Assembly: GCA_944381935.1 (NCBI GenBank)
Contig: CALWMN010000018.1
Span: 1 to 52,313, forward strand
Origin: an uncultured Mediterraneibacter sp.
Lineage (GTDB): Bacteria > Bacillota > Clostridia > Lachnospirales > Lachnospiraceae
Reading direction: 5' to 3'
Length of the DNA: 52,313 nt
Of the stretch, positions 1-52,313 are shown one piece after another. The notes under the pieces are model-generated. The model saw only the letters and a list, made by a program, of their open reading frames with translations. It had not been told where the DNA came from and did not search any database. Position 1 is the first letter of the stretch. Every line of letters begins with the position of its first letter. The position numbers were made by a program, and so were the translations under genes.

Positions 1-67
1 GTGGAGCAGTCTGGAAGCTCGTCGGGCTCATAACCCGAAGGTCGCAGGTTCAAATCCTGCTCCCGCA
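1..67 (+). tRNA. tRNA-Met (CAT), 5' end cut by window edge
   Basis: Anticodon stem-loop with CAT, a T-arm GGTTCAAATCC and a 3' acceptor strand CTCCCGC followed by discriminator A are visible. The first few acceptor bases lie outside the window, so only the body and 3' part are present. It heads a three-tRNA cluster. Whether it is initiator or elongator cannot be fully settled without the first base pair. Confidence 0.9.
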
Positions 68-141
68 ACTTACACGTTGCAGTAGAGTGTAACCGAAAAA
101 TACAGTTTTGCGGAGATCACAACATAGAGACGTGTGAAGAT

Positions 142-214
<73 letters not shown>

Positions 215-262
215 TTTTTCTCTGTAATAAAATATTTTATTCAGGGGAGACTAATTGAATAA

Positions 263-335
263 GGGCGTGTAGCTCAGGTGGTAGAGCACTTGACTTTTAA
301 TCAAGTTGTCCGGGGTTCGAATCCCCGCACGCTCA
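263..335 (+). tRNA. tRNA-Lys (TTT)
   Basis: Acceptor strands GGGCGTG and CACGCTC pair with one G-U. The anticodon loop CTTTTAA carries TTT and the T-loop is TTCGAAT. CCA is not encoded. Last gene of the cluster, followed by a terminator hairpin. Confidence 0.96.
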
Positions 336-348
336 GGTACTTATATAT

Positions 349-383
349 CTCAGGAATCTGGTTCCTGGGATGTTTTTGTTTGT
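349..383 (+). terminator. Terminator of the tRNA cluster
   Basis: CTCAGGAA (349-356) pairs with TTCCTGGG (362-369) around a 5-base loop and is followed by the T-rich stretch ATGTTTTTGTTT. It lies just after tRNA-Lys and before the decarboxylase start, so it probably ends the tRNA transcript. Confidence 0.65.
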
Positions 384-425
384 ATGGGTTCTGTTTTGCC
401 GGAATCAGAAAGGAAGGAATACCGG

Positions 426-1877
426 ATGGAGTATCTGTATGAGAAGCTGAGAGATTATGCCGGGACGGACTATTATCCGTTCCATATGCCGGGACATAAG
501 AGGAATATATCCCTGACAGGGGCAAATCTTCCCTATGAACTCGATATTACAGAGATTGATGGGTTTGATGATCTCCATCACAGCTCGGGGATACTGAAAG
601 AGGCGGAGGAGAGAGCCGCCCTGGAGTTCCATGCACAGGAGACACACTATCTGATAAATGGAAGTACCTGCGGGATCTTAAGCGCGGTATCAGGCTGCAC
701 GGAGCGCCGAGGAAAGATACTTGTGGCAAGGAACTGCCATAAATCTGTCTATCACGCAGTTTTTCTAAATGAATTATATCCAATATATATTTATCCGAAA
801 CCGGGTAAAGACCCGGAGATTAACGGTGAGATTACGGCGGATGAGGTGGAGCGTCTTCTGGAAGCGAATCCGGGTGTTCAGGCTGTTGTGCTTACATCGC
901 CTTCCTATGACGGCGTTGTATCTGATGTAAAAAGAATTGTGGAGACTGTGCATAGAAGAAGGATTCCGGTCATCGTGGATGAGGCGCACGGGGCGCATTT
1001 CGGATTTCATCCGTATTTCCCCGCGAACTCGAATACATATGGGGCAGACCTGGTGATCCACAGCCTGCATAAGACGCTTCCTGCCCTGACCCAGTCTGCA
1101 CTGCTCCATATAAACGGAGAAATCGTAAATCGAGGGAAGATAAGGAGATATCTGCAAATTTTCCAGTCAAGCAGCCCCTCTTATATCTTAATGGCAGGAT
1201 TGGACGAATGTATCCGTCTTATTATGCAGAAGAAGGAGCATGTTTTCAGCCCATATACCGGGCTTCTGGATAACACGAGGAGGAAGCTCAGAGAACTCAG
1301 GCATTTACAGCTTTTGGAAACACAGCGATATGACAGGTCCAAGATTGTTGTTTCGGTCAGGGGTACCCGGAGAAAATCAGCAAATGGACCAGAGGGACCC
1401 GGAGAAAGCTTTACAGGCAAAGATCTGTATTATGTGCTTCTTGACCGATATCATCTGCAGATGGAAATGGCGGCAGGGTCCTATGTGATTGGGATGACTT
1501 CGCCGGGGGACACAAAGGAAGGAATGGAGAGGCTGGTCAGTGCGTTAAAAGAGATTGACGGAGAAATTATGTGCTGTCCTGAAAGAAATGAACGGGAGGT
1601 ACCGGCATTGATTCCGCCTGAGCGTGCCCTAACACCGTGGCAGACAGAGCAGATTTGCAGTGCGGGTGCACAGACGGAACATGTGCGCTGGCAGGATGTG
1701 GCAGGAGAGATCGTATCGGAATATGCATATCTTTATCCGCCGGGCATACCGCTTATCGTGCCGGGAGAGAGGATGAACCCGGAAACGGCAGAGCAGATCA
1801 GGAAGTACAGAGAAATGGGATTCTCCATACAGGGGACAAAAGAGCAGGAAGGAATAGAGGTGCTGGCAGTTGGGTAG
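426..1877 (+). CDS. Orn/Lys/Arg decarboxylase family protein (PLP, fold type I)
   Basis: A 483-residue protein of the SpeA/Cad-type family of PLP-dependent basic amino acid decarboxylases found in Firmicutes. The N-terminus carries PFHMPGHKRN. The aspartate loop is VIVDEAHGAHFGFHP, and the Schiff-base lysine sits in SLHKTLPALTQSALLH. A smaller C-terminal domain follows (about residues 350-483, with YPPGIPLIVPGE). The start ATG 426 has AGGAAGG 8 bases upstream; in-frame upstream starts would run through the terminator or tRNA-Lys and are unlikely. First gene of a six-gene operon. It overlaps the next gene by 8 bases, so translation is probably coupled. Whether the substrate is arginine, lysine or ornithine cannot be told from sequence. 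Confidence 0.92.
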   Translation: MEYLYEKLRDYAGTDYYPFHMPGHKRNISLTGANLPYELDITEIDGFDDLHHSSGILKEAEERAALEFHAQETHYLINGSTCGILSAVSGCTERRGKILVARNCHKSVYHAVFLNELYPIYIYPKPGKDPEINGEITADEVERLLEANPGVQAVVLTSPSYDGVVSDVKRIVETVHRRRIPVIVDEAHGAHFGFHPYFPANSNTYGADLVIHSLHKTLPALTQSALLHINGEIVNRGKIRRYLQIFQSSSPSYILMAGLDECIRLIMQKKEHVFSPYTGLLDNTRRKLRELRHLQLLETQRYDRSKIVVSVRGTRRKSANGPEGPGESFTGKDLYYVLLDRYHLQMEMAAGSYVIGMTSPGDTKEGMERLVSALKEIDGEIMCCPERNEREVPALIPPERALTPWQTEQICSAGAQTEHVRWQDVAGEIVSEYAYLYPPGIPLIVPGERMNPETAEQIRKYREMGFSIQGTKEQEGIEVLAVG

Positions 1878-2457
1878 GATATTCTATATTATGGGGAAAA
1901 GCGGTTCCGGCAAGGATACGATCTATAAGAGGCTTACAGCAGAGATGCCGCAGATAAGGACGGTCATACCATATACCACCCGGCCTGTCAGAGAAGGGGA
2001 AACCGACGGGAGGGAGTATCATTTCGTTGACAGCGAATATCTTGCAAATCTGCAGGATCAGGGGAACATCATTGAAGTCCGCTCTTACAACACAAAGTGC
2101 GGGATATGGATGTATTTCACTGCGGATGACGGCCAGATCGATCTTGAGGAAGCAGATTATCTTATCATAGGGACTCTGGAGTCATACCGCGCGATGCAAG
2201 AGTATTTCGGCAGTGAGAGGATCATTCCGATATATATTGAAGTGGAGGACGGAGTCAGGCTGTCCAGGGCGCTGGAGAGAGAAAGGCGGGAACCGCATCC
2301 GAGGTATGCGGAGATGTGCAGGAGATATCTTGCCGATTGTAAAGATTTTTCAGAAGAGAACCTGAAGCAGGCGGGGATCAGGAAGCGTTTTGCAAACCTT
2401 GACCTAGAAAACTGCCTGGCAGAGATCAGCCGGTATATACGGGATTTAAGGGTATAA
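1870..2457 (+). CDS. Guanylate kinase-like P-loop protein
   Basis: A 195-residue P-loop kinase with Walker A GKSGSGKDT at about residues 9-17 and the guanylate-kinase-type motif TTRPVREGETDGREYHFV, which contacts the nucleotide base. The start is TTG 1870 with AGAGG 10 bases upstream. Starting at the internal ATG 1891 would remove the first beta strand before the P-loop. It overlaps the end of the decarboxylase gene. In related clostridia a divergent guanylate-kinase homologue sits at this place beside the decarboxylase, distinct from the housekeeping gmk. Its nucleotide substrate is therefore an inference. Confidence 0.82.
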   Translation: MGRIFYIMGKSGSGKDTIYKRLTAEMPQIRTVIPYTTRPVREGETDGREYHFVDSEYLANLQDQGNIIEVRSYNTKCGIWMYFTADDGQIDLEEADYLIIGTLESYRAMQEYFGSERIIPIYIEVEDGVRLSRALERERREPHPRYAEMCRRYLADCKDFSEENLKQAGIRKRFANLDLENCLAEISRYIRDLRV

Positions 2458-2523
2458 CTTGAGGGAAGATTGTGATATACTTAAAATTGTAATACGTTAA
2501 AAATGAACACGGCAGGTGATAAT

Positions 2524-3519
2524 ATGAATGGTTTTAAAGATGTTGTAGGACATAAAAATATAATTAAATATATCGAGAGCGCAGTGAGCGCGGATGCGGT
2601 TTCCCATGCATATATTTTAAATGGCGAACGCGGATCGGGAAAGAGAATGTTGGCGAATCTCTTCGCCATGAGCCTGCAGTGCCAGAACCGGGAAGAGAAT
2701 GGTGAAGCCTGCGGAAAATGCCAGTCATGCAAACAGGCCGTGAATGGAAACCAGCCGGATATCATCAGAGTGACACATGAGAAACCGAATACGATCAGTG
2801 TGGACGATATCCGTGAGCAGGTGAACAATGACATCGTCATAAAGCCATACAGCAGCCGGTACAAGATATATATTATTCCCGATGCAGACCTTATGAGTGT
2901 CCAGGCGCAGAACGCGCTTCTTAAGACAATCGAGGAGCCGCCGGGGTATGCAGTGGTCATGCTGCTTACGGAAAATGCGGAAGTGCTTCTGCCGACGATA
3001 AGATCAAGATGTGTCATGATGAAGCTGCGCAATATCAAGGATCAGCTTGTCAAAAAGTATCTCATGGAGCAAATGGAGGTACCGGACTATAAAGCGGATG
3101 TCTGCGTTGCATTTGCCCAGGGAAATATGGGAAAGGCGATCATGCTTGCCACTTCTGAGCATTTTAATGAGATCAAAGAAGAGGTTATCCATCTTCTGCG
3201 CAACATTGACGAGATGGATGTCTCGGAAGTGATGGAAGCGGTGAAAAAATGTATGACGTACAAGATTGAGATCAACGACTACCTCGACATGATCGCAATC
3301 TGGTATCGGGACGTGTTGATCTATAAGGCTACAAAGAATGTGGACAGGGTGGTATTTTCTGACCAGATGAAATATATTAAGCAGCGCGCGAGCAAAAGCT
3401 CTTATGAAGGCATTGAGAACATACTGGATGGACTGGAAAAGGCAAAATCCAGGATCAAGGCAAATGTAAACTTTGAACTGACGATGGAATTGCTTTTATT
3501 GACGATAAAGGAGAATTGA
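2524..3519 (+). CDS. holB: DNA polymerase III delta' subunit
   Basis: A clamp-loader subunit of 331 residues (AAA+ fold). The P-loop region GERGSGKRML is at about residues 29-38. A zinc-binding cluster C-x8-C-x2-C-x2-C lies around residues 54-69. The sensor-1/SRC region reads LPTIRSRCVMMKL. The C-terminal helical collar domain is present. ATG 2524 is preferred to an upstream ATG at 2503 because AGGTG lies 5 bases before it. The gene is followed by ricT, whose Shine-Dalgarno sequence lies in the end of holB, as usual in Firmicutes. Confidence 0.93.
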   Translation: MNGFKDVVGHKNIIKYIESAVSADAVSHAYILNGERGSGKRMLANLFAMSLQCQNREENGEACGKCQSCKQAVNGNQPDIIRVTHEKPNTISVDDIREQVNNDIVIKPYSSRYKIYIIPDADLMSVQAQNALLKTIEEPPGYAVVMLLTENAEVLLPTIRSRCVMMKLRNIKDQLVKKYLMEQMEVPDYKADVCVAFAQGNMGKAIMLATSEHFNEIKEEVIHLLRNIDEMDVSEVMEAVKKCMTYKIEINDYLDMIAIWYRDVLIYKATKNVDRVVFSDQMKYIKQRASKSSYEGIENILDGLEKAKSRIKANVNFELTMELLLLTIKEN

Positions 3520-3524
3520 CGGAC

Positions 3525-4430
3525 ATGACAAAAGTAATCGGAGTTAGATTCCGAACGGCAGGCAAAATCTATTTTTTTGCGCCGGGGAAATTTAATATAA
3601 AACAGGGCGACCATGTTATCGTAGAGACTGCAAGAGGCGTTGAGTATGGACGTGTAGTAAGCGGCCCGAAAGAGGTAAAGGATGAGGAGGTCATCCAGCC
3701 GTTGAAATCGGTGATACGGATCGCAAATGAGCATGACCGGAAAACGGTGGAGAAAAATCATCAGAAGGAGAAGGACGCATTTAAAATCTGCCAGGAGAAG
3801 ATACGGAAGCATGGGCTTGATATGAAGCTGATCGATGCGGAATATACATTCGATAATAACAAAGTTCTTTTCTACTTTACGGCGGACGGCAGGATTGATT
3901 TCAGGGAGCTTGTGAAGGATCTGGCAGCCGTATTCCGTACCCGGATCGAATTAAGGCAGATCGGCGTGCGGGATGAGACAAAGATACGCGGCGGAATCGG
4001 GATCTGCGGCCGTCCTTTATGTTGCAGTACCTATCTTACGGAATTTGCCGCCGTATCTATAAAAATGGCAAAGGAGCAGAATCTTTCGCTCAATCCGACC
4101 AAAATCTCAGGGGTATGCGGAAGGCTTATGTGCTGCCTGACAAATGAGGAGGAAACATATGAGGTCCTCAACAGCCAGCTTCCGTCCACAGGGGATACTG
4201 TCACGACAAAGGACGGACTGACTGGAGTTGTCCAGTCCCTCAGCGTTCTGCGCAAGCTGGTCAAAGTGATTGTCAATCTTGAAAATGACGAGAAAGAGAT
4301 CCGGGAATACAGAGCGGAAGACCTGAAATTTAAGCCGAGGAAAAGGAAGCAGAAGGTATCAAAAGAAGAGATGAAGAAGCTGGCGGCACTTGAGAAAAAA
4401 GAGGGAGCGTCAAAGTTAAATGACAAGTGA
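3525..4430 (+). CDS. ricT: PSP1-family protein RicT (YaaT)
   Basis: A 301-residue protein with a PSP1 C-terminal-type domain. In Bacillus RicT forms the RicAFT (Y) complex, which binds [4Fe-4S] clusters and works with RNase Y in RNA maturation and sporulation/competence. Conserved cysteines are visible in GICGRPLCCSTYL and GVCGRLMCCLTNEE. The C-terminal tail is lysine-rich. ATG 3525 has AAAGGAG 11 bases upstream; TTG 3516 would sit only 2 bases from that site. The gene overlaps trmN6 by 11 bases. Confidence 0.92.
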   Translation: MTKVIGVRFRTAGKIYFFAPGKFNIKQGDHVIVETARGVEYGRVVSGPKEVKDEEVIQPLKSVIRIANEHDRKTVEKNHQKEKDAFKICQEKIRKHGLDMKLIDAEYTFDNNKVLFYFTADGRIDFRELVKDLAAVFRTRIELRQIGVRDETKIRGGIGICGRPLCCSTYLTEFAAVSIKMAKEQNLSLNPTKISGVCGRLMCCLTNEEETYEVLNSQLPSTGDTVTTKDGLTGVVQSLSVLRKLVKVIVNLENDEKEIREYRAEDLKFKPRKRKQKVSKEEMKKLAALEKKEGASKLNDK

Positions 4431-5121
4431 GATAAAACCGGGCGAACGCCTGGATGACCTTCAGATCGGCGGTTTGGAGCTGATACAGGACCCGGGCAAG
4501 TTCTGTTTTGGCGTTGACGCGGTGCTTCTCTCCGATTTTGTCAGAGTGAAACCAGGGGAGAAGGTGCTTGACCTCGGAACAGGAAACGGGATCATTCCGA
4601 TCCTTCTCTCTGCCAAGACTCCGGCAGATCACATTACGGGACTTGAGATCCAGGCAGAAACGGCAGAGATGGCGAGAAGGAGTGTGGCCCATAACTGTCT
4701 GGAGGACAGAGTCAGGATTGTGACAGGGGACATCAAAGAGGCGGCGGAGATATTTAAGCCGGCCTTTTTTGATGTGATCACGACAAATCCGCCCTACATG
4801 CTCTCTCAGCACGGATTTAGAAATCCCGATGACGCGAAAGCAATTGCCAGACATGAAGTCCTGTGCTCACTTGATGATATCCTCAGAGAGAGCATGAAGC
4901 TTATGCAGGATAAGAGCCGTTTTTATATGATACACAGACCGTTTCGTCTGACAGAAATCATGATCAAGATGAACCATTATAAAATAGAACCCAAGAGGGT
5001 TCAGTTTGTGCACCCGTATCTTGATAAAGAACCGACGATGGTGCTGATTGAAGGCGTGAGAGGAGCAAGGCCGAGAGTGAAAGTGGAGCCGCCTCTTGTG
5101 ATGTATTCCAGGGAAGAATAG
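4420..5121 (+). CDS. tRNA1(Val) A37 N6-methyltransferase-type enzyme (TrmN6/YabB)
   Basis: A Rossmann-fold methyltransferase of 233 residues. The SAM motif is LDLGTGNGIIPILL (about residues 49-62) and the catalytic N6-adenine motif is TTNPPYML (about residues 124-131). The N-terminal PGKFCFGVDAVLLSDFV matches the YfiC/YabB family. ATG 4420 has GAGGGAG upstream and overlaps the end of ricT. The position between ricT and rsmI is the same as in Bacillus (yabB). The exact RNA target is inferred from the family. Confidence 0.88.
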   Translation: MTSEIKPGERLDDLQIGGLELIQDPGKFCFGVDAVLLSDFVRVKPGEKVLDLGTGNGIIPILLSAKTPADHITGLEIQAETAEMARRSVAHNCLEDRVRIVTGDIKEAAEIFKPAFFDVITTNPPYMLSQHGFRNPDDAKAIARHEVLCSLDDILRESMKLMQDKSRFYMIHRPFRLTEIMIKMNHYKIEPKRVQFVHPYLDKEPTMVLIEGVRGARPRVKVEPPLVMYSREE

Positions 5122-5154
5122 AAGGGAAGGCTGGAAAAGGTGAGGAGCGATAAA

Positions 5155-6006
5155 ATGGCAGGCACATTGTATCTGTGTGCGACACCGATAGGAAATCTGG
5201 AAGATATGACATTTCGCGCGGTGCGCGTATTAAAAGAGGTTGATCTGATTGCGGCTGAAGATACAAGAAACAGTATAAAGCTTCTGAATCATTTTGAAAT
5301 CCGGACGCCCATGACAAGCTACCATGAGCATAATAAATATGAGAAGGGCCAGAAGCTGGTCGAAAAGCTGAAGGAGGGCAAAGATATTGCACTCATAACA
5401 GATGCGGGGACGCCTGGGATTTCTGATCCCGGAGAAGAGCTTGTGAAAATGTGTTCGGAAGCAGGGATTCTTGTGACTTCTCTTCCTGGGGCAGCGGCAT
5501 GCATAACCGCGCTTACCCTGTCAGGACTTCCCACAAGACGTTTTGCCTTTGAGGCGTTCCTTCCGACGGATAAGAAAGAGCGGGAGGCAGTACTTGAAGA
5601 AATCGCACGGGAGACGAGAACAGTTATTCTGTATGAAGCACCGCACCGTCTTCTCAGGACCCTGAAGCTTTTGGAAAGCGTTCTAGGGGAAAGAAAGGTA
5701 ACGATATGCAGGGAACTGACCAAAAAACATGAAACTGTCTTCAGGACCATACTGCCGGAGGCTGTCAGTTACTATGAAGTGCATGAGGCAAAAGGGGAAT
5801 GTGTGATCCTTATCGAGGGCAAAACGAGAGAGGAACTCAGGCAGGAAGAACAGCAGAAATGGCAGGAGATGAGGATAGAAGACCATGTCGCGTATTATCT
5901 CTCCAACGGCCTGGAGAAAAAGGAAGCTATGAAAAGGGCGGCAAAAGACCGAGGCTTGTCTAAAAGAGATATATATAAATATCTTGAGAAACTAAAAAAA
6001 ATATAA
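5155..6006 (+). CDS. rsmI: 16S rRNA (cytidine1402-2'-O)-methyltransferase
   Basis: A tetrapyrrole-methylase-fold enzyme of 283 residues that 2'-O-methylates C1402 in the decoding centre of 16S rRNA. The diagnostic motifs are ATPIGNLEDMTFRA, AAEDTRN, TDAGTPGISDPG and LPGAAACITAL. The C-terminal helical HTH-like RsmI tail KDRGLSKRDIYKYL is present. ATG 5155 follows AGGAG by 7 bases; the in-frame GTG at 5140 has no such site. Last gene of the operon, ended by a strong bidirectional hairpin. Confidence 0.94.
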   Translation: MAGTLYLCATPIGNLEDMTFRAVRVLKEVDLIAAEDTRNSIKLLNHFEIRTPMTSYHEHNKYEKGQKLVEKLKEGKDIALITDAGTPGISDPGEELVKMCSEAGILVTSLPGAAACITALTLSGLPTRRFAFEAFLPTDKKEREAVLEEIARETRTVILYEAPHRLLRTLKLLESVLGERKVTICRELTKKHETVFRTILPEAVSYYEVHEAKGECVILIEGKTREELRQEEQQKWQEMRIEDHVAYYLSNGLEKKEAMKRAAKDRGLSKRDIYKYLEKLKKI

Positions 6007-6011
6007 AGAAA

Positions 6012-6061
6012 TAAGAAACTCAACCGATTCCTCATCATTATGGAATCAGTTGAGTTTCTTA
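6012..6061. terminator. Bidirectional terminator between convergent genes
   Basis: A 20-bp stem (6012-6031 with 6042-6061) with one mismatch on the plus strand (G-U on the minus strand) and a 10-base loop. It lies between rsmI and the convergent ABC ATPase gene. The minus-strand stop codon TAA (6061-6059) is the outermost base triplet of the stem. Plus strand is followed by TTTTC. Confidence 0.85.
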
Positions 6062-6742
6062 GTTTTCGGAATTGTATTCTCTCTGAAAAGCTGCGCTGCT
6101 GATGACCCGCCCATCTTTCATATAGACGACCCTTTTATGGAGGGAAAGAGTTTCCTCATAGTTATTTGTCACATACAACACAGTGATTCCGAGCTCCTCG
6201 TTGATCCGAAGAATATCCTCAATCATTTCTCTTCGGCGATCCTCATCCTGCCTGGCAAAATCCTCGTCTACAAGGAGGACCTTAGGCTGGCATACAATGG
6301 CACGTCCGAGCGCAACTTTCTGGCGCTGCGCGTCAGAGATCGCTTTCAGCTTTTTGCCAAGAATGTCTGTTATGCCAAGGAAGCCGGCAGCAGACTTAAT
6401 GCGGGAGTCAATTACCGTGCGGGGAAGATCGCGGAGACGCAGCCCTAACGCCATATTGTCATACACGTTGAAATGCTTATACAGCATATAGTTCTGGAAA
6501 GCCATAGCAAGGCGGCGGTCCCTGGGGAGGATATCATTCAGAAGATCTTTTCCAAGATAAATCCTGCCGGAAGTGATGTCTTCAAGACCTCCGATCATCC
6601 TGAGAATGGTGGATTTCCCACATCCGCTGGGGCCGTGGAACACAACGAACTCACCGTCTTCAATATATAGACTTACATCATTTACGGAAATAAAGCCATT
6701 CGGATATGTTTTTGTCAAGTGTTCAAATGTCACGCTGGCCAT
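6059..6742 (-). CDS. Degenerate ABC ATPase related to sugar-importer subunits (MsmK/UgpC-like)
   Basis: A 227-residue nucleotide-binding domain. It is clearly related to MalK/MsmK/UgpC ATPases through the N-terminus (LTKTYPNGFISVNDVSLYI) and the Q-loop region MAFQNYMLYKHFNVYDNMALG. Walker A (GPSGCGKST, 37-45) and Walker B (VLLVDE, 155-160) are intact. However, the ABC signature LSGGQ is replaced by ISDAQ (135-139), the D-loop is altered (DFARQDED), and the H-loop histidine is asparagine (N193). The C-terminal TOBE regulatory domain of about 130 residues is missing. Start ATG 6742 with GGAGGTG 5 bases upstream. No permease gene is adjacent. Probably inactive for transport or repurposed. Confidence 0.85.
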   Translation of the reverse strand: MASVTFEHLTKTYPNGFISVNDVSLYIEDGEFVVFHGPSGCGKSTILRMIGGLEDITSGRIYLGKDLLNDILPRDRRLAMAFQNYMLYKHFNVYDNMALGLRLRDLPRTVIDSRIKSAAGFLGITDILGKKLKAISDAQRQKVALGRAIVCQPKVLLVDEDFARQDEDRRREMIEDILRINEELGITVLYVTNNYEETLSLHKRVVYMKDGRVISSAAFQREYNSEN

Positions 6743-6817
6743 AAGCACACCTCCGTTAGTATATTCTTTTGCTTTTCCTTACAGTATTTTAGCACAAAGA
6801 AATCTTTCATACAATCC

Positions 6818-7339
6818 TTAACCCGAACCGAGTATGACACTGGCCGCAAGCCCGGCGGCTGTGGCAATGAGGGCACCGGACAAGGTATAACGGGAATCTT
6901 TGATCCTGGCAGTCATAAAGTAGACGCTCATCGTGTAAAATATAGTTTCCGTACAGCACATAGAGATGGAGGCTATCATGCCGAGCCGGGAATCTGTCCC
7001 ATAGTTTTTATACACGTCGAGCAAAAGACCTGTGGCAGCCGAAGAGGAGAACATTTTCACGACGGTTAGAGGGATGAGCTCCCCAGGAAAGCCGATCAGT
7101 GAAGAATAACGCCCAATCAGTGCGGCGAGGAAATCAAGAAATCCCGAAGCGCGCAGGATTCCGACGGCAGCCATAAGCCCAATCAGGGTAGGCATGAGCC
7201 TGACTACAGTTAAGAACCCGTTTCTAGCTCCTTTGATAAAGGCGTCATATACATTGACCCCGGACAGAAGTCCATAAATGACAACAGACATAATGATAAA
7301 AGGGACAATAAAATCAGATATATAAACAAGAATATTCAA
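6818..7339 (-). CDS. spmB: Spore maturation protein B
   Basis: A 173-residue integral membrane protein with nucleoside-transporter-like gate repeats. It matches SpmB through ISDFIVPFIIMSVVIYGLLSG, KGARNGFLTVVRLMPTLIGL and the C-terminal half containing CCTETIFYTMSVYF. In Bacillus SpmA and SpmB act together in dehydration of the spore core and heat resistance. The start is TTG 7339 with AGGTG 6 bases upstream; longer in-frame extensions are hydrophilic and unlike SpmB. Normally spmB follows spmA on the same strand. Here it lies on the opposite strand, separated from spmA by the lipoprotein gene. Confidence 0.88.
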   Translation of the reverse strand: MNILVYISDFIVPFIIMSVVIYGLLSGVNVYDAFIKGARNGFLTVVRLMPTLIGLMAAVGILRASGFLDFLAALIGRYSSLIGFPGELIPLTVVKMFSSSAATGLLLDVYKNYGTDSRLGMIASISMCCTETIFYTMSVYFMTARIKDSRYTLSGALIATAAGLAASVILGSG

Positions 7340-7474
7340 ATGTTGCACCTGCCTGTCGAGTTGCTCTGTTAGATTTATATGCGTCCCATAGCGTATAGAT
7401 TCGATCTTCTGGCGGGACGGAATATGGGACATCATATCTTCATAAAATACTCCAAAGGTATTTCTGGAGTTCTT

Positions 7475-9289
7475 ATGCTTTTCTTTGATATAATCCCGGT
7501 GAAAAACAACAAGATAAATCAGAACAAGGGCAAGCTGCCCTGGACGGCTGCGGGCATATGCCTGTTTTCCCTGATGATTCTCGCCGGATGCCAGGCAGGA
7601 GAGGGAAAACAGAGTGAGGATAGAAGATTCAGGGAATATACAAGAGAATTATTCTGCCGAGAAGTAGCTGCAAATGCCGTGACACTGCATTATACACTGA
7701 AAGACCCGGAGCAGTACTCCATTGAGGATGCACCTGCGGTTTTCGGAGAGTTCGCGACAGACCCGGCACAAATGAAAGCTGCTTCAGAAAATATGCAGAA
7801 AGCGCTTGAAGAGTTTTCTTATGATGGGCTGAATATCCAGAACAGGATTACATACGACATCCTGGACTATTATCTTGATACAGTGTCAGACTGCGCGGAT
7901 TATCTTCTGTATGACGAACCTATGGGGCTGGTGAGCGGAGTACAGACGCAGCTTCCGGTAATTCTGTCAGAGTACCGGTTTTACAGTGCCGGGGATGTAG
8001 AAACTTACCTTGAGCTGATGAAGAGTACTCCGGAGTACTTTTCTGACCTGGCGGAGTTTGAGAGGGAAAAATCGGCAGCAGGTCTCTTTATGGCGGACTA
8101 TGCCGCAGAGACTGTGATTGGACAGTGTAAGGCATTTTTGGAGATGGGAGATGGAAACTATCTCTATTCAACCTTTGTAGATCGAATCAATGAATTAGAA
8201 GAATTGACGGAGAAAGAAAAAAGTGACTATATACAAGAAAATGCTTTTATGATGGAAAATTATATCTATCCGGCATATCAAAATCTTATTGCTGTGATCG
8301 AAGAATTAAAAGGAACAGGGGTCAATGACGGGGGGTTATCCTATCTGCCGGAAGGAACAGAATATTATGAAATGCTGGTAAAGCAGTCTACAGGAACAGA
8401 TCAGACGGTAAGAGAGCTTGAGGATCTGACAAGAAGGCAGATCGTGGAGGATCTGGAGGCAATGGAAGAAATCGTCGGAATTACGGCAGACAGCGCGAGT
8501 GAAGCGGCTGCCGTCATGGGGACTGAAGAGGCGGAAATGATCCTGGACGAACTGAAAATGGGAATCGGCAAGGCGTTTCCGGATCCACCCGAGACTGTCC
8601 TCGAGGTGAAGTATGTCCCTGAAGCGATGGAAGAACATTTAAGCCCTGCCTTTTACATGATACCTGCGATAGACAATACGCAGGAAAATGTCATCTACAT
8701 CAACCAGGCACAGATGGGAAGCGACCTGACTCTTTATACTACCCTTGCACACGAAGGCTATCCGGGACATCTGTATCAGACTATTTTTTTCGAGGAGACA
8801 GATCCCGATCCCGTACGCAGCCTTTTCAGCTTCGGAGGCTACGTGGAAGGCTGGGCCACATATGCAGAAATGTGCAGCTACTATCTGGCACCCCTGGCAA
8901 AGGAGCAGGCAACTCTCCTGCAGAAGAACAGCTCTATTATACTGGGGCTTTACGCTCTGGCGGATATGGGAATCCATTACGAAGGGTGGAGCAGAATGGA
9001 CACAGTGGCATTTTTCTCCGGGTATGGAATCACAGATGCGGAAACAGTGGAGAGAATCTATGAACTGATTATCGGGTCTCCTGCAAATTATCTGAAATAT
9101 TATATCGGATATGTTCAGTTCCTTGAGCTGAAAAAAGACTGGGCGCAGGAAAAACAGGAAGATTTCTCACAGGAAGAGTTTCACGAGGCAGTCTTAAGCG
9201 TGGGTCCGGCGCCGTTTGAGACTGTAGAGAAATATATGTGGGATATCACGGATGACAGCGGGGATGGAGAGCAGAAGGGGGTGAGATAG
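7475..9289 (+). CDS. DUF885-family lipoprotein, putative zinc metallopeptidase
   Basis: A 604-residue protein. Its N-terminal signal has a basic region, a hydrophobic stretch from residue 23 and a lipobox LAGC with lipidated Cys39, so it should be anchored outside the membrane. The DUF885 hallmark HEGYPGH (residues 426-432) and EGWATYAEMC downstream supply the likely zinc ligands and catalytic glutamate. ATG 7475 has GGAG 5 bases upstream. GTG 7499 also precedes the signal but lacks a ribosome site. The stop codon is one base before spmA, so the two are probably co-transcribed. Substrate unknown; a role in peptide or cell-wall turnover is an inference. Confidence 0.86.
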   Translation: MLFFDIIPVKNNKINQNKGKLPWTAAGICLFSLMILAGCQAGEGKQSEDRRFREYTRELFCREVAANAVTLHYTLKDPEQYSIEDAPAVFGEFATDPAQMKAASENMQKALEEFSYDGLNIQNRITYDILDYYLDTVSDCADYLLYDEPMGLVSGVQTQLPVILSEYRFYSAGDVETYLELMKSTPEYFSDLAEFEREKSAAGLFMADYAAETVIGQCKAFLEMGDGNYLYSTFVDRINELEELTEKEKSDYIQENAFMMENYIYPAYQNLIAVIEELKGTGVNDGGLSYLPEGTEYYEMLVKQSTGTDQTVRELEDLTRRQIVEDLEAMEEIVGITADSASEAAAVMGTEEAEMILDELKMGIGKAFPDPPETVLEVKYVPEAMEEHLSPAFYMIPAIDNTQENVIYINQAQMGSDLTLYTTLAHEGYPGHLYQTIFFEETDPDPVRSLFSFGGYVEGWATYAEMCSYYLAPLAKEQATLLQKNSSIILGLYALADMGIHYEGWSRMDTVAFFSGYGITDAETVERIYELIIGSPANYLKYYIGYVQFLELKKDWAQEKQEDFSQEEFHEAVLSVGPAPFETVEKYMWDITDDSGDGEQKGVR

Positions 9290-9290
9290 G

Positions 9291-9629
9291 ATGTTGAATT
9301 ATCTTTGGGCAGGAATGATATTGATCGGAATCTTATTTGGGGCGTTTAACGGGAAAATGCCGAATATCACAAATGAAGCACTTGACTCGGCGAAGGATGC
9401 GGTAACCCTGTGCATTACCATGATAGGAGTGATGTCATTCTGGACCGGGATTATGGAGATCGCATCACAGGCGGGAATTATCAGAGCGGCATCAAAAAAA
9501 ATGCGGCCGGTCATAAGAGCGCTGTTCCCAGGGATCCCGGAAGGACACAGGGCAAACGAACATATATCGACAAATTTTATCGCAAATATTCTTGGCCTGG
9601 GATGGGCGGCAACGCCCGCCGGAGATTGA
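9291..9629 (+). CDS. spmA: spmA, N-terminal part (interrupted)
   Basis: Residues 1-111 match the first half of SpmA (LWAGMILIGILFGAFNGKMP, TMIGVMSFWTGIMEIASQAG, IANILGLGWAATPAG). After the GGA codon at 9621 the frame enters foreign DNA and stops one codon later (GAT TGA). The missing part, starting GLKAMEELG, is at 19289-19570. Joined at GGA, the two give an uninterrupted SpmA of 203 residues, close to the usual length of about 195. As it stands, this allele cannot make full SpmA. Confidence 0.93.
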   Translation: MLNYLWAGMILIGILFGAFNGKMPNITNEALDSAKDAVTLCITMIGVMSFWTGIMEIASQAGIIRAASKKMRPVIRALFPGIPEGHRANEHISTNFIANILGLGWAATPAGD

Positions 9630-9640
9630 GTTATAATTAT
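9605..9640 (+). other. Left attachment site of the spmA element
   Basis: The spmA reading frame (codons for AATPAG) runs up to GGA at 9621-9623, then switches to element DNA beginning GATTGAGTTATAATTATG. Only GGA is shared with the right end. Inferred core dinucleotide is GG at 9621-9622. Confidence 0.8.
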
Positions 9641-9885
9641 GACAGGTTGAAGAAATCATTGAAAATCAGGGGTTTCCATCGATTTAGTCTCTTTTTTCAT
9701 TTAAAGTGAATGAATACCAAGAATGATACGGTCTGATAGAGAAAAAGCGTTCCGGCCTTAGAAAACCGGATGTGATTTATGTGAAAAATTTTATGATAAA
9801 GGAGTGCCCGGAATAGAAAAGAGGAGAAATACTGCACGAAGTTCTGCTCTTTGATACAATAATACTCAAAAGGAGGAATTGTAAA

Positions 9886-10743
9886 ATGCATAATGTCAAA
9901 ATGATTATCGAAGAACAAATAGAGAGTTATCTTCATATGCTGCGAGAACAGGAACGAGCAAATCAAACAATTAAAAAATACGCCCACGATCTTTCGGCAC
10001 TGGCGATGTGGTTGAATGGACGGGAGTTAAATAAAGAAAACCTCATTACCTGGAAACAGTATCTTATTACGCGATATGCCGCCGCCAGCGTTAATACTAT
10101 GCTGGCGGCAATTAACGGTTTCCTGTCCTTTATGGGGTATCCGGAACTCAAAGTTAAGCCTGTAAAAATTCAACGACAGATTTTTTGCAGCACGGAAAAG
10201 GAATTAACAAAAGCGGAATATTTTCGACTTGTTACAGCCGCAAAGAAAAAGGGTAATGAACGCCTGGCTTTGGTCATCCAGACTATCTGTGGTACAGGAA
10301 TCCGTGTCAGCGAACTTCAGTTCATCACTGCCGAGTCAGTGCGGACAGGCCGGGCTGAGGTGTTCTGCAAGGGAAAACGGCGCAGTATATTTTTGCCAAA
10401 AGATTTGCGAAAAAGTCTTACAAGTTATCTGCGTGCAAAAAAAAGAACGGCGGGACCAGTTTTCCTAACGAAAACCGGGAAACCTCTCGACCGTTCTAAT
10501 ATCTGGCGGGATATGAAAGCGCTTTGCAAAAGCGCGGGTGTAGCACCAACTAAAGTATTTCCTCATAACTTGCGGCATTTGTTTGCCCGAACTTACTATT
10601 CACTGGAAAAAGATTTACTGCGGTTATCAGATATTTTGGGACACTCCAATATATCCACCACCCGTATCTACACAATGGAGAGCGGATATGTCCATGCAAA
10701 GCAACTAAACAAGATGGGATTAATTGCAATTGCTACAACATAA
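9886..10743 (+). CDS. Tyrosine recombinase, probable DNA invertase of the adjacent switch
   Basis: A 285-residue XerC/D-like site-specific recombinase. The N-terminal SAM-like core-binding domain covers about residues 5-85. The catalytic residues are all visible: R140 (GTGIRVSEL), K164 region, H227 and R230 (HNLRH), H253 (LGHSNISTT) and nucleophile Y262 (RIYTM). AGGAGG lies 9 bases before ATG 9886. Its stop codon (10741-10743) falls inside a 25-bp near-palindromic site that recurs inverted at 11004-11028. This makes it the obvious candidate to invert the 0.3 kb segment between them. It might alternatively take part in movement of the whole element. Confidence 0.92.
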   Translation: MHNVKMIIEEQIESYLHMLREQERANQTIKKYAHDLSALAMWLNGRELNKENLITWKQYLITRYAAASVNTMLAAINGFLSFMGYPELKVKPVKIQRQIFCSTEKELTKAEYFRLVTAAKKKGNERLALVIQTICGTGIRVSELQFITAESVRTGRAEVFCKGKRRSIFLPKDLRKSLTSYLRAKKRTAGPVFLTKTGKPLDRSNIWRDMKALCKSAGVAPTKVFPHNLRHLFARTYYSLEKDLLRLSDILGHSNISTTRIYTMESGYVHAKQLNKMGLIAIATT

Positions 10744-10759
10744 GAACTATTATGTTGTA
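10735..10759 (+). repeat. Left inverted recombination site (IRL)
   Basis: 8-bp arm ACAACATA, 8-bp asymmetric spacer AGAACTAT, 8-bp inverted arm TATGTTGT, plus one further matching base: the layout of a tyrosine-recombinase crossover site. It matches the reverse complement of 11004-11028 at 24 of 25 positions. The 3' end of the recombinase gene overlaps it. Confidence 0.88.
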
Positions 10760-10805
10760 GCCAAGACAATAACAGATTTCTATGCGTAGACACCTATACA
10801 TAGCC

Positions 10806-10834
10806 AATATACCAGTTTCACTGCTATAACACAA
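10806..10834 (-). promoter_or_regulatory. Sigma-A-type promoter inside the invertible segment, facing left
   Basis: Minus strand: -35 TTGTGT (10834-10829), 17-base spacer, -10 TATATT (10811-10806). In the present orientation it would read into the 3' end of the recombinase gene as antisense. After inversion it would read through the right site into cheW. Confidence 0.5.
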
Positions 10835-10973
10835 GTAATTTTTGAAAAATACCCCTTTTTTTTAAAGTCAGATGGAAATAGGCACAAAAAAGGGACCGGG
10901 AAAAATTAAGATTTTAACCGGTCTGATTTCCGCGTTTTTTGCTTTTTTTCGTGACCTAACAAAAGGCAGAAGG

Positions 10974-11000
10974 TAAAACTGTGCTCATTAAAGCCCCCAA
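10974..11000 (+). promoter_or_regulatory. Possible sigma-28-like promoter upstream of cheW (weak)
   Basis: TAAA at 10974-10977, a 15-base spacer, then GCCCCCAA at 10993-11000; the flagellar/chemotaxis consensus is TAAA-N15-GCCGATAT. Only about half of the -10 positions match, so this is a candidate supported mainly by the spacing and by the chemotaxis genes downstream. Confidence 0.3.
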
Positions 11001-11003
11001 TTA

Positions 11004-11028
11004 TACAACATAATAGTTCTTACGTTGT
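11004..11028 (-). repeat. Right inverted recombination site (IRR)
   Basis: Inverted copy of 10735-10759 with one difference in an arm (TACGTTGT for TATGTTGT on the plus strand). The 8-bp spacer ATAGTTCT is the exact reverse complement of the left spacer. It lies 64 bp before the cheW start codon. Confidence 0.88.
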
Positions 11029-11091
11029 GCTGACGGATCTAACCTCATCCTATCTAGACGTAGAAATTCGCCGAAGAAAGGAGGTGTCAGG

Positions 11092-11694
11092 ATGATCTCG
11101 GAACAAAGGAAACAAGAACTTGTCTCACAAATTTCCCATTTATCAGACGATCAGGCAGAGACTCTGGAAAAATATATTCTTGAATTATCCGATACACAAT
11201 CAGACCAGCCAGAGGGTGGGAAGAAATATCTTATTTTTACGTGTCAGGATCAAGTATATGGGATTGATATTTCTCAAATAGTACAAATTATTGAAGTTAC
11301 AGATATTATACCACTTCCAAACGCAACATCATATGTTAAAGGTGTCGTAAATATACGGGGAAGTATGGTCCCAATCCTTGATCTCGGGCTTCAGTTGGGA
11401 AAGCATGAGATCACGTACAGCAAGCGTACTTGCATTATCATTGTTACTGTCCGGAACCAGACTTTTGGTTTAATCGTAGATGCAGTACGTGATGTGGAAA
11501 TAATTCATGATGAGGATATTTATGCGCCGCCGGCACAAGTTAACATGGAAATGAATTGCCTGACAGGGATAGCAAAAACAGAATCCGTAGTTCTCTTGTT
11601 GGACGCGAAGCTTTTTATCGCGGAGAATGAGCTGGATTCTCTTGTGACGATCCCATCTGAAATTGACGACCTGGAGAAAAAGGAGAAAACGTAA
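11092..11694 (+). CDS. CheW-type chemotaxis coupling protein
   Basis: A 200-residue protein. A short helical N-terminal extension (1-44) precedes a CheW domain (about 45-190) with [35 protein letters not shown] and LTGIAKTE. CheW bridges chemoreceptors to the CheA kinase. A strong AAAGGAGGTG lies 5 bases before ATG 11092. It overlaps the receptor gene by TAATG, so the two form one translational unit. No cheA is present in the element, so the pair must plug into the host kinase. The position just right of an invertible segment suggests phase-variable expression. Confidence 0.93.
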
Positions 11695-13445
11695 TGAAAA
11701 AAATAAAGAGTCTAAGGGTGAAAACCAGATTAATACTTGGATTTGGTTTTCTAATGCTTCTAATGCTGATTATTTCTGTGATGTCTATATTGGGAATAAG
11801 GGCATTGAGAGCAGAAAATAACGTTCTTATCGAAAAGACGATCGCCAATAACGATTATGTGTGGGAAATGCGCAGAAATCTTCTGTCTGAGCAACGATAT
11901 GAGTTGATGGCACTTATCGAAAGTGATCATGTACAGGTGGAAGAACATCTGGATATGGCACAGCAGGAAGTAGATAAAACGGCAGACCTGTTTAAGCAAT
12001 ATCAGGGAAATTACCGGGTAGACGGAAGCAAAGTTGAACAGTTAGAGGTTTATTTTGAAGAACAGGCTTCCCCAAGAACCGAAATGATGGATCTGCTGCG
12101 GCTCGGGACAGAGGAAGCAAAAGAGAGGGCATATGAAATATTTGCAGAAGAATATAAGCCTTTGGTGGACAAACAGGCTGAAGTATTTTTCGATATAACC
12201 AACGATCAAGTCGCGTTAGCTGAAGCGGAATCAGGAAAGTCAGAAGCTACTTATAGGGCTATTCTTGCGGTACTGGTTAGTATCTTTATAATGGCAACAA
12301 TTATCAGTGTATATGTGACAAGAAAACTGGTAATGCGTATTGCCGCCCCGCTTGTTGAAATTGAGCAGGCTACATACGCACTCTCACAAGGTGATTTTAC
12401 GTCTCAAATTACTTACGACAGTGCCGATGAATTTGGGAATACCTGCAAAAGTATGCAAAGCAGCTTCACAAAACTAAAGGGAATTATTTCTGAAATCTCC
12501 ACTGTGCTGGGGGCATTAAGCAGAGATGATCTTACAGTCAGAGTTTCATCAGATTTCCCGGGAGAAATGCAGGGAATTGTGGTTTCCATACACAGGCTGG
12601 TTGACAGCTTAAATAGAACTATGCGAGAAATCCAGGAATCCGCCAGTCAGATCAATGCAAGTGCCGGGCAGGTTTCCAGCGGAGCACAGGCGTTAGCGCA
12701 GGGGACAACAGAGCAAGCCAGCAGTGTGGAAGAATTGTCTGCAAGAATAACCGAAATTTCCAATCAAGTGAAAATGAATTCAGAAAATGCGGGGACGGCA
12801 AATGTTCTAGCAACTGCTTCTGGAGAAGTGGCGCAATCGACATTGGATAATATGAATGAGATGATTTCCGCTATGCGTGAGATTTCTACGGCTGCTGAGA
12901 ATATTAAAAAGGTGATCAAAGTTATTGATGATATCGCATTTCAGACCAACATTCTTTCACTTAATGCAGCAGTAGAAGCAGCAAGGGCCGGGACAGCAGG
13001 AAAGGGATTTGCTGTAGTTGCGGATGAAGTAAGAAATCTTGCCGGGAAATCGTCAGAAGCAGTCAAAAGTACAACTTCCCTCATTGAAAGCGCACTTAAT
13101 GCAGTTTCTCACGGGGAAGAGATTGCAGAGAGAACTCATACAGCTTTTGAGGGGTTAGCAGAACAGGTGCAGAAAGTAGTATCCACCATTGGTGAAATTT
13201 CTGACGCGTCCAGGGAACAGGCTAATGCGATTCAGGAAATCACCTCCGGAGTAGACCAGATATCTGCGGTTATTCAGACAAACTCTGCGACCAGCCAGGA
13301 AAGTGCGGCAGCCAGTGAGGAACTTTCCGGCCAGGCAAGTATGCTTAATAGCCTGGTCAATCGGTTTCGATTGTCTCAGTCCCAAAATCAATATGATATT
13401 GAGCAGATAGAGAATAACAATTCCAGTACAGAAATCAAGTATTGA
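11694..13445 (+). CDS. Methyl-accepting chemotaxis protein (transmembrane)
   Basis: A 583-residue chemoreceptor. TM1 is at about residues 13-36 and a four-helix-bundle-like sensor domain at about 37-183. TM2 (about 185-207) is followed by HAMP and a long cytoplasmic coiled coil. The highly conserved hairpin tip [20 protein letters not shown], where CheA and CheW bind, is present, as are Glu/Gln-rich methylation helices either side. The C-terminus is a hydrophilic tail without the CheR-tethering pentapeptide. The ligand is unknown. It is translationally coupled to cheW by TAATG. A chemoreceptor is unusual cargo for a serine-recombinase element. Confidence 0.94.
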
Positions 13446-13692
13446 ATTTCTAATGTTTGAATGTTTTCTTGATAAAAACTTACGGGAATACTTGCTTCTC
13501 AGGCAAACTGTATGTATCTGTCAGATTTGCGCCAGCCGCATATCCTTCCCGTGATTCAGCGGCTGCTTCATACCATTCCACCGGAATAATTCACTTTGCG
13601 GGAATGGCATAATGCAGTAATCTATATCACGGGAAACAAGCGTTCTTTTGAAAGTGTATAAGATGCCAGCGCGCGGCGGTGCCGGTATAGTG

Positions 13693-13731
13693 CAGCCTTA
13701 GATTACCTGACGGGAAATAAGGCTGTTTTTT
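13693..13731 (+). terminator. Terminator downstream of cheW-MCP
   Basis: CAGCCTTA (13693-13700) pairs with TAAGGCTG (13718-13725) and is followed directly by six T residues. It would end the chemoreceptor transcript about 250 bp after its stop codon. Confidence 0.75.
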
Positions 13732-13754
13732 ATTAAACCGGAGAAAGGGTTTTA

Positions 13755-13856
13755 ATGTTTGTGAAGAAGATTTCCAAACACATGGAGAGCAGTTTTACGA
13801 TGAAGCATAATATAAAAAATCCGGAAAAATATATGTCAAAGTACAATAAAATCTAG
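13755..13856 (+). CDS. Possible 33-residue basic peptide
   Basis: ATG 13755 follows GAGAAAGGG by 5 bases and opens a 33-codon frame rich in Lys (11 of the 33 residues are Lys or Arg), ending at TAG 13854. No family is recognised. It lies just after a terminator, so it would need its own promoter. Small basic proteins can act as directionality factors, but that is only a guess here. Confidence 0.3.
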   Translation: MFVKKISKHMESSFTMKHNIKNPEKYMSKYNKI

Positions 13857-13961
13857 TATTACATCTTGAAATCCGCATTTTTAAAGCAGAGAGCAACATA
13901 TAAGACAAGCAGATTGTAATATATTAGGAAGGAAGAAATCCGGGAAAGGATATTATGGCAA

Positions 13962-14210
13962 ATGGAAATTCAGGCGATGAGAGATGTGGATGTGACAAAG
14001 GTTGATCCGCAGACACTGATAGATATAAGAGAGATAAAAACGGACAGTAATCTAACTCCAAAGAAGCGGATGGAGCAGTTTATACATCAGATCGGGAATC
14101 CGTATTGTTACAAGTATGGAGATTACATAGTAAAGATTGGATTTGAAGATACAGAAGATACTTTGGAAGACCGGTTGAAAGATTTGATATTAAAAGCCGG
14201 AAGAAGATGA
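13962..14210 (+). CDS. Small conserved protein next to recombinases (DUF6870-like)
   Basis: An 82-residue acidic protein with MRDVDVTKVDPQTLIDIR near the N-terminus and NPYCYKYGDYIVKIGF in the middle. From memory this resembles a small family (DUF6870) often found beside large serine recombinases in clostridial elements; its function is unknown. GGGAAAGGA lies 11 bases before ATG 13962; the internal ATG 13977 is an alternative start. It is separated from the first serine recombinase by 117 bp with two inverted repeats. It could be a recombination accessory or directionality factor (inference). Confidence 0.65.
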   Translation: MEIQAMRDVDVTKVDPQTLIDIREIKTDSNLTPKKRMEQFIHQIGNPYCYKYGDYIVKIGFEDTEDTLEDRLKDLILKAGRR

Positions 14211-14239
14211 GTTTAAAATCTGTATAAGACAAATTCCGA

Positions 14240-14320
14240 CACATATGATAAGATAAGGTCAGGACTAAATCCATATGTGGGAACCTGATTTTATGGGTGA
14301 TTCAGCACTATAAAATCAGG
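14240..14320 (+). promoter_or_regulatory. Paired inverted repeats controlling the first serine recombinase
   Basis: CACATATG (14240-14247) pairs with CATATGTG (14272-14279). CCTGATTTTAT (14284-14294) pairs perfectly with ATAAAATCAGG (14310-14320). The second arm of the latter contains the first three bases of the AGGAGG Shine-Dalgarno of the recombinase (14318-14323), so the hairpin could hide it. Either translational control or a repressor operator is possible. Confidence 0.55.
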
Positions 14321-14327
14321 AGGCATT

Positions 14328-15968
14328 ATGGTGAAAAGAGATATATTCATTTCTTATATGGCAGCTGCATATCTTCGTTTATCAAAAGAAGATGCGGATC
14401 TGCTGTCCACGGCGGATAAGAAGGAAAGCAACAGCATTGCCAATCAAAAGGCATTGATACTCAAAGAGTTGGAATCTATGCCGGATGTTACCCTTTATGA
14501 TATTTATATTGATGATGGCTATACCGGACTGAATTTTGAACGTCCGGGGTTTCATCGTATGCGGAATGACATTTACGACGGAAAAGTAAATATGGTGATC
14601 GTCAAAGACCTGTCCCGCCTGGGGCGTGATTATATTGAATCCGGACGTTATGTGAAAAAGATTTTCCCATCATTAAATGTCCGGTTCGTATCTGTCCTGG
14701 ATCATTTTGACAGCCTCACGGCAACACAAAGCGATCGGAATCTTCTGCTCCCTGTTAAAAACTTTGTCAATGACAGCTACAGCAGGGACATATCGGGAAA
14801 GATACGCAGCCACCAGGAAGTCATGAGGGAAAGCGGTCTTTATATCGGGGCATATGTGGCATATGGCTATAAAAAGTCAGAAGATGATAAAAGACGTATC
14901 GTGCCGGATGAGTATTCAGCGGATATTGTAAAGCGAATTTTTGCATGGAAGCTGGAGGGGATGAGCGCCGGGGGAATCGCTGAGAAACTGAATCAGATAG
15001 GCGTTATCCCACCGTCAGAATATAAGCGGTATATGGGGATTAACTATAAGTGTGGATTTCAGAAGAAAGCGAAAGCAGAATGGTCGGCCGTAACAGTAGG
15101 ACGCATATTAAGAAATAAGATATACATAGGAGTTCTTGAACAGGGCAAAAGTAAAAAGGTTAATTATAAACTGAAAAAAATTGTCCAGAAACCTGAAGCA
15201 GAATGGGCAGTCGTTGAGAACGCACATGAGCCTATCATCAGTAAGGCGGATTTTGAAAATGTGGCCAGACTGCTCCGTGCAGATACAAGGAAGTCTCCTG
15301 GGAAAGATAAAACTTATCTGTTCTCCGGCATGATTTACTGCGGAGAATGTGGGAAGGGCATGGTGCGGCGGACTTCTCAGAGAAAAGACGGCTCCGGCGT
15401 GTGCTATATCTGTTCTACCTATAACAAGGGGGAAGGATGCAGCAGACATGCCATAGAAGAAACCGCCCTGGAGAAAATTGTGCTGGATGCTGTGAACCGT
15501 CATATCGAGCATGTAGAGAGATTAGACCAATTATTGAGTCTGATCGACAGGATGGAGATAAAATATGACGATATTATAGCAAACGATCAGGAGATCCTTC
15601 AGAAATATGAAGAACAGAAACGCTGCAGAGAGATGGAGATTTCTCTTCATAAAGACTTGTTGGATGGAATTATCTCAAAAGAAGAATACAAACAGTTTTC
15701 TCAGATTTATGTTGAACGTGCAAAAGCTGCTGATCAGGCAATTATCTCGCTCCGCAGTGAGCTGGAAAATATTTTTTCAAAAGGTATGCTTAAAAATGAA
15801 TGGATGAAATATTTTATCGAAAACAGAAATATTAAAAAGCTGGACAGAAACATTGTCGTCTCTCTAATTGAGAAAATAGCCATATATGAAGATTCCAGAC
15901 TGGAGATTATCTTCATGTATGAGGACAAATACAAGACAGCCTTAAAGATTGCAGACAGCCTGCCGTGA
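14328..15968 (+). CDS. Large serine recombinase 1 of the spmA element
   Basis: A 546-residue large serine recombinase. The N-terminal resolvase catalytic domain has Ser19 in YLRLSKED and the arginine motif KDLSRLGRDY. YSRDISGKI marks the linker to the recombinase domain (about 170-290). A zinc ribbon begins CGECGKGM, and a long C-terminal coiled coil follows. AGGAGG lies 4 bases before ATG 14328. First of three tandem recombinase genes. The trio lies against the right end of the element and probably catalyses integration and excision at the GGA core in spmA. Confidence 0.93.
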   Translation: MVKRDIFISYMAAAYLRLSKEDADLLSTADKKESNSIANQKALILKELESMPDVTLYDIYIDDGYTGLNFERPGFHRMRNDIYDGKVNMVIVKDLSRLGRDYIESGRYVKKIFPSLNVRFVSVLDHFDSLTATQSDRNLLLPVKNFVNDSYSRDISGKIRSHQEVMRESGLYIGAYVAYGYKKSEDDKRRIVPDEYSADIVKRIFAWKLEGMSAGGIAEKLNQIGVIPPSEYKRYMGINYKCGFQKKAKAEWSAVTVGRILRNKIYIGVLEQGKSKKVNYKLKKIVQKPEAEWAVVENAHEPIISKADFENVARLLRADTRKSPGKDKTYLFSGMIYCGECGKGMVRRTSQRKDGSGVCYICSTYNKGEGCSRHAIEETALEKIVLDAVNRHIEHVERLDQLLSLIDRMEIKYDDIIANDQEILQKYEEQKRCREMEISLHKDLLDGIISKEEYKQFSQIYVERAKAADQAIISLRSELENIFSKGMLKNEWMKYFIENRNIKKLDRNIVVSLIEKIAIYEDSRLEIIFMYEDKYKTALKIADSLP

Positions 15969-15993
15969 GATAAATTGAAGGAGGTATGCAGCA

Positions 15994-17661
15994 TTGGCTA
16001 GGACAGCAAAGCGGTATTTACTTGAGAGAAATATCAATACAGCGAAAATAATAGTCTATAAAGCTGGTAATTATCTGCGGCTGTCGGTTGACAGCGATTA
16101 TACCGGAAGTGACTCTTTGGAAAATCAGCGGCGGCTTGCAAAGGAATATGCGGACAGGCATAGCGATATAGAAATCGTCAGAGAGTATGTGGATGACGGA
16201 AAAACCGGAACTACATTCCAACGCCCTTCTTTTGACCGGATGATGCATGACTTGAAAAAAGGCGTTATTAACTGTGTGATTGTAAAGGACTTATCTCGAT
16301 TTGGAAGAGAATATATTGATGCGGGAAATTATATTGAAAAAGTTTTCCCTTTTTTGGGAGTACGGTTTATTTCTATTGTAGATAAATATGATAGCGAAGA
16401 TCCTGGCTGCGACAAGGAATTGCTGCTGATTTCACTGAAAAATTTGATGAATGAGATGTATGCCAGAGACATTTCAAGAAAAGTAGGAACGACATATCAG
16501 ATCAAACACCAGGAACATATATTTTATCGTTCCTCTACAGTTCCATATGGCTACAAAATGGACGAAAACGATGAAAATTACTGTATTGATGAAGCCCCGG
16601 CAGAGATTGTGAAGACCATATTCAGGAAATACCATGAAGGGTGTTCAAAGTACGCTATTTCTATCTGGCTTTATGAACACAACATTCTGACGCCCAGGCA
16701 GTACAGTCAGACAGGGCATGTTTACTGTGGGGAGGGTGATGTGCTGAGACAATGGTATATAAGTACGATAAGTCGTATACTGAGTAATCCTGTCTATATA
16801 GGAAATATTGTTCGCCACAAAACAGAACAGAGCTTTTATGCCGGGGAAAAATCCAGTCCTGTTCCGGAAACAGAGCAAGTCCGGATCACTGGCAATCATA
16901 AGCGGATTATCAGTGAAACTGTTTTTGCAGAGGTACAGGAGATGATGAAGCGTACAGGCGAAATATATAAGGAATACAGAAAAGACGCAGACCAAACGAA
17001 AAAGACTATTGCGTTCGATAAAAATGTTTTTCATGGAAAACTCTTCTGTGGAGATTGTAAAGCACCTATGATTAGAACCGTCGGCTATAAAATGTGTCAC
17101 AGAGAGCCAAAACGGATAAAAATATTTAAATGCAGTTTCCATGCCAATAACAAAAACCTCTGCGATTCCAGAGGCATAGAGGAACTGGAATTGTGCAAAA
17201 TCCTCTATACGACAATCCGCAGACATATTTCTTTTATTAAGGGCATAAGAAAGCTGGCCGATCAGGAAATAAACTTCTCTTTTGAAGAAAAGATAAGGCG
17301 TATAGGGAAAGAAAAAGATCAGTTGCAGACCAGGAAAATTATGGCAGAACAAGAATACATTCACGTTTACTCACGATATAAAACGAGAGAAATACAAGGG
17401 AAAGACTTCCAGACTTTCCGCAAAGATTATCTTGGGCGGACGAAAATGTTGGAGGAACAAAAAGCAGGACTGGAGCAATCGGAAAAAGCGCTGAATAAAT
17501 CCTGCATGGACATGAAAAAGATGTTTGCAGACTGGCTGCAGTTTGAAAATGTAAATGAGCTGACAGAGAAAATGATTGAAACCTGTGTAGAGAGAATTAA
17601 TGTTTATGCAGGGGGGCGGATAGAGGTCAGATTAACGTATCGGGATATTTTTGTCACATAG
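15994..17661 (+). CDS. Large serine recombinase 2 of the spmA element
   Basis: A 555-residue large serine recombinase with catalytic Ser31 in NYLRLSVDS, KDLSRFGREY, YARDISRKV, a recombinase domain, a zinc-ribbon start LFCGDCKAPM and a coiled-coil tail. The start is TTG 15994 with AAGGAGG 9 bases upstream, 25 bases after the stop of recombinase 1. It overlaps the 5' region of recombinase 3 only if the longer start of that gene is used. All catalytic positions I can check are kept, so it is not an obvious pseudogene. Confidence 0.92.
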   Translation: MARTAKRYLLERNINTAKIIVYKAGNYLRLSVDSDYTGSDSLENQRRLAKEYADRHSDIEIVREYVDDGKTGTTFQRPSFDRMMHDLKKGVINCVIVKDLSRFGREYIDAGNYIEKVFPFLGVRFISIVDKYDSEDPGCDKELLLISLKNLMNEMYARDISRKVGTTYQIKHQEHIFYRSSTVPYGYKMDENDENYCIDEAPAEIVKTIFRKYHEGCSKYAISIWLYEHNILTPRQYSQTGHVYCGEGDVLRQWYISTISRILSNPVYIGNIVRHKTEQSFYAGEKSSPVPETEQVRITGNHKRIISETVFAEVQEMMKRTGEIYKEYRKDADQTKKTIAFDKNVFHGKLFCGDCKAPMIRTVGYKMCHREPKRIKIFKCSFHANNKNLCDSRGIEELELCKILYTTIRRHISFIKGIRKLADQEINFSFEEKIRRIGKEKDQLQTRKIMAEQEYIHVYSRYKTREIQGKDFQTFRKDYLGRTKMLEEQKAGLEQSEKALNKSCMDMKKMFADWLQFENVNELTEKMIETCVERINVYAGGRIEVRLTYRDIFVT

Positions 17662-17692
17662 GAGTATGGAAAAAGAAAGGGGGCATCAGCTT

Positions 17693-19246
17693 ATGTTTAT
17701 GATTCTGGCCTTGTATCTGCGCCTTTCCAGGGAAGATGATGAGCCGGACGAGAGTAACAGCATAACGAACCAAAGGCTTATTCTGCGGAAATATATTGAG
17801 CAGAGACCGGAATTTCAAGGATATATCATAAAGGAGTATGCGGACGATGGGTATAGCGGCAGAAATTTTGAACGTCCGGCGGTAAAGGAACTTCTGGAAG
17901 ATATCAGAACCGGCAAAGTATACGGCATACTTGTGAAAGACTTCTCCCGGTTTGGAAGAAATCTGATCGAGGTCGGAGATTATATTGAGAAGATATTTCC
18001 CCTTTTGGATATTCGGTTTATTGCTGTTAATAATCATTTTGACAGTGCGGATTATGACGGAACAACGCCGGATATGGACGTTTCTTTTCAAAATCTGATG
18101 TATGATTACTCTAGTGCGGAAAACTCCGTGAAAATAAAAGGCGATTTGTTTAACCGTAGAAAAAGTGGGAATTTTCTGGCTTCGTTTGCGCCGCTCGGAT
18201 ATATGAAATCCCCGCAGAATCATAATCAACTTATCATAGATCCGGAGGCTGCGTGGATTATCCGTACTATTTTTGATAAATACAGTAAATGGGGTGTGAA
18301 AGCACAGGTGGCTCGTTATCTGAATGATAATAAAGTGCCAACGCCTCTGCAGTATGCCGTCCGGAAAGGTAAGATGAAACGATGGAAATATGAGGAAGAT
18401 GAAAAGTTCTGGAGCGGTGCTATAGTAGGGAAAATTATTAAAAATCCGGTCTATATCGGCCATGTTGTCTTTCATAAATCAGAAGTACAAGAACCGGCGT
18501 CCCCACAGCGCAGATTCTTGCCAAAAGAAGAATGGAATATTTGTGAGAATGTCCATGAACCGATTATATCAAAGGAACTTTTTGAATGGGTAAACAGCAC
18601 AGAATTTCTCGAACAGACAACAGGAGATCAGCAGAAAAAGGAAAAAAGAAAACCTGGAAGTAAAGACTCTCCGATAAAAGGTTTCGTAAAGTGCGGCGGA
18701 TGCGGGCATAGCATGGTCAGACGCAACAGGGCAAATGCCTCTTATTATTGCCGCTACTATTACGAAAGCAAAAAAGAGGAGTGCTGTAAGGAAAATATAA
18801 AAGAAGCTGATCTTATCGAAATTGTAAAAGCGGCAGTATGCAGGCAGGCAATGGCCGCCGCAGATTTAAGAAAACTCCTGAAGATGCAGAAAGATGCTGA
18901 ACGTCAGAATCGAGATCACTGGAAAAAACAGAAAAAGCAACTGGAAAGGCAAATCCAAAAACTTCAGAAAGAGAACTTTGAGCTGTATGAGAAGTATAAA
19001 GCAGGTCAGCTATCCAGAGAGGTGTTCGCTGAACTGCGGAAGAAATGCCGGGAAAGGATACAGCATCTTCAAAAACAACTGGAGGAATACACTGGAAAAC
19101 AAGTCACCATAGGATTGACCAGAGAGATAGTGGAACAGCTCATTTTCAAAATCTATGTATATGACCGGAACAGAATTGAAATAATCTTTAACTTCCAGGA
19201 TGAATGGGAGGCTCTTGTCAAATCGACAAAAGGTTTCGAGAATTGA
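17693..19246 (+). CDS. Large serine recombinase 3 of the spmA element
   Basis: A 517-residue large serine recombinase with catalytic Ser12 in YLRLSRED, KDFSRFGRNL, zinc ribbon VKCGGCGHSM and a strongly charged coiled coil (about residues 405-470). The linker motif usually written YARDxSxKI reads YSSAENSVKI, which is divergent. ATG 17693 has AAAGGGGG about 10 bases upstream; the in-frame ATG 17666 is an alternative. Its stop codon is 42 bp from the right end of the element. Confidence 0.92.
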   Translation: MFMILALYLRLSREDDEPDESNSITNQRLILRKYIEQRPEFQGYIIKEYADDGYSGRNFERPAVKELLEDIRTGKVYGILVKDFSRFGRNLIEVGDYIEKIFPLLDIRFIAVNNHFDSADYDGTTPDMDVSFQNLMYDYSSAENSVKIKGDLFNRRKSGNFLASFAPLGYMKSPQNHNQLIIDPEAAWIIRTIFDKYSKWGVKAQVARYLNDNKVPTPLQYAVRKGKMKRWKYEEDEKFWSGAIVGKIIKNPVYIGHVVFHKSEVQEPASPQRRFLPKEEWNICENVHEPIISKELFEWVNSTEFLEQTTGDQQKKEKRKPGSKDSPIKGFVKCGGCGHSMVRRNRANASYYCRYYYESKKEECCKENIKEADLIEIVKAAVCRQAMAAADLRKLLKMQKDAERQNRDHWKKQKKQLERQIQKLQKENFELYEKYKAGQLSREVFAELRKKCRERIQHLQKQLEEYTGKQVTIGLTREIVEQLIFKIYVYDRNRIEIIFNFQDEWEALVKSTKGFEN

Positions 19247-19269
19247 TAAAGTTTCTAAAAAGATTAAAT

Positions 19270-19305
19270 CATTTATTTAACGTAAGGTGGACTGAAGGCA
19301 ATGGA
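19270..19305 (+). other. Right attachment site of the spmA element
   Basis: Element DNA ends ...ATTTAACGTAAGGT, then GGA (19289-19291) resumes the spmA frame with CTG AAG GCA ATG. TAAC at 19278-19281 mirrors GTTA at 9630-9633 on the left end, about GG. Confidence 0.8.
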
Positions 19306-19570
19306 GGAGCTTGGAAATCTGGAGGATGACAGAAGAAACGGAAAAGTTTTGGGACCGGTGAGAAAGAAAGGAATTGCCAGCAATGAGATGTGTACGTTCC
19401 TTATTATAAATATCTCATCCCTCCAGTTAATCCCGGTGAATGTGATCGCTTACAGAAGCCAGTACGGCAGCGCCGACCCTGCGGGGATCATCGGGGCAGG
19501 CATACTGGCGACGGCGGTGAGCACAGGCGCGGCGGTGTTGTTCTGCAAACTGATGGACAGGAAGCAATAA
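19289..19570 (+). CDS. spmA: spmA, C-terminal part (interrupted)
   Basis: Ninety-three codons continue SpmA exactly where the 9291 part stops: GLKAMEELGNLED, then MCTFLIINISSLQLIPVNVI and PAGIIGAGILATAVSTGAA, matching the SpmA C-terminal half. A weak AAGGTGG (19284-19290) could allow isolated translation from ATG 19301, giving 89 residues, but this would lack the first half of the membrane protein. No spmB follows; the next gene has its own promoter. Confidence 0.92.
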   Translation, partial: GLKAMEELGNLEDDRRNGKVLGPVRKKGIASNEMCTFLIINISSLQLIPVNVIAYRSQYGSADPAGIIGAGILATAVSTGAAVLFCKLMDRKQ

Positions 19571-19587
19571 ATTCTTGAGATTTATGC

Positions 19588-19616
19588 TTGACCTGACAGA
19601 GTGAAAATGATAGGAT
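19588..19616 (+). promoter_or_regulatory. Sigma-A-type promoter for the AbiEi-like gene
   Basis: -35 TTGACC (19588-19593), 17-base spacer, -10 TAGGAT (19611-19616), about 60 bp before the start codon of the AbiEi-like gene. Confidence 0.6.
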
Positions 19617-19678
19617 ATGTGTAAATTTAAGTGCGAAGTATCAGCCAGATAAACAGAAAGAGAAAAGGAGTTGGACAT

Positions 19679-20302
19679 ATGCTGCTGAGAACCTATGACA
19701 AGATACTGGAATTATTTCGTGAAAACCGGGGATACATGAGCTTTGAGACGTTGAAGGAGGAGGGGATCACGATATCCCAGATACGCGAGCTGGTGGACAG
19801 AGGCGTACTGGATAAATTTGCCCGGGGTTGGTACTGGTGTAATGAATGTGGATATAGCAGACCGGCTGACCACCGGTATGTTGAAATCGGGAAGGTGAAC
19901 AGCAAAGCGGTGATATGTATGGAGAGTGCCTGTTTTTTGCAGGGGCTTTTGAAAAAGGAGCCAAAGATCATTTCTGTTGCGACTGAGCGGACCGACCGCA
20001 AGAAAATGGAATTTTCGTTTCCGGTTAATCGATACTACCTGCAGAATACGGGGTATGAGGGTGAGATCGAGGAAGTTATCACCGAATATGGAAACTACAG
20101 AGTTTACTCGTTGGACCGGTCTGTCTGTGACTGCATCCGAATGAAGAACAAGCTGGATAAAAAAGATTTGGGGGAAATTGAGAGCGCCTATAAAAAGAGC
20201 AAAGGCGATGTGAACAGGCTGCTTGCTTATGCAAAAGGCCTCAGGGCGCTCAAATGTATCAAAGAAAGCAGCATTGAGCGGATGAGCGAAGGGGCAGAAT
20301 AA
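19679..20302 (+). CDS. AbiEi antitoxin-like transcriptional regulator (orphan)
   Basis: A 207-residue protein whose N-terminal winged-helix region (LRTYDKILELFRENRGYMSF, then ITISQIRELVDRGVLDKFARG) resembles the DNA-binding domain of AbiEi, the antitoxin of type IV toxin-antitoxin systems. The C-terminal part (YRVYSLDRSVCDCIRMKNKL) also fits that family. AAGGAG lies 8 bases before ATG 19679. No AbiEii nucleotidyltransferase toxin is next to it; the next gene is a phosphodiesterase. It is probably a solitary regulator. Confidence 0.75.
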   Translation: MLLRTYDKILELFRENRGYMSFETLKEEGITISQIRELVDRGVLDKFARGWYWCNECGYSRPADHRYVEIGKVNSKAVICMESACFLQGLLKKEPKIISVATERTDRKKMEFSFPVNRYYLQNTGYEGEIEEVITEYGNYRVYSLDRSVCDCIRMKNKLDKKDLGEIESAYKKSKGDVNRLLAYAKGLRALKCIKESSIERMSEGAE

Positions 20303-20317
20303 GAAAGGGGAAGGCAT

Positions 20318-20887
20318 ATGAAATTAATGATCGCATCGGATATCCACGGGTCGGCATATTACTGCAGGCAGATGCTGGAAGCATATCAGCGTGAGAAGGC
20401 GGACAGGCTGATGCTTCTGGGGGATATCCTGTATCACGGACCGAGAAATGATCTTCCGGAAGGGTATGCCCCGAAGGATGTGATCGCCATGCTGAATCCT
20501 CTGAAGCGGGAACTGCTGTGTGTGAGAGGAAACTGTGACACGGAAGTGGATCAGATGGTGCTGGAATTTCCGATTATGGCAGAATACTGTTTTCTCGAAT
20601 TAGGTTCTTCGACAGTCTTTGCATCCCATGGGCATATTCACAACCCGCGCAGCCTGCCGCCTGTGAAGAACGGGGATATCCTGCTGAACGGGCACACGCA
20701 CATACCTGCCTGCGAGGAGATCATGGATGTGAATGGGGCATTGTACCGCTACTTGAATCCGGGATCTGTCTCGATCCCGAAGGAGGGGTCTGCCCACAGC
20801 TATATGATATATGAGTCGGGAATATTTACATGGAAAAATCTGGAAGGGGAGGAATATATGACATGGAAGAGCGATTCGCACTTTTGA
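20318..20887 (+). CDS. yfcE: YfcE/MJ0936-type metallophosphodiesterase
   Basis: A 189-residue calcineurin-like phosphoesterase with the metal-binding motifs SDIHG (residues 7-11), LGDILYHGP, RGNCD, SHGH and NGHTH. This is the full set for a di-metal phosphodiesterase of the YfcE type. AAAGGGGA lies before ATG 20318. The end overlaps the start of the NYN-domain gene by 25 bases, so the two are co-translated. Natural substrate unknown. Confidence 0.9.
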   Translation: MKLMIASDIHGSAYYCRQMLEAYQREKADRLMLLGDILYHGPRNDLPEGYAPKDVIAMLNPLKRELLCVRGNCDTEVDQMVLEFPIMAEYCFLELGSSTVFASHGHIHNPRSLPPVKNGDILLNGHTHIPACEEIMDVNGALYRYLNPGSVSIPKEGSAHSYMIYESGIFTWKNLEGEEYMTWKSDSHF

Positions 20888-21822
20888 TTGACGCGGACAA
20901 TGTCTCTGCGAAATACATCAAGCCGATACTGGACGAGCTTTCCAAATATGGAAATGTGACCTACAAGAGGATTTACGGGGACTGGACAAAAACAAACAAT
21001 GCAAGCTGGAAGGAGGAGCTGCTTCAGAACTCCATAACGCCTATCCAGCAGTTCAGTTATACACACGGAAAAAATGCCACGGATTCCGCGATGATTATAG
21101 ATGCAATGGACATGCTGTATACAAGTGAGCTGGAAGGATTTTGCCTGGTGTCAAGCGACAGTGACTTTACAAAGCTTGCCAGCCGTCTGCGTGAGAGCGG
21201 AAAGACGGTGATCGGAATGGGGGAGGATAAGACTCCGTCCCCGTTTCGGAAAGCCTGCGATATCTTTACGGTCCTTGAGCTGCTGCTGGAGGACAACACG
21301 ATGGAGAAGGATGAGCGGTCGCATCACAGTCAGGGAAAGGAAGCAAAAAAAGAGACTGCGGCGTCCAAAGAACAGATTGAAGAGGCTGTGGTAAAGATTA
21401 TTACGGAAAATCAGAACGATGACAGGGAAACAGGGCTTGGAGAAGTGGGGAGCCGCCTGGTCAAGCTGTATCCTGACTTTGACGTACGCCGGTACGGGTA
21501 TAGCCTGCTCTCTAAATTTCTTGAGACATTTCCGAAACTGAAGCTGATCCAGGAAGGGACGAAAGTGTCCGTTACGCTGTATGAGGATAAGAGTAGGAAG
21601 GAGATGCTGGAGGAGTATATTCTTGAGCAGATCAAAAGCAACGGAAGATACGGAATATCCCTGGGGTCTCTGGGAAACAGGATTCGGATGAAATTCGGGG
21701 ATTTTAAAGTGAGGGATTATGGATTCTCCCAGTTTAAGCAGTACATCCAGAGCTTCCCGGATGTCATGCTGCTTGAGGACGGAGAGCGGACGAGGGCTGT
21801 TTATAAAAAAGAGAAGGAATAG
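20863..21822 (+). CDS. NYN-domain (LabA-like PIN) protein with two OST-HTH/LOTUS domains
   Basis: A 319-residue protein. The N-terminal NYN nuclease-like domain has ALLIDADNVSAKY, YGDWT and LVSSDSDFTKLASRL, which carry the acidic residues (about residues 8-130). Two copies of the OST-HTH/LOTUS RNA-binding fold follow (about 165-240 and 246-318); both contain a [KV]xFGDFKVRDYGF/YPDFDVRRYGY-type segment. ATG 20863 has GGGGAGG about 10 bases upstream. NYN plus LOTUS suggests an RNA-directed nuclease or RNA-binding regulator; this is inferred from the domains. Confidence 0.86.
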   Translation: MEERFALLIDADNVSAKYIKPILDELSKYGNVTYKRIYGDWTKTNNASWKEELLQNSITPIQQFSYTHGKNATDSAMIIDAMDMLYTSELEGFCLVSSDSDFTKLASRLRESGKTVIGMGEDKTPSPFRKACDIFTVLELLLEDNTMEKDERSHHSQGKEAKKETAASKEQIEEAVVKIITENQNDDRETGLGEVGSRLVKLYPDFDVRRYGYSLLSKFLETFPKLKLIQEGTKVSVTLYEDKSRKEMLEEYILEQIKSNGRYGISLGSLGNRIRMKFGDFKVRDYGFSQFKQYIQSFPDVMLLEDGERTRAVYKKEKE

Positions 21823-21827
21823 ACGGT

Positions 21828-21862
21828 ATTACCCGACGGATTTTTCTGTCGGGTAATCTTTC
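21828..21862 (+). terminator. Terminator after the NYN gene
   Basis: ATTACCCGAC (21828-21837) pairs perfectly with GTCGGGTAAT (21848-21857) and is followed by CTTTC. It ends the AbiEi-yfcE-NYN transcript. Confidence 0.8.
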
Positions 21863-21873
21863 GCAGAATATCC

Positions 21874-21902
21874 TTGATTATGCGTTTTGAAGTGAGTATA
21901 AT
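21874..21902 (+). promoter_or_regulatory. Strong sigma-A-type promoter for the ABC transporter
   Basis: -35 TTGATT (21874-21879), 17-base spacer, -10 TATAAT (21897-21902); start codon of the transporter is 75 bp downstream. Confidence 0.75.
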
Positions 21903-21976
21903 TGACTCTAAATTAATTGGCATGAGGGGGCAGATGCAAGTGCGAACCGGAAATTTGGAAAAAGGAGTAGCGGCAT

Positions 21977-24900
21977 ATGCTTCAGATTAAAAATATTTGC
22001 AAACAATATAAGACAGGAAGCCTGGTACAGAAAGCGCTTGACAACGTCAGCCTGAACCTCAGGGACAATGAATTTGTCGCAATCCTGGGCCCGAGCGGGT
22101 CAGGGAAGACAACGCTTCTGAATATCATTGGCGGACTGGACCGATATGACAGCGGAGACCTTATCATCAATGGGATCTCCACAAAGAAATACAAGGACAG
22201 GGACTGGGACTCATACAGGAACCATACGATCGGATTTGTCTTTCAAAGTTATAATCTGATCCCGCACCAGACCGTACTCTCTAATGTAGAACTGGCCCTG
22301 ACAATCTCAGGCATCTCAAAAGCGGAAAGGCGGGAGAGGGCGAGAAAGGCACTGGAGAAAGTGGGGCTGGGGGAACAGCTCCACAAGAAGCCAAACCAGA
22401 TGTCAGGAGGACAGATGCAGAGGGTCGCCATTGCCAGGGCGCTGGTCAATAACCCGGATATTCTGCTGGCCGATGAACCGACAGGGGCACTGGACAGCGA
22501 TACAAGCATACAGGTGATGGAGCTGTTAAGGGAAGTTGCCAGAGACAGGCTGGTCGTCATGGTAACGCACAGTCCCGAGCTGGCGGACGCCTATGCCAAC
22601 CGGATTGTCAGCCTGCGGGACGGTTCGATCCGCTCAGATACGAATCCGTTTGAAGTCGATGAGGCTGCCCTGGAAGAGCCGGAACATAAAAATATGGGAA
22701 AAGCATCCATGTCTTTTCTGACAGCGCTGTCTCTTAGCTTCAATAATCTGAAGACAAAAAAGGCGCGGACTCTTCTGACGGCATTTGCAGGCTCTATCGG
22801 CATCATTGGAATTGCACTGATCCTTTCCCTCTCGAATGGGGTAAATTCATACATCCAGTCTGTGGAGGAGGAGACTCTTTCCGAGTATCCCCTTGAGATT
22901 CAGAGTACGGGGGTGAACCTCTCGTCAATGATGGAGTCTGACACGGCGGAAGAAGAGCAGGACAGCGGGCAGGTCAGGGTAAGACAGATCATCGCGGATA
23001 TGTTTTCCACAATGGACACCAACGACCTGGAGTCTTTAAAGGAGTATTTTGACAGCGAGGAGAGCGGGATCGGAGCGTATACGAACGCGGTCGAGTATTC
23101 TTACAGCGTCACGCCGCAGATATACCGTCAGGAGGATGACGGGGAAGCCAGGCAGGTGAACCCGGACAGATCCTTTGAAGCTATGGGGTTTGGGTCTGCT
23201 TCCGGTTCCAACAGCCTTATGTCGGCAGCGATGAGCACGGATATTTTTTATGAAATGCCGCAGCATGAAGAACTGTATAAAGACCAGTATGAAGTGAAGG
23301 CAGGGCGGTGGCCCAAAAGCTATAACGAGTGTGTCGTTGTCCTGACGTCGGACGGGAGCATAAGTGATTTCATGCTGTATACGCTGGGGCTCAGAGATCC
23401 GGAAGAGCTTGACGAGATGATCCGGCAGTTTATAGAGGAAGAAGATATAGAAGCGCCGGAGGATACCGGCACGTATTCTTATGATGATATTGTGGGGATT
23501 CAGTTTAAGCTGGTGGACAGTGCGGACTATTATGAATATGACAGTGAGTATGAGGTGTGGAGGGACAAGACGGATAACAGCGAATATATGAAAAGGCTGG
23601 TAGGCAGCGGGGAAGATATTACGGTTGTGGGCATTGTACAGCCGGCAGAAGACGTCGCGGTAAGTATGCTCAGCACAGGGATCGGTTATCCGTCATCTCT
23701 TACAGAGCACGTCGTAAGCCGGGCAGAAGAAAAGGAGATTGTTCAGGAACAGATCAAAAATAAAGAACTTAATGTGTTTACAGGAGAGCGATTTGGCGAG
23801 GAAAGCGACGGCAGTTTCGATATGGCAACACTGTTTACGGTGGATGCAGGGGCGCTTCAGGAGGCGTTTGGATTTGACGAGAGCAAGCTGACATCGGGAA
23901 TGACGGGTTCTTTTGATATTGGCAGCGGAGAGATTGACCTGTCCGGCATGGCGGATTTAGGCAGCGTCACGGTCGAGCTTCCAGACGTACCGGAGCTGAA
24001 GCTCGGCGACCTGATGAGCGGATTTGACCTGACGGTGTCCCCTGATGCGCTGACCGGAATAGCTGCAAGCCTCCTGGAAGGGTACAAAGAGTATGCGGCT
24101 TCCAACCCGGAGGCAGATTTTACGAATCTGGCGGAGGATGTTACTGCCTATCTGAACTCGGCGGAGGGCCAGGCAGTCCTTTCCAGCCACATCATGGATA
24201 TTATCAGGGAAAGCGGAATTATGTCCGTTTCATCTGAGCAGCTCCAGCAGCTCGCGGTAAGTGTCATGACAGGTTTCCGGGAGTATGCTGTGAATAATGG
24301 CATGACAGACGTGTCCCAGTTCGATGCCTATCTGCAGGATTATATGCAGACGCCCGAGGCACAGCAGATCCTCTCGGAATGGGCAGCAGGAGTGTTCCAG
24401 AATGTGGGGGATATCACGATAACGACAGAGCAGATACAGTCCCTTGCGGCGGATCTGGCGGCAGGATATCAGCAGTATGCAGCGGCGAATGGAATGGCGG
24501 ATCCGAGCAGGATGGGGGAATATTTCCTTGCATATCTTCAGACAGAGGACGCTTCCAGAAGAGTTGCAGACGGACTGACGGGAGAAGTGGATACGGAAAG
24601 CCTCAGACAGCAGATTTCGTCAGCTCTTGAGACATACATGCAGGAAGTGATGACGTCATACGGTGAATCGCTGGGGAGCGCATTGGAAAGCCAGATCAAT
24701 TCTGCGATGGCGCAGGTGATGAGCCAGATTGGCAGCAGCATAGAGGACAGCATGACGGATGCGGTCAGACAGCTGGGGAATAATATACAGGACGCCATGA
24801 ACATTGATGCGGAGGCGTTCGCAAATGCAATACAGTTTAATATGGACGGGGATGAGCTTATGGAGCTGCTCATGTCAATGAGTTCCTCCCAGGAAGCCAC

Positions 24901-25522
24901 CTACAGCAATAATCTCCAGACCCTCGGCTATGCGGACTTTGACCAGCCAAGTTCAATCCGTATCTATCCGAAGGATTTTGAGAGTAAGGAAGAAGTCATC
25001 GGGATACTGGACGGCTATAATGCCAGGATGGAAGCAGAGGGGAAGGAAGAGCAGGTGATCACATATACGGACCTGGTAGGTACCCTGATGTCGTCGGTTA
25101 CAGACATCATCGATATCATAAGCTATGTCCTGATCGCCTTTGTCGCGATTTCACTGGTCGTCTCTTCCATCATGATAGGGGTCATCACATATATCAGTGT
25201 CCTTGAGCGCAAGAAAGAGATCGGCATCCTCCGTGCAATAGGGGCGTCAAAAAGCAATGTATCCCAGGTGTTTAACGCGGAGACATTTATCATAGGACTG
25301 TGCGCCGGAGTGATGGGGATTGTGATTACCCTGATCCTGCTGATCCCGGGGAACCAACTGATCCATTATCTTGCAGGAAGAAACGATATCAATGCAGTGC
25401 TGCCTGCGGCAGGAGCGGTTATCCTGATCCTTTTAAGCGTGGTGCTTACGCTGATTGGAGGACTGATCCCGTCCAGCAAGGCGGCCAAGAGTGATCCGGT
25501 AACAGCGCTCAGAGTAGAATAG
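21977..25522 (+). CDS. MacB-like ABC transporter, fused ATPase and FtsX-type permease
   Basis: An 1181-residue fusion. The N-terminal ATPase (1-235) has GPSGSGKTT, Q-loop FVFQSYNLIPH, signature MSGGQMQRVAIARAL, Walker B ILLADEPTGALD and H-loop VMVTHSPELA. The first membrane helix is at about 265-285, followed by a very long extracytoplasmic region (about 290-1030). The FtsX-type permease core with three helices (about 1040-1175, including ERKKEIGILRAIGAS) is at the C-terminus. Between about 688 and 870 the external part has three imperfect repeats of 60-65 residues of the type EGYKEYAASNP / TGFREYAVNNG / AGYQQYAAANG. AAAGGAG precedes ATG 21977. Probably an efflux or lipid/peptide-sensing MacB-family transporter; substrate unknown. 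Confidence 0.9.
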   Translation: MLQIKNICKQYKTGSLVQKALDNVSLNLRDNEFVAILGPSGSGKTTLLNIIGGLDRYDSGDLIINGISTKKYKDRDWDSYRNHTIGFVFQSYNLIPHQTVLSNVELALTISGISKAERRERARKALEKVGLGEQLHKKPNQMSGGQMQRVAIARALVNNPDILLADEPTGALDSDTSIQVMELLREVARDRLVVMVTHSPELADAYANRIVSLRDGSIRSDTNPFEVDEAALEEPEHKNMGKASMSFLTALSLSFNNLKTKKARTLLTAFAGSIGIIGIALILSLSNGVNSYIQSVEEETLSEYPLEIQSTGVNLSSMMESDTAEEEQDSGQVRVRQIIADMFSTMDTNDLESLKEYFDSEESGIGAYTNAVEYSYSVTPQIYRQEDDGEARQVNPDRSFEAMGFGSASGSNSLMSAAMSTDIFYEMPQHEELYKDQYEVKAGRWPKSYNECVVVLTSDGSISDFMLYTLGLRDPEELDEMIRQFIEEEDIEAPEDTGTYSYDDIVGIQFKLVDSADYYEYDSEYEVWRDKTDNSEYMKRLVGSGEDITVVGIVQPAEDVAVSMLSTGIGYPSSLTEHVVSRAEEKEIVQEQIKNKELNVFTGERFGEESDGSFDMATLFTVDAGALQEAFGFDESKLTSGMTGSFDIGSGEIDLSGMADLGSVTVELPDVPELKLGDLMSGFDLTVSPDALTGIAASLLEGYKEYAASNPEADFTNLAEDVTAYLNSAEGQAVLSSHIMDIIRESGIMSVSSEQLQQLAVSVMTGFREYAVNNGMTDVSQFDAYLQDYMQTPEAQQILSEWAAGVFQNVGDITITTEQIQSLAADLAAGYQQYAAANGMADPSRMGEYFLAYLQTEDASRRVADGLTGEVDTESLRQQISSALETYMQEVMTSYGESLGSALESQINSAMAQVMSQIGSSIEDSMTDAVRQLGNNIQDAMNIDAEAFANAIQFNMDGDELMELLMSMSSSQEATYSNNLQTLGYADFDQPSSIRIYPKDFESKEEVIGILDGYNARMEAEGKEEQVITYTDLVGTLMSSVTDIIDIISYVLIAFVAISLVVSSIMIGVITYISVLERKKEIGILRAIGASKSNVSQVFNAETFIIGLCAGVMGIVITLILLIPGNQLIHYLAGRNDINAVLPAAGAVILILLSVVLTLIGGLIPSSKAAKSDPVTALRVE

Positions 25523-25546
25523 GAAAAGGAATAAGGGGTGTTATTT

Positions 25547-26713
25547 ATGGAAGAAACAGCTCTGCTTCTTGACGGTGTACTGAATATGGATTTCGTCCGG
25601 GCGACGATCAGCAATCCGAGAAAGAAAGATGGAGTGCAGAAAATAAAAGTAAGACCGGTTGAGAGGAAGGGGGAGCTCTGCTTTCAGACAGAAGCGCTTA
25701 CCCGTACCCAGGCATTTCATGAGAACCTGGGCGTGCAGGAAGCACGTGGGCGTATTCTGGAATATATGGGGCAATTCGGGCAGATGCAGATTGAGACGGT
25801 ACAGGAGGATGTGACGGTTCTCGTGAGTAAAAAGGGTAAGGTGACAATCCGGAGAAAGACAAAGAAGCAGCCGCTTCAGAAAGCGGATATGGCGCATAAC
25901 CGGAAAAAGCATTATATTCTGGACGAGGGTACACCGGTACCATTCCTTGTGGATCTGGGCGTCATGACAAAAGAGGGCAGAGTCATACGGGCAAAATTTG
26001 ACAAATTTCGCCAAATCAACAGGTTCCTGGAATTTATCGAAGATATTCTGCCCGAGCTTGACGGGGGACGGGAAGTGACAATACTGGACTTTGGATGCGG
26101 GAAATCCTATCTTACATTTGCAATGTATTATTATCTGCATGAATTAAAAAAGTATGACATACGTATGATAGGACTGGACCTGAAAAAAGAGGTCATTGCG
26201 AACTGCAGCGCGCTCGGGCAAAAATACGGATACGAAAAACTGGCTTTCCTGGAGGGCGACATAGCAGAGTATAATGGAACCGACAGAGTGGATATGGTTG
26301 TAACGCTCCACGCGTGCGATACTGCGACAGACTTCGCCCTGGCGAAGGCAGTAGGATGGGACGCAAAGGTCATTCTGTCGGTGCCCTGCTGTCAGCATGA
26401 GTTAAACGCCCAGATCGCCTGCAGTGAACTTGCGCCGGTCATGGACTATGGGCTGCTCAAAGAGCGGTTCGCGGCTCTTGTGACAGACGGCCTGAGGGCA
26501 AAGTATCTGGAGCGTGAGGGGTATGAAACCCAGATTCTGGAGTTCATCGAGATGGAGCATACGCCAAAAAATGTTCTGATAAGGGCAGTAAAAAGACATA
26601 AAATAAACAAAAAAATTAATGATAAAATAAAAAAATGTGAGAAGGCTCTGGGGGTAAGTCCGACAATAGGAAAGCTTCTGGGAGAAGATGATATAGGGGT
26701 GAAGGATCAATAA
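25547..26713 (+). CDS. SAM-dependent methyltransferase, probable RNA or small-molecule modifier
   Basis: A 388-residue protein. The N-terminal domain of about 150 residues is followed by a Rossmann methyltransferase domain with ILDFGCGKSYLTFAMYYYL (motif I, near residue 182), MIGLDLKKEVI (motif II) and MVVTLHACDTATDFALA. SVPCCQHEL carries a conserved Cys pair. This arrangement is seen in an uncharacterised clostridial methyltransferase family related to methyltransferase domain 25; the substrate is unknown. AAGGGGTG lies 6 bases before ATG 25547. The stop overlaps the next start as TAATG. Confidence 0.82.
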   Translation: MEETALLLDGVLNMDFVRATISNPRKKDGVQKIKVRPVERKGELCFQTEALTRTQAFHENLGVQEARGRILEYMGQFGQMQIETVQEDVTVLVSKKGKVTIRRKTKKQPLQKADMAHNRKKHYILDEGTPVPFLVDLGVMTKEGRVIRAKFDKFRQINRFLEFIEDILPELDGGREVTILDFGCGKSYLTFAMYYYLHELKKYDIRMIGLDLKKEVIANCSALGQKYGYEKLAFLEGDIAEYNGTDRVDMVVTLHACDTATDFALAKAVGWDAKVILSVPCCQHELNAQIACSELAPVMDYGLLKERFAALVTDGLRAKYLEREGYETQILEFIEMEHTPKNVLIRAVKRHKINKKINDKIKKCEKALGVSPTIGKLLGEDDIGVKDQ

Positions 26714-29154
26714 TGAAACAAAAACTTATAAAAGCAGGGGTGCTGGCGGCCATATTTATCGCTGCGCTAATCATCAGCAGCCTGGTCATAAACAGGGGAA
26801 CTGATGATGATATTATGGATATGGGCGCCCCTTCACTGCCGAGAATCTCTTTTACAGTGGGCGGTATGGAGGTAAATAAGCTGTTCGGGTATGTGGATGA
26901 TATGGATATCACGGCAATGCGTGACACGATCACACCGCTTGAGGAGGATGGGACACTTTCCCTGAACCTGGAGGCGAACGGAAGGGAAATCAGCCGTCTG
27001 GAGTATGAGGCCTATTCGCTTAGCGGGGAGGATATGTACCTGACAGGCGAGATCGGAGCTATTGCGCCGGATGAACCTGTGCGCCTGGAATTAAACGATG
27101 CGCTGGACGGTTCCGTCCAGGAGGCTGTTCTCAAGGTGATCCTGACAGTGGATGGGGAAAAAGTCAGTTACTTCACACGGATAGAGCGCCCGGATGAGGT
27201 GACAGCAGCCGAATGTCTGAGCTTCGCACAGGATTTCCATACGAAGGCGCTGGATAAAAGTGCGTCCACAGAGTTAAACTCTTACCTGGAGCCAGGCGAG
27301 GAGAGCGATAACACCACATATCAGACAGTGAATATCCATTCGGATATTACGCATATCCAGTGGGGAGATCTGAACCCTGTAGTGATCGGGAGTGTGCAGT
27401 GGAGTATAAAGGAAAGCAACAGCGTTTATACTTCTATTCTCGCAAAATATCAGGTGGCATGTGAAAACGATGCCGGGGAGAACTGCACATACAACATCAA
27501 AGAGTTTTTCCGTGTGCGGGTGAGCGGCGATACGGTTTATCTGTTGAACTATAACCGTGATATGCAGCAGGTGTTCGACGCCAGCCTTCAGGTTATAGAT
27601 GAAGGAGGCATACAGTTCGGTGTCGCTGCTGACAATATACAGTATGTGTCCAATGACGACGAGTCGATCACTGCTTTTGTGCAGGAGCGGGATCTGTGGC
27701 TTTATGACCAGAACACGAATGAGCTTTCACAGGTATTCAGCTTTGCAAACCGGGAAGGTCGGGATGAGCGGAGTATGAATGACCAGCATGCTGTGAGGGT
27801 CATCAGCATGGAAGAGAATGGCGACCTGGCGTTCGCGGTGTATGGGTACATGAACTGCGGCAGCCATGAGGGCGAGGTAGGCGTCGGCATCTATTATTTC
27901 GATATAGACAGCAATGTGATTGAGGAAAAAGCGTTTATCCCGAGTACAAAGTCTTTTGCGATTGCAGAGGATGAGCTTGGCAAGATGGTCTATTACAACC
28001 ATGATGAGGAAATGCTCTTTGTACTGGCTTCCGGGACGCTGTATCAGGTAGACCTTGGCAGGAATGAAGAAAGTGTGCTGGCAGAAGCTCTCGACGAAGG
28101 TCAGTATGCTGTGTCGGAGGACGGTCATCTCATGGCATATCAGACTGACGGGACCCTCACAACAGCGACTCAGATCACCGTGATGAACTTAAAGTCGGGG
28201 CAGCAGTATACGGTCAGCGCAGCGCAGAATGAGGCGGTCAGGCCGCTTGGGTTTGTAAACAGCGACTTTATCTATGGAAAGATCAAGCCGGAGGATGCGG
28301 GGACGACTGCCGCCGGAGAAGAGACGGTGCCGATGTATGAGCTGGAGATCCGAAATGAAGAGAATGAGACGGTGACTTCGTATTCTTTTACAGATGATAA
28401 TATTTATACGACGGATATCCTGATAGAGGATAATCTTGTAACGCTGAACCGTGTGGTCAGGAACGGGACAGTCTATAATGCAACAGAACAGGAATTTATT
28501 ACCAATAATGAAGAGCGTGTGGACAGCACAATTTCACTTGAGATGTACTCGACTGACAGGCTGCAGCGGCAGGTCCGCCTAAGCTTTGGGAATGGCATAG
28601 AAAATACGGACCCAAAGACCCTGAAGCCAAACGAACTTGTCTCAGGCAGGCCCCTGACGATTACGCTGGGCGGCGGCAGTGAAGAGGTGAAGTATTATGT
28701 CTATGGCATGGGAGAGCTGGAAGGAATATATGATAAGGCGGGATATGCGATCCAGAAGGCGGAGCAGCTGTCAGGCGTGGTGATCTCATCCAATCAGTCC
28801 TATGTGTGGGAAAAAGGGAACAGGGATCTTACGTACTCCATTGATGCGGAAACATTCCGGTGCCAGGACGGGGAAAACTCTCTGGATGCGTGCGAGCGCT
28901 ACATGGAGCAGTATGATGCGCAGAGAGTGGATCTTACAGGCTGCACGCTGGAACAGGTGCTCTATGTCATCAACAAAGGCTGCCCGATGATCGCGCTGAC
29001 GGGCGACAGCCGTGCGGTTCTCCTGACAGGATACACGAGAACAGATATCACCTATATTAATCCGGACACAGGAAGCAAACAGACGGTAAGCATCAATGAG
29101 ATGGAAGATATGGTGAACGGAAGCGGAAATACGTTTATCGGATATATCCAATAG
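26713..29154 (+). CDS. Membrane-anchored extracytoplasmic protein, unknown function
   Basis: An 813-residue protein with one N-terminal membrane helix (about residues 8-26, no lipobox). The rest is acidic and should lie outside the membrane. The central part (about 280-520) has repeated strand patterns (such as SITAFVQERDLWLYD and GKMVYYNHDEEMLFVLASGTLYQVD) suggestive of a beta-propeller. The last 100 residues (DACERYMEQYDAQRVDLTGC, then INKGCPMIALTGDSRAVLLTGYTRTDITYINPD) resemble a C39-like peptidase fold, but I cannot identify a full catalytic triad. It is translationally coupled to the methyltransferase and followed by three more envelope genes. Confidence 0.72.
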   Translation: MKQKLIKAGVLAAIFIAALIISSLVINRGTDDDIMDMGAPSLPRISFTVGGMEVNKLFGYVDDMDITAMRDTITPLEEDGTLSLNLEANGREISRLEYEAYSLSGEDMYLTGEIGAIAPDEPVRLELNDALDGSVQEAVLKVILTVDGEKVSYFTRIERPDEVTAAECLSFAQDFHTKALDKSASTELNSYLEPGEESDNTTYQTVNIHSDITHIQWGDLNPVVIGSVQWSIKESNSVYTSILAKYQVACENDAGENCTYNIKEFFRVRVSGDTVYLLNYNRDMQQVFDASLQVIDEGGIQFGVAADNIQYVSNDDESITAFVQERDLWLYDQNTNELSQVFSFANREGRDERSMNDQHAVRVISMEENGDLAFAVYGYMNCGSHEGEVGVGIYYFDIDSNVIEEKAFIPSTKSFAIAEDELGKMVYYNHDEEMLFVLASGTLYQVDLGRNEESVLAEALDEGQYAVSEDGHLMAYQTDGTLTTATQITVMNLKSGQQYTVSAAQNEAVRPLGFVNSDFIYGKIKPEDAGTTAAGEETVPMYELEIRNEENETVTSYSFTDDNIYTTDILIEDNLVTLNRVVRNGTVYNATEQEFITNNEERVDSTISLEMYSTDRLQRQVRLSFGNGIENTDPKTLKPNELVSGRPLTITLGGGSEEVKYYVYGMGELEGIYDKAGYAIQKAEQLSGVVISSNQSYVWEKGNRDLTYSIDAETFRCQDGENSLDACERYMEQYDAQRVDLTGCTLEQVLYVINKGCPMIALTGDSRAVLLTGYTRTDITYINPDTGSKQTVSINEMEDMVNGSGNTFIGYIQ

Positions 29155-29264
29155 AATAAAGAACAAAATGTCGAACTTATCTGACAGCAACTGATAAAAT
29201 AGTCTTTTTTTATATGCTATCCTCAGTAGGACGCCGAAAAAATAAATCAGGAAGGTGAGTATAT

Positions 29265-30419
29265 ATGGAAAGACAACTGCCCAAAAACGTTCGACAGATA
29301 GGAAATGTAAGTGACAGTCCGAAAATTTATGTGGAGGATTATGTAGATACCTTTTTTGCGCAGTTATGCGAGAAATGTGAGAAAGCAGGAAAGGGACCGG
29401 TCGGAGCGTTCCTTGTGGGAGATATACAAAAAGGGGAAGATGAGGAATATGTTTATATTTACGGTGCAATAGAGATGCACGAACTGAAAATGTCGGGAAA
29501 CGAGTACGTGCTGGATGATGATACATGGAAGCGCGCATATGAGGACTGCAAGCAGTTTTTTGAAGACGGGGAGATGCTGGGATGGTTCGTAGCGCAGCCC
29601 GGTGTTCCGCTGATGCCGGAACCGGCAACCGTGAAGCTGCACAGAAAGTCCTTCCCGAAAAAGAACACGGTTTTTGTCATGAAAGATCCGGTGGAAAAAG
29701 ACGAGACGTATTTTGTGCATAAAATGAATGACCTCATGGAGATAGGCGGGCACTATACATATTATGAGAAAAACCCGTGCATGCAGAATTATATGATTTC
29801 GACAAGGAAGAAAAGCGGCGGGTTTCCCCCTGAGGATGTTGAAGACAGAGCTGCGAAGAACTTTCGTAATATGGTTAGAACAAAGGGAGAGCGCAGGCAG
29901 CAGAAAAGATCAGGAAGCCTGATGTACGCGGTCAGCGCCTGCCTTGTCCTGGTGATGATCGTGATGGGAGTATCTATGGTAAACAATTTCGACAGGATGA
30001 AGGCTGTCCAGACTACATTGGACAACCTTTCGGGAGAAGCCTCCGGGACGGAAGCTGTTGAGGCGCAGGAGACAAGCGGGACCGTAACTGCCGTCACTTC
30101 ACAGGAGCAGGCGAAAGATGCGCAGGCAGACCAGAAGGAAGAGGACTTAAGCGCCCAGGGCTCCCAGGATGGCAGCCAGGAGGAGGCACAGCAGAAGGAG
30201 GGGCAGCCAGAAGCTTCGGATACTGAAGCCGCGGAGGATACAGCGGCATCTGTGGAAAATGGAAGCGATGGGGTCTATGTTGTAGAAAAGGGCGATACGC
30301 TGGCAATCATAAGCAAAAAAATGTACGGCGACATTACCCATGTGGACGCTATCTGCAGAATGAATGGCATTACAGACGGGAACCTGATTTATGTGGGGCA
30401 GAAATTGCTATTGCCCTGA
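29265..30419 (+). CDS. LysM-domain membrane protein with an inactive MPN/JAB-like N-terminus
   Basis: A 384-residue protein. The cytoplasmic N-terminal domain (1-185) reads like an MPN (JAB1/Mov34) fold: GAFLVGD, YIYGAIEM, then GWFVAQPGVPL, where metalloenzymes have GWxHTHPG; neither zinc histidine is there. A single helix is at about 218-238. A low-complexity Glu/Gln/Ala/Ser linker (about 255-330) leads to one LysM motif at the C-terminus (YVVEKGDTLAIISKKMYGD, then YVGQKLLLP) that should bind peptidoglycan. ATG 29265 has AGGAAGGTG upstream. It may tether a cytoplasmic protein-binding domain to the wall; the MPN assignment is by eye. Confidence 0.78.
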   Translation: MERQLPKNVRQIGNVSDSPKIYVEDYVDTFFAQLCEKCEKAGKGPVGAFLVGDIQKGEDEEYVYIYGAIEMHELKMSGNEYVLDDDTWKRAYEDCKQFFEDGEMLGWFVAQPGVPLMPEPATVKLHRKSFPKKNTVFVMKDPVEKDETYFVHKMNDLMEIGGHYTYYEKNPCMQNYMISTRKKSGGFPPEDVEDRAAKNFRNMVRTKGERRQQKRSGSLMYAVSACLVLVMIVMGVSMVNNFDRMKAVQTTLDNLSGEASGTEAVEAQETSGTVTAVTSQEQAKDAQADQKEEDLSAQGSQDGSQEEAQQKEGQPEASDTEAAEDTAASVENGSDGVYVVEKGDTLAIISKKMYGDITHVDAICRMNGITDGNLIYVGQKLLLP

Positions 30420-30482
30420 AATCGTGGTATACTTAACAGAACAGTTTGGACAGGCTGAAAGACAAACGATAAGGGGAGTAAT

Positions 30483-31679
30483 ATGGCGCAGAAGAAAACA
30501 CCGTATCTAAAGCTTGTAAAGCCGCCGGACGATCTGAAAGAAGTCAGAAAGGCCGGAAGGAGACTGCGGCGGGAAAAGGCAGAGCGTGTACTCGTGGTAA
30601 TCGTGCTTCTGGCCCTGGCGGTATGCGGCACCTGGCTGCTGATGAAGAACCAGACATATGGAACAGTTCGGAAAGCGTCGGGCTATACGAATGACATATC
30701 AGATACGAACAGCTATGCGAAATTCGCAGACGGTATTGTCCGTTATAACCGGGACGGAGTTGTATTCCTCAACAGGAGGAATGAAGAGCAGTGGATACAG
30801 CCCAGCCAATTCCAGAATCCGGTTATAGAGGTGAATGATGAGACATTTGCGGTGGCAGACAGAGGGGGGAACAGCATACTTGTATTTACAGAGGACGGGC
30901 TCAAAGGGGAAATAGAGACAACGCTTCCGATTGAAAGAATTGCGATATCAAGCCAGGGGATTGTCAGTGCGATCCTGCAGAATGAGAACTCGCCGGAGAT
31001 TATTTCCTATGACGCAACGGGAAATATACTGGTTGAACAGCAGGCATCAATGGGGAACACGGGATACCCGGTGGGATTGGCGATGTCTGATGACGGAAAT
31101 ATACTTGCAGTGTCCTATCTGTATACAAAAGGGACCACCGTCCAGTCGAGGCTCGTCTACTACAATTTCGGAGAGACCGGACAGGCAAAGGCGGATAACC
31201 GGGTCACGTCCGATGAATACGAAGACTCTGTGATGGCGGAGATCTTCTTTATAGGAGACGACCGGTCAGTGGCGGTGGGAGATGATTCCTTCGTAATCTA
31301 CAAGGGCAGCGAGGCGCCGGTGAAAGAAACGGAAGTGACGCTGAACCAGGAGATCAAAAGCGTATTCCACTCGGACAGGTATATCGGGTTTATTCTTCTG
31401 AACAAAGAAAAATCCGGGTATGAGATGCGGTTGTACAACCGGTCCGGAAAGCTGGTCATCAGCAGGGAAATAACCGGGGATTACAGTAATGTAAGGATTG
31501 ACGGGGATGAGGTCATCATGTTTGATGGGAGCAGCTGCTGTATTATCACTGCCACCGGGATACGGAAATTCCAGGGCGACCTGAAGGTAGATGCCTTGGA
31601 GATGTTCCGGGCGCCGGGACTGAACAGATACTATGTGATGAGCGTTAATGAATTGCGTGTGATTTATTTAACGAAATAG
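30483..31679 (+). CDS. DUF5711-family membrane-anchored beta-propeller-like protein
   Basis: A 398-residue protein. A basic cytoplasmic N-terminus (1-33) and one helix (about 35-54) precede a long external part with repeated blades (GIVRYNRDGVVFLNRR, FAVADRGGNSILVFTEDG, VGLAMSDDGNILAVSYLY). This matches the DUF5711 family of Firmicutes, whose function is unknown. AAGGGGAG lies before ATG 30483. It is 8 bases from the CvpA gene downstream and belongs to the same run of envelope genes. Confidence 0.78.
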   Translation: MAQKKTPYLKLVKPPDDLKEVRKAGRRLRREKAERVLVVIVLLALAVCGTWLLMKNQTYGTVRKASGYTNDISDTNSYAKFADGIVRYNRDGVVFLNRRNEEQWIQPSQFQNPVIEVNDETFAVADRGGNSILVFTEDGLKGEIETTLPIERIAISSQGIVSAILQNENSPEIISYDATGNILVEQQASMGNTGYPVGLAMSDDGNILAVSYLYTKGTTVQSRLVYYNFGETGQAKADNRVTSDEYEDSVMAEIFFIGDDRSVAVGDDSFVIYKGSEAPVKETEVTLNQEIKSVFHSDRYIGFILLNKEKSGYEMRLYNRSGKLVISREITGDYSNVRIDGDEVIMFDGSSCCIITATGIRKFQGDLKVDALEMFRAPGLNRYYVMSVNELRVIYLTK

Positions 31680-31687
31680 GAGAAAAT

Positions 31688-32509
31688 ATGAATAACTGGC
31701 TGTTGATTATAGTTATAACGATTTTTGTAGTTTGTATTGTGGGGGGATATATCAGAGGCTTCTTGAAATTCGGAATTTCACTGTTATCAACCGTGTTGAC
31801 GCTTGTTATCGTCGCGTTTCTTTCGCCCTACGTCGCAGATGCCCTTGCAAAATATACGCCGGTAGACGACTTCATTGAGGAGAGGTGTGTGGAGGCGTTT
31901 ATGCCGGAAATTTCCGTGGAGGATCTGAGGGACGCCGATTTAAGAGGAACACCTTTTGAGGATCTGACCCCGGAAGAAATGCAGAATCTCAATGAACTCG
32001 ACTGGGACATGCTGGGAATTACGTCGGACGACATTCTTTCCCTGATCGGGGACATCCCAAAGGATACGCAGATCCGGGAGATAGAAGACGCTCCGATGCC
32101 TCAGTTTTTGAAGGATATGCTTCTGGAAAATAACAACAGTGAGATCTATGATGTGCTGGGAGTCAAAAGTTTTCCGAGCTATGTGGCGAATTATATTTCA
32201 AGGATGGTGCTGAATATTATTTCTTTCCTGGTAACGTTCCTGATTGCCATCATCATCGTGAAGGCACTTATGTTCGCAGTCAACATTATCGGGGAGCTTC
32301 CGGTGCTCGGGCTTGCGAACCATATTGCCGGCGGAGCGCTTGGCCTTGTCCTGGGGCTTGTCATCACGTGGGTCGGGTTCCTCATTATAACGCTTCTGTA
32401 CACGACGGAAGCCGGAAGCGCCTGCTTTGATATGATGGAGAAGAGCAGTATTCTGACATTTTTGTACGACGTGAATCCATTGCTCAACAGGCTGATCGGT
32501 TTTTACTAA
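31688..32509 (+). CDS. CvpA-family membrane protein
   Basis: A 273-residue protein with four helices: two at about residues 3-48 (VVCIVGGYIRGFLKFGISLL) and two in the C-terminal third (about 181-245). An acidic soluble loop of about 120 residues lies between, longer than in enterobacterial CvpA. In other bacteria the family is linked to colicin V production and envelope stress. AGGAG lies before ATG 31688. Last gene before the tRNA-Ala promoter. Confidence 0.8.
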   Translation: MNNWLLIIVITIFVVCIVGGYIRGFLKFGISLLSTVLTLVIVAFLSPYVADALAKYTPVDDFIEERCVEAFMPEISVEDLRDADLRGTPFEDLTPEEMQNLNELDWDMLGITSDDILSLIGDIPKDTQIREIEDAPMPQFLKDMLLENNNSEIYDVLGVKSFPSYVANYISRMVLNIISFLVTFLIAIIIVKALMFAVNIIGELPVLGLANHIAGGALGLVLGLVITWVGFLIITLLYTTEAGSACFDMMEKSSILTFLYDVNPLLNRLIGFY

Positions 32510-32525
32510 AAAACGTGAAAATAGC

Positions 32526-32555
32526 TTGACAGATTCCCGGGAAATATGGTATCTT
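32526..32555 (+). promoter_or_regulatory. Promoter of tRNA-Ala
   Basis: Perfect -35 TTGACA (32526-32531), 18-base spacer, -10 TATCTT (32550-32555), 30 bp before the tRNA. Confidence 0.7.
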
Positions 32556-32585
32556 ATATAGCGGTTCCTGAGAGAACATATTTCC

Positions 32586-32658
32586 GGGGGATTAGCTCAG
32601 TTGGGAGAGCGCCTGCCTTGCAAGCAGGAGGTCACGAGTTCGACTCTCGTATTCTCCA
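32586..32658 (+). tRNA. tRNA-Ala (TGC)
   Basis: Acceptor GGGGGAT pairs with ATTCTCC, allowing G-U. The anticodon loop CTTGCAA carries TGC and the T-loop is TTCGACT. CCA is not encoded. Confidence 0.95.
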
Positions 32659-32699
32659 TATCAGCAGCGGGCATCATAGAGTGCGCGCAAGCTGAAAAG

Positions 32700-32719
32700 T
32701 AAACGCCGACAGGCGTTTA
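32700..32719 (+). terminator. Hairpin after tRNA-Ala
   Basis: TAAACGCC pairs with GGCGTTTA around GACA and is followed by ATTAAATTTTAT. The downstream T-run is weak, so this could be a processing hairpin instead. Confidence 0.45.
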
Positions 32720-32739
32720 TTAAATTTTATAAGGAATGA

Positions 32740-32765
32740 TCCTCCTTAGCTCAGTCGGTAGAGCA
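32740..32765 (+). pseudogene. 5' fragment of tRNA-Asn
   Basis: Twenty-six bases are identical to the first 26 bases of the tRNA-Asn at 32847 (acceptor strand and D-arm). The sequence then diverges and no anticodon or T-arm is found. Probably a recombination scar. Confidence 0.8.
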
Positions 32766-32846
32766 CGTGATACGGTTACATACCGGAAAGAGTTATTGCA
32801 GGATAAACAAAAAACAGGTTTGAAATTTGTGCAAACCTCATAACAT

Positions 32847-32922
32847 TCCTCCTTAGCTCAGTCGGTAGAGCATTCGGCTGTTAACCGAAGTGTCGTTGGT
32901 TCAAGTCCAACAGGGGGAGCCA
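32847..32922 (+). tRNA. tRNA-Asn (GTT), CCA encoded
   Basis: Acceptor TCCTCCT pairs with AGGGGGA, with one T-G pair. The anticodon loop CTGTTAA carries GTT and the T-loop is TTCAAGT. Discriminator G is followed by an encoded CCA (32920-32922). It marks the border between the host genes and the ICE. Confidence 0.95.
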
Positions 32923-32930
32923 AAAATAAT

Positions 32931-32962
32931 CCCGTAAATGCTTGCGTTTACGGGTTTTCTTT
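32931..32962 (+). terminator. Terminator after tRNA-Asn
   Basis: CCCGTAAA (32931-32938) pairs with TTTACGGG (32947-32954) and is followed by TTTTCTTT. Confidence 0.85.
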
Positions 32963-33246
32963 ATTTCAAAATAAAAATGAAAGTGCCTTGAAAAAGGGTA
33001 CGATAGATCGCATGGCTGCAAAAGCAACCGTGAGAGTGTTAACCGAAAAATGAACCGGAATTGCGTTGCAGCTTCGATTGGAGAGAGCCTGATAGTAGAT
33101 GAGTTTACTGTCAGGCTTTTTCTGTTTTAGAAAAAAAGAATAAAGTTGGTAGTCTTGATGTAATCTGACTGCCGTCTGCCAGGGCGTTTCATCATAACAG
33201 ATGGGCGCCCTTTTTTATACTCATTTTTAAAAGGAGGAAGTTTTAC
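32963..33246 (+). promoter_or_regulatory. Untranslated leader with two attenuator-like hairpins before the first ICE gene
   Basis: No gene is seen here. AGCCTGA (33086-33092) pairs with TCAGGCT (33111-33117) and is followed by TTTTCTGTTTT. AGGGCG (33181-33186) pairs with CGCCCT (33206-33211) and is followed by TTTTT. Both look like terminators in front of the ICE operon, the second just 14 bases before its AAGGAGG. They may attenuate transcription of the ICE genes or end a short leader RNA. Confidence 0.55.
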
Positions 33247-33768
33247 ATGGAACTGAATGAATTAGAGAAACGGCAGTTATTTCAGGTGGAGGGAGACTGC
33301 CAAACGAAGGTACTTGATGAACTTTATTTTACCGCGCGATATACCAGCGACCCGGAACAACGGAATGCGGTGCAAAATCTGCTGACAAAGTTACGTGCTT
33401 TATCAGAGAAAGAATGTATGGATTTAGTAAAAGATGTTCAGAAAAATTATCAGTTGCCTTATCCTCCCCGGACGATTGGGGAAATGATCGCAGAGGCAAG
33501 GCAGCGGTCTGGTGCTGAAAAATTGAAAGGGCATGACATTATGGGTCTGGAAAGGTTTGACCCTGACGTACATCACATGATTATATGTGAAGTGCTCTCC
33601 CATCAGTCAACGATTGGAAGTAAAGGTGACAGGATGCGGTTGTTCCTTACGGATGAGGGATACCAGAAAGCATTGGATAATCAGGAGCAGGGACATCTTA
33701 AAATCAAGAACCATGCGAAAGTAAAATTTGGTCGATTATATTATGACCGCAGAGACAGGACCTTGTAA
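33247..33768 (+). CDS. ICE protein of unknown function (173 aa)
   Basis: A charged soluble protein that I do not recognise. The N-terminus (MELNELEKRQLFQVEGDCQTKVLDEL) and KECMDLVKDVQKNY look helical. The C-terminal half (MIICEVLSHQSTIGSKGDRMRLFLTDEGYQ) may form a small mixed domain. AAGGAGG lies 10 bases before ATG 33247. First gene of the ICE run, 26 bp before the replication protein gene. Similar small proteins lead this gene cluster in related ICEs, from memory. Confidence 0.7.
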   Translation: MELNELEKRQLFQVEGDCQTKVLDELYFTARYTSDPEQRNAVQNLLTKLRALSEKECMDLVKDVQKNYQLPYPPRTIGEMIAEARQRSGAEKLKGHDIMGLERFDPDVHHMIICEVLSHQSTIGSKGDRMRLFLTDEGYQKALDNQEQGHLKIKNHAKVKFGRLYYDRRDRTL

Positions 33769-33794
33769 CCGATATTGAGAAAGGAGGCGATACG

Positions 33795-34667
33795 ATGGCG
33801 GTATTCCGGGTAGAAAAAACAAAGGATTTTACGATCATGTGCAATCATCATTTGCGCAACGTGAGCTTGTCCCTGAAAGCAAAGGGGCTGTTATCCCTGA
33901 TGCTGTCTCTGCCGGAAGATTGGGATTATACCACGAAAGGCCTCGCTCATATCTGCAAGGATGGCGTTGATTCTATTTCTACGGCCATTAAGGAACTGGA
34001 GCGGCACGGTTATCTCACCAGACGGCGCCTCCGTAATGAAAACGGACAGCTTGGCGACATTGAATATACGATTCATGAAAAACCTGTAACTGCTGAGAAA
34101 CAAGGGGGCTCACCTAAACGGGAAAAGCCAGTACAGGTAAATCCAGGACAGGCAAAACCTGTTCAGGAGGAACCTGTCTTGGGAAATCCCGCACAATTAA
34201 ATACTAATCAACAAAGAACGAAAAAATCAAAAACAGATAGATTAAGGACGTATCCATCTATCTATCCGGCAGAGCCGGAGAAGGCTGACTGCCCGGATGA
34301 GATGGAGCGGATAGAACTGATAAATGCTTATCGTGAAATTATCAAAGAGAATATTGAGTACGATATTCTTGTTCAGCGGTATGGAGAGGAACGGCTGGAT
34401 GAAACAGTGGAACTTATGCTTGATGTAGTCCTCTCTAAACGGCCTTTTATCCGTATTGCGGGGGATGATTTTCCACGGGAGATTGTGAAAAGCCGGTTTT
34501 TGAAAATCAACTCCGGTCACATAGAATATGTTTTTGACTGTATCGACAAAAACACGACAAAGGTTGGAAATATCAAAGCATATCTGCTGGCAGCGTTATA
34601 TAATGCCCCGGCAACAATGGACAGTTACTATCGGGCAGAGGTTAACCATGATATGTATGGCTGTTAA
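33795..34667 (+). CDS. HTH replication-initiator-like protein (DUF6017 type)
   Basis: A 290-residue protein. The N-terminal winged helix (1-100) has NVSLSLKAKGLLSLMLSLPEDWDYTTKGLA and SISTAIKELERHGYL, typical of RepA_N/DnaD-like initiators. A Pro/Glu/Lys linker of imperfect KPVQ-type repeats (about 103-150) leads to a C-terminal domain (175-290) matching the DUF6017 part found with these proteins in Tn1549-like ICEs. AAAGGAGG lies before ATG 33795. It probably starts replication of the excised ICE or of its relaxed strand. Confidence 0.8.
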   Translation: MAVFRVEKTKDFTIMCNHHLRNVSLSLKAKGLLSLMLSLPEDWDYTTKGLAHICKDGVDSISTAIKELERHGYLTRRRLRNENGQLGDIEYTIHEKPVTAEKQGGSPKREKPVQVNPGQAKPVQEEPVLGNPAQLNTNQQRTKKSKTDRLRTYPSIYPAEPEKADCPDEMERIELINAYREIIKENIEYDILVQRYGEERLDETVELMLDVVLSKRPFIRIAGDDFPREIVKSRFLKINSGHIEYVFDCIDKNTTKVGNIKAYLLAALYNAPATMDSYYRAEVNHDMYGC

Positions 34668-34717
34668 GTAGTGAAGGTGCATTTTCTGATTTTACCACAG
34701 AAAGGAGGCGGCGCACG

Positions 34718-34744
34718 ATGAAACAGAAAATCGTGCCAGGTTAA
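34718..34744 (+). CDS. Eight-codon leader peptide, translational coupler
   Basis: ATG 34718 with a strong AAAGGAGG (34701-34708) reads MKQKIVPG and stops at TAA 34742-34744, one base before the primase start at 34746. The primase has no good ribosome site of its own, so ribosomes ending here probably restart on it. Confidence 0.5.
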   Translation: MKQKIVPG

Positions 34745-34745
34745 A

Positions 34746-35726
34746 ATGCCTGGTGTAACAGAGGAACAGATTCAACAGGCCAGAGATGCGGATTTATTCG
34801 CTTATCTGCAATCCCATGAGCCTGGAGTCCTAAAACGGGACGGACCAAATTACCGGCATAAGGAACATGACAGCCTGGTCTATGTGAGCGCAAAAAGGTA
34901 TTGGTACTGGAACAGCCGGAACCGGGCAATCAATGCCATTGATTATCTTATGAACATCCGGGGCTATGGGTTTGTGGAGGCTGTGGAAATGCTTGCCGGC
35001 AGCAATCCTTGTCCGGTACGTCCTACTACGGCTGTTGCTCATAGAGAAAGTCAGAAAACAGAAGAAAAAAAGCTGTTTCGCCTTCCCTGGCCTAAGCGCT
35101 GTGCGACTTTCGCAGTTTCTTATTTGCAGCGAAGGGGAATCAGTAGTCAGGTTATCAGCCAGTGTTTCCGGGCCGGCCTATTTTATGAATCCAGATATAA
35201 GGGCGAGGCAGTTTGTGTGTTTGTAGGAAGGGATGAGGCGGGAAAAGAGAAGTTTGCCTGTATGCGTGGGATTGGAGGCGGTCTGAAAAAAGATATTTAT
35301 GGCAGTGATAAGCGGTATAGTTTCTGCTTCCCGCCAATGGAACCGGGGAGCCGTCATGTGGCGGTGTTTGAGGCTCCTATCGATGCTCTCTCTCATGCTA
35401 CCTTGCAGGAATTGGAAGGATGGAAATGGAATGGCTACCGCCTGTCTTTAGGCGGGACCTCTCATGTAGCCCTTATTTCCTTCCTGGAGCGTCACCCGGA
35501 GATAAAAAGGGTGAATCTATACATGGATAATGACCTCGCCGGCCGGGTGGGAGCCCGGAAGATTAAGGCTATGCTTCGCGCTGATTCCCGGTTCCGTTAT
35601 ATCCGGGTCGGTATCAATCCACCCCGCATAGGAAAAGATTACAACGAAAAATTGCTGCGTGTCAGGGAGCAAATCAATGACTGCCAGTCACAACGCCGCC
35701 GGGAACAGGCGGCTGTTTTGCTTTAA
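34746..35726 (+). CDS. DUF3991/Toprim primase-like protein
   Basis: A 326-residue protein. The DUF3991-type N-terminal region (about 1-180) includes the zinc-finger-less start ARDADLFAYLQSHEP and YLQRRGISSQVI. The C-terminal Toprim domain (about 195-310) has the catalytic glutamate in VAVFEAPIDALSHA and the metal aspartates in LYMDNDLAGRVGARK. This is the accessory primase common in Tn1549-like and related ICEs, acting on transferred or replicating single strands. ATG 34746 probably depends on the short upstream frame for translation. Confidence 0.86.
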   Translation: MPGVTEEQIQQARDADLFAYLQSHEPGVLKRDGPNYRHKEHDSLVYVSAKRYWYWNSRNRAINAIDYLMNIRGYGFVEAVEMLAGSNPCPVRPTTAVAHRESQKTEEKKLFRLPWPKRCATFAVSYLQRRGISSQVISQCFRAGLFYESRYKGEAVCVFVGRDEAGKEKFACMRGIGGGLKKDIYGSDKRYSFCFPPMEPGSRHVAVFEAPIDALSHATLQELEGWKWNGYRLSLGGTSHVALISFLERHPEIKRVNLYMDNDLAGRVGARKIKAMLRADSRFRYIRVGINPPRIGKDYNEKLLRVREQINDCQSQRRREQAAVLL

Positions 35727-35774
35727 AGGATATGTTTCTGCCTGAGAGCGGAGACGAGAAGGAGGATGATGGAG

Positions 35775-36059
35775 ATGACAGAAACAAAGAATACAGCATT
35801 ACAGACAATCGCTGAAGCTGCCCGGTGCCCGGAATATGGACCTGATATGGTAAAAGCGCTGATGGAGAAATTGGACATGAATGAGAAAGGTTTTGCCCTT
35901 CTGATGAATGTTACCCCGTCCACGGTCCGGCTCTGGACCAGTGGGGCAGCTCAGCCCTGTGGCACAGCTAAGCGTCTGATGCAGATTTATGAAACCGGAC
36001 CGGAAATTGTCAGCAAAATTGCCGGAGTAAAGCCGATGACAGGCGGGAGGGATTTATAA
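35775..36059 (+). CDS. Small helix-turn-helix protein
   Basis: A 94-residue protein with an XRE-like HTH (about 28-80) including GPDMVKALMEKLDMNEKGFA and VTPSTVRLWTSGAAQPCGTAKRLM. It resembles the antitoxin/regulator type that recognises promoters in mobile elements. ATG 35775 is 9 bases from AAGGAGG; ATG 35766 is directly against that site and less likely. It directly abuts the next gene. Confidence 0.75.
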   Translation: MTETKNTALQTIAEAARCPEYGPDMVKALMEKLDMNEKGFALLMNVTPSTVRLWTSGAAQPCGTAKRLMQIYETGPEIVSKIAGVKPMTGGRDL

Positions 36060-36851
36060 ATGGCAGAAGAAATGATACAGCCTGCTACGGTTGAGGAACC
36101 ACCTGTCGCAGAAAATGAGCAGGTTAAGGCGCTGCTTGTACTGCTGAAAGAAAATGATGCTCCGGGATGGAGGGAGTTTGCGGTGCTTATCAGCCATATG
36201 ACCGAAATGGAGCGGCAGCTTGCCGATGCACTGGATGATCTCCAAGGCATACACGAAAGGCTGCAGGAAGTTCAGAATCAATCTCTGAAATCTGTTCTGA
36301 AAAAGAATTATCAGTCATTGCAGAAAAATGTAAATACCATGCATCAAAGCGTATCAGAGTTGAAAAAACAGATTGTGGAGGGATGTAAAACTATCCTGGA
36401 GGACTTTAAGGTACGCGGAAGTATTGCATTAAACGGAATTACACGGTTTCTGCATTTGAAACCGGCGTTGGAGACAGTGCAGAAAGCGGTGGAAAAGAGT
36501 ACGCAGGCTTGTGACCGGGCAGTTTCACGGATTGACGCTTTTAGTAAAGAATACCATAAGGCAGGTCTGCATCTTAAAAATATGGGCCATGCCCTGCGGG
36601 GCAGACCGGCAGAATCAGAGGTGAAGGGCACAGGATGGGTTGCGGATGCGTTCAAAGGAGGCTTTAAATTGGTGCGCCATTTTTCTTCCAAAGTAGGTCA
36701 AAGCGCAGAACAGTCATTAGCCACGCTGGCGAGACTGGAGTATGCCGCGCAGGGCCGCTCCTCTGTTTTAGAGGCTATGCGGGAACAGAAGGAAAAGGCA
36801 GAAAAGGGAAAAAATGCACCGTCTCCTTCCCGCGATAAGGAAAGTCGATAA
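36060..36851 (+). CDS. DUF6674-like coiled-coil ICE protein
   Basis: A 263-residue, mostly helical protein with long coiled-coil stretches (about 45-120) and a C-terminal basic tail. NENDAPGWREFAVLISHMTEMERQL-type sequence near residue 30 fits the DUF6674 family of clostridial ICEs, from memory. Its start directly follows the stop of the HTH gene, with GGGAGG upstream. Function unknown. Confidence 0.68.
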   Translation: MAEEMIQPATVEEPPVAENEQVKALLVLLKENDAPGWREFAVLISHMTEMERQLADALDDLQGIHERLQEVQNQSLKSVLKKNYQSLQKNVNTMHQSVSELKKQIVEGCKTILEDFKVRGSIALNGITRFLHLKPALETVQKAVEKSTQACDRAVSRIDAFSKEYHKAGLHLKNMGHALRGRPAESEVKGTGWVADAFKGGFKLVRHFSSKVGQSAEQSLATLARLEYAAQGRSSVLEAMREQKEKAEKGKNAPSPSRDKESR

Positions 36852-36881
36852 ATCAGCAATCAAAATGAAGGGAGGAAAGAA

Positions 36882-37784
36882 ATGCGCGAGGAACCACTTC
36901 CGCAGATTTATTTTATCCGTGATACGGACTTAATAACTTTTGCCTACGAACTTCATATTTTGCCCGGCGATTTTCTCAGGGAAATCGAATTTAATCTCCA
37001 ATCCTTGATAACAAATACCGGACCGGACTCTATTGCAATCATGGGAAAGAACCACATGTGGTTTTCTGATTCCCTGTTTGCGTATTGCTCCACGGGAGAT
37101 TTGTACCAGATGATCTTTACTACGGAGTATCTTGGGGCAAGAGCCTTTCTGTTTCATGCGGACAGAAAAGAGGATGGGCGGGCGTATGGCGATCTTCTGA
37201 TGATGGACCTGGACACACTGCGGCAGGATGTAAAACGGAATATTCTCTATCCTGAAGGTGTCAACATTGAGCTTAAAGATGGAAGGACAGAAACGATAAG
37301 TCTTAAAAAATGGCATACAATGGAACTTCACGAAAAGGATGCCCTGAAAAGCTGGGGCTTTTCTTATAATCTGGAGCAGGTTGCAAAATGGCGGAACCAT
37401 TATTCCGTTGTATTGAACTATTGGAAGGAACAGGCATTTGCTTATACATCTGAAGGATTAGAGGAATTGCTGAATACGGGGTACATGGCGGCAGCGCAAT
37501 ACCCGGATATGGATATGTACCGTATACCGTTGGGGACTGCAAAACAGATGCTTCTATATGATGAGGCGCCAGTCTACCGGCTTCTTCCTTCCGGGCCGGA
37601 GAAGATACATCCTATTACGGCGGTCACAAAGGGACTCTGGTATGAATCCTTCCGGGAATTTGCCGTTACCCCGGAGGATTTTGGTGCTGTTGACCGGCTG
37701 GTCCGCAGAGAGACTGACAGGTTAATTGGGAAATCGCCATCTTTCCAAAAGCCGGAAAAGCCATATCCTGACCCGGAGAGATAG
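36882..37784 (+). CDS. ICE protein of unknown function (300 aa)
   Basis: Not recognised. A soluble, aromatic-rich protein with YEGVNIEL-like and ISLKKWHTMELHEKDALKSW segments. No signal peptide, helix or nucleotide motif is seen. GGGAGG lies before ATG 36882; the gene is co-directional with its neighbours and 23 bp before the LPD1 gene. A polyvalent-protein-associated role is possible but unproven. Confidence 0.65.
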   Translation: MREEPLPQIYFIRDTDLITFAYELHILPGDFLREIEFNLQSLITNTGPDSIAIMGKNHMWFSDSLFAYCSTGDLYQMIFTTEYLGARAFLFHADRKEDGRAYGDLLMMDLDTLRQDVKRNILYPEGVNIELKDGRTETISLKKWHTMELHEKDALKSWGFSYNLEQVAKWRNHYSVVLNYWKEQAFAYTSEGLEELLNTGYMAAAQYPDMDMYRIPLGTAKQMLLYDEAPVYRLLPSGPEKIHPITAVTKGLWYESFREFAVTPEDFGAVDRLVRRETDRLIGKSPSFQKPEKPYPDPER

Positions 37785-37807
37785 ATATTGATTGGAGGTG
37801 ATACAGA

Positions 37808-39829
37808 TTGCCACAGCAGCATGAAGATTTTGGAGAGAAGATTGGCGGCGCAAAAAAAGATTTATGGAAAGACCGGGGGCTCTATGTAGATGATCTTAGC
37901 AGCATGAATGAGCGTGAGGCTGAAAAATTTGTAAGAAAAGATAACATCTGGAAAAAACCGGATTACGCGGCAATGCTGGAGGAGGGCGTGCCTCTTGGAG
38001 TAGTGTATTTCATTAAGAAAGCCAGAGACAGCCTTGCCGCCTCACCTGCGTATACCTACGGTGATGATACACCGGAGAAACGCCTTGCCCGGCAAAAGGA
38101 ATATATTGAAACGGTCCGCAGCCTGCAATCTGTGGTCGGAAATATCCGTACTGTGGATGAGGCCATGAGAGTTTATGACCGCTTCCTTGTAGAAAACGGA
38201 TATGTGGAACAGGTTCAGGGCTGGGGAAGTGGAATCCATTACCGGGCAACGAAAAAGGGCCAGGAAAATACAGCCATTACTAATAAACTGGCGAATACTC
38301 TGTATATTCGATCAGCAGGATATTTCGAGCGGAACTTTACGCAGAAAGCGCAGAAGGAACAGTTTGGCGTTTCCAAAGAGCAGAAAGTGCCAAAAGGTTA
38401 TGCAATCCATTATAACGATGGGAAAAATACATATTCCAGAAAGGATGACTGGAAACCTGATACCTACTATGTGACAAAGGGGTATGCTATCTTAAAAGAT
38501 AACTTTGAGACGCGGGAGGCCGCCTTGAAGTGGGTACAGGATTTTGCAAAAGGCCGGGGAAAAGGCGGAAAGACAAGATTTGTCCCGCCTCAGCTTGCGC
38601 ACGTGAAACGGAACGGGCCGGATTATCGCAGCGGTGTGGAAATCACCGGGCAGAACTATCTTGATACGTTCGGTTTTCGAGGTGGGGAATTTGGTAACTG
38701 GATGAACCAGAATGACCGGCAGACATCCCTTAATATGGGATTTGAAGCGCTGAAGGATTTAGCCTCGGCTCTGCAGATCAGTGACAAAGATATTGCTTAC
38801 CAGGGTACCCTTGCGATTGCTTTTGGTGCCAGGGGTAGCGGCAACGCGGCGGCTCACTACGAACCGCTGCGTAAGGTTATCAATCTTACGAAAATGCACG
38901 GGGCCGGTTCTCTGGCCCATGAATGGTGGCATGGTCTGGATGATTACCTGGGCACAAAGTTTGGCGCGCGGGAAATGCTTTCGGAACAGCCAAAACTCTA
39001 CCCCCCTTTTCAAAAGCTGATTGAAACAATGAAGTATAAGCCGGAAACGCCGGAGCAGGCAACGGCCAGGATTGCAGCGCAGGCAGAGCGTACCCGGAAA
39101 AATGCGGCGGGCTGGCTGGATTCAGCGGTACTTGCGTCCTTAAAGCGATACGGGAATGAGGAAGATATGGAGACCTATACTGTTTTGCGCGAGGCATTTC
39201 TTTCCGGCGAGGCGGGGAGTGTAGAACAGATTAGTGCCTTCAAAAAATCTGTTACGGGCCGGGTAATCCCCAAAAGTGAACGGGAACGGTTGGAAATCTT
39301 TGAGCGAATATTGTCCGGGGGACAGCAGGAGGCTCCACAGATTGGAAAGGTGGAGACTGATTTCTATAAAAGTTCCGTCCGTATGGGGAAGGAATGTGAA
39401 AAGGATGGCGGCTATTGGGACAGCAATACAGAGATGACGGCCAGGGCTTTCGCCTGTTATATCAAGGACAAGCTGCCTTATGCGTCTGATTATCTTGTGG
39501 GCCATGCGGATTGTGCCGCTACTCTTGTCGCGGACAAGGAGGGGAAAATGGAGGTTCTGAAAGCATTCCCGGAAGGAGAGGAACGCCGGGCTATCAATGC
39601 GGTATTTGATGAAATTGTTGCGGATTTGAAACGGAATCAGATTCTTACTCATGCCGAGACAATATCTCCGCTTCCGGTGCCGGAATTTCGTGAGGCAAAG
39701 GACGGACAGTTATCTATGTTCGATGCCGGACGGCCTTCTGTCCTGGGACAGCTTACAGCAAAGAAACCGGCAGAAAAGCCAGCTCCGGGGCAGGAGATTA
39801 CTCAAAAGAGGCCAGTCCCGGAGATTTAG
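37808..39829 (+). CDS. LPD1-type polyvalent protein with HEWWH metallopeptidase motif
   Basis: A 673-residue protein. The N-terminal motif FGEKIGGAKKDLW is typical of polyvalent proteins. The central LPD1-like domain (about 280-560) carries AGSLAHEWWHGLDDYLG, a zinc-peptidase-like HExxH, with GLNMGF-like and ETDFYKSS segments. The C-terminal tail ends in repeated DGQLSMFDAGRPS and QLTAKKP linker-type sequence. Such proteins are sent to or act in the recipient in several phages and ICEs; that role here is an inference. The start is TTG 37808 with GGAGGTG 7 bases upstream. Confidence 0.82.
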   Translation: MPQQHEDFGEKIGGAKKDLWKDRGLYVDDLSSMNEREAEKFVRKDNIWKKPDYAAMLEEGVPLGVVYFIKKARDSLAASPAYTYGDDTPEKRLARQKEYIETVRSLQSVVGNIRTVDEAMRVYDRFLVENGYVEQVQGWGSGIHYRATKKGQENTAITNKLANTLYIRSAGYFERNFTQKAQKEQFGVSKEQKVPKGYAIHYNDGKNTYSRKDDWKPDTYYVTKGYAILKDNFETREAALKWVQDFAKGRGKGGKTRFVPPQLAHVKRNGPDYRSGVEITGQNYLDTFGFRGGEFGNWMNQNDRQTSLNMGFEALKDLASALQISDKDIAYQGTLAIAFGARGSGNAAAHYEPLRKVINLTKMHGAGSLAHEWWHGLDDYLGTKFGAREMLSEQPKLYPPFQKLIETMKYKPETPEQATARIAAQAERTRKNAAGWLDSAVLASLKRYGNEEDMETYTVLREAFLSGEAGSVEQISAFKKSVTGRVIPKSERERLEIFERILSGGQQEAPQIGKVETDFYKSSVRMGKECEKDGGYWDSNTEMTARAFACYIKDKLPYASDYLVGHADCAATLVADKEGKMEVLKAFPEGEERRAINAVFDEIVADLKRNQILTHAETISPLPVPEFREAKDGQLSMFDAGRPSVLGQLTAKKPAEKPAPGQEITQKRPVPEI

Positions 39830-39844
39830 GAGGTGTTGAACACA

Positions 39845-40669
39845 TTGGAAGAAAATAAAGATTATCGTGCCTATCGGTATGGAGATTATTTGGAGCCGGG
39901 ACATGAATTGAAGATTGAACACAGTATTTTATGTGAAGATATAGATATTTCTTCTCTAATTAGGATGGGAAAAGACAGTTTGGAGGCTATGCGCCAGGGA
40001 AGTATTGACGGGGAGCAGAAAGCCTATGAGATTGTGGTGGCGGCGGCAAAACAGTGGGAACAGCAGGCGGCTTCCACACAGATGATTAACCGGGCATTGG
40101 AATATCTGCGAACCCCGGAAGTAGAACATACCGCTAATGAATGGCACAAAAGCGGCGACTGGAGAAACAGCGAGGAAATCAGCAACCGTGTTTATAAAAT
40201 GACTTGCAATATTTGGGAAGATACAAAATATGACCGGGAGACAAAACAGATGTTTCCGGTCGCCTGGTATGTGACCTGGGATGTCTATGTAAATTCACCA
40301 AAACAAGGATATGGTGAGAAGATTGCCGGTCAAAATCAGAAACGTTATACCGATAAGGCTGCCGCTCTGAAATATCTGGAAGGAAGGAAAAAAGCCTATG
40401 CCCATCTGTTTTCAGAAGTTTCCCCGCCAATCCCACAGAAGTATGAGAGACATTTTAAGGTATACGGCACACTACTTCCAGGATATTCAATAGAAGGCCG
40501 GGAAAAGGAAAAAACAGAGCAGGCCGCCAGCCAGTTTTTGGAGGGCGGCTTTTCTGCGTCTCAAAAAGGGGAAAAGACTTCTGTGCTGGGTAAGCTGTCC
40601 GAAGCAAAATCACAGGAGAAAGTAGCTGCTTTACCCGGAGCCAGAAAAAAGGAGGATAGGTCAAGATGA
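39845..40669 (+). CDS. ICE protein of unknown function (274 aa)
   Basis: A charged soluble protein with YRAYRYGDYLEPGHELKIEH near the N-terminus and a C-terminal SASQKGEKTSVLGKLSEAK tail like the linker of its upstream neighbour, suggesting the two share a protein-interaction tail. The start is TTG 39845 with AGGAGGTG 9 bases upstream. It overlaps the next gene (ATGA). No family is recognised. Confidence 0.68.
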   Translation: MEENKDYRAYRYGDYLEPGHELKIEHSILCEDIDISSLIRMGKDSLEAMRQGSIDGEQKAYEIVVAAAKQWEQQAASTQMINRALEYLRTPEVEHTANEWHKSGDWRNSEEISNRVYKMTCNIWEDTKYDRETKQMFPVAWYVTWDVYVNSPKQGYGEKIAGQNQKRYTDKAAALKYLEGRKKAYAHLFSEVSPPIPQKYERHFKVYGTLLPGYSIEGREKEKTEQAASQFLEGGFSASQKGEKTSVLGKLSEAKSQEKVAALPGARKKEDRSR

Positions 40670-41082
40670 AAGTTTTAATGGTAGAGCCGGAAAAAGTACC
40701 ATATGAGACAGAGATTGCGGAAGGGCTGAAACCTTTGCAGGATGCTGTGGGCGGTGACATTCAGGCGGTATATCCTTATGAGGACCCGGTGGCGCTGATT
40801 TGTAATGATGAAAGTAAGCTGCTGGGGCTCCCTTTAAACCGGGCGCTTACGGATGATGAGGGTAATGTTTATGACATCCTTGCCGGGAACTTCCTGCTTG
40901 TGGGGCTTGGTGAGGAAGAGTTCTCGGATTTATCTCCTGATTTGATGGAGAAATATAAAGAGAAATTTGAGCACCCGGAAAAATTTGTCCGTATCGGCGG
41001 GCGGTTTCTGGTGGTAAAACAGCCAATCCCGGAGGAATCAATGGCGGGGGAGAAAAAGCCTAAGACACTGGAAAGGAGTTAA
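40666..41082 (+). CDS. DUF3846-like ICE protein
   Basis: A 138-residue protein with MKVLMVEPEKVPYETEI, LQDAVGGDIQAVYPYEDPVALICNDE and GLPLNRAL, matching the DUF3846 family common in clostridial conjugative elements and phages; its function is unknown. ATG 40666 overlaps the previous stop codon, with AGGAGGAT upstream. Confidence 0.8.
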   Translation: MKVLMVEPEKVPYETEIAEGLKPLQDAVGGDIQAVYPYEDPVALICNDESKLLGLPLNRALTDDEGNVYDILAGNFLLVGLGEEEFSDLSPDLMEKYKEKFEHPEKFVRIGGRFLVVKQPIPEESMAGEKKPKTLERS

Positions 41083-41087
41083 TCGTT

Positions 41088-41903
41088 ATGCTGATGGCAG
41101 TAGAAGGACCTTATGCGCTTATGGTGCAACCGGATGATATTCTGATTTCTCCCCGCGAGGTAGATGAACATTTTGGGACAATGGTATGTTTCCATCCCCG
41201 GTACGCATTGGGAGATCGTCATAATTATGTGGACAAAGATGATTTCCTCCGGGAGATGTACTTAAATACTGTGGGGAATGATGAGCGTGGCATGGAGCGT
41301 TACGAGAATATGGTAAACATGGTGTGGAGCCGGAAAATGACCGGGCCAAATCCTGATCCCCGTGCTGTTGACAATACTATGCTGAATGTAATCGCTAAGA
41401 AATATATCATGCTGCCACTGTATCTTTACGACCATTCCGGGCTTGCTATGAGCACGGAGAGTTTTGTGGGAAAGGCGGTTCACGCAGAATGGGACAGTGG
41501 ACAGGTAGGGTGGATTTATGTTTCCAAAGAGGATGCTTTAAAGGAATTTGGCGGTGACAGGATGACCGGAGCCGTAAAGAAAAAGGCAGAGAACCTGATG
41601 CGCGGTGAGGTGGAGGTGTATGACGCTTATCTCCGAGGAGAATGTTATGGTTTTGAACTTTATAAAAATGGTGAATTGGAAGATAGCTGTTGGGGATTTA
41701 TTGGGAATTTGACAGATGTGTACAGAGATATGGCAGAACATCTCCCGGAGGAATGTAAGGGTATGCTGGAACATCTGGAGGAACAGAATCACCCGGCAAC
41801 AATCGTAAAAACACTTTTGAGACACGCAAAAATCCAGGTGGATCAGGCGGCGAAAGCCTTTGAGCGGAATACCCGTCAGCAGGTAATGGAGAACGCCCGG
41901 TAA
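41088..41903 (+). CDS. ICE protein of unknown function (271 aa)
   Basis: A soluble acidic protein with MLMAVEGPYALMVQPDD, MVCFHPRYALGDRHNY and PLYLYDHSGLAM. Its C-terminal region is helical and Lys/Gln-rich. AAAGGAG lies 9 bases before ATG 41088. From memory, proteins with this YDHSGLAMST stretch recur in Tn1549-like ICEs, but no function is established. It is 42 bp before pcfB. Confidence 0.68.
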   Translation: MLMAVEGPYALMVQPDDILISPREVDEHFGTMVCFHPRYALGDRHNYVDKDDFLREMYLNTVGNDERGMERYENMVNMVWSRKMTGPNPDPRAVDNTMLNVIAKKYIMLPLYLYDHSGLAMSTESFVGKAVHAEWDSGQVGWIYVSKEDALKEFGGDRMTGAVKKKAENLMRGEVEVYDAYLRGECYGFELYKNGELEDSCWGFIGNLTDVYRDMAEHLPEECKGMLEHLEEQNHPATIVKTLLRHAKIQVDQAAKAFERNTRQQVMENAR

Positions 41904-41945
41904 CATTGGATTTTTTGTTTGATCTTAGCAGAAAGGAGGATGCGA

Positions 41946-42416
41946 TTGCAGGAAGATTTGGAACAACGGACCGTATCAGTCTCTATCCAGGCGGCAAAGC
42001 TGTCCGGGAGGGTGCTTCGCTCTGCGCTTGCCGCTGCGCTGCGGAAAATGGAGCAGGAGCGGACAAATCCAAAGGTCGGGCGCAACAGTATGAAGCGGCT
42101 GACCTATAAGGACCCTGGGGCGAATACCATTGAGGTGCCTGGAAGAATCCGGTCCTTTGAACGGTACGCCCGGAAACATCAGGTACGATACCATATTGAA
42201 AAGGAGCTGGGGACGGACCCACCGAAATGGACCGTCTATTTTAAAGCAAATCAGGTAGACGCCGTGACCGCGGCTTTTAAGGAATATACGCAGAAAGACC
42301 TTTCCCGCAGCAGCAGGCCATCGCTGCTTACTCAGCTTCGCAAATTTAAGGAACTGGCCCAGACACTTGGCCGCGACAAAGTAAGGAATAAGGAGCATGG
42401 AGGGCCGGAACTTTGA
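41946..42416 (+). CDS. PcfB-family conjugation accessory protein
   Basis: A 156-residue protein matching PcfB (DUF3801): QEDLEQRTVSVSIQAAKLSG and FERYARKHQVRYHIEKELG. PcfB in pCF10 works with the VirD4-type coupling protein and relaxosome. The start is TTG 41946 with AGGAGG 6 bases upstream. It overlaps virD4 by 4 bases, the usual gene pair. Confidence 0.85.
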   Translation: MQEDLEQRTVSVSIQAAKLSGRVLRSALAAALRKMEQERTNPKVGRNSMKRLTYKDPGANTIEVPGRIRSFERYARKHQVRYHIEKELGTDPPKWTVYFKANQVDAVTAAFKEYTQKDLSRSSRPSLLTQLRKFKELAQTLGRDKVRNKEHGGPEL

Positions 42417-42955
42417 AGATTGACCGTGATATACTAAAAAAACAAATCATCCTTCATCTGCCCTATCTTTTATTCCTTTTGGTATTCGCTAAGCTGGGAG
42501 AAGCGGTACGCCTTGCTCCTGGAGTGGATGCTTCACAGAAATTATTGGGGCTGACGGAAGGATTTTCAATGGCTTTTCAGAGTATGTGGCCCAGTGCGCC
42601 TCTGGACTGGCTGGTGGGTCTGTGCGGTGCGGTTATCGTGCGATTAGCCGTTTATCTGAAAGGGAAGGATGCAAAAAAATATCGGAAAAATGTGGAATAT
42701 GGGAGCGCACGTTGGGGCACGAAGACAGATATTGCGCCTTTTATGGACCCGGTGCCGGAGAATAATATCATTCTTACCCAGAGCGAGGGCCTGATGTTAA
42801 ATGGCAGGCCAAAGAATCCGGCCAATGCCCGGAATAAAAACGTGCTTGTGGTCGGTGGCAGCGGTTCCGGTAAGACGAGATTTTTTATAAAGCCCAATTT
42901 AATGCAGATGCACAGTTCCTATGTTGTCACCGATCCGAAAGGGTTAATCTGTTAA
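42413..42955 (+). CDS. virD4: VirD4-like type IV coupling protein, N-terminal fragment
   Basis: Residues 1-177 of the ICE coupling ATPase. Two membrane helices lie at about 13-30 and 65-82, then YGSARWGTKTDI and Walker A VVGGSGSGKTRFF. The frame runs into foreign DNA just after VVTDPKG and ends at TAA 42953. The continuation GTVLVECGKMLARG starts at 51279. Without excision of the insert no coupling protein can be made. Confidence 0.9.
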   Translation: MKIDRDILKKQIILHLPYLLFLLVFAKLGEAVRLAPGVDASQKLLGLTEGFSMAFQSMWPSAPLDWLVGLCGAVIVRLAVYLKGKDAKKYRKNVEYGSARWGTKTDIAPFMDPVPENNIILTQSEGLMLNGRPKNPANARNKNVLVVGGSGSGKTRFFIKPNLMQMHSSYVVTDPKGLIC

Positions 42956-42995
42956 GGACAGAGGAAATAACGCCGCAGAAAGTGAGGTGCAGAGC

Positions 42996-44639
42996 ATGAG
43001 GACAGCAACACAGACTATGAAATTCACAGCATTGTACGAGCGTTTGAGCCGAGATGATGAACTCATAGGCGAGAGCAACAGTATCAAAAACCAGAAACAG
43101 CTTCTTGAAAACTACGCCCATAAAAACGGCTATTCCCCTATCCGGCACTTCACAGATGACGGAGTAAGCGGAACAACTTTCGAGCGTGAGGGCTTCCAAG
43201 CTATGATTGCGGAGGTTGAAGCCGGAAATGTAAGTGCAGTTATTGTAAAGGACATGAGCCGCTTTGGGCGTGATTATCTGAAAGTCGGTTTTTATACCGA
43301 AGTCATGTTCAAAGAAAAGGGTGTGCGGTTTATTGCTATCAACAACGGCATAGACAGCGCAAACCAACAGGACAGCGATTTTACCCCATTCCTAAACATT
43401 ATGAACGAGTGGTACGCAAGGGACGCAAGCCGCAAGATACAGGCGGTTTTCAAATCCCGTATGCAGGACGGCAAACGTGTTTCCCCAAGCGTTCCCTACG
43501 GCTACTTGAGAAGCCCCGAAGATAAACAGAAGCTAATCATTGATGAAGAACCTGCCGCCGTTGTGCGCCGGATTTATCAAATGGTAATCGAGGGGAAAGG
43601 CGTTACCGCCATAGCCGACATTCTAACTGCTGAAAAGGTGCTGATACCGTCAGCCTATGCAAAAATCCATTGTCCGGAAAACAACCACAGCAAGGGATTT
43701 ACAAATCCCTATCTATGGTCTGCTACCGCCGTTTCCTATATCCTTGAAAAGCAGGAATACATGGGGCATACGGTACTGGGAAAGACAGTCAGCGTCAGCT
43801 ACAAGACGAAGAAGCGGCGCAAGGCAGAGCCGGACGAACTGATGATTTTCAAAAATACCCACCCCGCCATTGTGGACGAGGAAACATGGTATTTAGCGCA
43901 GAAGCTACGGAAAACGGTCAGAAAGCCAAGCTATGACAGACCGCCCCACCCCTTGACAGGGCTTGTCTATTGCGCCGATTGCGGTCATAAAATGACGCAC
44001 CGACAGCCAAGCCCCACCAAGAAAAAGAAGTATGACGCAGACGACGCTTATATCTGCGGCAGTTACCGACAACGCACAAGGAACTGTACCATGCACTTTA
44101 TCAAGACTTCCGTTTTGTGGGAACTGATTTTAACGGCAATACGGGAAGTCAGCGACTATGTGCGGCAGGACGAACAGGCTTTCATAGACAAGGTACAGCA
44201 GACCTCTACCGTACAAATAGCAGAAACGCAGAGGGAGCAGAAACGGCGGCTTGCAGAAGCCACCGAGCGTAACGGGGAACTGAATACCCTAATCAAGAAG
44301 CTGTATGAGGGCAACGCCACAGGCAAGATACCCGACAAGCATTTTGAACGGCTGTTAGTCGAGTATGACAGGGAGCAGACCGCACTGGAAACTGAGATTG
44401 AGGACTTGCAGGAGCAGATTGACAGCTTCAATGAGGACAGCACAAAAGCCGATAAATTCATAGCCGTTGTGCGGCGATATACGGATTTTACGGAACTTAC
44501 CACCCCAATGTTGAATGAGTTTATAGAAAAGGTGGTAGTCCATGAAGCCACAGGCGGCAGGACGGACAGAAAACAGAAAATTGATGTATATTTTAACTTT
44601 GTCGGACAGGTGGAACTACCACCGCCGGACAGGGCATGA
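42996..44639 (+). CDS. tnpX: Large serine recombinase of the TnpX/TndX type
   Basis: A 547-residue large serine recombinase with catalytic Ser18 in [33 protein letters not shown], a recombinase domain with PYLWSATAVSYILEKQEYMG, zinc ribbon YCADCGHKM and a long coiled coil. GAGGTG lies 6 bases before ATG 42996. It sits at the left end of the insert in virD4, as expected for Tn4451/Tn5397-type elements, and should cut the element out as a circle. A second, similar gene begins at 51862. Confidence 0.93.
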   Translation: MRTATQTMKFTALYERLSRDDELIGESNSIKNQKQLLENYAHKNGYSPIRHFTDDGVSGTTFEREGFQAMIAEVEAGNVSAVIVKDMSRFGRDYLKVGFYTEVMFKEKGVRFIAINNGIDSANQQDSDFTPFLNIMNEWYARDASRKIQAVFKSRMQDGKRVSPSVPYGYLRSPEDKQKLIIDEEPAAVVRRIYQMVIEGKGVTAIADILTAEKVLIPSAYAKIHCPENNHSKGFTNPYLWSATAVSYILEKQEYMGHTVLGKTVSVSYKTKKRRKAEPDELMIFKNTHPAIVDEETWYLAQKLRKTVRKPSYDRPPHPLTGLVYCADCGHKMTHRQPSPTKKKKYDADDAYICGSYRQRTRNCTMHFIKTSVLWELILTAIREVSDYVRQDEQAFIDKVQQTSTVQIAETQREQKRRLAEATERNGELNTLIKKLYEGNATGKIPDKHFERLLVEYDREQTALETEIEDLQEQIDSFNEDSTKADKFIAVVRRYTDFTELTTPMLNEFIEKVVVHEATGGRTDRKQKIDVYFNFVGQVELPPPDRA

Positions 44640-44641
44640 CA

Positions 44642-44682
44642 GGCAGGAAAGGCACTTCTTAGGGAGTGTCTTTTCTCTTGCC
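44642..44682 (+). terminator. Hairpin after the recombinase
   Basis: GGCAGGAAAGGCACT pairs imperfectly with AGTGTCTTTTCTCTTGCC around TCTTAGGG. It lies between the recombinase stop and the next ribosome site; the same kind of hairpin precedes several genes in this element. Confidence 0.5.
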
Positions 44683-44696
44683 GGAAAGGAGCAGAT

Positions 44697-44975
44697 ATGA
44701 GATTGAGCCGTTATGAAAAAGAAACCATTATCCTCTTGAACGCCGCCGAGGACACCGCCAGTATCTACACCGCAGACCCCGTATGGAAACGGAAACTTGA
44801 TAAACTGGTGGAGAAAAACCCACAGTGCTATCAGTGCGTCAAGGCTGATGAAGTCAGCAAGACCTATTCCATGCCGAAGCGGTTTATCAGCTTACGGTCA
44901 AAGGAAAAAACCGTTACGCTCACAGCGGAGCAGAAAGAGCAGGCAAAACAGAGATTGCCGAGGACGGACAAGTGA
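44697..44975 (+). CDS. Small conserved transposon protein (92 aa)
   Basis: A 92-residue basic protein beginning MRLSRYEKETIILLNAAEDT with an IYTADPVWKRKLDKL segment and a KRFISLRSKEKTVTLT tail. Proteins of this sort are very common next to Tn4451/CTn recombinases; function unknown. GGAAAGGAG precedes ATG 44697. A 144-bp spacer without a gene follows before repA. Confidence 0.72.
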   Translation: MRLSRYEKETIILLNAAEDTASIYTADPVWKRKLDKLVEKNPQCYQCVKADEVSKTYSMPKRFISLRSKEKTVTLTAEQKEQAKQRLPRTDK

Positions 44976-45119
44976 GGGCGTTTGGGGGGCGTTCTACGCT
45001 TCAAAAGCCCTATTCCAATAGCATTTTAAGAAGCCGGAAACCGCATAAGGTATTAGGATATGCCTACCCCTTGATTATGCCGTTTGCGCTGTTTGAGGTG
45101 GGAAAGGAGGATTGATTGC

Positions 45120-45497
45120 ATGAGTTTTCCGTACTTCTACGGCAGAGCCGCCGAGCAGTACGCATTTTACCGCATACCGAAGCTGCTGTTTTCTGATGAA
45201 CGCTTTGAAGCCCTCTCCACAGACGCAAAACTGCTGTATGGTATGCTGATAGACCGCATGGAGCTTTCCATGAAAAACGGTTGGACGGATAAGGACGGGC
45301 GTGTGTTTATCTACTTCACACTGGAAGACGCAAGGGAACGGCTGAAATGCGGCACTGAGAAGATTGTGAAGCTGTTTGCCGAGTTGGACAGCGAGAAAGG
45401 TATCGGGCTGATTGAGTGTGTCCGGCAGGGTTTAGGAAAGCCGAATATTATCTATGTCAAGAACTTCATGGACGATACTTCCCTCTATGACTGGTAG
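45120..45497 (+). CDS. Replication initiator RepA_N, truncated to its N-terminal domain
   Basis: A 125-residue protein matching the N-terminal winged helix of RepA_N initiators: YFYGRAAEQYAFYRIPKLLF, LSTDAKLLYGMLIDRM, KPNIIYVKNF. Full RepA_N proteins are about 250-350 residues. Here the frame stops at TAG right after the DNA-binding domain. The repeats downstream look like the middle of such a gene in another frame. AAAGGAGG lies 9 bases before ATG 45120. It is either a remnant or a stand-alone origin-binding protein. Confidence 0.8.
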   Translation: MSFPYFYGRAAEQYAFYRIPKLLFSDERFEALSTDAKLLYGMLIDRMELSMKNGWTDKDGRVFIYFTLEDARERLKCGTEKIVKLFAELDSEKGIGLIECVRQGLGKPNIIYVKNFMDDTSLYDW

Positions 45498-45584
45498 ACG
45501 TGGGAGGGAAAGGGTTTGGGAAAGGAAAGGATAGGATTGATAGATAAGTCTGTTATACTTGTATTGATATAATCAGTCTTATAC

Positions 45585-45676
45585 ACTTCGATAACCGAAA
45601 GTCCAGAACTTCGGAAATCGAAACTCTTGAACTTCGATAATCGAAATTCAGGAACTACGGAAACCGAAAGTCTGGT
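45585..45676 (+). repeat. Four 23-bp iteron-like repeats
   Basis: Four adjoining 23-bp units (45585, 45608, 45631, 45654), each starting ACTTCG or ACTACG and holding the dyad TTCGNNANNCGAA (one unit TACG..CGAA). A 23-bp period is not a multiple of three, so this is not a coding repeat. It lies 88 bp after the RepA_N domain gene and could be its binding site. Confidence 0.75.
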
Positions 45677-45779
45677 GCAGGAACATGAAGCCAATAAAAA
45701 AAAGCGGTCAAGTGCCGTTCGCCACCTCTCCCGTCTGCTTTGCGTAACTATCACACAAACAGACAGGAGGAAAACCAAA

Positions 45780-46199
45780 ATGAATGAAAACATAGAAATC
45801 TTACAACGCCAATTTGACGTATATTGTACGAAAGTCTTGAAATACGCTTCTATCAGCTATTACCACGCCAACCGCCGCCGCATGGAGCATGAAGTGTCCT
45901 TTTCTTCCCTACTGGAAAAGGATTTAGCCGAGGTCAGCACCACAGACCGCTACCCTTGTATGCTTTACCATTTCCAAGTGAGGGAATGGCTTGTAGAAGT
46001 GCAGAACAAGCCGTTAGGACACGCCATAGAACGGCTTACCCCGTACAGACGGGAAATTCTCTTGCTGTCCTTTTTCTTAGGCTTCAAAAACAAAGAGATT
46101 GCCGCCCTCTACGGCTGTAATGCAAGAAAAATCAGCTACCACAAAATGAGGGCTGTCCGGCAGATACGGGCAGAAATGGAGGTGCGCCACTATGAGTGA
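45780..46199 (+). CDS. Sigma-factor-like ICE regulator
   Basis: A 139-residue protein with sigma-70 region-4-like C-terminus (LTPYRREILLLSFFLGFKNKEIAALYGC, then RKISYHKMRAVRQI) and an N-terminal helical part. Similar proteins regulate Tn916/Tn5397-type elements. AGGAGG lies 9 bases before ATG 45780. It overlaps the next gene by 8 bases. Confidence 0.78.
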   Translation: MNENIEILQRQFDVYCTKVLKYASISYYHANRRRMEHEVSFSSLLEKDLAEVSTTDRYPCMLYHFQVREWLVEVQNKPLGHAIERLTPYRREILLLSFFLGFKNKEIAALYGCNARKISYHKMRAVRQIRAEMEVRHYE

Positions 46200-46434
46200 A
46201 AGATACAAAAACCGCTATCTGCCCGTTGAGGTAATCATAGCCGCCACACAGGGAGAAGCCGCCGCCATTCAAACGGTACTGAAAACCTATGAAAGCTATA
46301 TCCGCAACAAATGTATCAAGACGGTTTATGACGAAAGAGGGCTTGTGTATTACGGGATAGACACAGATAAAAAAGACTTCATGGAACGCCGCTTAATCCA
46401 TGCTGTTGTGGAGAATTTCAAGATAGACAGATAA
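46192..46434 (+). CDS. Small helix-turn-helix conjugative-element protein
   Basis: An 80-residue protein starting MSERYKNRYLPVEVIIAATQ with AAIQTVLKTYESYIRN, the pattern of the small HTH_16-like proteins paired with the sigma-like factor in Tn916-family elements. Its ATG overlaps the previous stop; translation is probably coupled. It ends in front of a strong terminator. Confidence 0.75.
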   Translation: MSERYKNRYLPVEVIIAATQGEAAAIQTVLKTYESYIRNKCIKTVYDERGLVYYGIDTDKKDFMERRLIHAVVENFKIDR

Positions 46435-46451
46435 GACGGCAATACAGACAG

Positions 46452-46483
46452 GGGCAGTCAGAAAAAAGCTGATTGCCCTTGTT
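46452..46483 (+). terminator. Terminator after the sigma/HTH pair
   Basis: GGGCAGTCAG (46452-46461) pairs with CTGATTGCCC (46469-46478) and is followed by TTGTT. It separates the regulatory pair from the cargo genes. Confidence 0.7.
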
Positions 46484-46559
46484 GAATAGGGATAGGAAAC
46501 ACAAACGAGGTGTGGTAAAATAATTGTAAAGACCAATCGGAATTTAGGGAGGAATAGCA

Positions 46560-46973
46560 ATGCTTGAAAATATACCAACTCAATCAACTATGGCTGAATT
46601 GCTAGGACAATCTTTGTTTAAAATTTGGCAAAAGTTATGCTCAACCATTGATGAAAAATACGAAATGGAGCGATTGTGGAATACTGGCGGTAAGAACTGG
46701 ACTTATGAGTACAAATATCGTAGAGGTGGTAAGACACTTTGTTCGCTATATGCGAAAAATAATTGCCTTGGTTTTATGATTATCTTTGGGAAAGATGAAA
46801 GAACAAAATTTGAAGATATAAGAGGTAATCTTTCTGATTCCGTTTGTAAGAGATATGATGAAGCTGAAACCTACCATGACGGAAAATGGGTAATGTTTGA
46901 ACCAACTGATACCACCGAATTTGATGATTATATGAAATTGTTGGCTATAAAAAGAAAACCGAACCGAAAATAA
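46560..46973 (+). CDS. DUF3788-family protein (cargo)
   Basis: A 137-residue soluble protein with WNTGGKNWTYEYKYRRGGKTLC and LGFMIIFGKDERTKFE, matching the DUF3788 family of small proteins common in gut Firmicutes and Bacteroidetes; function unknown. GGGAGG precedes ATG 46560. First of three cargo genes that have no role in transfer. Confidence 0.78.
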   Translation: MLENIPTQSTMAELLGQSLFKIWQKLCSTIDEKYEMERLWNTGGKNWTYEYKYRRGGKTLCSLYAKNNCLGFMIIFGKDERTKFEDIRGNLSDSVCKRYDEAETYHDGKWVMFEPTDTTEFDDYMKLLAIKRKPNRK

Positions 46974-47000
46974 CAAGTGCAGTTTGCGGAGGTGTTAAAT

Positions 47001-47408
47001 ATGGCAACTTCAAATATTAAAGCCATTATTCCTTGTGATATTCATAGAGTATGGAAAGTTGTTACAGAAATTGAAAATTACACATGGCGTAGTGACTTGA
47101 GTAAAACAGAAGTCATAAGCGATAAGCAGTTTATTGAATATACTAAGGAGGGCTATCCAACCACCTTTACAATTACTATCACAGAGCCATATAAGCGTTG
47201 GGAATTTGATATGGAAAACAGCAATATGAAAGGACACTGGGTTGGCATTTTTACTTCCAAAGGTAACGAAACAGAAATTGATTTTACAGAGCAGGTAACA
47301 GCAAAAAAATTCTTTATGAAACCATTTGTAAAATCTTATCTGAAAAAGCAACAAGCCAAATTTATTTCAGATTTGAAAAAAGCTGTATCGTGCTTAACGG
47401 AAAATTAA
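47001..47408 (+). CDS. SRPBCC-fold (START-like) protein (cargo)
   Basis: A 135-residue protein with the SRPBCC/polyketide-cyclase-like pattern: IPCDIHRVWKVVTEIENYTWRS, IEYTKEGYPTTFTITITEPYKRWEFDM and a C-terminal long helix (KSYLKKQQAKFISDLKKAV). The fold binds hydrophobic ligands. ATG 47001 follows GGAGG; a GTG at 46977 lies upstream without a good site. It is probably co-transcribed with the hydrolase. Confidence 0.8.
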   Translation: MATSNIKAIIPCDIHRVWKVVTEIENYTWRSDLSKTEVISDKQFIEYTKEGYPTTFTITITEPYKRWEFDMENSNMKGHWVGIFTSKGNETEIDFTEQVTAKKFFMKPFVKSYLKKQQAKFISDLKKAVSCLTEN

Positions 47409-47444
47409 AATTGAATATAAAACAAAAGAAAGGCAGGTGCGAGC

Positions 47445-48209
47445 ATGGCATATTTCAAATATAAAGATAAATCCGTTTTTTACGAAGAATACGGACAAGG
47501 CGAGCCGATTATCTTCCTACATGGTAATACCGCTTCTTCTAAAATGTCCGAACTGCTTATGCCGCTGTATGCAGAAAATTTCCGATGTATTCTGATTGAC
47601 TTTTTAGGTAACGGGCAGTCAGACCGAGTAGAAAAATTTTCGCCGGATATGTGGCACGATGAAGCCTTGCAGACGATTGCACTTACCGAACATTTACAAT
47701 GTGGAAAGGTTAGCCTTGTGGGAACAAGCGGCGGCGCATGGGCGGCAGTCAATGCGGCACTGGAACGTCCCGACTTGTTTCATGCAGTCATAGCAGACAG
47801 TTTTGACGGGCGAACTCTTAATGAAAATTTTTCCGCTAACCTTTTGACTGAAAGAAAAGCGGCAAAGGAAGATACACAGTCAAGACAATTTTATGAATAT
47901 TGTCAGGGCGTAGACTGGGAAAAGGTGGTTGACCTTGATACAGAAGCATTACTGAAATGTGCGGTGGAAAAACGCCCACTATTCCATAAGCCGTTGGAGG
48001 AATTAAAAGTACCTATCCTATTCATGGGAAGTAAAGAAGATGAAAGTTGCCGGAATAACATGGAAGAAGAATATAGAGAAATGGCTTCTATGCTTTCTCA
48101 ATCTACCGTATATCTTTTTCCAAGCGGAGGACACCCCTCTCTTTTCTCAAATGCGGAACAATCCGCAACGCTGATAAAGAAATTCATAAGCCAATACATA
48201 ACTGAATAA
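47445..48209 (+). CDS. Alpha/beta hydrolase (cargo)
   Basis: A 254-residue alpha/beta hydrolase. The oxyanion region is PIIFLHGNTASSK and the nucleophile elbow is VGTSGGAWAAVNAALE (G-x-S-x-G). The acid probably lies in ILFMGSKEDES and the histidine in LFPSGGHPS. AAAGGCAGGTG precedes ATG 47445. Substrate unknown: an esterase or detoxifying enzyme is possible. Its last codons lie within a 68-bp sequence repeated at 50962, suggesting the cargo was inserted or exchanged there. Confidence 0.85.
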   Translation: MAYFKYKDKSVFYEEYGQGEPIIFLHGNTASSKMSELLMPLYAENFRCILIDFLGNGQSDRVEKFSPDMWHDEALQTIALTEHLQCGKVSLVGTSGGAWAAVNAALERPDLFHAVIADSFDGRTLNENFSANLLTERKAAKEDTQSRQFYEYCQGVDWEKVVDLDTEALLKCAVEKRPLFHKPLEELKVPILFMGSKEDESCRNNMEEEYREMASMLSQSTVYLFPSGGHPSLFSNAEQSATLIKKFISQYITE

Positions 48210-48268
48210 CCGCTACCCTCACAGTAGCACCACCGAGCAGGAAATCCCGAAACGGACTTCCTGCTTTT
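48201..48268 (+). repeat. 68-bp direct repeat, copy 1, with terminator hairpin
   Basis: It matches 50962-51029 at 64 of 68 positions. It includes AGCAGGAA (48236-48243) pairing with TTCCTGCT (48258-48265), followed by TTTCTT. It overlaps the end of the hydrolase gene and serves as its terminator. Confidence 0.85.
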
Positions 48269-48301
48269 CTTATGCCCGAGATCAGAAAGGAGATTTTAGT
48301 C

Positions 48302-48574
48302 ATGACAGACATTGAAGAAAAGATTGCAAAAGCCGAGGAAGAAATCCGGCAGTTACAGAACAGAAAGCGGAAACTTCTCAATCAGAAAAAAGACGCAGAA
48401 CGCAAGGCAAGGACACACCGCCTTATTGAGAGAGGGGCGATAATGGAAAGCCTGTTGGAGAAGCCGGAGCAATACAGCAACGAGCAGATAAAAGGCTTGT
48501 TGGAAGTTGCTTTTCAGACCGCACAGGCACAGGAACATTTAAGGAAAATCGGAGAAGAAAACGGGGAGAATTAA
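48302..48574 (+). CDS. DUF3847-like small coiled-coil mobilisation-region protein
   Basis: A 90-residue, highly charged coiled-coil protein (IEEKIAKAEEEIRQLQNRKRKLL) of the DUF3847 type found upstream of MobA/MobL relaxases in clostridial elements. It may be a relaxosome accessory. AAAGGAG precedes ATG 48302. The oriT-like hairpin array follows. Confidence 0.8.
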   Translation: MTDIEEKIAKAEEEIRQLQNRKRKLLNQKKDAERKARTHRLIERGAIMESLLEKPEQYSNEQIKGLLEVAFQTAQAQEHLRKIGEENGEN

Positions 48575-48594
48575 ATCTCCCTTGCTTGACAAGG

Positions 48595-48750
48595 GCGCAC
48601 TTATACACCCTTACGGGTGTGTGCGCTCTGCCGAGGGCTTTTATCAGCGTTCCGCTGATACAGGGGAGCTACACTCCCCTACGGGAATTTCATTCCCTAC
48701 CCCTTGTGTACTTCACGCCAGATGATACCCTGCTTCGCAGTCTATCATCT
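48595..48750 (+). promoter_or_regulatory. Candidate oriT: array of hairpins before the relaxase
   Basis: Five hairpins in 156 bp: GCGCAC..GTGCGC with inner CACCC/GGGTG (48595-48626), TATCAGCG/CGCTGATA (48642-48660), AGGGGAG/CTCCCCT (48662-48680), GGGAAT/ATTCCC (48683-48697), AGATGATA/TATCATCT with inner CTGC/GCAG (48720-48750). Such arrays next to MobA/MobL genes are typical of transfer origins. The nick site is not identified. Confidence 0.65.
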
Positions 48751-48792
48751 GCCATGAAGTCTGGATATGCCGCCCGAAAGGAGGTTGACAGC

Positions 48793-50298
48793 GTGGCGAT
48801 ATATCATTGTAGCATTAAGATAATCAGCAGAGGGAAAGGCAAATCAGCCGTTGCCGCCGCCGCTTACCGAAGCGGAGAAACCCTCACAAACCACTATGAC
48901 GGCGTTATCCATGACTTTACGAGGAAAGGCGGTATTGTGCATACGGAAATCCTTTTGCCGCCCCATGCGCCGCCGGATTTTGCAGACCGTTCTATCCTTT
49001 GGAACAGCGTAGAGAAAATCGAGAAAGCCAAGAACTCACAGCTTGCAAGGGAGATTGAAATTGCCTTGCCCGTAGAACTTGACAGGGAACAGCAGATACA
49101 GCTTGTACGGGAATATGTGAAAGAAAATTTTGTGTCCGTTGGAATGTGCGCCGATTTTGCCATTCACGACAAGCAGGACGGAAATCCTCACGCCCATATC
49201 ATGCTAACCATGCGCCCGTTGGAGCAGTCCGGCGAGTGGGGAGCAAAGTCAAAAAAAGAATATCTTTTAGACAAGGACGGTCAGCGTATCAAGCTGAAAA
49301 ACGGCACATTCAAGAGCCGCAAGGTTGATACGGTTGACTGGAACAGCCAAGAGAAAGCCGAGGTATGGCGGCAAGCGTGGGCGGATATTGCAAACCGCTA
49401 TCTTGCGGCGCAGGACAGACCGGAACGCATAGACCACCGTTCCTATAAGCGACAAGGCATAGAGCAGATACCAACCGTCCACATGGGCGTTGCCGCCACC
49501 CAAATGGAGCGCAGAGGGATTGTAACCGATAAGGGCAACCTGAACAGAGAAATACGGGAACAAAACCGTCTGCTAAAGGAAGTCAAACGCCGGATTGCCG
49601 CCCTCACAGCATGGATAAAAGAAAAGGCTTCACAGGTAAAGGAAAATCAATCCGTCAATCCATTCCCTTCCGTTCCTATCCCTTCCGAGCGTACCGAACA
49701 GCCGCCCACCCTTTTAGAGTTGCTTAACCGAGCCTATACAGAAGCCGCCAAGCCGCAGAGCCGGTATGGAAAAATCCAAGACTTGAAGCTGTACGCAAAG
49801 GCGTTTAATTTCTTGCAGAGCAGGAACATCACTACCCTTGTGCAGTTGCAGGAAGTTGTATCGGATATGAAAAAGCGGTACTGGAATACTAACGGGGAAA
49901 TCAAACAGACAGAAAAGCTACTCCATGAGCGAAAGGAACTGATAGACCAAGCCGAGAAATATCTGGAACACCGTCCTACCTACAAAGCCTATATGCAGAC
50001 CAAACCAAAAAAGCAGGAGGAATTTTTTGAAAGCAACCGAGCCGCATTGATTTTATATCAGAGTGCCGAGCGTTATCTCAAAGAACGTTTAGGAAAAGAC
50101 AATGTGCTGAAGCTGAAAGCATGGAAAACAGAGATTGCCGACCTTACCCAAAAGAAAAGCCGCTTGTATAGCAGTTTGCAGACCTTGAAAGCGGAGGTGC
50201 AGGAAGCCGAAGCGGTCAAGAAGTGCGTGGAACAGGCGATACAGCCGGAACAGACCAAAGAAAAGACGCAGAACAAACGGCATGATATGGAATTGTGA
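48793..50298 (+). CDS. MobA/MobL-family relaxase
   Basis: A 501-residue relaxase. The N-terminal motif YHCSIKIISRGKGKSAVAAA with Tyr-4 region and AYRSGE, and the metal-binding histidines H133 and H135 in NPHAHIMLTMRPL, identify the MobA/MobL family that nicks oriT and leads single-strand transfer. The C-terminal half is helical and lysine-rich (about 310-500). The start is GTG 48793 with AAAGGAGG 8 bases upstream; an upstream in-frame extension would run through the hairpin array and is unlikely. Transfer in trans would need a coupling protein from another element, because the host virD4 is interrupted here. Confidence 0.9.
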   Translation: MAIYHCSIKIISRGKGKSAVAAAAYRSGETLTNHYDGVIHDFTRKGGIVHTEILLPPHAPPDFADRSILWNSVEKIEKAKNSQLAREIEIALPVELDREQQIQLVREYVKENFVSVGMCADFAIHDKQDGNPHAHIMLTMRPLEQSGEWGAKSKKEYLLDKDGQRIKLKNGTFKSRKVDTVDWNSQEKAEVWRQAWADIANRYLAAQDRPERIDHRSYKRQGIEQIPTVHMGVAATQMERRGIVTDKGNLNREIREQNRLLKEVKRRIAALTAWIKEKASQVKENQSVNPFPSVPIPSERTEQPPTLLELLNRAYTEAAKPQSRYGKIQDLKLYAKAFNFLQSRNITTLVQLQEVVSDMKKRYWNTNGEIKQTEKLLHERKELIDQAEKYLEHRPTYKAYMQTKPKKQEEFFESNRAALILYQSAERYLKERLGKDNVLKLKAWKTEIADLTQKKSRLYSSLQTLKAEVQEAEAVKKCVEQAIQPEQTKEKTQNKRHDMEL

Positions 50299-50327
50299 TT
50301 GCCGCCATAATAGCAATAGACGATTGC

Positions 50328-50356
50328 TTGAAAGAGAAATAGGCATACGCTATAAT
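50328..50356 (+). promoter_or_regulatory. Sigma-A-type promoter for the HTH/zinc-ribbon gene
   Basis: -35 TTGAAA (50328-50333), 17-base spacer, perfect -10 TATAAT (50351-50356), 31 bp before the start codon. Confidence 0.78.
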
Positions 50357-50386
50357 ATATTTATTCCATAGAGGGAGGGCGAAAGC

Positions 50387-50827
50387 ATGAGTACAAAGGA
50401 CGTATTGAAAAATATTCGTGTTAAGAATAGTCTAACACAAGATGAAATGGCTGAAAAGTTATCTGTTACCCGTCAAGCAGTTTCACGTTGGGAGAATGGC
50501 GACTCAACGCCGAATATAGAAACATTAAAGCAAATATCAATAGCATTTGATGTTTCTATCAATACATTACTGGGTAGTCCAAGAAAACTCATTTGTCAGT
50601 GTTGCGGTATGCCATTAGATGATGATAGTGTTATCAGCCGAGAAGCCGATAACAGTTTTAATGAGGACTATTGTAAATGGTGTTATACAGACGGGCAGTT
50701 TGTGTATAAAGATATAGACGAATTGCTTGATTTTCTGGTAAATCATATGTCAAATGACAGTTTTACACCCGAACAGGCAAGAGCGTATTTTTCCGAGCAA
50801 CTTCCAAAATTGAAACACTGGAAATAA
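50387..50827 (+). CDS. XRE-family regulator with C-terminal zinc ribbon
   Basis: A 146-residue protein. The N-terminal XRE helix-turn-helix (about 7-61, LTQDEMAEKLSVTRQAVSRW) is followed by a zinc ribbon (CQCCGMPL at about 67 and DYCKWCYTDG) and a short helical tail. GAGGGAGG lies before ATG 50387 and a strong promoter upstream, so it may regulate the relaxase or itself. A 140-bp stretch without a gene follows, before the second 68-bp repeat. Confidence 0.82.
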   Translation: MSTKDVLKNIRVKNSLTQDEMAEKLSVTRQAVSRWENGDSTPNIETLKQISIAFDVSINTLLGSPRKLICQCCGMPLDDDSVISREADNSFNEDYCKWCYTDGQFVYKDIDELLDFLVNHMSNDSFTPEQARAYFSEQLPKLKHWK

Positions 50828-50961
50828 TGTATTTTTGTTACGCAGTAGGCGGCTTGAAACACCTATTTTACAAGGCTTTTTAAGCGTTAAAATTGCAAAG
50901 TCGATATTTTATACCTATACCCTCAAAAACAGGATTCTATTGCGTAACACAGCCATTGAAA

Positions 50962-51029
50962 ACTGAATAACCGCTACCCTCACAGTAGCACTACCGAGCA
51001 GGAAATCTTGAAAAGGACTTCCTGCTTTT
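50962..51029 (+). repeat. 68-bp direct repeat, copy 2, with terminator hairpin
   Basis: Second copy of 48201-48268. It ends the HTH/zinc-ribbon transcript and stands right before tnpW, just as copy 1 stands before the DUF3847 gene. Confidence 0.85.
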
Positions 51030-51058
51030 TCTTTTGCCAAAATCAGAAAGGAGAGCCT

Positions 51059-51238
51059 ATGCAGGAAACCATACAGACAGCTACTAAGACCACCGCCACC
51101 ACGAAGCCGCAAACCGTCAAGCGGAAAATCGGCAAGACCACCTATGAATTATCGCTTCATTTCAGCCAGACAAGCACAGAGCGCATGAGCGATAAAGTCA
51201 TGCGGCTACTGGAAAATGACCTATCCACAAAGAAATGA
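51059..51238 (+). CDS. tnpW: TnpW-like transposon-encoded protein
   Basis: A 59-residue protein rich in Thr and Lys at the N-terminus with a C-terminal helix (SERMSDKVMRLLENDL-like). It matches the small TnpW proteins at the right end of Tn4451-type elements; function unknown. AAAGGAG lies 5 bases before ATG 51059. It is 16 bases from the inverted-arm end of the element. Confidence 0.82.
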   Translation: MQETIQTATKTTATTKPQTVKRKIGKTTYELSLHFSQTSTERMSDKVMRLLENDLSTKK

Positions 51239-51278
51239 GGGAAACTTTTCTCTATGTCCTTGACAAACAGACCGAAAA

Positions 51279-51776
51279 GGCACAGTCCTGGTAGAGTGTG
51301 GGAAAATGCTGGCGCGGGGCGCTCCGAAACGGGATAAGGATGGAAAGCCGATACGCAATAAAAAGGGAAAGATCATATATGAGCCGTATAAGATTAAGGT
51401 CTTTAATACCATTAACTTTCAGAAAAGTATGCACTTTAATCCTTTTGCATACATCCATTCAGAAAAAGATATTTTGAAGATTGTCACCACGCTAATCGCC
51501 AATACAAAAGGCGAGGGAAAAGCCGGTGACGATTTTTGGGTGAAAGCAGAGACACTTTTGTATACGGCGCTGATTGGCTATATCTACTATGAGGCTCCAA
51601 CCAATGAACAGAATTTTGCCACGCTGGTAGAAATGCTGAACGCAATGGAAGTACGGGAGGATGATGAATCGTTCAAAAATGCGGTTGATCTGCTCTTTGA
51701 TGCGCTGGAGCAGAAAGACCCGGACCACTTCGCCCTGCGCCAGTATAAAAAATACAAACTGGCAGCGGGAGATGTA

Positions 51777-51788
<12 letters not shown>
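51279..51788 (+). CDS. virD4: VirD4-like coupling protein, middle fragment
   Basis: The frame resumes at GGC 51279 with GTVLVECGKMLARG, then LFSNPFAYIHSEKD-like HFNPFAYIHSEKDILKIV and DDFWVKAETLLYTALIGYIYY, the body of the ATPase. It stops being VirD4 after KLAAG (GGA 51768-51770), where a second insertion begins, and ends at TGA 51786. The rest of virD4 (starting KTAKSI in relatives) must lie beyond the window. ATG 51306 is internal, not a real start. Confidence 0.9.

Positions 51789-52313
<525 letters not shown>

What the first reader, a model, noticed from the sequence alone, without database searches (positions are those of the whole stretch)
9291..19570. A 9.67 kb element splits the spore maturation gene spmA, like a skin element
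The SpmA frame stops at GGA 9621-9623 and resumes exactly in frame at GGA 19289-19291. The joined protein is 203 residues with no missing or extra codon. The insert carries three serine recombinases but no phage or conjugation genes. Sporulation genes interrupted by site-specific elements (sigK skin, SPbeta in spsM) are in known cases restored by excision in the mother cell. An spmA case with this content is not one I know of. Seen: the split, the shared GGA and dyad arms TAAC/GTTA centred on GG. Inferred: regulated excision.
Basis: partly seen in the sequence, partly recalled or inferred. Interest (0 to 1): 0.92.

Follow-up and report, generated by a model that had tools for sequence, protein, structure and literature searches.

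The report
Mobile element docked inside spmA
A mobile DNA element with three recombinase genes sits at one exact codon inside a spore-maturation gene, the same gene is split at the same codon in 14 other gut-type bacteria, and a related element splits a second spore gene in the same precise way, so this looks like a widespread relative of the known sporulation-gene 'skin' elements, although excision during sporulation has not been shown.

Summary
The split is real. spmA stops at Gly111 (9621-9623) and resumes in frame at 19289-19291; joined flanks give 203 residues. The genome has no second spmA; 50 of 57 congeners have an unsplit one. The 9.67-kb insert carries DUF6870 and three tandem large serine recombinases (LSR), a known module ('triplet of serine integrases' of streptococcal ICEs, PMC4701971). 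New here: a clade of such elements dedicated to this codon. In 10 of 10 resolvable close relatives the spmA 3' half follows LSR3; 14 other genomes have spmA broken at the same codon and no intact copy found. LSR1 is 99.8-100% identical among eight hosts whose spmA 5' halves are 59-92% identical, so spread is recent. In a wider sample, 13 of 30 recognisable targets are sporulation or germination genes (csp-like, spmA, spoVD, spoVT, pdaB); pdaB was verified on both sides. The circle junction's best dyad centre is the same GG in four elements. All 15 split hosts keep spoIVA. Regulated excision remains inferred; spmA may simply be a tolerable target. Closest precedent: gin in gerE (PMC5595907).

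The parts
9291..9623 (+). spmA 5' part (residues 1-110 plus the Gly111 codon); the truncated ORF runs on to TGA at 9627-9629
9599..9645 (+). attL: spmA flank, crossover GG at 9621-9622, then the element's left end, similar to those of 14 other spmA insertions and one pdaB insertion
9623..19290 (+). inserted element, 9,668 bp, GC 0.409 against 0.472 and 0.490 in the flanks
9886..10743 (+). tyrosine recombinase (XerC/D-like, below those families' cut-offs); in the 62 loci its only match was 29%, minus strand, in L170
10734..10759 (+). inverted site 1 of a probable invertible segment (10760-11003)
11004..11029 (-). inverted site 2 of the same segment, just upstream of the CheW gene
11092..11694 (+). 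CheW-like cargo
   Evidence: PF01584, 110.6 bits
11694..13445 (+). methyl-accepting chemotaxis protein, cargo
   Evidence: 4HB_MCP_1, HAMP, MCPsignal
13962..14210 (+). DUF6870 protein (82 aa); found just upstream of LSR1 in 59 of 78 triplet loci; candidate accessory or directionality factor (inference)
14328..15968 (+). LSR1, first of three large serine recombinases, the most conserved of them in related loci
15994..17661 (+). LSR2
17651..19246 (+). LSR3
19266..19312 (+). attR: element right end, crossover GG at 19289-19290, then spmA
19289..19570 (+). spmA 3' part (Gly111 to residue 203, stop at 19568-19570)
6818..7435 (-). spmB-like gene (Gate domain), intact, divergent from spmA; called SpmB by my reading of the sequence

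Best explanation
It is a site-specific integrative element whose integration module is a triplet of large serine recombinases plus DUF6870, and whose attachment site is the GG of codon Gly111 of spmA. Shown: exact, restorable-looking insertion; the same dedicated target in 15 genomes; recent horizontal spread in its sister clade; intact halves; no other spmA copy found; spoIVA retained. Inferred from LSR biochemistry: one or more of the three LSRs recombine attL and attR at GG, release a circle and restore spmA exactly. Inferred by analogy with skin, gin and yin: excision happens in sporulating cells, most simply in the mother cell, where spmA is needed and where loss of the element is not inherited. 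So the element hides in a gene that growing cells do not use.
For: Precise in-frame split, no second copy. Same target codon in 14 other genomes with no intact copy found, among hosts with very different spmA but, in eight of them, near-identical LSR1. In 10 of 10 resolvable relatives the spmA 3' half follows LSR3 within about 1 kb and is open. Dyad of the circle junction centred on the same GG in four elements. A second sporulation gene, pdaB, is split the same way by a 6.9-kb triplet element in another genome. Thirteen of 30 recognisable targets of related triplets are sporulation or germination genes. spoIVA kept in 15 of 15 split hosts. In C. difficile, spmA-spmB and cspBA-cspC are in the sigma-E (mother-cell) regulon (passages of PMC3789822). 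The non-phage gin element, with three serine recombinases, does excise at sporulation (PMC5595907 abstract and sections 5, 8, 11).
Against: No excised junction or circle was seen (0 hits, a weak test). No sporulation-type promoter could be shown: by eye, the motif upstream of DUF6870 recurs in family members that hit other genes. Seventeen of 30 recognisable targets are not sporulation genes, including integrases of other elements, so the family also inserts where restoration seems pointless. SpmA is described as reducing spore core water (PMC5376575 passages) and is probably dispensable for growth (recalled), so the host may tolerate the loss. Insertions in the mouse-gut clade are too recent for lack of decay to prove function. 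spoVT, one target, is a forespore gene in B. subtilis (recalled), which fits the mother-cell logic poorly.
Confidence: 0.5

Rival explanations
1. Plain site-specific mobile element in a tolerable target. The triplet element integrates into spmA because a growing or gut-resident host can lose it; excision occurs only rarely, for transfer, and is not tied to sporulation. Hosts make spores of lower heat resistance.
For: Streptococcal triplet ICEs disrupt mutT, traG and hsdM; the passages I saw report no developmental restoration (PMC4701971). Seventeen of 30 related triplets with a recognisable target hit non-sporulation genes. Very recent spread. spmA affects spore core water rather than growth (and recall).
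Against: 13 of 30 recognisable targets are sporulation or germination genes from five families, more than their share of a genome (a few per cent, recalled). The 3' half after LSR3 is open in 10 of 10.
Confidence: 0.4
2. Fixed gene loss: the element inactivated spmA, the host is losing sporulation, and both halves will decay.
For: Seven of 57 congeners have no spmA match (five of the seven are under 90% complete) and 143 of 396 family genomes have none at E<=0.001, so loss of spmA or of sporulation happens in the family.
Against: SpoIVA intact, spmB-like gene intact in the window, joined SpmA has ordinary dN/dS, all 14 other N-halves open to the junction.
Confidence: 0.08
3. Assembly artefact or chance.
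For: None found; some relatives are metagenome assemblies.
Against: One contig spans both halves here, as in L156; the same junction recurs in 14 other assemblies, each with its own host spmA, including records titled as strains such as COE1 and 1XD42-76.
Confidence: 0.01

Closest known systems
gin element in gerE, Bacillus cereus ATCC10987 (Abe et al. 2017, PMC5595907; abstract and sections 5, 8, 11 read)
   Same: Non-phage element splitting a sporulation gene; three serine recombinase genes; precise rejoining at a shared core.
   Different: gin has girA-girB as an operon and girC apart, a 9-bp core, 31 genes, and GirC plus GirX shown to excise it. Here the three LSRs are tandem at the right end near attR, the core is GG or GGA, the target is spmA, excision is untested, and homology between the Gir proteins and these LSRs was not tested.
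[quoted passage not shown] also named in a table of PMC13089153, passages)
   Same: Three serine integrase genes in one orientation near the target gene, disruption of a coding gene, very short direct repeats (2-8 bp there).
   Different: Those carry conjugation modules and hit mutT, traG or hsdM in streptococci. In the window element no conjugation gene was recognised, and the target is spmA.
skin in sigK, SPbeta in spsM, yin in yabG (PMC5025042 and PMC4191935: search listing with start of abstract; PMC10747680: passages)
   Same: Sporulation gene split by a site-specific element with a serine recombinase.
   Different: Prophage or prophage-like, with excision demonstrated; gin's authors state such elements have a single recombinase gene.
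SCC elements of staphylococci (recalled, and as described in PMC5595907 section 11)
   Same: More than one serine recombinase, and composites of cassettes at one gene.
   Different: SCC leaves its target gene functional (recalled); here spmA is cut.

Membership tests
Triplet-serine-integrase elements | Three tandem, same-strand large serine recombinases with Resolvase and Recombinase domains | tested here: met
   exactly three LSRs in a row in 68 of 78 related loci
Triplet-serine-integrase elements | Insertion into a coding gene near the triplet with a very short shared core | tested here: met
   LSR3 ends 42 bp before the crossover GG
Triplet-serine-integrase elements | Position of the three LSRs with the external, middle and internal groups of streptococcal triplets in a tree | not tested
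   No tree built; among plasmid records the LSR1 hits include S. dysgalactiae (39.5%) and S. agalactiae (45.5%)
Sporulation gene-intervening elements (skin, gin type) | Sporulation gene split so that excision restores the exact frame | tested here: met
   also pdaB in another genome
Sporulation gene-intervening elements (skin, gin type) | Element-encoded site-specific recombinase | tested here: met
   activity not tested
Sporulation gene-intervening elements (skin, gin type) | Excision during sporulation, restoring function | not testable with these tools
   No reads or cultures; circle-junction patterns gave 0 hits in viral contigs
Sporulation gene-intervening elements (skin, gin type) | Recombination directionality factor under sporulation control | tested here: inconclusive
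   DUF6870 is the one small gene seen conserved with the LSRs; the motif upstream recurs outside spore-gene insertions
ICE | Relaxase and conjugation genes in the element | tested here: not met
   none among the seven main ORFs between 9623 and 19290; shorter ORFs not scanned
Prophage or skin-like prophage remnant | Phage structural, lysis or replication genes | tested here: not met
   seven main ORFs, matches are integrase, invertase, one weak transposase, and unknown for CheW and MCP

The most novel reading that the evidence does not exclude
Triplet-LSR elements of the gut Lachnospirales form a large, unrecognised class of skin-like elements: different lineages have specialised on different sporulation and germination genes (spmA at two sites, csp-like proteases at two sites, spoVD, spoVT, pdaB), excise when the spore programme runs, and make spmA a docking port where small cassettes with defence-like genes and replacement 3' ends pile up.
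Probability: 0.35. Interest if true: 0.88.

Novelty: new variant of a known kind. Interest (0 to 1): 0.76.

Why it matters
Sporulation-gene intervening elements are known from a handful of target genes (sigK, spsM, spoVFB, gerE and yabG are those named in the yin paper). Here one lineage is caught spreading among many gut species, always into the same spmA codon in the cases resolved, and related elements sit in four further sporulation or germination genes. If excision is developmental, this turns a curiosity into a common lifestyle of gut mobile elements and gives many natural replicates for asking why such genes are chosen. If it is not, many gut commensals judged spore-forming by gene content have spmA or another spore gene switched off, which bears on spore heat resistance, transmission and genome-based prediction of sporulation.

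Tried and rejected
Second spmA copy elsewhere: searched, none. Element as ICE or prophage: not supported. LSR1-like proteins do occur in 132 phage records at E<=1e-20, the best (42%) being short unannotated contigs; that does not make the element a phage. Sporulation sigma promoter before DUF6870: by eye it looked sigma-E-like in the spmA group, but a similar motif recurs among the 59 upstream regions, so I dropped it. Decay or selection test: ordinary dN/dS, uninformative about time since insertion; my start-codon rule parsed 19 of 28 congeners. Close relatives of LSR3 in genome contigs: none (own records may be left out). The first search used a Pfam accession recalled wrongly (TraI_2, not an spmA family) and is ignored. 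Possible csp 3' ends in L091, L101, L104, L111, L088 and L092, read by eye, were not confirmed by tblastn and are not counted. A scan for left ends in all loci found a convincing one only in the pdaB locus. N-halves of csp in two genomes: a motif search of about 50 kb upstream found none, so for csp, spoVD and spoVT only the right side of the insertion is seen. Genomes with several spmA matches mostly carry an intact or looped single copy plus extra 3' pieces, so I do not count them as split; G408 and G500 show only pieces, at another site, and are not among the 14.
Full report
OBSERVATION. The window is one whole 52-kb contig of a 99.88% complete genome of 54 contigs. The spmA frame runs from 9291 to the Gly111 codon at 9621-9623 and then meets TGA; it resumes with Gly at 19289-19291 and ends at 19570. 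Joining the flanks gives 203 residues, which align over nearly their whole length to spmA of congeners at 69-86% identity. Of 57 congeners searched, 50 have spmA, each in one piece; 7 have no match. The own genome has no other copy. GC is 0.409 in the insert against 0.472 and 0.490 in the flanks.

ANATOMY. The insert (crossover GG at 9621-9622 and 19289-19290, 9,668 bp) carries, in order: a tyrosine recombinase; a pair of 26-bp inverted sites flanking 244 bp; CheW; an MCP; DUF6870; and three tandem large serine recombinases, LSR1-LSR3, the last ending 42 bp before the crossover. PHROGs matches of these seven ORFs are integrase or invertase, one weak transposase match, and unknown-function families for CheW and MCP. 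No relaxase or secretion gene was recognised among them. An spmB-like gene is intact and divergent at 6818-7435. The genome has SpoIVA and a CheA-type domain, so sporulation and a partner for the CheW/MCP cargo are plausible.

THE MODULE IS A FAMILY. LSR1 finds matches at E<=1e-110 in 80 of 396 genomes of the same family, own genome included. I fetched 80 regions around hits of LSR3 or LSR1. I examined 79 (L082, whose contig starts inside the module, was left out). One (L075) had no LSR1; of the other 78, 68 have exactly three LSRs in a row, the rest one, two, four or five. DUF6870 lies just upstream of LSR1 in 59 of the 78. [quoted passage not shown] So the integration module itself is not new.

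A CLADE DEDICATED TO SPMA. An alignment of two LSR1 proteins (window and G314) searched in genome contigs gave 14 loci at 66-67% identity and one broken copy at 72% (L166), then a gap to 46%. Titles name Lachnospiraceae, Clostridia and Eubacteriaceae isolates and metagenome bins; several names (MGBC, IMSAGC) are mouse-gut collections as I recall. No tool names the window's genus; that its family is Lachnospiraceae is inferred from these relatives. In 10 of the 15, the contig continues far enough past LSR3, and in all 10 the spmA 3' half follows within about 1 kb; the other five contigs end in or just after the module. I searched spmA in the 14 genomes behind these loci other than G314: 13 have an N-half ending at the same place with TGA and no full-length spmA; one (G514) has a full-length copy plus extra 3' pieces; in one of the 13 (G510) no 3' half was found. 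G314 itself is split likewise, on two contigs. All 14 N-halves are open and broken at the same codon, and the 3' half after LSR3 is open in 10 of 10. LSR1 DNA is 99.8-100% identical among eight hosts (G501-G507, G513) whose spmA N-halves are only 58.7-91.5% identical. The element therefore moved between these hosts recently and landed in the same codon each time. The window's element is a diverged sister (66% in LSR1), so its own age is unknown.

ATTACHMENT SITE. In this clade the left junction reads GG then GCTTTGAG or GCGTTGAG, while the base after GG on the right varies with the host, so the exchange lies at GG or just beside it. In the reconstructed circle junction the best dyad centre is that same GG in four elements: 12 of 20 in the window, G501 and G511, 14 of 20 in the pdaB element; G501 and G511 are kin. 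For the window alone a shuffle gives P=0.005 at the given centre and 0.12 for the best of any centre. A symmetric attP about a central dinucleotide is expected of serine integrases (PMC5595907 section 11).

OTHER TARGETS. I read what follows the triplet in the 78 loci, except L103, which I skipped, and L125, which has no sequence there. Thirty have a recognisable interrupted gene; 48 are unresolved. Thirteen are sporulation or germination genes, each supported by a search: csp-like S8 proteases 8 (L087, L090, L093, L094, L096, L129, L135, L137), spmA 2 (L083, L131), spoVT (L078), spoVD (L074) and pdaB (L124). Of the csp group, CspBA is the best NCBIfam match of the four scanned (226-305 bits), L093 was scanned with Pfam (Peptidase_S8), and L094, L135 and L137 matched by tblastn. 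The NCBIfam scores of these spore-gene fragments are below the whole-protein cut-offs. Seventeen are others: six supported by a search (L102 helicase, L108 tyrosine integrase, L109 LSR, L121 aldo/keto reductase, L130 enolase, L140 flavodoxin) and eleven by reading alone (L065 Fic, L095 MBOAT, L107 FeoB, L112 M23, L113, L116, L117 and L120 integrases, L119 LSR, L134 and L141 flavodoxins; L107 gave no NCBIfam match). Loci were chosen by similarity to LSR1 or LSR3, related elements share targets, and csp genes may be multicopy, so this indicates enrichment but does not test it. The pdaB case is verified on both sides: a 6,919-bp element, a left end much like that of the spmA elements, joined PdaB in frame; whether that genome has another pdaB was not tested. 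For spoVD, spoVT and csp only the right side was seen.

DOCKING SITE. Several genomes carry extra spmA 3' pieces 1-7 kb from the first. In L152, L163 and L165 the segment between two 3' halves ends with the element's own terminal sequence. Two of these segments, and a similar one in L161, encode defence-like proteins: AAA ATPase plus partner (PADLOC HEC-02A and B, L152), an AbiLi-like ATPase (L161), and a RhuM-type PDC-S05 protein (L165); the one in L163 had no match, and that in L155 contains masked bases and was not scanned. The first 50 codons of the conserved 3' tail are 98.7% identical between G501 and G505 although their N-halves are 82.4% identical, so 3' halves may travel with cassettes. 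Distal pieces are not always kept: that of L152 is truncated, those of L163 and L165 are open.

MECHANISM. LSRs are expected to recombine attL and attR and restore spmA. Whether this is timed to sporulation is inference. For: targets include sigma-E genes (spmA-spmB and cspBA-cspC in C. difficile, PMC3789822 passages), hosts keep spoIVA (15 of 15), and gin shows that a non-phage, three-recombinase element can be wired into sporulation. Against: no junction seen, no sporulation promoter demonstrated, over half of recognisable targets are not spore genes, and spmA loss probably costs spore quality rather than life (PMC5376575 passages, and recall). Ordinary dN/dS of joined SpmA fits both. I put regulated excision at about one half.

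LITERATURE. Searches of the open-access library: spmA with excision and intervening elements (20 of 56 papers listed), spmA with integration sites (15 of 558 listed), large serine recombinases with mobile elements and Lachnospiraceae (none) or with DUF6870 and sporulation genes (15 of 49 listed), three or triplet serine recombinases (15 of 16 listed), spoVT, pdaB or cspC with integration (10 of 71 listed), triplet integrases with sporulation (none). None of the listed papers reports, by title and start of abstract, an element in spmA or triplet LSRs in sporulation genes other than gin. Subscription papers are not covered. C. difficile island 023_CTnT has three serine recombinases too, but spread along three sub-elements (PMC6814731 passages).

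Noticed in passing
window 10734-10759 and 11004-11029: Two 26-bp sites in inverted orientation, each a 10-bp dyad with spacer GAACTA, flank 244 bp between the tyrosine recombinase and CheW-MCP: probably an invertible switch that would make the chemotaxis cargo phase-variable. No promoter beyond chance was found in it.
   Followed up: partly
window 42413-42955 and 51306-51788: In the ICE-like region at 33-52 kb, T4SS-DNA_transf pieces lie on both sides of about 8 kb holding an LSR (42987-44639) and a MobA/MobL relaxase (48586-50298): apparently a mobilizable element nested in a coupling-protein (traG-type) gene. Described only.
   Followed up: partly
L152 16480-18094, L161 16063-17747, L165 14079-14987: Small cassettes between two spmA 3' pieces encode defence-like proteins (PADLOC HEC-02A/B, AbiLi-like, PDC-S05).
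   Followed up: partly
L131 (G408), and fragments in G225, G302, G369, G457, G500: A second spmA site near residue 164: L131 has a triplet element there, and other genomes have extra 3' pieces starting at about residues 150-164, some beside an intact spmA, as if cassettes bring a replacement 3' end.
   Followed up: partly
triplet loci, e.g. L087, L090, L093 upstream of DUF6870: By eye, a promoter-like motif (about AGGACAA, some 16 bases, AATAWAAT) recurs upstream of DUF6870 in many of 59 triplet elements; which sigma factor reads it is unknown.
   Followed up: no
L130 (G278): A triplet element's right end sits in an enolase gene (TIGR01060 over cut-off), a surprising target unless a second enolase exists.
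   Followed up: no
L151 (G314, left contig): The left part of G314's spmA element shows a different tyrosine-recombinase-like ORF on the minus strand (read, not searched), so tyrosine recombinases may be recurrent cargo.
   Followed up: no
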